DNA of 32,517 nucleotides from contig LFLC01000049.1 of assembly GCA_001543015.1 (NCBI GenBank), forward strand, positions 1-32,517, read 5' to 3'. A program made the position numbers and the translations under genes. Below, piece by piece: positions 1-32,517 of this stretch; the first letter of the stretch is position 1, and every line of letters begins with the position of its first letter. The notes under the pieces are model-generated. The model saw only the letters and a list, made by a program, of their open reading frames with translations. It did no database searches and was not told where the DNA came from. This DNA comes from Nitrosopumilus sp. LS_AOA. GTDB lineage: Archaea > Thermoproteota > Nitrososphaeria > Nitrososphaerales > Nitrosopumilaceae.

Positions 1-133
1 TATATAAATATTGATTATACTAATAGTAATATTGCGAAATTAATGCAGCATTTTTAATTTCTAAACGATAGTGCTGGCAGTTCCAATTAGTCTCAATGAA
101 TTTCTCATATCATGTCAAACAAAAAATGGATTA

Positions 134-439
134 TTACAACTTACTTTTCAGTGAGGGTTTCGTCTTAATTATTGAGCCAATGCTACTGGACCCTGATGAA
201 TCTAGGGAACTGAAACTTGAGTTTGTGATTGTGCTCTCTGGACGCTGAATTGTCTCCAACCCGGGAGAAGAAATCGCATTATTATTTGAAGAGAAGCTTA
301 AGTTCAAACTGTTGCCCGAGTCAGTTGACCACATAGGACTTAGTTTTCGTCTCACTGCAATAGGAGAAAGATTTTCATTGTCTAGACTTGAATTCTGAGT
401 TAAGTATCCTGTATCTGATCTTGCTCGATTTGAGTGCAT
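134..439 (-). CDS. Ser-rich low-complexity hypothetical protein
   Basis: A protein of about 101 residues dominated by Ser, Asn, Thr and Leu, with a basic Lys-rich C-terminus (KTKPSLKSKL). There is no membrane segment, no cysteine pattern and no family I recognise. It is probably largely disordered. I chose the ATG at 437-439 over the in-frame TTG at 452-454 because a TATA-like TTTTAATAAA on the minus strand (about 458-467) sits roughly 24 bp upstream of the ATG, as expected for a leaderless archaeal transcript. It is divergent from the gene starting at 604. Such Ser-rich composition can also arise in non-coding sequence, so coding status is only moderately supported. Confidence 0.5.
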   Translation of the reverse strand: MHSNRARSDTGYLTQNSSLDNENLSPIAVRRKLSPMWSTDSGNSLNLSFSSNNNAISSPGLETIQRPESTITNSSFSSLDSSGSSSIGSIIKTKPSLKSKL

Positions 440-603
440 TTTTATATAAATCAAGAATTTATTAAAATAAATTATTTTTACTTAAATTAGTTACACAATC
501 ATTAATTATCAAAATGATCATTTTGTTCAAAGCAATCTAAATCCCAGTTTGTATAAAGTTGACACACATATGATAATAGTGGAATTACATTTAAAAAAAT
601 TAG

Positions 604-1050
604 TTGCTTGATAAATTAGAAAATTCTATAAAAGAACAACAAGATTATGATTCAACAAATGCTCTTTTTCGTGAATTTGAAAATCCTGTGGAAATAAAAC
701 AAAAAATAATATCTAAAAATTTTATTCATAATGCAATTGATACTTCTATTGAAAATACTATTGATGCTCTTGTAACTAGCACCATTAATACAGATTCATC
801 ATTGATAGATTCAAAAAATATTAAAGATACAATGAAATCTATTGAAAATTTTATGCTTAATTCTAATTTTGGTACATTTGAATATACACAAAAAACTGGT
901 AGAAATATTATCAAAGTAAAACATAGTATGGGTGTTAATGGTAGTAATTTTTGTAAAAAATTCTTTGAGCGAATATTTGGAATTTGTTTAAAGGATTATT
1001 CATTTCATGTAATTTATGATGAATACACTGTATGTGTAATTTTTAGATAA
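604..1050 (+). CDS. Hypothetical protein, 148 aa
   Basis: Unrecognised soluble protein. The N-terminal two thirds is acidic and helical-looking. The C-terminal 55 residues look like a compact domain: a GRNIIKVKHSMGVNGS stretch, then an amphipathic helix (FCKKFFERIFGICL) and two short beta-like segments ending in VCVIFR. This might be a small ligand-binding or regulatory module, but that is a guess from pattern alone. The start is a TTG directly after an in-frame TAG at 601-603, so no longer form is possible. A TATA-like TATAAAG at 552-558 would give a short leader. The stop lies 2 bp from the stop of the convergent NADH dehydrogenase gene. Confidence 0.6.
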   Translation: MLDKLENSIKEQQDYDSTNALFREFENPVEIKQKIISKNFIHNAIDTSIENTIDALVTSTINTDSSLIDSKNIKDTMKSIENFMLNSNFGTFEYTQKTGRNIIKVKHSMGVNGSNFCKKFFERIFGICLKDYSFHVIYDEYTVCVIFR

Positions 1051-1052
1051 AA

Positions 1053-2486
1053 TTACATGTTTGATAATAACTGTTCTTTAATTGATGGTACATTTTCATT
1101 AATATGTATGGCATGAATTTCTTTCTTTTTAATTATCCCTACATGTGTTACATCTCGAGCTAAAATACAATCAGTAAACCAATCTACTGCAACATTCAAT
1201 TTTTTTCCAAATGTTGGGATTTTTGATATATAATATGTTCTCCAAATTAACCATGCAGTAAGACCGCTAATGTTATGTCCTGCAATAGTGGCAATACCTA
1301 CCCTGTTTCCAATAAGTGCCATTATTCCTAAACTATGAAAAGAAAATCTGGTTAATTCTTTCTTGTTATTAAATAACAATGACAAATTTTTTGCAACAAC
1401 TTTACCCTCTCTAATTGCATGTTGTGCAGTTGATGGGTAGAAACTATTTGTTGATTGATCTTTAATTAATGCACAATCACCTAACACGAAAACATTTTCT
1501 TTATTTCTCATCATTAATGACTCATCAACTACTATTCTTTGATTTACTCCATGCTCGCATTTTAATTCTGAAATTACTTTAGTCATTTTTGTACCTCCTG
1601 TCCAAATTAATGTGGCACATGATAATTTTCCACCATTATTTAGAACTACATATTCTTCATCAGCATCATCGGCTCTTGTATTTTTCATAATTACTATTCC
1701 ATCTTTTTCAAGAACTTTAGCTGCTTTTTTTGCTAACTTTTCATTAATTTCTGGTAATATTCTATTTTTTGATGAAATCAAAATAACATTGACATTTTTT
1801 GGATTAATGCTTGGATATGATTTTGAAATAGAACTTTTAATAAATTGATTAACCTCACTTACTGTTTCTACTCCTGCAAATCCTGCACCCACTACAACAA
1901 ATGTCAATAACGTTCTTTGTAATTCATGATTTCCTGTTTGAGCTGCATGTTCTAGCATTCCAATTACATGATTTTTTACTGCAATTGCATCTGATATTGA
2001 CATCATTGTGAATGAATGTTTTTCGATGTTATCATTTCCAAAATAATTTGTCTCTCCACCTAATGCTATCACCAAATAATCATATTCTAATGCTTTAACT
2101 TTATGATCAAATGATCTTTGAATTGTAACTAGTTGTTGCTCTAAATCTATTGATTCAATTGATGCCTGCAAAAATTTTGCTTTTTTACAAAAATATCTTA
2201 CAGGGATGGTGATGTTACTTGGATGTAAAAGCCCTGAAGAAACTTGAGGTAACATTGGGGTGAACAAGTAATAATTTGCATCAGAAACAATTGTAATCTC
2301 TACTTGTTCATTTTTGAATTTTTTTTCAATATTTTGTAAGGTTGTGATTCCTCCAAATCCTCCCCCCAGAATTAATATTTTTTTTATAGATGGGGACGTG
2401 CTTTTATGAGTTGAGAGATAATGTGTATAATATTTTGATTGAGAATCAAATGTTAAATCACAATCATTGCAATTTATTGCGGACAT
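1053..2486 (-). CDS. Type II NADH dehydrogenase-like FAD oxidoreductase with N-terminal C2H2-like zinc finger
   Basis: A 477-residue flavoprotein of the NDH-2 / pyridine nucleotide-disulfide oxidoreductase family, expected to pass electrons from NAD(P)H to membrane quinone through FAD without pumping protons. Seen in the sequence: a dinucleotide-binding GGGFGG at residues 41-46, a second one (GAGFAG) at 200-205, DYLVIALGG at 136-144, and a late VFVLGDCA FAD-contact motif followed by an AQHAIREGK helix. Residues 6-27 form C-x2-C-x12-H-x4-H with a Phe four residues after the second Cys, the layout of a C2H2 zinc finger; this is not part of a standard NDH-2. The start is the only ATG before the Rossmann fold. 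It is monocistronic and convergent with the gene ending at 1050. The quinone as acceptor is inferred from the family; ferredoxin or sulfide oxidoreductases are related alternatives. Confidence 0.9.
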   Translation of the reverse strand: MSAINCNDCDLTFDSQSKYYTHYLSTHKSTSPSIKKILILGGGFGGITTLQNIEKKFKNEQVEITIVSDANYYLFTPMLPQVSSGLLHPSNITIPVRYFCKKAKFLQASIESIDLEQQLVTIQRSFDHKVKALEYDYLVIALGGETNYFGNDNIEKHSFTMMSISDAIAVKNHVIGMLEHAAQTGNHELQRTLLTFVVVGAGFAGVETVSEVNQFIKSSISKSYPSINPKNVNVILISSKNRILPEINEKLAKKAAKVLEKDGIVIMKNTRADDADEEYVVLNNGGKLSCATLIWTGGTKMTKVISELKCEHGVNQRIVVDESLMMRNKENVFVLGDCALIKDQSTNSFYPSTAQHAIREGKVVAKNLSLLFNNKKELTRFSFHSLGIMALIGNRVGIATIAGHNISGLTAWLIWRTYYISKIPTFGKKLNVAVDWFTDCILARDVTHVGIIKKKEIHAIHINENVPSIKEQLLSNM

Positions 2487-2601
2487 ATTAAAATAAAAAT
2501 ACCTCTACTAAAAACAACCTGTTTGTTTAGTTTCTACAAAAATGATTGAATTTTGAATTATATTAAAAATAGAAATTTGTTGTAATTTAAAAACACACAG
2601 T

Positions 2602-2611
2602 AAATTATATC
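2602..2611 (+). promoter_or_regulatory. TATA-like element for the gene at 2633
   Basis: AAATTATATC is centred about 27 bp before the GTG at 2633, the spacing expected when transcription begins at the start codon. A second A/T-rich box (AATATAAAATA, 2613-2623) is too close to the start to be the main TATA element. Confidence 0.4.
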
Positions 2612-2632
2612 TAATATAAAATAAATAATACT

Positions 2633-3007
2633 GTGAATTTAAAAATCACAAGTGTCGTAATAGTCCTTGTAGCAGTCTTACTTTTAGCTCAAACTGTATC
2701 TATTGTTGAGGCAAAACATAAAGCAAAAGATACGGGTGAGGAACGAAAATCAGCTGAGACAAAATCTGATGATTATGATAATGAGGGAAACTTAAAAACA
2801 ATAATTAAGGAAAAAAGAGACGCATTTGTTGCATACAAAGTTGCATTTGATGCGTGGAAAATTGCCAAAGAAGATTATAAGGCTGCAAAAACTTCTGGTG
2901 TTCAGACAACAATTGATGCAAAAAAAGTGATTTTAGATGCTGCAAAAATTACTAAAGACAAAGCATTCAAAACATATCAAGATGCAAAAAAACTGAAAGC
3001 ACGATAG
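2633..3007 (+). CDS. Secreted Lys/Ala-rich coiled-coil protein
   Basis: A 124-residue exported protein of unknown function. Residues 1-27 are a clear Sec-type signal peptide: a short basic start, a long Val/Leu core, and a VEA cleavage site before a Lys-rich mature region. The remainder is highly charged and Ala/Lys-rich with a repeated AF-x-A-x-K-x-A-K rhythm (for example DAFVAYKVAFDAWKIAKEDYKAAK), predicting one or two long amphipathic helices. No cysteines, no membrane anchor. The GTG start is supported by the upstream TATA-like box, and a run of eight T follows the stop directly. It is probably an extracytoplasmic helical protein; binding partner unknown. Confidence 0.75.
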   Translation: MNLKITSVVIVLVAVLLLAQTVSIVEAKHKAKDTGEERKSAETKSDDYDNEGNLKTIIKEKRDAFVAYKVAFDAWKIAKEDYKAAKTSGVQTTIDAKKVILDAAKITKDKAFKTYQDAKKLKAR

Positions 3008-3015
3008 TTTTTTTT
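3008..3015 (+). terminator. T-tract terminator after the coiled-coil gene
   Basis: Eight consecutive T begin at the base after the stop codon at 3005-3007 and are followed by further T-rich sequence. Archaeal RNA polymerase terminates intrinsically at such U-tracts. The next gene is convergent, which fits. Confidence 0.5.
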
Positions 3016-3063
3016 AATTTGTATATGTTACTTAATAATTTTAATAAATTCAGTTCGAATATT

Positions 3064-3717
3064 TTATAAATTTTTGACTAGAAATTTTTTTGAAATTACT
3101 ATGAAAATTGTAATTTCTGCAATTTCTACTACCATCACTTGCCAAAAATACATCACCCAACCACCCATCAATTGATCAGTAACAGCTAGAACCACTGAAA
3201 AAATTTCGAAATTCTCAATAATTAAAAACGGTAAGGATACTATTGATTCAATTTGCTCTTCTGTACTAACTTGTGATGATATTTGTTCTATAGAATCAAA
3301 ATTCCATTCTGAACCAATAATCACACCTTGATTGAGAAATTCTTCAAGTACTTGCTCTTTTAAAATCTGATAATCTGTATTTCCTGCATTAATGCTGAAA
3401 ATCGTAAAAATACCCATTGATAGAAACATTACAGTTTGAAAATAAATAATTGCTTTTTTCTTTCCTTTATGATTTTTGATGATTTGTCTTAGAAACATCT
3501 GCCCAAATATTCCTAATTTCTCTTTTTTTGATAAAAATAGTATTGCTCCAAATACTATTGAAATTATTCCTAGTGATCCAATCCAATCATCTGCAAAAAT
3601 TTCTCTTGAAAATATTCGAAGTGGAACTAATATTGCAATTAATGATATAGTAACAATGAGAAACTCTAGAAATGGATGGTAAGAATTATTTCTGTGATTA
3701 TTTTTAAAAAATGTCAT
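3064..3717 (-). CDS. Polytopic membrane protein of unknown function
   Basis: 217 residues with hydrophobic segments at about 17-34, 46-62 and 89-107, and a C-terminal pair (about 163-182 and 185-208), suggesting four or five membrane helices. A polar loop of about 50 residues (110-160) containing many Gln and Glu lies between the third and fourth. A basic KKEKLGIF...KNHKGKKK region marks a cytoplasmic loop. I do not recognise the family. The ATG overlaps the stop of the upstream gene (3714-4331) by 4 bp (ATGA), so the two are translationally coupled and probably act together at the membrane. Confidence 0.7.
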   Translation of the reverse strand: MTFFKNNHRNNSYHPFLEFLIVTISLIAILVPLRIFSREIFADDWIGSLGIISIVFGAILFLSKKEKLGIFGQMFLRQIIKNHKGKKKAIIYFQTVMFLSMGIFTIFSINAGNTDYQILKEQVLEEFLNQGVIIGSEWNFDSIEQISSQVSTEEQIESIVSLPFLIIENFEIFSVVLAVTDQLMGGWVMYFWQVMVVEIAEITIFIVISKKFLVKNL

Positions 3718-4331
3718 GGTTTAAACATTGAGGGGAGTAATTTTTTGTATTTATCAATTCCTGATGCTTGGTCATCATCATAGATATTTTCAGAAAATTT
3801 TAAAAGATTAATTTGTTTTTCAATTTCTACTAATTCTTCTATCATAGACTTTTTTTGAATCAATACATCCCCTTCTCCAATATATGAATCCATAAATGTC
3901 ATGTATGCTTGATAATAATCACGTAAATTATACAATTTTGTATAATATTCATTGTCTGTGATTCTTCCTGATGAATAATCTAAACTCTCTTGATTATATT
4001 GCGTACTAATTTTAACTCCAAATTCAATTATTTTCTCATTTCTTTCAAGATTTGGAAGTTTTAATGCATCCAGAATCTCTAGTTCCTCTACTGTAATTTC
4101 TCTAAGTGCTTTAATATTTTTATTTTCATCATTTGATACTGTTTCAATAAGTGCTTTAATATTTTTATTTTGATCATTTGATGCTGATTCAATAAATGAT
4201 AACATCACTTCCATTATTGATGCTTCCCCTAACACTGGTCCACTTATGTCCTCTTTTTCTTGAAGATTAAAAATACTAAAAACAATAACTCCAATCCCTA
4301 CGATTACCACTAAAGTAATTTTTTTGATCAT
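3714..4331 (-). CDS. Membrane-anchored extracytoplasmic helical protein with an internal 15-residue duplication
   Basis: 205 residues. An N-terminal hydrophobic helix (residues 5-21) follows MIKK and acts as a signal anchor; the remainder is soluble, acidic and helical. Residues of the form IE-x-x-SND-x-NKNIKAL occur twice in tandem, encoded by a 45-bp direct duplication (4104-4193). The middle contains a Tyr-rich region (EYYTKLYNLRDYYQAYMTFMDSY). It is the first gene of a two-gene unit with the polytopic protein that starts at 3717, with a 4-bp overlap. Function unknown. The pairing suggests a membrane complex with an external helical part. Confidence 0.7.
   Translation of the reverse strand: MIKKITLVVIVGIGVIVFSIFNLQEKEDISGPVLGEASIMEVMLSFIESASNDQNKNIKALIETVSNDENKNIKALREITVEELEILDALKLPNLERNEKIIEFGVKISTQYNQESLDYSSGRITDNEYYTKLYNLRDYYQAYMTFMDSYIGEGDVLIQKKSMIEELVEIEKQINLLKFSENIYDDDQASGIDKYKKLLPSMFKP
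4104..4193 (-). repeat. 45-bp tandem duplication inside the anchored-protein gene
   Basis: Positions 4104-4148 and 4149-4193 are two head-to-tail copies that differ at about three positions. The period is a multiple of three and adds 15 residues containing NKNIKAL. Because the copies are nearly identical at DNA level, the duplication is likely recent. Confidence 0.8.
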
Positions 4332-4450
4332 TTTTCATTCACTTCATCTTCTGTATTTTTTATTATAACAACAAGTTGACCCAAAACAAAAAACAGTCAT
4401 TTATTAGCTCAATTCTGAATTTTTAACAACGAAAAAGTGACTATTTTGTC

Positions 4451-4456
4451 TATAAG
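4451..4456 (+). promoter_or_regulatory. TATA-like element ahead of the recombinase region
   Basis: TATAAG is centred about 27 bp upstream of the ATG at 4481, not of the TTG at 4528 where the long recombinase frame begins. If used, the transcript would start at or near the ATG of the 33-residue ORF that overlaps the recombinase start. Confidence 0.4.
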
Positions 4457-4480
4457 ACACTTAGATTTGGGCACACTTTG

Positions 4481-4582
4481 ATGACTGATCTTAAAGATTT
4501 CTTTGAGAAATCGATTTTCCTTAACTATTGGAAAAATCAACAATATGCGATATTTCATGGGAGGTACACTTGTCATCACTAG
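4481..4582 (+). CDS. 33-residue ORF overlapping the recombinase start
   Basis: ATG at 4481 reads MTDLKDFFEKSIFLNYWKN and continues to a TAG at 4580-4582. It overlaps the beginning of the recombinase frame (4528) in a different frame. Its ATG is well placed behind the TATA-like element at 4451. Two readings are possible: a leader peptide coupled to the recombinase, or the original N-terminus of the recombinase separated from it by a frameshift. The shift would have to lie between 4525 and 4580, which includes the five-A run at 4531-4535. I cannot decide between these from one sequence. Confidence 0.3.
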   Translation: MTDLKDFFEKSIFLNYWKNQQYAIFHGRYTCHH

Positions 4583-5757
4583 ATTTTCTTGATGCAGTAC
4601 TCAGTGAGACCCTAACAGAGGAGGAATATCTTCAAGAACGCAGAGCTCGAAGTGAATCAAGTGCCAGCACCGTTCAAGCTGTTCTAACTAATGTCAAATT
4701 GTTCTGTATTGATCAAGCACAGTCTGATTTTGGTATGATTCTTTTGCAACTAAAACAAGATGCAGACAAAACAGGTAGACCTGCAAAGTCCCTTGTATTT
4801 TTTCAAAGATTTGTAAACTGGTTACATGCAGAACACAAAAATCTAGAGATGCCATCAAATCACTTTGGTCACTTTGAACCATACAGACCAAAATGTGTTG
4901 CAACAATTAGAAATTATGTGGGACAGCTACGACTTTATTTTAAAAAAGTAGTTGGCATTGAGATTTCTTCTGAAAAACTAGATGATTTTTTAACATATCC
5001 TGCAATAGGTGAGGTAGAAGAAGCACAAGCACTAACTCATGATGAGTTTAGACACATCGTTAGTAACATCAAAAACCCAAAACGACAGATGCTATACCTT
5101 ATCAAAAAAGATACCTGTTCTAGAATTGGTGCAATGTGTCAGCTCCGACTAGAGAATTTTAACATCACAACAAGACCGATTCAGATAACATTTCCAGCTC
5201 ATATAATGAAAAAAAACAAGAGAGGAGAAAGTAGAACCGTAAAAAAATATGTGACACAAGAAAATGAATCTGGACTCTTGAAATTATTGGAGAGTTATTC
5301 TGATCCTCGAGATATTGTATTTGGCACAAATGCCGTGCCTAAAAAGGCAATTCACAATGAGGAAAAGTTTTGGAACAAGCTGGTAAAGAGACTGGGATAC
5401 ACTGAGGTTTATCGTCATAATGGCCGACTAAAGAAAAACATCCATTCTATCAAGGCATTTACTGAAACCCAAGCTGAAAAGGCAGTAAACAAGTTTTATG
5501 CTGATGCGTATGGTGATCATGATGAATACCTAAAACAATACATCAGATGGAGTGAGGATGAAAAAATTCAGAAATTCAAGACTATGCAACCGTTGTTGAA
5601 TCTGTTTACACGAATTGAAAAAATTCATGACAAAAACCTGATTGATGAGAACAACTATCTCAAAACAAAGATTGAGGTAATGGAAGATCAACTAATAGAT
5701 GTAATGTTAAACTTGGATGCCTTGAAATCTCAGAATGTAACAAGTAGAAAATCTTAA
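4528..5757 (+). CDS. Tyrosine recombinase/integrase-like protein
   Basis: 409 residues with the layout of an archaeal tyrosine recombinase. An N-terminal helical core-binding part (about 45-140) precedes a catalytic part (about 165-355). Catalytic motifs seen: CSRIGA with R199, a Lys-rich beta region near 228-240, H306 in NIHSIKAF, H331 in YGDHDEY, and a candidate nucleophile Y338 in YLKQYIRW followed by SEDEK. The second Arg of the usual H-x-x-R is Lys309 here, so activity may be reduced or the role may be DNA binding. A C-terminal coiled coil (about 360-400) follows. No ATG or GTG lies near the 5' end; the TTG at 4528 is just after an in-frame TAA, so the true start is uncertain. Its neighbours (an HNH protein and palindrome-rich DNA) fit a mobile or formerly mobile segment. 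Confidence 0.7.
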   Translation: MEKSTICDISWEVHLSSLDFLDAVLSETLTEEEYLQERRARSESSASTVQAVLTNVKLFCIDQAQSDFGMILLQLKQDADKTGRPAKSLVFFQRFVNWLHAEHKNLEMPSNHFGHFEPYRPKCVATIRNYVGQLRLYFKKVVGIEISSEKLDDFLTYPAIGEVEEAQALTHDEFRHIVSNIKNPKRQMLYLIKKDTCSRIGAMCQLRLENFNITTRPIQITFPAHIMKKNKRGESRTVKKYVTQENESGLLKLLESYSDPRDIVFGTNAVPKKAIHNEEKFWNKLVKRLGYTEVYRHNGRLKKNIHSIKAFTETQAEKAVNKFYADAYGDHDEYLKQYIRWSEDEKIQKFKTMQPLLNLFTRIEKIHDKNLIDENNYLKTKIEVMEDQLIDVMLNLDALKSQNVTSRKS

Positions 5758-5827
5758 TTTAAAATATAATTTGATTTTTCTAAATTAGTATTAGTCGAGA
5801 TATTGTTGTTGTAAAGCACTCATTACA

Positions 5828-5842
5828 GTTTGTATCAAATGT
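5828..5842 (+). repeat. Operator-like repeat, copy 1
   Basis: GTTTGTATCAAATGT, identical to 5984-5998. The core TTTG-TAT-CAAA is an inverted repeat with a three-base centre, as expected for the site of a small dimeric DNA-binding protein. It lies 71 bp after the recombinase stop. Confidence 0.55.
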
Positions 5843-5983
5843 AACTTGGGAATAATTGATATCTTCCCTAAGAGGGATTCAAGGCTAATTAGGAATAGAT
5901 CATACTCTCTCATACATAACATCAAAGTAATTAGAATTATTAAGATTTCAAGATACACACAAGAGATCACACGTCTCCTAACC

Positions 5984-5998
5984 GTTTGTATCAAATGT
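5984..5998 (+). repeat. Operator-like repeat, copy 2
   Basis: Second exact copy of GTTTGTATCAAATGT, in the same orientation, 156 bp from the first. It is flanked by CGTCTC (5973-5978) and GAGACG (about 6001-6006), which are inverted with respect to each other. It lies about 53 bp upstream of the TATA-like element at 6051, a plausible activator or repressor position. Confidence 0.55.
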
Positions 5999-6050
5999 TA
6001 TGAGACGAACAAAATCAAAATCTTAAACATTTCTTAAAATGAAAAATACC

Positions 6051-6056
6051 TTTAAA
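6051..6056 (+). promoter_or_regulatory. TATA-like element for the 49-residue ORF
   Basis: TTTAAA inside ATACCTTTAAACAAA, centred about 24 bp before the ATG at 6077. The spacing suggests a leaderless transcript and supports the small ORF as real. Confidence 0.5.
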
Positions 6057-6076
6057 CAAAATATCCCATATTCTCT

Positions 6077-6226
6077 ATGAGTCAGCTACTCGTAAAGATA
6101 GAAACCCTTAGACGTCTCGAGTCCATTACTGGAAAGCACATCATTAGAGGCGGTGATAAAATTATCAATGAAGCCCTAGATATCATGCAAACTAAAATCA
6201 AGGAACTAGAAAATTGCAACAATTAA
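6077..6226 (+). CDS. 49-residue helical small protein
   Basis: ATG at 6077 encodes 49 residues ending at TAA 6224-6226. The start MSQLLVKIETLRRLESITG is followed by a segment ending in QTKIKELENCNN. The heptad-like Leu/Ile spacing predicts two amphipathic helices, so it may be a dimerising or partner-binding protein. It lies behind a well-placed TATA-like element and 65 bp before the HNH gene. That gene has its own Shine-Dalgarno, as expected for a second gene in an operon. No family recognised. It could be the regulator that binds the paired repeats upstream, but this is only context. Confidence 0.55.
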   Translation: MSQLLVKIETLRRLESITGKHIIRGGDKIINEALDIMQTKIKELENCNN

Positions 6227-6275
6227 TCAATTCTGGGCATGATTTACATATTTTTCTCACACACACCGAAGAGAA

Positions 6276-6282
6276 AGGAGGT
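6276..6282 (+). promoter_or_regulatory. Strong Shine-Dalgarno for the HNH gene
   Basis: AGGAGGT, a full match to the archaeal anti-Shine-Dalgarno, lies nine bases before the TTG at 6292. It fixes the start of this gene despite the weak start codon and marks it as a non-first gene of a transcript, unlike the mostly leaderless genes nearby. Confidence 0.75.
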
Positions 6283-6291
6283 AACAGCTAA

Positions 6292-6957
6292 TTGCCTTAC
6301 TGCAACAATCTATCTAATGCAAAAAAAGACAAACTGTTTCCAATCAAGCTGGATGAACAAAATTTCTGCTGCATCTTGTGTAAACTTCCCTTTGAGAAGA
6401 ATATTTTTTGGGAACAATCAACACACTTTGATCATCTAAACTGCAATGAAAAGGATCACGATCCTGCAAATATTGGAATAGTTCACATTGAATGCAACTA
6501 TATCAAAAAATGGTATGGTGAATATCAAGTACGTGCTATGGATTGGCACCGATATCTTGTTAGCAAAATTACATCATCTCTGAGTGCGAGTGAGAAAAAT
6601 ACATACACAAAGACAAACACACAGACAGATGAATTAACAGACGGTCAAATCAATTTAATAATTAACAAACTAACAAAATCCCAATTAGAGATAGAACTTC
6701 CAGAAGATTCTACAAAACAAATTCCATTTCCTGTAATGCTATCTGATATTCATTACCTTACGATACAAGAAACAGGAGGCAGAGGTTCTGAACTATCAGT
6801 TAGACGTGCATTAAATGGAATGACTAAATCACAGTTTTCTCCTTGGCAACAAAAGAAACTAGGCAAAGGCAACATCATCATACAAAGGAGAGCAAAAATT
6901 CAGGTTGAGAAAAAACTTCCAGAACTACAGATAGAACGGGACGTATGGCCTGAATGA
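6292..6957 (+). CDS. HNH-type zinc nuclease-like protein
   Basis: 221 residues. The N-terminal 75 residues carry a zinc-binding HNH-like arrangement: C27-x2-C30, then FDHLN (D47, H48), an Asn-containing link and H65-x2-C68 followed by Asn69 and two Lys. This CxxC...DH...HxxCN layout is typical of HNH endonucleases of mobile elements and restriction systems. The C-terminal part (about 105-221) is unrecognised: a helical stretch (LTDGQINLIINKLTKSQLE) followed by a basic region with GGRGSELSVRRALNGMTKSQF that might bind DNA. The strong Shine-Dalgarno at 6276 decides the TTG start. It is downstream of the 49-residue ORF and upstream of the palindrome array, which could be its substrate or control region. 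Nuclease activity is inferred from the motif. Confidence 0.65.
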   Translation: MPYCNNLSNAKKDKLFPIKLDEQNFCCILCKLPFEKNIFWEQSTHFDHLNCNEKDHDPANIGIVHIECNYIKKWYGEYQVRAMDWHRYLVSKITSSLSASEKNTYTKTNTQTDELTDGQINLIINKLTKSQLEIELPEDSTKQIPFPVMLSDIHYLTIQETGGRGSELSVRRALNGMTKSQFSPWQQKKLGKGNIIIQRRAKIQVEKKLPELQIERDVWPE

Positions 6958-7005
6958 CACAAGATTGTACCCCCCCTACCCCCTCTTAATAAAACGCCTG
7001 ACTTA

Positions 7006-7091
7006 TTCCTCATTTGAGGAAAATGTTACAAAATAACATTCAGGTCATATGACCTTGATGTTGGACAAACATTGTGGAAATGTTTCCACAA
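7006..7091. repeat. Array of four adjacent palindromes
   Basis: In order: TTCCTCA-TT-TGAGGAA (7006-7021); AATGTTA-CAAAA-TAACATT (7022-7040), directly abutting the first; AGGTCATATGACCT (7042-7055), perfect over 14 bp; and TTGTGGAAA-TG-TTTCCACAA (7072-7091), nine-base arms. The four have different sequences, so this is not a repeat family. Each could form a hairpin in single-stranded DNA or RNA, or bind a dimer. Confidence 0.85.
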
Positions 7092-7259
7092 AGTTGCAAT
7101 TGTACTTGAACTTCAAAAAAGAATTCTTATTTTGTTAGGAGTCCCATGATTTAATCAAGTACTCTAATTCCATGACGGATTAATTTTTGAGGTACCTACT
7201 TCAAAGAGTATTGAACTAAAACACAAATTCTCATTTAACAGTAAGCAACTAATCTCAAA

Positions 7260-7295
7260 TGAATCCCATATTTGGTTCAAGTCGCTAGGGATTCA
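7260..7295. repeat. 8-bp inverted repeat with 20-base loop
   Basis: TGAATCCC (7260-7267) pairs with GGGATTCA (7288-7295). The loop contains GGTTCAAGTC, which resembles a tRNA T-loop/B-box, but no other tRNA part is present. It could be an operator or a remnant of an integration site. Confidence 0.5.
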
Positions 7296-7303
7296 GTCAT
7301 GAT

Positions 7304-7312
7304 CTTTTAAAT
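7304..7312 (+). promoter_or_regulatory. TATA-like element overlapped by a palindrome, for the sulfatase operon
   Basis: CTTTTAAAT is centred about 27 bp before the GTG at 7336, giving a leaderless start. The palindrome TTAAATC-A-GATTTAA (7307-7321) overlaps the box, so a dimeric protein bound there could block promoter recognition. Confidence 0.5.
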
Positions 7313-7335
7313 CAGATTTAAGATTAAGTTATTTT

Positions 7336-9132
7336 GTGAAAATAATTATTTTTGCATTAATTCCTCTCATCCTATCCATAGGACTTGCTCCAGCTTTACC
7401 ATTTATTGATGCATTTGAAAGCTCAATTGTATGTAACAATGATCAAATTTTAGTTCAACGTTCTACAAATGAAAAATTTGCCTGTGTAAATTATGATACT
7501 GCACAAAAGTGGGTCAAGAGTGGTTTTGCTACAAGTCTTGATAAACAACTCAAAGAAGAATCTTCATTTGAAATTATTCCAACTGCAAATGGTCAAACAT
7601 TACAAAAACCAAACATAATTGTAATTATGGGCGATGATGTTGGCTGGTTAAACATCGGGGCATATCATCGAGGTCTCATGAAACATACAACTCCCAACAT
7701 TGACCAAATGGCCAGTGATGGAATGATATTTACTGATTATTATGCCGATCCTAGTTGTACTGCAGGACGTGCAAGTTTTGCTATGGGACAATTACCTATT
7801 CGTGTAGGACTGACAACTGTTGGACAAGCAGGAGTGGATCATGGTATTCCTGATGGTGCGCCAACTATTGGTACGATTTTCCAATCAATGGATTATGCCA
7901 CTGGACAGTTTGGAAAAAATCATTTTGGTGATTTGAACAAGTACTTACCAACAGTTCATGGATTTGATGAGTTCTATGGTTATCTTTACCATCTTAATGC
8001 AATGGAGGATCCACATCAAGTAAATTATCCTGATGAACTAAACACAATTTTTGGTCCTCGTAACATACTTCATACATGGGCATCTGATGTAGATGATTCT
8101 ACAGTAGACGATCGTTGGGGCAAAGTAGGAAAACAGATCATAGAAGATGATGGTGCACTACCCCCAGAAAGGATGAAAAATATTGATAGAGAAATTTTAG
8201 GACATGCAACAAACTTTATGGATGAAGCGCTAAAAGATGACAAGTCATTCTTTGTTTGGTTAAATCCATCACGTGTTCATACAAACACTCATCTAAATGA
8301 TTATTACGAAGGTCTCAGAAATTCTGAGAATGGTTGGTCTGTTTCAGAAGCTGCACATAAAGAATTTGACGATACTGTTGGTGCTGTTTTAGAATATCTT
8401 GATAAAAATAACCTTACAGACAATACAATTGTTATTGTAACTGCAGATAATGGTGCAGAGAGTTGGACTTGGCCCGATGGTGCACAAACACCATTTGCAG
8501 ACAGTAAAGGCTCATTTATGGAAGGAGGAATGCGTGTACCGCTGATTATGAAATGGCCTGGACATATTCCAACTGGTATAGTTGAAAATGGAATAATGTC
8601 TCATCTTGACATGTTACCTACTTTAGTGGCAGCAGCTGGAAACCCTAACATTGTAAAAGAACTGAAAGAAGGCAAGACGATAAATGGTGAATACTACAAA
8701 GTTCACTTAGATGGTTATAATCAAATTCCAATGATCACAGGAGAAGATGAATCAAACCGTAATGAAATTTACTATTTTGCTGGAACCAAATTTGCAGCAG
8801 TACGTGTTGATGATTACAAGTATAGATTTCTTGATTGGCCCGATGGATTATTTGGATCTACCGTTACATTGAATTTACCATCTATTGTAAATCTGCGACT
8901 TGATCCACTAGAAAAAACTAGAGTGGCGTGGGAAAACACTGATGCTTCTTCTAGTTCTTTTCAGGCTTTTGAATGGTATTTTGCTGAAAGTTGGCGCTTT
9001 GTTGTAGCACAAGATCAAATGACAAAGTTAGCTAAAACTTTTGTAGAGTTCCCACCATTGCAAGGCTCTGCATCCTTTGATGTAAAAGATGCAATGGAAA
9101 AAGCAAAAAATGTAAGTGAAATGCACAAATAA
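7336..9132 (+). CDS. Exported sulfatase (arylsulfatase family)
   Basis: 598 residues. A signal peptide (1-26) is followed by a short two-Cys module (C33 to C50, ending AQKWVKSGFA) of a kind that recurs in the large protein of this operon, and then a sulfatase domain from about 91. Active-site features: metal ligands D100/D101 in IMGDDVGW, the modified-residue motif C141-T-A-G-R145 (the C-x-A-x-R variant of CxPxR, where Cys becomes formylglycine), K194 and H196 in GQFGKNHFG, H315, and D371/N372 in TADNGAES. It should hydrolyse sulfate esters outside the cytoplasmic membrane; the substrate is unknown. It needs a formylglycine-generating enzyme, not seen in this window. A separate phosphodiesterase or phosphonate role within the alkaline phosphatase superfamily is less likely given CTAGR. 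First gene of a three-gene unit. Confidence 0.88.
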   Translation: MKIIIFALIPLILSIGLAPALPFIDAFESSIVCNNDQILVQRSTNEKFACVNYDTAQKWVKSGFATSLDKQLKEESSFEIIPTANGQTLQKPNIIVIMGDDVGWLNIGAYHRGLMKHTTPNIDQMASDGMIFTDYYADPSCTAGRASFAMGQLPIRVGLTTVGQAGVDHGIPDGAPTIGTIFQSMDYATGQFGKNHFGDLNKYLPTVHGFDEFYGYLYHLNAMEDPHQVNYPDELNTIFGPRNILHTWASDVDDSTVDDRWGKVGKQIIEDDGALPPERMKNIDREILGHATNFMDEALKDDKSFFVWLNPSRVHTNTHLNDYYEGLRNSENGWSVSEAAHKEFDDTVGAVLEYLDKNNLTDNTIVIVTADNGAESWTWPDGAQTPFADSKGSFMEGGMRVPLIMKWPGHIPTGIVENGIMSHLDMLPTLVAAAGNPNIVKELKEGKTINGEYYKVHLDGYNQIPMITGEDESNRNEIYYFAGTKFAAVRVDDYKYRFLDWPDGLFGSTVTLNLPSIVNLRLDPLEKTRVAWENTDASSSSFQAFEWYFAESWRFVVAQDQMTKLAKTFVEFPPLQGSASFDVKDAMEKAKNVSEMHK

Positions 9133-9147
9133 TAGATTTCAATAAAA

Positions 9148-9564
9148 ATGAATCTTACTAAGATTGTTTTACTTTCATTGATTGTGATTTCTTTGATAAT
9201 AATTATTCCAATAATTATTGTATCTACTTCTCAACCAACTCTTTCAATTGAAAACACAGAGTTTGGATGTACTCCTGACTTTTGGAAAAATAATTTAGAA
9301 TTATGGAGAGTTGTGAATGTTGATTATAATGCAGACTTTGATGAAACATTTGGAACTCGTTACTTTGAACCTAAAATAACTCTAAAACAGGCAATCAATT
9401 TAGAAGGTGGTGGTCTGAATCATTTAGCTGTCTCTGGAACTGCAGCATATCTTGATTCTCTGGTAAATCCCTATGCTGATTCAGAAATTCTTAGAGAACA
9501 TGTTCATGATAATCACATTCATGCGTTAGATGCCTTCATATCTCTATGTGAGGAAAATACATAG
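9148..9564 (+). CDS. Membrane-anchored CTPxxWK-domain protein
   Basis: 138 residues. An N-terminal hydrophobic helix (7-28) acts as signal anchor. The outside part opens with GCTPDFWKNNLELW, a motif known from secreted proteins of archaea and bacteria (CTPG-Y/F-WK) whose function is not established. It continues with a TLKQAINLEGGG segment and an Ala-rich helix (SGTAAYLDSL), as in that domain type. Cys41 and a C-terminal Cys (SLCEEN) could form a disulfide. There is a His-rich patch, HVHDNHIHA. The gene lies 15 bp after the sulfatase stop, and its TAG overlaps the GTG of the next gene by one base, so co-translation is likely. Confidence 0.75.
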   Translation: MNLTKIVLLSLIVISLIIIIPIIIVSTSQPTLSIENTEFGCTPDFWKNNLELWRVVNVDYNADFDETFGTRYFEPKITLKQAINLEGGGLNHLAVSGTAAYLDSLVNPYADSEILREHVHDNHIHALDAFISLCEENT

Positions 9565-12500
9565 TGACAATTACAAATAACATAAAATTTTCAATTATTT
9601 TTTCTATTGTTATTTTATTTTCTGGATATTTGTTTTCTAATGTTTCAGCTGATGAGCAACTTCCAGGAATAGTAGTTGCAGTTGAAGGAGACCCATCTTA
9701 TTTTTCAGAAGGTGGATTTGGAGTTGGTATTTTGAAATTTTTTGAAAGACCACTTGACCCATATTTGATTTCAGGTGAAACAACAGCTGAATCATCCATA
9801 GATGAAATTATGTCTGCATATGAGGAAGTATCAAACCAAGATTCTACAATTATTGTAAATGATACAGATAGAGCTCAATTTGTTGTGGTTTCTTTTTTTG
9901 GTGGAGAATTTAAAGAAAGACATTCATTTTCTACTTTTTTAAAATTTGAACATCTTAAGGAACAAAACACTGATCCCCGTGTTCCATCTCACTATGATCT
10001 TGTTGCAGAAGGATTTACTTTGGAATCACTTCCATCCAAAGATAAAGAATGGTTTTATCAGAATATTGTTTCAGGATATTTCAATCCAGGTAAAACCATA
10101 GAACCATTTGATGTGGATATTGAAATTACTACAGGTGGGGGGGAAATTCTTCAAACTTGGCAATATGTTAATTGTGATTTACTGGAATACACTCCATTTC
10201 TTAATGAAAATTTGGGAAAAATAAAATTTGTTGGAAAATTTGTTTCTGAAATTCGTGAAAAAACTGTCTTTGAATGTGAAGGATTTGGAGTGGATTTTGA
10301 ATTAAAAAAAATTCAACAAGGAAATTCTGAAATTATCAAGTCATCTAATTTTACCCCTTCTGATGATGATAGGGCAAAATCTATTCAAATTCAATTTTCA
10401 GGAGGAGAACTTGAATATACACAAACCTTTAACACATTTTCAAAGTTTGTCCCAGTAACTGAGGCAAAAATACCAATACTTGTCCCTGGAAATCCAATTG
10501 GTAAGAAACCACAATTTACTTTGGAATCACTTCCATCAAAAGACAAAGAAGAATATTACAAATTTATCGGCACATACATCAATCCAGGAAAAACTCCTGA
10601 ACCATTTGATACAACTATAAACATTCTAACTGGAGATGGCACTGTTTTACAAAAATGGCATTATACAGAATGTGATGGAACAAATTATACCACATTCTTT
10701 TTGAATAATCTTTTAGTTTACAAATTCAAGGAAGCAAATGGTTCAGAAATAAGAGACAAGACATATTTTTCATGTTCAGGATTAAACTTTGATTCTGATC
10801 TTACCAGTGAAGATAAAATTGAACTAACTGATCATAAAGTTGCTGCTGAGAACAGAGCACAAATTTTTGTTGTAAATTTTGAAGGACCAGACATTACACC
10901 TGCAAAGAAAGTATTATCATTTACAAAATTTTCATCAATAACAAATGATGAATTATCCCTACTGTTACCTAGTGCACCTTTTAATGAAACACCAAAATTC
11001 TATTTAGAATCCATACCTAGTACTGAAAATGAATGGTTTTACCAACTCATTGCAAGATATGTTAATCTTGGCAAAATTCCTGAACCCTTTGATGTAGATG
11101 TTGAAGTAATAGTTGGTGATGGAACCACATTACAAACACTACATTATTCAGAATGTGAGGTAATCAGTTACAAATCCTACTTGGATGATATACTAGTACT
11201 CAGGAAATTTACCCAACAATATGTACCAGAAATACATGATCAAACCATCTTTGAGTGTGTGGGATTTTCATTTGATGCAACTTTGTATCCTCCTGAAACT
11301 CTTCCTGAAAAGACTTTAGATTTTGTAGATTTTATTGCAGATGAGGAAAACCGTGCCCAGAGATTCGTTTTGATAATTTCAGGTGGAGACATTACAGATG
11401 AACAAACATATCATACTTTTACAAAATTTGAACCGTTATTAGAAGAAAAATCTAGCAAGACACCTGCAACACATCAGATTAACTCTGTTGGATTTTCTTT
11501 GGAATCACTTCCATCCAAAGATAAAGTGAATTTCTATCAATTTCTTAGTGACTATGTAAACCTTGTAAAGTCCCCAATACCATTTGATGCAAAAATTGAA
11601 CTTGTGACTAATAACGGAAAAATAATTCAATCTTGGAATTATGTTGATTGTAATTTAGAAAATTATGATTCCTTTCTTCAAGAAAGCTTGCTTCAGTACA
11701 CCTTTAATGGAAAAAAAGCAGTTTCTGAAATTCGAAACAAATCTTTGTTTGAGTGTGTAGGGTTTAATGTGGACTTTGATTCCCGTGATTCAAATTATGC
11801 ATTAGACCAAAAAGTAATTCCAGATATTAATGATAGAGCAGTAGCGTATATTTTCCACACCTCTGGTGGAGAACTAGAAAAAACTAGAACTACTGAATTA
11901 GTTCAAAAGTTCAATACACTTGAGAATCAAGATTTTCTAGCAGAATCACTTCCAAACGAATTTGAAACTGAACGATATGATCATGTTGCTAGTTATGTCA
12001 ATCCTGGAAAGACTCCAGAACTTTTTGATGTCAGATCTGATTTAATCACTGGTGATGGAACAATTCTTCTTTCTGGTAATTATCAAGAATGTGCGATAAC
12101 AAGTTATGCTGTATATCTAAAAGATAAAATGGGAACCATAGGCATTACTCCTTCTCTAAAATTTGAGATACGAGACAACATAATACTTCATTGTGCAGGT
12201 GCTCACCCATTGGTAATGCCTGAAAAAGATCCATTCTTTGATTTAAGTGGAAATTTGAAAAAAATAAGTCCACTGACACAAAAGGGAATCGGAATTGCAT
12301 CTGATGAAATTCAATGTAATGATGGTTTTGAGTTGATGACTAGAGCGCCCAAAAATGTTGGAGTCTGTGTAATAGATTCACATGTATCTACATTAGCAGA
12401 TAGAGGTTGGGAACATGTACCTATACCAAAATTGGTGGATTTTTCATCAAAAATAAAACAAATTATTCCTACAGATGAACAAAGAGCATTATCATTTGTT

Positions 12501-12920
12501 GTACACTTTCAGGGAACAGACATCGCTCCCCCTAAAACCATTGAAACTTTTTCAAACTTTGTACCAATAACTGATACTGATTCATCTGATCCAACCCCTA
12601 GTAGTTTACTTGATGTGAGTCAGAAACAATTCTATCTTGAGTCCCTTCCAAGTAAGGATAAAGAATGGTTTTACCAACTCATTGCAAGATATGTCAATGC
12701 GGGTAGCATACCTGAGCCCTTTGAAGTAGATGTTGATGTAATAACTGGGAATGGAAAAGTATTGCAAACCTGGGAATACAATGATTGTGAAAGAACAGAC
12801 TATCAATTGTTCTTAGATGATGCATTGTTAACTTACAAATTACATGAAAAATGGCAATCAGAAATTAAAGATAAATCTACTTTTGAGTGTGCAGGTTTGA
12901 ATCTGAATGTTTTGAAATAA
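9564..12920 (+). CDS. Large secreted protein with six cysteine-paired repeats
   Basis: 1118 residues with a Sec signal peptide (cleavage near VSA-DE, about residue 29) and no C-terminal membrane anchor. Six divergent repeats of roughly 150-165 residues begin near residues 102, 269, 430, 596, 757 and 973, each opening with an NRAQ/DRA-like motif. Each then carries a GG-E/D core, most have an ESLPSKDKEWFYQ block, and each has a VN-x-GK-x-PEPFD segment, a TGDG-x-LQ-W strand, and two Cys (one before a Y-x-x-FL helix, one in the FEC-x-G motif) that could form a disulfide per repeat. Between repeats 5 and 6 lies a CNDGFELMTR...GVCV module ending in DRGWEHVP, similar to the N-terminal module of the sulfatase. 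The GTG overlaps the previous stop. It is probably a surface or extracellular adhesive/structural protein; no family recognised. Confidence 0.85.
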   Translation: MTITNNIKFSIIFSIVILFSGYLFSNVSADEQLPGIVVAVEGDPSYFSEGGFGVGILKFFERPLDPYLISGETTAESSIDEIMSAYEEVSNQDSTIIVNDTDRAQFVVVSFFGGEFKERHSFSTFLKFEHLKEQNTDPRVPSHYDLVAEGFTLESLPSKDKEWFYQNIVSGYFNPGKTIEPFDVDIEITTGGGEILQTWQYVNCDLLEYTPFLNENLGKIKFVGKFVSEIREKTVFECEGFGVDFELKKIQQGNSEIIKSSNFTPSDDDRAKSIQIQFSGGELEYTQTFNTFSKFVPVTEAKIPILVPGNPIGKKPQFTLESLPSKDKEEYYKFIGTYINPGKTPEPFDTTINILTGDGTVLQKWHYTECDGTNYTTFFLNNLLVYKFKEANGSEIRDKTYFSCSGLNFDSDLTSEDKIELTDHKVAAENRAQIFVVNFEGPDITPAKKVLSFTKFSSITNDELSLLLPSAPFNETPKFYLESIPSTENEWFYQLIARYVNLGKIPEPFDVDVEVIVGDGTTLQTLHYSECEVISYKSYLDDILVLRKFTQQYVPEIHDQTIFECVGFSFDATLYPPETLPEKTLDFVDFIADEENRAQRFVLIISGGDITDEQTYHTFTKFEPLLEEKSSKTPATHQINSVGFSLESLPSKDKVNFYQFLSDYVNLVKSPIPFDAKIELVTNNGKIIQSWNYVDCNLENYDSFLQESLLQYTFNGKKAVSEIRNKSLFECVGFNVDFDSRDSNYALDQKVIPDINDRAVAYIFHTSGGELEKTRTTELVQKFNTLENQDFLAESLPNEFETERYDHVASYVNPGKTPELFDVRSDLITGDGTILLSGNYQECAITSYAVYLKDKMGTIGITPSLKFEIRDNIILHCAGAHPLVMPEKDPFFDLSGNLKKISPLTQKGIGIASDEIQCNDGFELMTRAPKNVGVCVIDSHVSTLADRGWEHVPIPKLVDFSSKIKQIIPTDEQRALSFVVHFQGTDIAPPKTIETFSNFVPITDTDSSDPTPSSLLDVSQKQFYLESLPSKDKEWFYQLIARYVNAGSIPEPFEVDVDVITGNGKVLQTWEYNDCERTDYQLFLDDALLTYKLHEKWQSEIKDKSTFECAGLNLNVLK
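9867..12917 (+). repeat. Six-fold domain repeat within the secreted protein
   Basis: Repeat starts on DNA are near 9867, 10368, 10851, 11349, 11832 and 12480. Spacing is about 480-500 bp, except for the last interval, which carries an inserted two-Cys module. The block encoding ESLPSKDKEWF is the best conserved at DNA level (copies near 10022, 10525, 11503 and 12643). Repeat 5 is the most diverged (ESLPNEFETERY). Confidence 0.85.
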
Positions 12921-12986
12921 ATTTTGATTTTTAGCAAATTTTGCACTTAAAACATATCTGTCAATCATCTCACAAACAAAAATAAT

Positions 12987-13361
12987 CTAAGATGATTTGT
13001 TGGAGAAAAATTTGGTTTGCTGAAAGTAAAATAATATTCCAGTTTTAACATTAAACCCAAATGCATTAAAAGGAAGTCCCTTGGTAGGACTAGTTCCTGT
13101 TAACATGTAACCCTCTTTTGTTAATTTTTCAAATTCAGATAGAAATGATTCATAGTTTTTTGGTCCACTATGTAATATTGCAAGAGCATCATTTTTTAAC
13201 ACAAGAGAATCTTTAGTCGTTAGTTTTTTTCTAATATCTTTTATACCGCCTTTTAGATAATGAAATTCTTCTTTAGCTTCTTTGTTGATCTCATCTTTGT
13301 GAATTTTTTTATCGAATCTCTTTTTCATGGAATCTTTTTTGACTTTGTTTAAAATTCCCAT
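12987..13361 (-). CDS. Basic hypothetical protein, 124 aa
   Basis: The N-terminal 50 residues are strongly basic and helical (KKDSMKKRFDKKIHKDE and onward). The C-terminal 75 residues look like a small alpha/beta domain with ALAILHSGPKNYESFLSEFEKLTKEGY followed by two strands ending in GILFYFQQTKFF. No signal peptide, membrane segment or cysteine. The tail resembles archaeal small proteins with a GY-x-L-x-G-x-S pattern, but I recognise no family. The ATG is 44 bp from the ATG of the divergent gene at 13406, and both appear to use one symmetrical TATA region. Confidence 0.65.
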   Translation of the reverse strand: MGILNKVKKDSMKKRFDKKIHKDEINKEAKEEFHYLKGGIKDIRKKLTTKDSLVLKNDALAILHSGPKNYESFLSEFEKLTKEGYMLTGTSPTKGLPFNAFGFNVKTGILFYFQQTKFFSNKSS

Positions 13362-13378
13362 CCTATTTTTTGTGTAAT

Positions 13379-13390
13379 TTTATAATAAAA
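13379..13390. promoter_or_regulatory. Shared bidirectional TATA element
   Basis: TTTATAATAAAA reads as a TATA-like box on both strands. Its centre (about 13384) is about 22 bp from both the ATG at 13406 (+) and the ATG at 13361 (-). Both transcripts would be leaderless, and only one pre-initiation complex could occupy the site at a time. Confidence 0.6.
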
Positions 13391-13405
13391 GGTTTTTACA
13401 GTTAA

Positions 13406-13807
13406 ATGCATCAAAGTCATTCTAAAAGTATATCCGAAACTAAAACATATGCTCATACATTACCTTTAGATGTTATATCTGAAAAACTGGGTAACCACTT
13501 ACAGGGTAAACATAGTTGTGAAGTATCATATGTGGGAGACCTTAATCTTCCCATAACTTGGTGCTTTATTCAAACAAGAAGACATGGACACATAAAACAA
13601 ATGAATGAAAAATGTATTGATATTACAATACAAGGTTCTAGAGACGAATGTAAGATAACCGTATCTTCTGGAGAATGGGGGAAAAATACCTTTGATGATT
13701 CTAAACCCTTGACTCCTTACAAAGGAATTAATTCGAAAGAAGGGGGAACACTTGGTTCTTTAATTACGGAGAAACAAATTTGGAAGTTTCTAGATAAAAA
13801 TATCTAG
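13406..13807 (+). CDS. Hypothetical soluble protein, 133 aa
   Basis: Unrecognised. The N-terminus is polar and His/Ser-rich. From about residue 38 there is a beta-rich core with CEVSYVGDLNLPITWCFIQT, then CIDITIQGS and CKITVSSGEWG, containing four Cys. The C-terminus ends in a helix (LITEKQIWKFLDKNI). There is no signal peptide, so it is probably cytoplasmic, where paired cysteines may bind a metal. It is divergent from the basic protein at 12987-13361 through a shared TATA element, which suggests coordinated or mutually exclusive expression. Confidence 0.65.
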   Translation: MHQSHSKSISETKTYAHTLPLDVISEKLGNHLQGKHSCEVSYVGDLNLPITWCFIQTRRHGHIKQMNEKCIDITIQGSRDECKITVSSGEWGKNTFDDSKPLTPYKGINSKEGGTLGSLITEKQIWKFLDKNI

Positions 13808-13865
13808 TTAATCTTTTGAATAAATGAACGTTAAAACAAAAAATAGATATTTCTAGTAAAATTTC

Positions 13866-14252
13866 CTATACTGTTTTATCGTTGAACCATTGGATTACGT
13901 GGGGTTTTCCCATGTATGCAATTACTGCTACATTGATTATGATTGAAAATATTGCAAACATATTTCCTGAAAGTACGTTGATTACACCAAAGATTAATCC
14001 AATTGCGGCCAAACCTTTGACTAAGCTTCGTGCAAAACTCTTTCGAGATACTATAGCTCCTGCAATTGAAAAGTGAACACCTACAATAATCCAATCCCAT
14101 ATGGCTCCAAATGTTCCAAGGAATCCTAGTCCTGCATCTTCAAAAAATGCTGCAATAATGAATGGAATGCTGATAATTACATGAATTAATAAAAACAGTC
14201 CACTAAATGCGTGAAGGCTTGCAATAATTCCTACGCCAGATGGAATATTCAC
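13866..14252 (-). CDS. Four-helix membrane protein of unknown function
   Basis: 128 residues with four hydrophobic segments (about 8-35, 42-66, 78-96 and 98-113) and few charges. It contains Gly-rich helix contacts (GLGFLGTFGAIWDW) and a basic loop (SRKSFARSLVK). The layout resembles small four-helix membrane proteins related to DoxX/SPW types, but no signature allows assignment. The start is GTG at 14250-14252; an ATG two bases upstream is out of frame. A TATA-like box at 14271-14282 is correctly spaced for a leaderless transcript from this GTG. Confidence 0.75.
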   Translation of the reverse strand: MNIPSGVGIIASLHAFSGLFLLIHVIISIPFIIAAFFEDAGLGFLGTFGAIWDWIIVGVHFSIAGAIVSRKSFARSLVKGLAAIGLIFGVINVLSGNMFAIFSIIINVAVIAYMGKPHVIQWFNDKTV

Positions 14253-14270
14253 ATTCTAGAAATTTTTTAG

Positions 14271-14282
14271 GATTATATAATA
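14271..14282 (-). promoter_or_regulatory. TATA-like element for the four-helix membrane protein
   Basis: On the minus strand TATTATATAATC is centred about 25 bp before the GTG at 14252. It supports GTG as the true start. Confidence 0.55.
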
Positions 14283-14359
14283 CCGATGAATTCTCGTGGA
14301 ATTGAGCCTAGATCGAGTAAATTTATGAATAAATCTGATTTAGGGTTAAATTTTGGGCA

Positions 14360-14476
14360 ATGAATAAAGTTTCATTGTTAGTTTTATCTAAAATTTTAGA
14401 TAGAAGACAAAAGGCTAGTTGCAATTGTTGTAAATGTAATAATTATGTTTTAGAGAATGATCATTGGTCACATTAG
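14360..14476 (+). CDS. 38-residue Cys-rich micro-ORF
   Basis: ATG at 14360 encodes 38 residues to TAG 14474-14476. The N-terminal half is a basic amphipathic helix (MNKVSLLVLSKILDRRQK). The C-terminal half contains C-N-C-C-K-C followed by NNYVLENDHWSH, giving four Cys and two His in 16 residues, a possible metal site. A weak TATA-like AATAAATC lies about 27 bp upstream. It ends 21 bp before the HEPN-like gene and is in the same direction, so they may be co-transcribed. Too short to be sure; the dense Cys/His pattern is the main support. Confidence 0.4.
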   Translation: MNKVSLLVLSKILDRRQKASCNCCKCNNYVLENDHWSH

Positions 14477-14497
14477 TATTCAAGGTTAAATCCATCA

Positions 14498-15160
14498 ATG
14501 AAAAAGAAAATCATGACAGAATTAGAAGATTTTGAAGCTGATATGCTAAGACTTCTGATGGTCTCACAAAGAGTGTGGACAATTCACAAAGAATTTCCAA
14601 ATTTAACAGAAAAAACTCAACATGGGATGTTTGTACGACATATTTTTCGAGAATACACTGTCATCAATTTAGTTAATTTCATAAAAGTTAGAAGAGATTT
14701 AACCAAAAACAAAGATTTTGAAAAATTAGATGATGTCTTAAAACCACTTGTTGAACCTATCTTAAAACATGAAAATGCAATTTTCCAATTAAGAAATCAA
14801 TACATTGCTCATGTACAAGAAGATGGTAGAAAATTCAAAGTTATGATCAATGAAATCATAACAAAAAATAACTTCCCAACAAATTTTGGATTTTATCGAT
14901 ATCTAGCTGGTCTTGCAGGACTTTATTGTGGTATAGTTGAAAATAATTACAAAAAAGTATGGGATGAAGCATTAAGAAAATATACTGAAATAGGAGGAGA
15001 AGGGGTGTCTCTAAATTCAGGATTTGATATGGATGATGTTGGCAAGATGCTTACAGATGTAGCGAAGCCAGTAGAAATAAAATTATTTGATGAAGGATTC
15101 GTTCCCACTCTTAGTAAAGCGCAAATGGAATTAATTAAAAAATCACTTGAAAAAAAATAA
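14498..15160 (+). CDS. HEPN-like helical protein
   Basis: 220 residues, almost all helical. Residues 87-110 contain a long helix with LRNQYIAHVQED, which fits the R-x5-H motif (Arg followed by Asn and, five residues on, His) of HEPN domains such as the AbiU2-like group. Those are often metal-independent RNases or nucleotidyltransferase partners in toxin-antitoxin and abortive-infection systems. No antitoxin or nucleotidyltransferase gene is adjacent; the only close neighbour is the Cys-rich micro-ORF upstream. An alternative is a non-catalytic helical protein restricted to this group. Assignment to HEPN rests on the motif and predicted helices only. Confidence 0.55.
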   Translation: MKKKIMTELEDFEADMLRLLMVSQRVWTIHKEFPNLTEKTQHGMFVRHIFREYTVINLVNFIKVRRDLTKNKDFEKLDDVLKPLVEPILKHENAIFQLRNQYIAHVQEDGRKFKVMINEIITKNNFPTNFGFYRYLAGLAGLYCGIVENNYKKVWDEALRKYTEIGGEGVSLNSGFDMDDVGKMLTDVAKPVEIKLFDEGFVPTLSKAQMELIKKSLEKK

Positions 15161-15246
15161 TAATCTTTAAGTTATATTCAATACTACATTACTTATGATT
15201 GATTATATTTTGATTTGTCAAAAAAGTGTAGTCATTTCTAAGTACT

Positions 15247-15507
15247 TTGTCTATAACTTTTGAATACCTCATTTATGATCATAGATTAAAAGATGAAGAT
15301 ATGCTTGAATCACATTCATTCTTTTCTCAAATGGTAGATGAATTAGTTGAATTTTCTGAATATGATCCCGAATTGGCAGACGGAATAAAATGGCTTGATG
15401 ATCAGGCACAGAAAAAAGGTATCACATTTTATGATATGGTCTTTGAAGTGTTATACAAGCACGATGTAAATTCTAAAGCAAGAGATTGGCTTAGTACAAG
15501 AAACTAA
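15247..15507 (+). CDS. Small acidic protein, 86 aa
   Basis: Acidic and soluble. The C-terminal part reads IKWLDDQAQKKGITFYDMVFEV, a pattern (D-x-Q-x-Q/K-x-x-G-h-S/T-h-Y-D/E) that recurs in the small protein at 16793-16984, so the two seem to be paralogues. The start is TTG at 15247; no ATG is available upstream. A TATA-like ATTATATTTT near 15201-15210 would give a leader of about 15 bases. It ends 3 bp before the stop of the convergent citrate synthase gene. Function unknown; no metal or catalytic motif. Confidence 0.6.
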   Translation: MSITFEYLIYDHRLKDEDMLESHSFFSQMVDELVEFSEYDPELADGIKWLDDQAQKKGITFYDMVFEVLYKHDVNSKARDWLSTRN

Positions 15508-15510
15508 AAA

Positions 15511-16674
15511 TTATTTTCGTAAATCTAGTGTTTTATACTCACAACCCTCAGGACCACAGTATTTTCCAACATAGGTAGCTTTTGGTCTGTATAGTGCTGG
15601 TTTTGGTGCTGCCTCTGCAAATTTTTCTTCAATGATGTGGGCTGCCCATCCTACCACTCTTGATATTGCAAAGATTGGTGTGTTTAGATCTACTGGAATT
15701 TTTAACATATAGTAAATTGATGCACTATACAAATCTACATTTGGATAAATATCCCTATTTTTTTGGGATTTCATTTCAGTAATAGTAGATGTTTCAATTT
15801 TTTCTGTCAAATCATACCATGGCTCTTTAGTTTTTTCTGCAAGTTTTCTTGATAATTCTTTTAGAACTTGTGCTCTAGGATCATATGTTTTGTACACTGC
15901 ATGACCCATTCCCATTATTCTATCCCCTCGCTCCATTTTTTCTTTAATCCATGGATGAACTTTGTCAATTTCACCAATCTCTAAAAGCATTTTCATTACT
16001 TCTGTATTTGCTCCTCCATGTAATTCTCCACTTAATGCTCCAATTGCAGCACTTGATGCTGAATACATGTGTGCTCTAGTTGATGCAACTTGCCTTGCAG
16101 TAAATGTTGATGCATTAAATGTATGATCTGCATGAAGAATTAAACATGTATCAAAAATTTTCTCTACTCCTGGATCTGGTTTTTCTCCTGACATCATGTA
16201 CAGAAAATTAGCTGCATGACTCAATGATGAATCAGGATCTGGTATCTCTAATCCGTTTCTAATTCTTTGCCAGCTTGCAACAATTGTTGGAACTTTAGCA
16301 ATTAGATTAATTGCTTTATCATAACTTGCATCTTTATTTGAAAATTCTTCATCATAATATCCTGCAAGTGCTGATACAAATGCTTGAAGCATGTCCATTG
16401 GGTCTGCATCTTTTCTCCAATTAGCCATATTCTTTTGCATTTGTTTTGGAATGTATCTGGCCTCAATTAATTTTAAATTAAATTCATCTAATTGTGGTTT
16501 ATTTGGTAACTTGTCATATAGTAACAAATATGCTGTTTCCTCAAATGTTGAATTTTTTGTAAGATCTAAAATATCATATCCTCTGTAAATGAGCCTACCT
16601 TTTTCTCCATCAATATTTGAAATTTTGGTATCTGCTACCTCAATTCCACGTAAACCGATATTTTTGGTCTCCAT
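15511..16674 (-). CDS. gltA: Citrate synthase
   Basis: 387 residues, the usual length for archaeal and Gram-positive-type citrate synthases. It condenses acetyl-CoA with oxaloacetate to citrate in the cytoplasm. The catalytic triad is visible: H219 in GELHGGAN, H258 in MGMGHAVY and D314 in NVDLYS. Also present are H184 in HADHTFNAS and the N-terminal GLRG-x-EV...RGYDI segment typical of type I enzymes. In autotrophic ammonia oxidisers it feeds the oxidative branch toward 2-oxoglutarate for glutamate. The C-terminal tail carries a Cys pair (KYCGPEGCEY) that I do not associate with the core fold. It is monocistronic, with a TATA box at 16697. A 2-methylcitrate synthase is the main alternative, with no adjacent genes to support it. 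Confidence 0.95.
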   Translation of the reverse strand: METKNIGLRGIEVADTKISNIDGEKGRLIYRGYDILDLTKNSTFEETAYLLLYDKLPNKPQLDEFNLKLIEARYIPKQMQKNMANWRKDADPMDMLQAFVSALAGYYDEEFSNKDASYDKAINLIAKVPTIVASWQRIRNGLEIPDPDSSLSHAANFLYMMSGEKPDPGVEKIFDTCLILHADHTFNASTFTARQVASTRAHMYSASSAAIGALSGELHGGANTEVMKMLLEIGEIDKVHPWIKEKMERGDRIMGMGHAVYKTYDPRAQVLKELSRKLAEKTKEPWYDLTEKIETSTITEMKSQKNRDIYPNVDLYSASIYYMLKIPVDLNTPIFAISRVVGWAAHIIEEKFAEAAPKPALYRPKATYVGKYCGPEGCEYKTLDLRK

Positions 16675-16696
16675 ATTGAGCCTATCAAAATTCTTC

Positions 16697-16706
16697 TATT
16701 ATATTT
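16697..16706 (-). promoter_or_regulatory. TATA-like element for citrate synthase
   Basis: The minus-strand reading AAATATAATA is centred 27 bp before the ATG at 16674, consistent with a leaderless transcript. Confidence 0.55.
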
Positions 16707-16792
16707 TCTCTAAAAATACGTCTCTGAAGTTTAGTAATTAGTCTATTATGCCAACTTTTGGTCCTAAATGAAAATATTTAATCAGAAATTAA

Positions 16793-16984
16793 TTGACTCC
16801 TGCAGAAAGAAGACATTTACAGAAATTAGATGATTTAGTCTTAAACGCATCATCTGAAGAATTAAAAAATATTCAAGAAATTGATCATCAAACCCAAATG
16901 GAAGGATTGTCCTTGTATGAAGTGTATATTGATTCTAGTTCTTTGGTTAATCAAAGTATCAAAAGCCATTCTAAGAAATCATAA
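16793..16984 (+). CDS. Small acidic protein, 63 aa, paralogue of the 86-aa protein
   Basis: Starts at TTG 16793 (MTPAERRHLQKLDDLVLNAS). Contains IQEIDHQTQMEGLSLYEVY, matching the D-x-Q-x-Q-x-x-G-h-S/T-h-Y pattern of the protein at 15247-15507. It is predicted to be helical throughout and has a basic Ser/Lys tail. The two paralogues flank the citrate synthase gene. Function unknown. It lies 45 bp upstream of the DHH phosphoesterase gene on the same strand and could share its transcript. Confidence 0.55.
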   Translation: MTPAERRHLQKLDDLVLNASSEELKNIQEIDHQTQMEGLSLYEVYIDSSSLVNQSIKSHSKKS

Positions 16985-17029
16985 TTTCCATTCTTAATTT
17001 AAATAAGGTTCATAATTTTTCTAATCATC

Positions 17030-18178
17030 GTGGCTGTTACTAAAATTAAAAAAATAACTAAAAAGACAGCACCTAAAAAAATAACTAAAAAGACAGCACC
17101 TAAAAAAATAACTAAAAAGACAGCACCTAAAAAAATAACTAAAAAGACAGCACCTAAAAAAATAACTAAAAAGACAGCACCTAAAAAAATAACCAAATCT
17201 TTACGAAATAAAATAATCTGTATTTCTCACAAGGAAGATAATGATGGTATTAGTTCTGCTGCATTAATTCGTCAAGCATTTGGCGGTGATGCAATTCTTG
17301 TTGATTATCCTGGACAAATGGAAGCATTACAACAAGTAGTGACTGATGAAAAACTAAAATCATTATTTATTTGTGATTTAGGATTAAGTAAAAAGACCCA
17401 AGATGAATTCATTGATATTTTAACTACTCTAAGAAAAAATAAAATTTCAGTTACATACATTGATCATCATGACATTGATCCTAATGTTGTAAAGGCATTA
17501 CAAAAAATCAAAGTCAAAGTGATTCATGATATTAACGAATGCACTACTGTTCAAGTTTACAATGCGTATAAATCAAAACTAAATGATCATGCTTCATTTG
17601 TTGCAACATGTGCAGCAATTACTGACTATATGGAGGATAGACCATTAGGTTCAAAATTACTTCAAATGTATGACCGACAATTTGCATTAATTAGCGCTAC
17701 AGTTCTTACATACAATATAGTTGGACGTCAAAGAGAACCTGATTACTTACTGTATTTAGTTGAAGAATTATCTGAATCCAAATTCCCTCATGATATTCCA
17801 AATACGTATGAATTTGCTCAAATCCAAGTGGAAAAATTATCTCAAATGATTGCTAAAGTGAAAAAAGGTCTAAAAACAATGTCTAATTTGGGTCATATGG
17901 AAATCTTAGATGCAGGCGCTAGTGGGGCTGTTAATTTTGTTATGGGCTTATCTGGAAAAGATGTTGGAGTAGCATACAAAGAAAGAGTTGATCATGGAAT
18001 TTATGCCGTTTCAGTTAGAGGTTCCAAGAACTGTAAAGTACACTTGGGAAGGATTGTCAATATTTTAGCAACTGATCTTGGTGGTTCTGGTGGTGGACAT
18101 GATAAAGCATGTGGTGCAGTTGTCCCTAAAGCCAAAATAAAAAAATTCATTACAGAATTAAATAAAAAAATAAAGTAA
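17030..18178 (+). CDS. DHH-family phosphoesterase with tandem-repeat basic N-terminal tail
   Basis: 382 residues. Residues 7-56 are five copies of a nine-residue unit (KKITKKTAP), a histone H1-like basic tail expected to be disordered and to bind nucleic acid. From residue 61 a DHH domain follows: SHKEDNDG (D70, D72), a third metal ligand D116 in FICDLG, and the DHH signature D145-H146-H147. A C-terminal DHHA1-like domain ends with GGSGGGHDKACGA. The family includes RecJ exonucleases, nanoRNases and pyrophosphatases; substrate cannot be decided, but the tail favours a nucleic acid. The GTG start at 17030 precedes the repeats directly. The stop abuts that of the convergent DoxX gene with no base between. 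Confidence 0.85.
   Translation: MAVTKIKKITKKTAPKKITKKTAPKKITKKTAPKKITKKTAPKKITKKTAPKKITKSLRNKIICISHKEDNDGISSAALIRQAFGGDAILVDYPGQMEALQQVVTDEKLKSLFICDLGLSKKTQDEFIDILTTLRKNKISVTYIDHHDIDPNVVKALQKIKVKVIHDINECTTVQVYNAYKSKLNDHASFVATCAAITDYMEDRPLGSKLLQMYDRQFALISATVLTYNIVGRQREPDYLLYLVEELSESKFPHDIPNTYEFAQIQVEKLSQMIAKVKKGLKTMSNLGHMEILDAGASGAVNFVMGLSGKDVGVAYKERVDHGIYAVSVRGSKNCKVHLGRIVNILATDLGGSGGGHDKACGAVVPKAKIKKFITELNKKIK
17048..17194 (+). repeat. 27-bp tandem repeat, five full copies plus part
   Basis: Perfect units at 17048-17074, 17075-17101, 17102-17128, 17129-17155 and 17156-17182, then a partial unit to 17194. Each starts with seven A, continues TAACT, five A and ends GACAGCACCT. The unit length is a multiple of three, so copy-number change keeps the DHH gene in frame and only alters tail length. 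Confidence 0.95.
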
Positions 18179-18601
18179 CTATTGTAAGAATCTAGGAATT
18201 TTTTTAACTAGATGTGATATTGATATTCTTCCTGGTCCTGCAGCAATAATTGTAAGAACTACAGCTAGCATTACCAAATCCCATTCCCATCCACCTTTAG
18301 ATACAAAAAATCCTTTTTCCCATCGGATGTGAAATATTGCCCCCAGTAGAATTACTGCAAAAATTGCTCCGGTAACTCTAGTTAGTACTCCTACTACTAA
18401 GAGAACTCCTCCAATTAATTCTGCTAATGCTATTGGTAGTTGCATTTCTGGCGGTATTCCAATACTGATTAACCATTCTTGCCAGCTAGGATCAAATTTC
18501 TTTAAACTATGCACAATAAAGATAGCACCTATTGATGCTCTTAATCCCCAGTGGGTAATATCATGTAATACATTTCCTTTTAGAATTGCATCTGTATTCA
18601 T
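18179..18601 (-). CDS. DoxX-family membrane protein
   Basis: 140 residues with four membrane helices. It shows the DoxX pattern: RASIGAIFIVHSLKKF in helix 1, then an amphipathic SIGIPPEMQLPIALAELIGGVLLVVGVLTRVTG stretch, and helix 3 ending in HIRWEKGFFVSKGGWEWDL. DoxX proteins are small integral membrane proteins, linked in different organisms to quinone oxidoreductases or redox stress, without one fixed activity. It lies 56 bp downstream of the symporter gene on the same strand and may be the last gene of that run, though the gap allows its own promoter. Confidence 0.85.
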   Translation of the reverse strand: MNTDAILKGNVLHDITHWGLRASIGAIFIVHSLKKFDPSWQEWLISIGIPPEMQLPIALAELIGGVLLVVGVLTRVTGAIFAVILLGAIFHIRWEKGFFVSKGGWEWDLVMLAVVLTIIAAGPGRISISHLVKKIPRFLQ

Positions 18602-18657
18602 GAATTCGGATTTTCTAAATTTCGTTAAAAGGATTTATCCAAATGTATGCTGATTTT

Positions 18658-19938
18658 TTATTTTTTTGAATTTCCTGTTAGTCTATCAAACACACAACAA
18701 GCTGTAAGATCACCTGTAACATTAACCATAGTTCTAATCATATCTAAAATTCTATCTACCGAAAGTAATAATAAAATTCCAACTGGAGGAATTCCAACAG
18801 TTATCAGTATTGTAGATAAGACAATTGTTCCTGCTCCTGGTACAGCTGGGGTTCCAATTGAAGCCAAAAGGGATGTTATGATAATTACAAATATCGCTAA
18901 CATGCTTAATTCAATTGAAAAGAGTTGTGCCAAAAAGAAGACAGCTATTACCTGATATAATGCAGTTCCATCCATATTCACAGTAGTTCCAAACGGAATT
19001 ACAAAATTTGAGACTTTAGGATCTATTTTTAGATCCTCTTCTGCAGTTTTTAATGTCACTGGCATTGTTGCCATTGAGCTGGCTGTTGAAAAAGACACCG
19101 TTTGAGGATTACGGAATTTTGAAAACGTTGAAGATATTGGTCTCTTTGCTACTACCTTTAAAATTAAAATGTAAACTAACAGCAAAACTCCAAGTCCCAG
19201 TACTACTGTTCCCATGTATACTCCTAAACCTGCCATTGATTCTATGCCAATTTTGGAGACCATTCCAACAATCAAGCCAAAAACTGCAAACGGTACAATT
19301 TTCATTGAAAATAATAGAATATGTAATGTAATTTTTTGAAGTGATTCAAGTATGTCTAAAAGTGGTTTAGTTGATTCTTTTGGAAGAGCAGCCATTGACA
19401 ATCCAATAATCAAAGCAAATATCAAAATGCTAAACATTTGTCCTTCAAGGTATGAAGTTATAGGATTTCTTGGAATTATGTTTGATACGGCATTTGGAAT
19501 GTCATCTAAAGAAAAGCCTTCCTTGATTTCCATTTCATTATCAGAAAGATCATATGATTCTTGCATTGCCACACTATCAATTAGACTTCCTGGAGCTATA
19601 ATTGATGCAAGTAATACTGCTACAAGAATTGCAATTATTGTAGTAATTACAAAATAAGCAGAAACACCCAACCCTAAGGTTTTTAGTTTTTCTGTAGTTC
19701 CTAATGCATTTACTGCTACAACAATTGATGTAAAAATTAACGGAACTATAATCATGTAAATTAAACTCAAAAATATGTTGGCAGGAATTGAAAGATATGA
19801 TGTAACAAAATCAAGACTTTGATCTTCTATCCCGACCCCTACATCATCTCCTAAAATCAATCCTACTGATAGTCCTATGACTAATGATATTACAACTTGG
19901 AGCCACAAGTTTTTTAAAATATATTTTTTTAATGTCAT
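18658..19938 (-). CDS. Dicarboxylate/amino acid:cation symporter (GltP/DctA-type)
   Basis: 426 residues of the DAACS family, which imports glutamate, aspartate or C4-dicarboxylates with Na+ or H+. Family marks are in order: a Ser-rich first re-entrant hairpin (SFSTASSMATMPVTL), the NMDGTA motif of helix 7, the second hairpin (ASIGTPAVPGAGTIV), and helix 8 with DRILDMIRTMVNVTGD (Asp, Arg and Asn ligands for substrate and cation). Arg in the helix 8 motif is compatible with acidic substrates. A Shine-Dalgarno (GGAGAT) at 19946-19951 sits eight bases upstream of the ATG. The gene lies 16 bp after the RidA stop and two genes downstream of a TrmB-type regulator, which suggests regulated uptake of an amino or organic acid. 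Confidence 0.92.
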   Translation of the reverse strand: MTLKKYILKNLWLQVVISLVIGLSVGLILGDDVGVGIEDQSLDFVTSYLSIPANIFLSLIYMIIVPLIFTSIVVAVNALGTTEKLKTLGLGVSAYFVITTIIAILVAVLLASIIAPGSLIDSVAMQESYDLSDNEMEIKEGFSLDDIPNAVSNIIPRNPITSYLEGQMFSILIFALIIGLSMAALPKESTKPLLDILESLQKITLHILLFSMKIVPFAVFGLIVGMVSKIGIESMAGLGVYMGTVVLGLGVLLLVYILILKVVAKRPISSTFSKFRNPQTVSFSTASSMATMPVTLKTAEEDLKIDPKVSNFVIPFGTTVNMDGTALYQVIAVFFLAQLFSIELSMLAIFVIIITSLLASIGTPAVPGAGTIVLSTILITVGIPPVGILLLLSVDRILDMIRTMVNVTGDLTACCVFDRLTGNSKK

Positions 19939-19945
19939 TTCTTAT

Positions 19946-19951
19946 ATCTCC
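19946..19951 (-). promoter_or_regulatory. Shine-Dalgarno for the symporter
   Basis: Minus strand GGAGAT, about seven to eight bases before the ATG at 19938, placed in the short gap after the RidA stop. It indicates translation of the symporter as an internal gene of a polycistronic message. Confidence 0.65.
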
Positions 19952-19954
19952 AAA

Positions 19955-20410
19955 TCATTCTGACACTTCTACAATTGCATCAATTTCAGTCATTGAGTTA
20001 AGTGGTAAACTACCTGCGCCCATGGCAATTCTTGCATGTTTTCCTTTATTGCCAAATATTTCAAAAAATAAATCAGAAGCTGCATTGATAACTTTTGGAT
20101 GTTGTGTAAATTCTGATGTAGAGTTTACAAATCCTGATAACTTTACAATTCTTGAAACTTTTTCAAAGTTTCCTGTCTCTCTTTTAATTTGGGCTAAAAT
20201 GTTTATTGCGCACATTCTTGCAGATTTTTGAGCAGTCTCTATATTTTCATCAGATACTTTTCCTGTATAGACTACTTTTCCATTTTCCATTGGAATTTGA
20301 CCTGAAATAAATAATAGATTGCCCGTTTTTACTGCTGGAATATATGATCCTGCTGGTGTTGGAGGTTCTGGTAATTCTATTCCTAATGCTTTAATTTTTT
20401 CCTCAATCAA
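19955..20410 (-). CDS. RidA-family enamine/imine deaminase
   Basis: 151 residues of the YjgF/YER057c/UK114 (RidA) family, trimeric enzymes that hydrolyse reactive enamine or imine intermediates formed by PLP enzymes. Seen are GNLLFISGQIP near residues 30-40, AINILAQIK, VVKLSGFVNS-like (IVKLSGFVNS) and the C-terminal GKHARIAMGAGSLPLNSMTEIDA, which contains the conserved Arg and Glu of the active site. The length and the PTPAGSY N-terminus match the longer YjgF-like subgroup rather than the 125-residue core RidA. TTG start at 20410. It is 26 bp downstream of the TrmB-type regulator and 16 bp upstream of the symporter, linking it to amino-acid metabolism. Confidence 0.92.
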   Translation of the reverse strand: MIEEKIKALGIELPEPPTPAGSYIPAVKTGNLLFISGQIPMENGKVVYTGKVSDENIETAQKSARMCAINILAQIKRETGNFEKVSRIVKLSGFVNSTSEFTQHPKVINAASDLFFEIFGNKGKHARIAMGAGSLPLNSMTEIDAIVEVSE

Positions 20411-20436
20411 GAAAATTTGTCTAATTTTGTCTGATT

Positions 20437-21597
20437 TTAATTTTTAGTTATTTTGATGAGTACTTTTTCTCCTTTATGGGAGTTGTTTTGATATATTGTT
20501 CTTGTTTTGTATCCTTGTTTTTGAAGACACCCTTCTAGAACTGATGCCCATGGTAATGAATGACCACTGTTTAATTTTGACTCTATTGTAATATTTTTGG
20601 AATTTGCTTCAAAATTTACATGTCCTGAACATGTGATTTGTAATACTGCATCCATTATCTCAATGATATCATCTAGAGATTTTGATTTTAAAGATATTCC
20701 ATTTTTTTCTAATAGTTTGAACATATCTTGCTCCGGTTTTTTTGAAATCATTGTAGAATTTAGAATAAATGACAAGCCTGTTTCATTAATTATTTTAATT
20801 ATTTTGTAAATCTCTTGGGCTTCTGATTTTGTCATATCTGCTAGAGCTTTTGTCTTGATTGCACTCTTCCAGATATTTGAAAATATTTTTTCTTGGTTTA
20901 TTCCCAGTATTTCTGTTGATGAAAGAATAGCTCCTTTTCCATTGTTACTATTTATCATTAACAATTCAGTTTCATCAAAAATAAAACAATTCTGTGTAAT
21001 TTCTGATGCTTTAATTTCTACTCCATCTGGAATTTTTCTGTATGCTTCTGAACAAATTTGTCCTGGAGGCGTTAGTATTTTGATATCAATATCCCTACGT
21101 AACACTGAAAGTATTTGTTCCTTACATTCAGCTAATAATCCAAAACCCCATTGGTCTGTCATTATTTTAATTGATGATTTTGAACCATCAATCATCGTCT
21201 GAAGTTGTCCTAAAACATTATTTGCACTAATGTGAAAATATCTTTTTTCCTCAGAACCTCTTGATTTTCTACTTTCCTCACTTGCTTTTTTCAAGTTTGA
21301 TACAAGTGAATTCATTGCATTTACTTTATTGATTTGTTCATGAATAATTCCATCAAATGCATCCTCTGGTGCTATTGCTGTACACATTATTGGTTTACTT
21401 TTTGAAATAATTGCAAGTTTTTTACTTTGTAATTTTAATAATGTGGGATAAATTTTTGTTCGTGGAATCTCTGAATAATATGCTAATTCACTTGCTGCCA
21501 ATGTTCCTTTGGCAATTAGTGTAACATATGCCTGTGATTCATATTTGCTTAATCCAAATTCTTCTAAACTAACTGTTAATGCATGCTCATTGACCAT
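20437..21597 (-). CDS. TrmB-type transcriptional regulator
   Basis: 386 residues. Residues about 9-80 form the winged helix of the TrmB family: EEFGLSKYESQAYVTLIAKG, then ASELAYYSEIPRTKIYPTLLKLQSKKLA. A helical linker (about 95-115) leads to a TrmB effector-like domain (about 120-245), with DGSKSSIKIMTDQWG and IDIKILTPPGQ strands resembling the PLD-like fold. The last 130 residues are an extra domain that I do not recognise, ending in basic strands (KGEKVLIKITKN). It probably senses a small molecule and controls the RidA-symporter genes it precedes, and possibly the divergent ESCRT-III-like/cdvC genes 157 bp away. Confidence 0.88.
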   Translation of the reverse strand: MVNEHALTVSLEEFGLSKYESQAYVTLIAKGTLAASELAYYSEIPRTKIYPTLLKLQSKKLAIISKSKPIMCTAIAPEDAFDGIIHEQINKVNAMNSLVSNLKKASEESRKSRGSEEKRYFHISANNVLGQLQTMIDGSKSSIKIMTDQWGFGLLAECKEQILSVLRRDIDIKILTPPGQICSEAYRKIPDGVEIKASEITQNCFIFDETELLMINSNNGKGAILSSTEILGINQEKIFSNIWKSAIKTKALADMTKSEAQEIYKIIKIINETGLSFILNSTMISKKPEQDMFKLLEKNGISLKSKSLDDIIEIMDAVLQITCSGHVNFEANSKNITIESKLNSGHSLPWASVLEGCLQKQGYKTRTIYQNNSHKGEKVLIKITKN

Positions 21598-21726
21598 GAA
21601 TCTATTTGATATGTTATTAGGTAAAATCGAGAGCTAAATTCCTTTACACAAATACTCAAAAAAAATTAAAATTGTATCCGTAGGTATGTGTAACTGTGGT
21701 TACTGAATTAATTGTTACATTGTCCT

Positions 21727-21736
21727 GATATACAAA
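21727..21736 (+). promoter_or_regulatory. TATA-like element for the ESCRT-III-like/cdvC unit
   Basis: GATATACAAA, centred about 24 bp before the ATG at 21755, within the 157-bp region shared with the divergent TrmB gene. Confidence 0.5.
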
Positions 21737-21754
21737 ATCTAGATATCAAGTAAC

Positions 21755-22318
21755 ATGCTGATTAATTGTAGTGTTGACTCATTAGAGTACACAAATATCT
21801 CATATTCAGTCACTCTAGTTCCTAGATTAGAATACTCTCTAAATTTGTTGGATGGAATAATTGACACTCTTGAAATTAGAAGAAATAATTTAAAAATTTC
21901 AAATCAAGATTTGAAAACTGATTTTGATGAAAATGATGAATCTCATCATAAAGCAATTAAATTAGAAAAAACTGTTCTTTTTTCTTTGGATATTTTATTA
22001 CAGATTAAAAAAATAACTAAATGTATCTCTGGTGTGAATAGCATTCCTAGAGTGTTACCCTCATCAATTCCTCTAATTAGAACAATTAGTGCACAATTAT
22101 ATGAAATTCTTCCTAATTGCAGTCAAAAATTATCTGAATTATCTGTTCATTTGGGTAGTATTGTGTTGGATTCAGCTGCACTTACTACTGCAAGTTTTGA
22201 TTTTACACAATCAAATAAAGAATCTACAATTTTACTTGATAAAGTAAAATTGATGGCAGACTCTAAATTAAGTAAGCAGTATCCTAATCTTGATTTTTTT
22301 AAATTATGCAATACTTGA
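21755..22318 (+). CDS. ESCRT-III-like protein (CdvB family paralogue)
   Basis: 187 residues, predicted all-helical. The second half has the signature of thaumarchaeal CdvB/ESCRT-III proteins: IPLIRTISAQLYEILPNCSQKLSELSVHLGS, then IVLDSAALTTASFDF, QSNKES and a final QYPNLDFF. Such proteins polymerise on membranes and are remodelled by CdvC. This copy stops directly after the core helices and has no proline-rich MIM2-like motif for the CdvC MIT domain, unlike canonical CdvB, so it is probably a paralogue. ATG start with a TATA box 24 bp upstream. It is the first gene of a three-gene unit; the next gene overlaps it by 13 bp. Confidence 0.75.
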   Translation: MLINCSVDSLEYTNISYSVTLVPRLEYSLNLLDGIIDTLEIRRNNLKISNQDLKTDFDENDESHHKAIKLEKTVLFSLDILLQIKKITKCISGVNSIPRVLPSSIPLIRTISAQLYEILPNCSQKLSELSVHLGSIVLDSAALTTASFDFTQSNKESTILLDKVKLMADSKLSKQYPNLDFFKLCNT

Positions 22319-22806
22319 AATTATTAAATTCTAAACGAAATTTTTCAAAGGATATTGACCGAATTAGAACAATTTCCTCAAAAATCGATAAAAAATTATC
22401 TGATGTAAAAAATCCCGATACCGAAAAAATTGATAAACTTACAGTCGAAGAACTTCAGGATTTAGATAAAATAGTTGGAATTGCTGATTTTATGTTACAA
22501 AAATACTCTGATAAAAAAGATATGAAATCCATTCTAAATGATTTTGTATCTATTATATCTGAAACTGGTAATTCTTTGAATAATTTGGATGATGAAATCT
22601 CTGAACTAATAATTTCTGCTGAAGATTCAATTAATAAAGTAAAAGACATGCATTCTAATATTTCTGAAAAATCTGATTTTAAAAATAATTATCATGATGG
22701 CCCTGATTATAACAAATATGAAACAAGTGCAATTAATTTAACCAATTTTGTTACAGAGATTAACACCGTAGAATACCAACAAAATTCTCAAGAAGATGCT
22801 GCGTAG
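22306..22806 (+). CDS. Coiled-coil partner protein in the cdvC unit
   Basis: 166 residues, acidic and helical, with long heptad-like stretches (about 15-45 and 60-120) and an unstructured, Asn/Gln-rich C-terminus. It overlaps the end of the ESCRT-III-like gene by 13 bp in another frame and ends 9 bp before cdvC, so it is translated in step with both. No family recognised. It may be an adaptor between polymer and ATPase, or a split-off C-terminal half of an ancestral longer ESCRT-III-like protein. Context, not motif, ties it to cell division or membrane remodelling. Confidence 0.7.
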   Translation: MQYLKLLNSKRNFSKDIDRIRTISSKIDKKLSDVKNPDTEKIDKLTVEELQDLDKIVGIADFMLQKYSDKKDMKSILNDFVSIISETGNSLNNLDDEISELIISAEDSINKVKDMHSNISEKSDFKNNYHDGPDYNKYETSAINLTNFVTEINTVEYQQNSQEDAA

Positions 22807-22815
22807 GTAATTAAG

Positions 22816-24009
22816 ATGAGTTTAGCCCCCCAAGAATTAGAAAACACAGCAAGCAAATATGCTTCTGAAGCTATCAAATTTGATTCACAAGGTGCCCGTG
22901 GAATGGCAATCACTCACTATCAGCACGCAATTGACGCACTAGTGAAACTATTACAATTATACCCTAACAGTAAACTAAATCAAATTTACAAAGACAGATG
23001 TAATTCTTATCATAATCGAATTATTGCACTACAACAGTCTCATGGTGTAGAGCCTGCAGTGGATCCTAAGGCATCTGATGAAGAACAAAAGAAATCAGTT
23101 CAGAGACAAGAAAATGAAAATGATTTTGAAGAATTAATCATGAAAGAAAAGCCTGATGTTACTTGGGACCAAGTAATTGGATTAGATGATGCAAAAAGTG
23201 CATTACGTGAATCTATCATTTATCCTACTAAAAGACCAGATTTATTCCCACTAGGTTGGCCCAAAGGAATGTTACTTTATGGTCCACCTGGAACTGGTAA
23301 AACTATGCTAGCAGCAGCTACTGCAAATGAAATGGATGGTTATTTCATTAATGTAGATGCTTCTTCAATGATGAGTAAATGGTTAGGTGAGGCAGAAAAG
23401 AATGTTTCAAAATTATTTGCTATGGCAAGAAAATATGCTGAAAAAGAAGGCAAACCTGTAATTTTGTTTGTAGATGAAGTTGATTCTTTGTTGGGTTCAA
23501 GAAGTAGTGAAGTAGGTGGAGAGGTAAGAACCAAAAATCAATTCCTAACTGAGATGGATGGTGTTAATGGCAAGGGAAAAAATTTGATGTTATATGTAAT
23601 TGGTGCAACAAACAAACCCTGGAGTCTTGATTGGCCATTTTTGAGAAGATTCCAAAAGAGAATCTATGTCTCACTACCAACACAAGAAGCAAGAGAGAGT
23701 CTGTTTCATCAATATACTGAACCTTTAAGAAAAGATCCCCAAGTTAATGATGCTGAACTTGCAACACTCTTTGATGGGTATAGTGCAAGTGATATCAAAG
23801 ACGTTTGTCAAGCAGCACAAATTAAAACTGTCCATGAAATTTTTGATGCACCTGATTATCATGAACCAATAGATGGTGAGGTGCCAGTACAGCCTAGAGA
23901 ACTCACAACAAGTGATTTCAAAAACATCATGAGCAGAAGAAAACCTAGTGTTTCTACTGAAATGATTCGAGCATATCACAAATGGAGTGAAGAGTTCAAA
24001 GCACTTTGA
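22816..24009 (+). CDS. cdvC: CdvC, Vps4-like AAA ATPase
   Basis: 397 residues. An N-terminal MIT domain (about 5-75, three helices including GARGMAITHYQHAIDALVKLL) recruits the ATPase to ESCRT-III proteins. The AAA module has Walker A GPPGTGKT (156-163), a pore loop with KWLGE (188-192), Walker B ILFVDE (216-221), a sensor-1 GATNKPW, and arginine-finger candidates in FLRRFQKRIYV. It disassembles or remodels ESCRT-III polymers during archaeal cytokinesis. The ATG is preceded by a weak AGGT seven bases upstream. It is the last gene of a three-gene unit. Walker B reads DEVD where many Vps4 proteins have DEID, a conservative change. Confidence 0.95.
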   Translation: MSLAPQELENTASKYASEAIKFDSQGARGMAITHYQHAIDALVKLLQLYPNSKLNQIYKDRCNSYHNRIIALQQSHGVEPAVDPKASDEEQKKSVQRQENENDFEELIMKEKPDVTWDQVIGLDDAKSALRESIIYPTKRPDLFPLGWPKGMLLYGPPGTGKTMLAAATANEMDGYFINVDASSMMSKWLGEAEKNVSKLFAMARKYAEKEGKPVILFVDEVDSLLGSRSSEVGGEVRTKNQFLTEMDGVNGKGKNLMLYVIGATNKPWSLDWPFLRRFQKRIYVSLPTQEARESLFHQYTEPLRKDPQVNDAELATLFDGYSASDIKDVCQAAQIKTVHEIFDAPDYHEPIDGEVPVQPRELTTSDFKNIMSRRKPSVSTEMIRAYHKWSEEFKAL

Positions 24010-24062
24010 TTAATGAAATCATAAAGCGATCAACTATTTTCATTTTAGAACTACGACAAAAC

Positions 24063-24069
24063 TTAAATT
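24063..24069 (+). promoter_or_regulatory. TATA-like element for carA-carB
   Basis: TTAAATT after AC, centred at about 24066. Expected transcription start is near 24091-24094, well upstream of the first in-frame ATG (24229). This places the conserved carA N-terminus inside the transcript. Confidence 0.5.
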
Positions 24070-24099
24070 CACAATAACTCGGACTTTACGAGGGTCACA

Positions 24100-25239
24100 A
24101 TTACTACAAAGAAATCAAATCACGCAAAAAAGTTCGGAAAACTGATTTTTGATGATGGTACTGTTCTTGACGGTCAAGGTTTTGGTTATTCTACAACTAT
24201 TTTTGGTGAAATTGTCTTTAACACTGGAATGGTTGGATATCCTGAAGCACTAACTGATCCATCATATAATGGCCAAATTCTCACTTTAACATATCCTTTA
24301 GTTGGAAACTATGGCGTTCCTGATCCTTCAATAAAAGATTCTGATGGAATCCTCAAATTCTTTGAATCTGATAAAATACAAATTCGAGGACTGGTAATTC
24401 ATGAATTATCTTTAACTGCGAGTCATTGGAATCTTTCAATGACTCTTGATGAATGGTTTTACAATGAAAAAATACCTGGAATTTCTGGAATTGATACTCG
24501 GGAAGTAACCAAGAAACTTCGGAGTGGGGGAGTTATGATGGCAGCTCTTGTAGTCTCTGATTCTGAAATTGATGTTGAACGAATCAAAAAGGAACTAACA
24601 TCTACAACTCATTATGATTCAGAACAATTTATGGATGAAGTTTCTACAAAAAAAGAAAAAATTTATGGTGATGATAAAGAATCAGTTGTTGTAATTGATA
24701 CTGGTGCAAAAAATGCAATACTTAGAAATATTCGAGAACTCGGTTACAAAGCAATTTTAGTTCCATGGAATACAACTTATGAAAAAATTATGTCATACAA
24801 CCCCAAAGGTGTTGTATTGAGTAGTGGTCCTGGCGACCCACAAAAATGCCCTGATACCATTGAAACTGCAAAGAAATTAATTGAAAATAACATCCCGACA
24901 CTTGGAATTTGTTTGGGCGCACAAATTATTGGACTTGCAGGGAATACTGAAACATACAAACTAAAGTATGGCCATCGTGGGCAAAACAAACCTTGTATAA
25001 ATTTAGAAAATAATCAAGTTTATGTTACTAGTCAGAATCATGGTTATGGAATAAAACCTGAATCCTTGGAACATTCTGATTTTAAATTATGGTTTACAAA
25101 TGCAGATGATAAAACAGTTGAAGGAATAAAACATAAAAATCAAAATTGTATTGCAGTGCAGTTTCATCCAGAAGCAGCACCTGGTCCTTATGATTGTAAA
25201 TTCATCTTTGAAGAACTAAAACACCTCATGGAGAAATAA
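24100..25239 (+). CDS. carA: Carbamoyl-phosphate synthase small subunit (glutaminase), non-canonical start
   Basis: Glutamine amidotransferase subunit that supplies ammonia to CarB. The conserved N-terminus (KFGKLIFDDGTVLDGQGFGY, then EIVFNTGMVGYPEALTDPSY) begins well before the first ATG at 24229, and the frame is open back to a TAA at 24064. No ATG, GTG or TTG occurs between. I placed the start at ATT 24100, with a GAGG-like sequence a few bases upstream. This gives 379 residues and puts the nucleophile in LGICLG at Cys271 and the HPE pair at His356/Glu358, close to E. coli CarA (Cys269, His353, Glu355). GTC 24094 or ACG 24088 are alternatives. It is 4 bp upstream of carB, so the two are co-transcribed. 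Function is secure; the start is not. Confidence 0.9.
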   Translation: MTTKKSNHAKKFGKLIFDDGTVLDGQGFGYSTTIFGEIVFNTGMVGYPEALTDPSYNGQILTLTYPLVGNYGVPDPSIKDSDGILKFFESDKIQIRGLVIHELSLTASHWNLSMTLDEWFYNEKIPGISGIDTREVTKKLRSGGVMMAALVVSDSEIDVERIKKELTSTTHYDSEQFMDEVSTKKEKIYGDDKESVVVIDTGAKNAILRNIRELGYKAILVPWNTTYEKIMSYNPKGVVLSSGPGDPQKCPDTIETAKKLIENNIPTLGICLGAQIIGLAGNTETYKLKYGHRGQNKPCINLENNQVYVTSQNHGYGIKPESLEHSDFKLWFTNADDKTVEGIKHKNQNCIAVQFHPEAAPGPYDCKFIFEELKHLMEK

Positions 25240-25243
25240 ATAA

Positions 25244-28200
25244 TTGCCAAAAAATGAATCATTAAAGAAAATTCTTGTGCTTGGAAGTGGGGCAATTAAA
25301 ATTGGTGAAGCTGGAGAATTTGATTATTCTGGAAGTCAATGTCTTAAGGCAATACATGAGGATGGATTGAATAGTGTTTTAATTAATCCAAACATTGCAA
25401 CAATTCAAACTGACACTAGATTTGCTGATCAAGTGTATCTTCTTCCTGTAAATCCTGAATATGTGGAATCAATTATCGAAAAAGAACGACCTGATGGAAT
25501 AATGTTGGCCTATGGGGGACAAACTGCTCTTAATTGTGGTGTCAAACTAGATGAATCTGAAATCCTCCAAAAATATGGTGTACATGTACTCGGAACTCAG
25601 ATTGCTGGAATTAAAAGAACTGAGGATCGTCAACTTTTCAAGGATTCTATGAATGAATGTGGTGTTCCTGTTCTAAAAAGCAAAACTGTGACAAACTTTG
25701 ATGACGCAAAAAAAGCTGCAGAAGAATTAGCATATCCAGTAATTATTCGAGTGGCATATACCTTGGGTGGCAGAGGTGGTGGAGTTGCCTATAATGAAAT
25801 TGAACTTCATGAGATTGTAGAACGTGGAATTCGGGCAAGTATTGTAGGCCAAGTTTTAATTGAAGAATACATTGGACATTGGAAACAAATCGAATACGAA
25901 GTGATGCAAGATTATGATGGAAATAATATCGTTGTTTGTAATATGGAAAATGTTCTATCTATGAAAGTTCACACTGGTGATAATATTGTCGTTGCACCCT
26001 CTCAAACCATTGACAATCATGAATATCATATGTTACGTTCTGCAGCATTGCGAGCAACAAAACATGTGGGAATAGTTGGTGAATGTAATATTCAATATGC
26101 ACTAGATCCTGATTCTGATAAATATGTTGCAATTGAAATAAACCCACGACTTTCACGTTCTTCAGCACTTGCAAGTAAAGCAACTGGTTATCCTTTAGCA
26201 TACATGTCTGCAAAAATTGGATTGGGTTACAACTTGTCTGAATTAGTAAATAAAATTACAAAGAGTACTACTGCCTGTTTTGAACCTGCACTTGATTATA
26301 TTGTATGTAAACATCCTCGATGGGATTTTGCAAAATTTGAGTCTGTAAACCGAGGACTAGGACCAACAATGAAATCTGTAGGTGAGGTAATGGGTATTGG
26401 CAGAACTTTTGAGGAATCTTTTCAAAAAGCCATTAGAATGTTAGATATTGGAAATGACGGATTAGTTTTGAATCGTTCAAATGATAAAAAATACAATGAA
26501 GAAGAAATTGAATTTGCTATTTCTCATCATGATGATCAAATTTTGTACAATGTTGCAATTGCATTAAAGATGGGAATTTCAGTTGAGAGAATCTACAAAC
26601 TTTCTACAATTGATCCTTGGTTTATTGAAAAAATCAAAAATATTGTAAATGTTGAATCAAAACTTGCTACTTCTGAACTTGATGAATCAATGATGCGCGA
26701 AGCAAAAAAAATGGGATTTTCTGATAAACAAATTGCACGTTCAAAGGGTAAAACTCAGGATGAAATACGTGATTTACGTAAGAAATTAGGCATAATTCCA
26801 TCTGTAAAACAGATTGACACTCTAGCAGCTGAATGGCCTGCAGTTACTAATTATCTATATTTGACATATGGTGGAAATTCTAATGATATCGATATCCCAT
26901 CAGATGAAAATGGAATTATTGTAGTTGGAGCAGGACCATATCGAATTGGAAGTAGTGTTGAATTTGATTGGGGCACTGTAAACATGGTTTGGGGTTTACA
27001 AGAAAATGGTGAAAAAAGTGTCATTGTGGTAAATTGTAATCCTGAAACTGTATCTACTGATTATGATATTTGTACCAGATTATACTTTGAAGAACTAACC
27101 CAAGAACGACTTTTAGATATATCTGATTTTGAACATCCAAAAGGTATCATAACATGCGTTGGTGGACAAACTGCAAATAACTTAACTCTTAAACTTTCAC
27201 AACGAGGTGTAAATATTTTGGGAACTAGTGCAATTGATGTTGATAGAGCAGAAGATCGTTCAAAGTTTAGTGCAGAACTTGATAAACTTCACATACAACA
27301 ACCACGATGGCAAGCATTTTCAAATCTTAATGAAGCAAAAACTTTTGCACAGGAAGTAGAATTTCCAGTAATTGTTAGACCATCGTATGTTTTATCAGGT
27401 GCTGCCATGAAAGTTGTTTGGTCCCAAGAAGAACTCAAAAAATATGTAAAAGAAGCAGCTAATGTTTCACCTGATCATCCAGTTGTAATATCCAAATTTA
27501 TGTTAAATTCACTTGAAGTAGATGTTGATGGAGTTAGTAATGGAAAAGAAGTTGTTATTGGTGCAATAGTTGAACATATTGATAGTGCCGGTGTTCACTC
27601 TGGTGATGCAATGATGTGTATTCCACCATGGCGTCTAAGTAATAAAACAATTGAAACAATAAATGAATATTCAAAAAAGATTGCATTAACATTTAATGTA
27701 AAAGGACCATTTAATCTACAATTTTTAGTTCATGATGATCATGTCTATGTAATTGAATTAAACATACGAGCATCACGTTCAATGCCTTTTGTTTCAAAAT
27801 TAGTTAAAACAAATCTAATCTCACTTGCATCTAAGGCAATTTTGGATAAACCCTTGCCTAAAATTCCTGAAAATAAATGGAAAAATATTCACAACTATGG
27901 AATCAAAGTACCACAATTCTCCTTTATGCAGCTTCAGGGCGCAGATATTGTGCTGGGTGTGGAAATGCAATCCACAGGTGAGGCTGCCTGTTTTGGTGAT
28001 AGCTTTTATGATGCATTATCCAAAGGATTGACTGCAGTTGGGTATAATCTTCCTAGTTCTGGAACTGCTCTTGTAACTGTAGGTGGTGCTCAAAATAAGA
28101 CAAAACTTGTTACATCTATTGCAAAACTCAAACAACTTGGATTCAAAATTTTAGCAACTGAGCACACTGCAGAATTTTTTGAAGAAAAAATTGGCCAAAT

Positions 28201-28486
28201 AGAGATTGTTCACAAAATTTCAGAACCTGAAAGAAAACCAAACATTGTTGATCTTTTGTATGCTCGGAAAATTGATTTCATCATAAATATTCCTAGTACC
28301 TCGACTTTGGAAAAATATGTTGGAATGTTAGATGATGAATATCAAATCAGAAGAAAAGCTTTAGAGTTGGGAATACCTGTGTTGACAACAATAGAACTTG
28401 CAGATTCATTTGTGAATACTTTGGAGTGGCTTAAAGATAATGAAACTACAAAGAATCCTATTGAGCCATATGATGATTATAATTAA
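25244..28486 (+). CDS. carB: Carbamoyl-phosphate synthase large subunit
   Basis: 1080 residues, the normal full length. It makes carbamoyl phosphate from bicarbonate, ammonia (from CarA) and two ATP for arginine and pyrimidine synthesis. It contains two homologous ATP-grasp halves. The first opens with VLGSGAIKIGEAGEFDYSGS and includes IRVAYTLGGRGGG; the second opens with VVGAGPYRIGSSVEFDWG (from about 560) and includes VIVRPSYVLSGAAM. The C-terminal 140 residues form an MGS-like allosteric domain, which binds effectors such as UMP or ornithine in the family. The start is TTG at 25244, 4 bp after the carA stop. No internal breaks. Confidence 0.97.
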   Translation: MPKNESLKKILVLGSGAIKIGEAGEFDYSGSQCLKAIHEDGLNSVLINPNIATIQTDTRFADQVYLLPVNPEYVESIIEKERPDGIMLAYGGQTALNCGVKLDESEILQKYGVHVLGTQIAGIKRTEDRQLFKDSMNECGVPVLKSKTVTNFDDAKKAAEELAYPVIIRVAYTLGGRGGGVAYNEIELHEIVERGIRASIVGQVLIEEYIGHWKQIEYEVMQDYDGNNIVVCNMENVLSMKVHTGDNIVVAPSQTIDNHEYHMLRSAALRATKHVGIVGECNIQYALDPDSDKYVAIEINPRLSRSSALASKATGYPLAYMSAKIGLGYNLSELVNKITKSTTACFEPALDYIVCKHPRWDFAKFESVNRGLGPTMKSVGEVMGIGRTFEESFQKAIRMLDIGNDGLVLNRSNDKKYNEEEIEFAISHHDDQILYNVAIALKMGISVERIYKLSTIDPWFIEKIKNIVNVESKLATSELDESMMREAKKMGFSDKQIARSKGKTQDEIRDLRKKLGIIPSVKQIDTLAAEWPAVTNYLYLTYGGNSNDIDIPSDENGIIVVGAGPYRIGSSVEFDWGTVNMVWGLQENGEKSVIVVNCNPETVSTDYDICTRLYFEELTQERLLDISDFEHPKGIITCVGGQTANNLTLKLSQRGVNILGTSAIDVDRAEDRSKFSAELDKLHIQQPRWQAFSNLNEAKTFAQEVEFPVIVRPSYVLSGAAMKVVWSQEELKKYVKEAANVSPDHPVVISKFMLNSLEVDVDGVSNGKEVVIGAIVEHIDSAGVHSGDAMMCIPPWRLSNKTIETINEYSKKIALTFNVKGPFNLQFLVHDDHVYVIELNIRASRSMPFVSKLVKTNLISLASKAILDKPLPKIPENKWKNIHNYGIKVPQFSFMQLQGADIVLGVEMQSTGEAACFGDSFYDALSKGLTAVGYNLPSSGTALVTVGGAQNKTKLVTSIAKLKQLGFKILATEHTAEFFEEKIGQIEIVHKISEPERKPNIVDLLYARKIDFIINIPSTSTLEKYVGMLDDEYQIRRKALELGIPVLTTIELADSFVNTLEWLKDNETTKNPIEPYDDYN

Positions 28487-28504
28487 TTAAATCATTTTCA
28501 GTAA

Positions 28505-29254
28505 TCATAAAACTTGTTTGATGTTTGATTCATTTCCAATTATACTACCATCAAGTGAAACTATTTTTGCTGATGTGATTTCTTTTAATCTTTCAATTAT
28601 TGGTGATATTGATTTTTTATAATATCTTTTTTGTGTGGCATAAAAATATTTGTTAAATGATGGAACAATTATGATTTCTAATTCTCCTGATGTTGATGGA
28701 AATATTTTTTCCTTTTCTATTTTTAATGATACCCACACTCTTTGTCCATTTAATACTGAACCTTCTTGAAAAAATACGGGATGCACATGACCCATAATTA
28801 TTTTTTCAATATGTGAGAAATTTTCTGATGGCATTGTGTGACCCTGTGTAAATAACACATTGTCCTCAACCATCCCTGTAGAACTAATCATTGTAACTCC
28901 TTCTGGAACCAACTTCTGAATATTTGCATCATGGTTTCCAGGAATTAATATGATGTTGCATTTTTCTTTAATTTTTTCAAAAAATAATGGTACTTCATTC
29001 CACTCATTTCTAGAAATGCTCTTTATACTTGATTTAATGTCCCCTAACAATATCACTGAATCTGGTTTTTCTTTATCTATTATTTCTGATAATTCTTGAA
29101 TAGTTTCATTAATTGAAGAGTTTTTTCCAATAAAAATTTCATTTGAAGCCATACGACTTTCAAACCCAATGTGGATATCTGTGACAATGAGATTCTTTTT
29201 TTCACCTTTTAAAATTAATGCTGGTTTTGATGGAATTATTCTTGTCTGTAACAT
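28505..29254 (-). CDS. Calcineurin-like metallophosphoesterase (MJ0037/SbcD-related type)
   Basis: 249 residues from the ATG at 29254. An in-frame extension to 29362 exists, but it would overlap the divergent gene and lacks the family N-terminus, whereas a TATA-like sequence (about 29277-29283) is correctly placed for 29254. Metal-site motifs: D26-x-H28 in VTDIHIG, GD at 71-72, GNHD at 106-109, GH at 138-139, and GHVH at 155-158. The second motif reads GDIKSS, where family members commonly have GDxKH, so one His is missing. Likely a phosphodiesterase or nuclease; in archaea this family is thought to relate to DNA repair, with substrate unproven. Convergent with carB, divergent from the SWIM gene. 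Confidence 0.82.
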   Translation of the reverse strand: MLQTRIIPSKPALILKGEKKNLIVTDIHIGFESRMASNEIFIGKNSSINETIQELSEIIDKEKPDSVILLGDIKSSIKSISRNEWNEVPLFFEKIKEKCNIILIPGNHDANIQKLVPEGVTMISSTGMVEDNVLFTQGHTMPSENFSHIEKIIMGHVHPVFFQEGSVLNGQRVWVSLKIEKEKIFPSTSGELEIIIVPSFNKYFYATQKRYYKKSISPIIERLKEITSAKIVSLDGSIIGNESNIKQVL

Positions 29255-29260
29255 CAAAGT

Positions 29261-29283
29261 TATACTATGAGTATTTTGATTAA
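29261..29283. promoter_or_regulatory. Interleaved divergent promoters
   Basis: A plus-strand TATACTA at 29261-29267 is centred 26 bp before the GTG at 29290. A minus-strand TTTAATC at about 29277-29283 is centred 26 bp before the ATG at 29254. Each box lies between the other box and its start, so the two initiation complexes would clash. Confidence 0.55.
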
Positions 29284-29289
29284 ATCCTT

Positions 29290-29592
29290 GTGAATAAAGA
29301 CTCAGACAGAGTTGAAATACTTGTTTCTGAAAAGCGTGTAAAATTACATATTTTTGAACCAAGTCAAAGAAAAATTTGGACAGTCGTTGGGAAAGGTGAG
29401 GAACACTGGGTTGATCCTATTGCACATTATTGTTCTTGTCCTAGTTTTTATTTTGGAAAATTAAATGGCAAATTACTTTGTTATCATCTTGAATCCGTAG
29501 AATTGGCTATCAAAGAAAATAAAACTGAACAAATAATTTTTTCTGATGATGAGTTTTCTGATTTTGTTTCTGGATTGATTTCTGATTTATAA
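29290..29592 (+). CDS. SWIM zinc-finger protein, 100 aa
   Basis: Residues about 44-70 carry the SWIM pattern C-x-C-x(n)-C-x-H: YCSC, then PSFYFGKLNGKLL, then CYHLESV, preceded by WTVVGKGEEHWVDP strands as in the family. SWIM domains bind DNA or proteins; in eukaryotes and archaea some associate with RecA/Rad51 paralogues (Shu-like complexes). The remainder is short and acidic. GTG start at 29290 behind the TATA-like box at 29261. It is divergent from a metallophosphoesterase with overlapping promoters, a context hinting at a shared role in DNA metabolism. Confidence 0.8.
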   Translation: MNKDSDRVEILVSEKRVKLHIFEPSQRKIWTVVGKGEEHWVDPIAHYCSCPSFYFGKLNGKLLCYHLESVELAIKENKTEQIIFSDDEFSDFVSGLISDL

Positions 29593-29662
29593 TAATTAAT
29601 ATTTGATTGCATAATTACTATAACTGATTTTGATTTTACCTAGATGTTGATGATGCCACAGA

Positions 29663-29764
29663 AATGAAAATGGTTATGAAACATTCTTGTTTAGAAAATT
29701 AAAAAATTCTGAATCTAGTTATATTTTAGAAAAAGGTAATGATTTTGGTGTTGGATTCATCTAA
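29663..29764 (+). pseudogene. Possible gene remnant
   Basis: A 33-codon open stretch without a usable start reads NENGYETFLFRKLKN, then SESSYILEKGNDFGVGFI, to TAA. Just upstream in another frame (about 29636-29701) a stretch reads YLDVDDATEMKM. The protein-like composition in two offset frames suggests a decayed small gene. Evidence is weak; chance open sequence cannot be excluded. Confidence 0.25.
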
Positions 29765-29769
29765 CTTTA

Positions 29770-30066
29770 CTATAATGGCACAGTATCAATATCATCTTTT
29801 GAAACCCCTTTCCATAGACCGACCATTCCTTCTGGTTCAACTTCTTCAACTTTGGTAATTAGTTGAATCTTAATGTGGTCTGGATTTGGAGGCATCCATA
29901 ACATTGCCATATAATCTCCTACATTTCCAACTTTATTGGGTAAAGCCATGGTAATTTTTTCAGCCAAAAACCCTTTTGTTGTTAATGCATTCATTGCTTT
30001 TTCTCTAAGATCCATTTTTCCATGTAAAAATAGATAAACATCTTTTTGGGTATCAATATCTACCAT
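29770..30066 (-). CDS. Small hypothetical protein, 98 aa
   Basis: Soluble, mixed alpha/beta. Begins MVDIDTQKDVYLFLHGKMDLREKAMNAL with an amphipathic helix, followed by ITMALPNKVGNVGDYMAMLWMPPNP and a strand-rich part, HIKIQLITKVEEVE, ending in an acidic tail. No cysteine, signal peptide or catalytic motif. No family recognised. It is divergent from the ATP synthase subunit F gene, with 88 bp between starts. Composition and codon use look like those of real genes nearby. Confidence 0.65.
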   Translation of the reverse strand: MVDIDTQKDVYLFLHGKMDLREKAMNALTTKGFLAEKITMALPNKVGNVGDYMAMLWMPPNPDHIKIQLITKVEEVEPEGMVGLWKGVSKDDIDTVPL

Positions 30067-30125
30067 AAAATTCCTAATTTTTTAGACTAAATCAATCTTT
30101 CTTGTTCCAATCCTCCCAAAAAGGG

Positions 30126-30131
30126 TTAAAT
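30126..30131 (+). promoter_or_regulatory. TATA-like element for ATP synthase subunit F
   Basis: TTAAAT is centred about 27 bp before the GTG at 30155, giving a leaderless transcript and supporting GTG as the start. Confidence 0.55.
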
Positions 30132-30154
30132 TACAATACTGAGAAACCTTAATT

Positions 30155-30448
30155 GTGAAAATCTTTACTGTTGGAAATAGATCATTTGTTACTAGTTTTC
30201 AACTTGCCGGAGTTCCTGGTATAATATCTGAAACTCCTGAAAATGCTCTTAGTGAAATTAAAAGATTAACCGATGATTCTGATGTTGGCCTAGTTCTTGT
30301 AAGTGATGATATCACTGCATCAATTGATGATGAATTGACTGCTCTTCGAGCTGAAAAAGATACTCTTGTTTTTGCATTACCTGCAGCTGGAAGTGAAAAA
30401 ACTGAAGTCGATTATAGAGTAATGCTCAAAAAGATTCTTGGTGTGTAG
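30155..30448 (+). CDS. atpF: A/V-type ATP synthase subunit F
   Basis: 97 residues, the normal length of the archaeal F subunit. It binds the central stalk of the rotary ATP synthase and modulates its activity. The Rossmann-like fold is visible: KIFTVGNRSFVTSFQLAGVPG at the N-terminus, the DVGLVLVSDDIT strand and turn, and a VFALPAAG segment before the C-terminal helix (DYRVMLKKILGV). No other ATP synthase gene is in the window; the neighbours are a small unknown gene and a zinc dehydrogenase, so this subunit is encoded apart from the main operon or at a distant end of it. GTG start with a TATA box. Confidence 0.9.
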   Translation: MKIFTVGNRSFVTSFQLAGVPGIISETPENALSEIKRLTDDSDVGLVLVSDDITASIDDELTALRAEKDTLVFALPAAGSEKTEVDYRVMLKKILGV

Positions 30449-30461
30449 TTCTTTTAATCTA

Positions 30462-30468
30462 CTTATAC
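30462..30468 (+). promoter_or_regulatory. TATA-like element for the zinc dehydrogenase
   Basis: TTATACT, centred 25 bp before the ATG at 30490. It suggests a separate leaderless transcript rather than read-through from atpF. Confidence 0.5.
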
Positions 30469-30489
30469 TCAATTCAATAATGTTTTACC

Positions 30490-31518
30490 ATGAAAACCGC
30501 ATCTGTTAAGGGACCCTCTATTATCTCAGTTGATGATACTGAAAAACCAGAATTAAGTTCTGGTGAAATTTTAGTACAGATGCATGCTTGTGGGATTTGT
30601 GGTTCTGATTTAGAAAAAGTTTTTGGAGAATATGGGCAACCATCAATGCGTTTAGGTCATGAGCCTGCAGGAATAGTTTTAGATATTGGCTCTGATGTGA
30701 TTGAATTCAAAAAAGGTGATAGGGTCTTTACTCATCACCATGTTCCTTGTTATGATTGCCATCTGTGTAATCATGGAAATGAAACAATGTGTGTGAAATA
30801 TTCTGAAACTAATCTATCTCCTTGTGGATTGTCTGAAGAATACGTTGTACCTGCATGGAATGTATCTCATGGTGGTGTTCTAAAAATTTCTGATACTCTA
30901 AGTTTTGAGGAAGCTGCAATGATTGAACCTCTAGCATGTTGTGTCCGCTCTTGGACAAAATTTCATCATCAAAAAGGTGATTCAGCTGCAATTTTTGGCG
31001 TAGGTCCTACTGGAATGATGCATGTGATGCTAGCTCAGGCACAAAATTTCTCTAAAATCTTTTGTTTTGATGTGAATAATTTTAGATTGGATTTTGCAAA
31101 AAAATTTGGTATCGCAGAATCCATTAATTCAATGGATGAAAATAAACAACAAAAAATTTTGGAACATACAAATGGATTGGGAGTTGATGTGGCAATTGTT
31201 GCTACTAGTAATCTAAAAGCACTTGAGGATGCAATTGATATGGTTAGAAAGGGTGGTTCTGTAATGATGTTTGGCGTTCCTTCAAAAGGAGCAAAACTAA
31301 ATTTGGATATGAGTAAAATTTATTCTAAAGAAATAACACTTGTAACAAGTTATGCTGCATCAGATCAAGACACTGCAAAAGCATTGTCTCTAATTGAATC
31401 ATCTAAAATTAATGTTAAACAATTAATCACTCATACGTATACCATTAATGATACTCAAAAAGCATTTGATCATGCACGTAGTGGTGACAAAGCTATGAAA
31501 ATTATCATAACAAAATAA
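30490..31518 (+). CDS. Zinc-dependent medium-chain alcohol/polyol dehydrogenase
   Basis: 342 residues of the MDR superfamily. The catalytic zinc site has C37 in ACGICGSD, H57-E58 in GHEPAG, and a later Glu in MIEPLACC. The structural zinc lobe has four cysteines, C87, C90, C93 and C101. The coenzyme fold starts at FGVGPTGMM. The sequence resembles sorbitol/threonine dehydrogenase-like members more than ethanol dehydrogenases; the substrate (a polyol or sugar phosphate is plausible) cannot be fixed. It lies 46 bp upstream of the LsrF-like aldolase on the same strand, suggesting that the two act on one carbon compound. Confidence 0.9.
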   Translation: MKTASVKGPSIISVDDTEKPELSSGEILVQMHACGICGSDLEKVFGEYGQPSMRLGHEPAGIVLDIGSDVIEFKKGDRVFTHHHVPCYDCHLCNHGNETMCVKYSETNLSPCGLSEEYVVPAWNVSHGGVLKISDTLSFEEAAMIEPLACCVRSWTKFHHQKGDSAAIFGVGPTGMMHVMLAQAQNFSKIFCFDVNNFRLDFAKKFGIAESINSMDENKQQKILEHTNGLGVDVAIVATSNLKALEDAIDMVRKGGSVMMFGVPSKGAKLNLDMSKIYSKEITLVTSYAASDQDTAKALSLIESSKINVKQLITHTYTINDTQKAFDHARSGDKAMKIIITK

Positions 31519-31564
31519 GAAAGGCTTAAGAAAGGTATTTCTATTCTTTCAAAATCGAAGAGAT

Positions 31565-32377
31565 ATGGACTGGGGATTACAAAACAGATTATCTAGAATC
31601 ATTAAACCACAAGATAATCGCGCACTAATGTTGGCAGTAGACCATGGATATTTTCTAGGACCTACTGAAAAATTAGAGAATCCTGCAAAGGTAATTGCAC
31701 CACTTTTGAAATATTGTGATTCTTTGATGGTTACGCGTGGTGTTCAAAGATCATCTGTTTCTGCAACCACTGATACTCCAATGGTATTGAGAGTTTCTGG
31801 AGGTTCTAGTATTATTGGTGAGGATTTATCTCAAGAAGATATTACGGTATCTATTGAAGATGCAATTAGACTAAACGCTAGTGCTCTTGCAATGTCTATC
31901 TTTGTTGGTTCAAAATATGAATATCAAACCGTTGTCAATCTTGGAAAATTAGTCAGTAGGGCTCAAAAATACGGTATTCCCGTTTTAGCAGTTACTGCAG
32001 TTGGAAAAGAATTAGGTAAAGACGCACGTTATCTTTCACTGGCCTGTAGAGTGGCAGCTGAACAAGGTGCAAATATTGTAAAAACATACTATTGTGAGAA
32101 TTTTGAAAAAGTAGTCCAATCATGCCCTGTACCAATTATTGTTGCAGGTGGAAAGAAAATTCCTGAACGTGACGCATTACAATTAACATACAATTCAATC
32201 AAAGCTGGAGCTGTGGGTGTAGATATTGGTAGAAATGTTTGGCAATCAGAACATCCTGTTGCAATGATTAGAGCCGTTAGATCAATAGTTCATGGAAATT
32301 CAAATGTTGAACAAGCATTTAGTTTATACAAAAAACTAGCTAGTGAAGACTCTAAACACAAATCAAAACAAACCTAA
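31565..32377 (+). CDS. LsrF-like class I aldolase/thiolase (DeoC/FbaB superfamily)
   Basis: 270 residues. The sequence follows bacterial LsrF closely: DWGLQNRLSRI at the start, LAVDHGYFLGPT (D26, H27), a Schiff-base Lys (K173) in IVKTYYCE, CPVPIIVAGGKKIPER, and GVDIGRN-x-x-QSEHPVAMIRAV. LsrF is a thiolase for the phosphorylated autoinducer-2 breakdown product 3-hydroxy-5-phosphonooxypentane-2,4-dione; close relatives are fructose-bisphosphate aldolases and ADH synthase of archaeal aromatic biosynthesis. No other lsr gene is present, so the substrate here may be a different phosphosugar. The upstream neighbour is a zinc dehydrogenase. The last five codons and the stop (SKQT and TAA) lie in the first unit of a 15-bp tandem repeat. 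Confidence 0.88.
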   Translation: MDWGLQNRLSRIIKPQDNRALMLAVDHGYFLGPTEKLENPAKVIAPLLKYCDSLMVTRGVQRSSVSATTDTPMVLRVSGGSSIIGEDLSQEDITVSIEDAIRLNASALAMSIFVGSKYEYQTVVNLGKLVSRAQKYGIPVLAVTAVGKELGKDARYLSLACRVAAEQGANIVKTYYCENFEKVVQSCPVPIIVAGGKKIPERDALQLTYNSIKAGAVGVDIGRNVWQSEHPVAMIRAVRSIVHGNSNVEQAFSLYKKLASEDSKHKSKQT

Positions 32378-32517
32378 TCAAAACAAACCTAATCAAAACA
32401 AACCTAATCAAAACAAACCTAATCAAAACAAACCTAATCAAAACAAACCTAATCAAAACAAACCTAATCAAAACAAACCTAATCAAAACAAACCTAATCA
32501 AAACAAACCTAATCAAA
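32361..32517 (+). repeat. 15-bp tandem repeat, ten full copies, running off the window
   Basis: AATCAAAACAAACCT is repeated without mismatch from 32361 to 32510, followed by seven bases of an eleventh copy at the window edge. The first unit encodes the end of the LsrF-like protein and supplies its TAA. The total number of copies is unknown because the window ends inside the array. Confidence 0.97.

Follow-up and report, generated by a model that had tools for sequence, protein, structure and literature searches.

The closest described counterparts of the locus examined here are the cryptic integrated elements (CIEs) of Thaumarchaeota, which, in the portions of the published account available, are small, carry cargo genes and a tyrosine recombinase near one end, have no recognized capsid, conjugation or casposase genes, and are bounded by short direct repeats, the thaumarchaeal attachment (att) sites being as short as 8 bp, with a median of 17 (Krupovic et al. 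2019, PMC6563490). Comparison with the window, the 32,517-nt stretch of Nitrosopumilus sp. LS_AOA DNA that was analyzed, shows that positions ~4445–15256 are a 10.8-kb integrated element sharing each of these properties, with direct repeats of 11 bp. By gene content it matches the Thaumarchaeota CIEs and can be regarded as a putative CIE of Nitrosopumilus. In contrast to the CIEs as presented in the same portions of that account, the window element appears intergenic; it also harbors two repeated modules, A and B, and a cluster of palindromes, of which no mention was found in those portions.

The integrated element and its recombinase

The features that delimit and fill the element, all on the + strand, are as follows.

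4445–4455, +: left attachment repeat, TTTGTCTATAA, 11 bp, an exact direct repeat of 15246–15256; empty site in G041:C28
4528–5757, +: tyrosine recombinase (integrase), 409 aa, from alignment; relatives match Pfam PF00589
6077–6229, +: small ORF, 49 aa, from translation
6292–6957, +: HNH-type ORF, 221 aa; CxxC...DH...HxxCN by eye, weak PHROG HNH matches
7336–9132, +: sulfatase, element cargo; Pfam PF00884, E 4e-47
9564–12920, +: 1118-aa protein with a WING-49 domain, cargo; its relative adjoins the sulfatase in G127
15246–15256, +: right attachment repeat, TTTGTCTATAA, 11 bp

The element is recognized as such because G041:C28, a contig of a related Nitrosopumilus genome, has the empty site and the window has 11-bp direct repeats at both ends. 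The G041:C28 sequence aligns to window 441–4455 and 15243–22040, with 98–99% identity at both junctions, and the intervening DNA is missing from it; the protein encoded at 3714–4331, to the left of the array region, likewise has its best relative there. On their element sides, the repeats carry TCTAAGT and ACTTAGA; in a circular form these would stand inverted on either side of the core, as expected of a recombinase site. Scans of the element ORFs with Pfam, NCBIfam and PHROG, in which ORF and library coverage was partial, revealed no provirus, casposon or conjugation hallmark genes. Family searches also recognized no replication protein or initiator, and several ORFs have no assigned function. 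When 6078–7335 was used to query plasmid and phage collections, no matches were obtained.

The recombinase gene starts 73 bp inside the left end of the element. The protein itself gave no direct Pfam match above threshold, but its relatives at 20–30% identity match the phage integrase family PF00589. Relatives are present in 37 of 95 Nitrosopumilus genomes; none was confirmed in viral contigs. Residues R199, K228, H331 and Y338 are retained, whereas the arginine of the HxxR motif, present in 17 of 17 aligned relatives, is replaced by lysine, K309 (HSIK), and some box I residues deviate too. The recombinase may be inactive or altered, and with the K309 substitution the element may no longer be mobile.

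The cargo consists of the sulfatase and surface-protein-like genes, the WING-49 domain being common to the sulfatase and the 1118-aa protein. Close relatives of the sulfatase were found only in G116 and G127. The HNH-type ORF has 12 matches in 9 of the 95 genomes, its own genome included, three of them with an integrase homologue beside them; no arrays were found downstream of the HNH relatives.

Tandem repeats were observed elsewhere in the window. ORF 3714–4331 contains a 45-bp repeat in 2.1 copies (4103–4195) and has a shorter orthologue in G041. A 27-bp repeat in 5.6 copies, 99% identical, lies at 17047–17197, at the start of a DHH-family ORF (17030–18178), and a perfect 15-bp repeat, AATCAAAACAAACCT, runs for 10.5 copies up to the contig end (32361–32517).

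Density and symmetry of the palindromes

Between the HNH-type ORF and the sulfatase gene lies the palindrome array, at 7006–7091, with the following components, none of which has a strand.

7006–7021: palindrome 1, TTCCTCA-tt-TGAGGAA, perfect inverted repeat
7022–7040: palindrome 2, AATGTTA-caaaa-TAACATT, perfect inverted repeat
7042–7055: palindrome 3, AGGTCATATGACCT, no spacer; center of a 28-bp imperfect palindrome, 7035–7062
7067–7085: fifth palindrome, AAACATT-gtgga-AATGTTT, overlapping palindrome 4
7072–7091: palindrome 4, TTGTGGAAA-tg-TTTCCACAA, perfect inverted repeat

The initial annotation had described four inverted repeats in 86 bp, the first two abutting without a gap. All four are present as described and do not overlap one another, and all their arms are perfect Watson–Crick complements; the fifth overlaps the last of them. 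The array is real and its density is exceptional. Counting perfect arms of ≥7 with a spacer of ≤6, there are 627 perfect inverted repeats in the 591 kb of this genome that served as background, or 1.06 per kb, and 7006–7091 is the sole cluster of four non-overlapping repeats in 86 bp. In order-2 Markov sequence simulated four times at 591 kb, 2.4 Mb in all, no such cluster arose and one cluster of three did, and in 3,000 simulations with the local 378-bp composition no cluster exceeded two palindromes. Other fetched loci, 1.10 Mb that take in the background stretches and are for the rest almost entirely from Nitrosopumilus, reached at most three palindromes per 100 bp and never four. The comparison with simulated sequence that had been proposed thus left the cluster of four unmatched, which supports the earlier judgment that chance is an unlikely explanation.

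It had also been stated that the palindromes differ in sequence and so are not copies of one site. They are not entirely unrelated, however: the half-site AATGTT/AACATT occurs four times in the array (7022, 7035, 7068 and 7079) within about 60 bp, and no 60-bp stretch elsewhere in the window has as many. The imperfect palindrome at 7035–7062 extends palindrome 3. Neither a DNA search nor a single-sequence covariance model found homologues of the array in 95 Nitrosopumilus genomes, and one exact pattern of it was absent from viral contigs.

Repeated modules flanking the array

The array sits between modules A and B, which recur in five Nitrosopumilus genomes, and a further dispersed stretch, module C, follows.

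6936–6994, +: module A; core ACGTATGGCCTGAATG at 6941–6956, overlapping the end of the HNH ORF, then a C-rich tract and the TATA-like TTAATAAA
7112–7198, +: module B core, AAAAAAG...GGTACCTAC; longer homology, 7106–7228, in four copies
7220–7321, +: module C, another intergenic stretch of dispersed type, including TGGTTCAAGnCnCTAnnGATTCA; matched in part in G009, G035, G046 and G041

Module A (59 bp) has five further copies, in G045:C30, G113:C69, G113:C91, G000:C12 and G013:C1; across 250 genomes of the family, its 16-bp core with ≤1 mismatch was found in just 3, each belonging to this genus. For module B, which spans about 120 bp after the array, there are 12 clear copies in 4 genomes, five of them, including that of the window, in this genome. 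Module B (window 7112–7228; G000 C12, C29, C31 and C34; G113 C3, C69, C91 and C97) is a dispersed multi-copy intergenic repeat in few Nitrosopumilus genomes and ends with a nearly invariant GGTACC. Around the module B copies of G000:C29 and C12 (L058, L059) and G000:C31 (L053), several further direct repeats of 60–130 bp are held in common, suggesting a larger intergenic repeat family in that genome.

The settings of the paired modules vary. In G113:C69 they enclose another spacer and follow a tyrosine recombinase gene, and in G113:C91 and G000:C12, again with other spacers, they lie downstream of pairs of DNA methylase and HNH-like ORFs. In G013 the module A core is located between host-type genes. 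In G045:C30 the modules reside within a 1.25-kb insertion that has no integrase, is bounded by a 12-bp end repeat with one mismatch, and has an empty site in at least 6 related genomes; it is a possible mini-element. The insertion (locus L052, ~5016–6268) holds two small ORFs, of 112 and 200 aa. The HNH gene was considered as the carrier of the modules and rejected, given that they are also present next to a recombinase, near host-type genes (G013) and within the integrase-less insertion. Module B as a gene was also discarded; its reading frame stays open in some copies (G041:C5, G045:C30), but stop codons break it in the window copy and elsewhere.

No two copies agree in the length or sequence of the spacer between the modules, and G045:C30 has none. 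In the window, this variable A–B spacer is thus filled by the palindromes. Such variation, including the loss in G045:C30, would fit a neutral or decaying remnant, the spacer being a soft spot that gathers unrelated sequence, here palindromes by happenstance, and the substitution at a catalytic position of the integrase agrees with this. However, drift is not expected to give four perfect adjacent palindromes, and we consider such a remnant rather improbable. The array is absent from all other A–B copies and from the 95 genomes of the genus, which counts against a selected control site.

The modules also bear on the suggestion that the array holds operators for several regulators of the sulfatase operon. 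The array does lie upstream of the sulfatase gene on the same strand, but ~245 bp and two repeated modules intervene before the start, the sequence in common with the sulfatase relatives begins only at ~7321, and elsewhere the A–B blocks precede unrelated cargo. A role as sulfatase operators is therefore quite unlikely.

Action as DNA or as RNA

Folded as RNA (−33.8 kcal/mol), 6990–7110 has z scores against shuffles of −4.5 for the + strand and −3.5 for the − strand; folded as DNA, it scores −3.3 and −4.4, respectively. Because palindromes must fold on both strands, these scores cannot tell an RNA structure from a DNA one. A structured RNA, as had been envisaged in the initial annotation, is the main and a serious rival to a DNA site, although on balance we think it unlikely. 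It would be a small RNA or leader starting from the TATA-like TTAATAAA at ~6988–6995, with hairpins able to switch through alternative AATGTT/AACATT pairing. The stronger RNA fold on the + strand is consistent with it, as are the mutually exclusive pairings of these segments, in which TAACATT pairs either with AATGTTA or with GATGTTG, and the TATA-like TTTATAAA/TTAATAAA that comes after a C-tract in several copies of module A. Against it, Rfam and tRNA searches gave no match to known models, and the array occurs in no relative and so offers none for covariation. That the A–B spacers at other loci would be equally structured was rejected, their folding being not clearly better than that of shuffles. 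Module B was likewise rejected as a structured RNA, its RNAalifold consensus being only −2.7 kcal/mol with little covariation. Intrinsic terminators were also set aside: only on the minus strand did two hairpins with T-rich tails score, and no minus-strand gene ends there.

We tentatively favor, at somewhat less than an even chance, the view that these symmetric sites form a lineage-specific cluster within the principal non-coding control region of the 10.8-kb tyrosine-recombinase CIE and most likely work as DNA. A DNA role is preferred because the palindromes are perfect, one is spacerless, half-sites recur and the array is placed beside the recombinase module. Palindrome 3, having no spacer, could form an RNA stem of only 5 bp, which makes a dimer-binding site a better fit for it than a hairpin. 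We infer a cis-acting control site at which dimeric proteins, encoded by the element or the host, would bind the palindromes; alternatively, hairpins would extrude from them in the single-stranded state. Bound or extruded, they would control the neighboring int-HNH module, or the replication or transcription start of the excised element. Favoring such a control region, the A–B modules beside the array recur, including beside a tyrosine recombinase (G113:C69), and palindrome- and iteron-rich non-coding DNA lies directly 3′ of the integrase in some elements of this integrase family, most clearly in G040:C2, with a palindrome excess after the integrase in G103 and G053 as well. Counting against it, most integrase loci show no palindrome excess and no replication protein was recognized in the element, while the significance of the fold as RNA too counts against a DNA role.

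Plasmid replication origins can be of an iteron or palindrome-rich type. Like these, the window array is non-coding, palindromic and within a mobile element, and G040:C2 shows a clear iteron-like stretch after its integrase, by its sequence resembling an iteron region or origin. This 0.8-kb non-coding stretch (locus L181, ~2290–3060) has ATCGATA 18 times and AAAAGAT/ATCTTTT 14 times in 1.5 kb. Unlike the iteron origins, the window element has no recognized initiator, and the array has no repeated iteron except the AATGTT half-site. Similarly, phage lambda-type attP regions (reviewed in PMC8371274) present clustered binding-type sites near the recombinase gene of the element, but ~2.5 kb separate the window array from the attachment core, to which it is not joined by any arm-site repeat. 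Of the earlier proposal that the array serves as a plasmid origin or as an integration or nuclease substrate, the setting is upheld, as the array is inside an integrated element and near a recombinase and an HNH-type ORF; the array is not, however, the attachment site, which lies at 4445–4455 and 15246–15256.

The array also resembles integron attC sites: it is a variable segment able to form hairpins, its ends are conserved, and a tyrosine recombinase is close by. A single-strand hairpin recombination site of this type, used for cargo gain, would make sense of the nearby recombinase, the variable cargo and the variable palindromic spacer between fixed ends. Yet inspection of 6958–7335 found no properly ordered RYYYAAC...GTTRRRY core pair flanking the array, which is a single copy rather than one site per cassette and belongs to no cassette array, and the attachment sites were found elsewhere, at 4445 and 15246. 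We regard an attC-type site as highly improbable.

The array is unusual in detail and ordinary in kind, and what is explained is its location, within the non-coding DNA of a CIE. More speculatively, and with rather low likelihood, modules A and B, together with the variable palindromic spacer between them, would act in cis in the mobility or replication of integrated elements that form an undescribed family in Nitrosopumilus. If so, the spacer would set element specificity, and integrase-less mini-insertions such as that of 1.25 kb in G045 would be mobilized in trans via the modules. Ammonia-oxidizing archaea are among the most abundant microbes of the ocean and have few genetic tools, and the cis-acting, non-coding DNA of their mobile elements is very poorly characterized. 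Taken together, the boundaries and empty site of the element, its marked control region and a mini-version that has the same modules but no integrase provide a concrete candidate for the sequences required to move or maintain DNA in these organisms.
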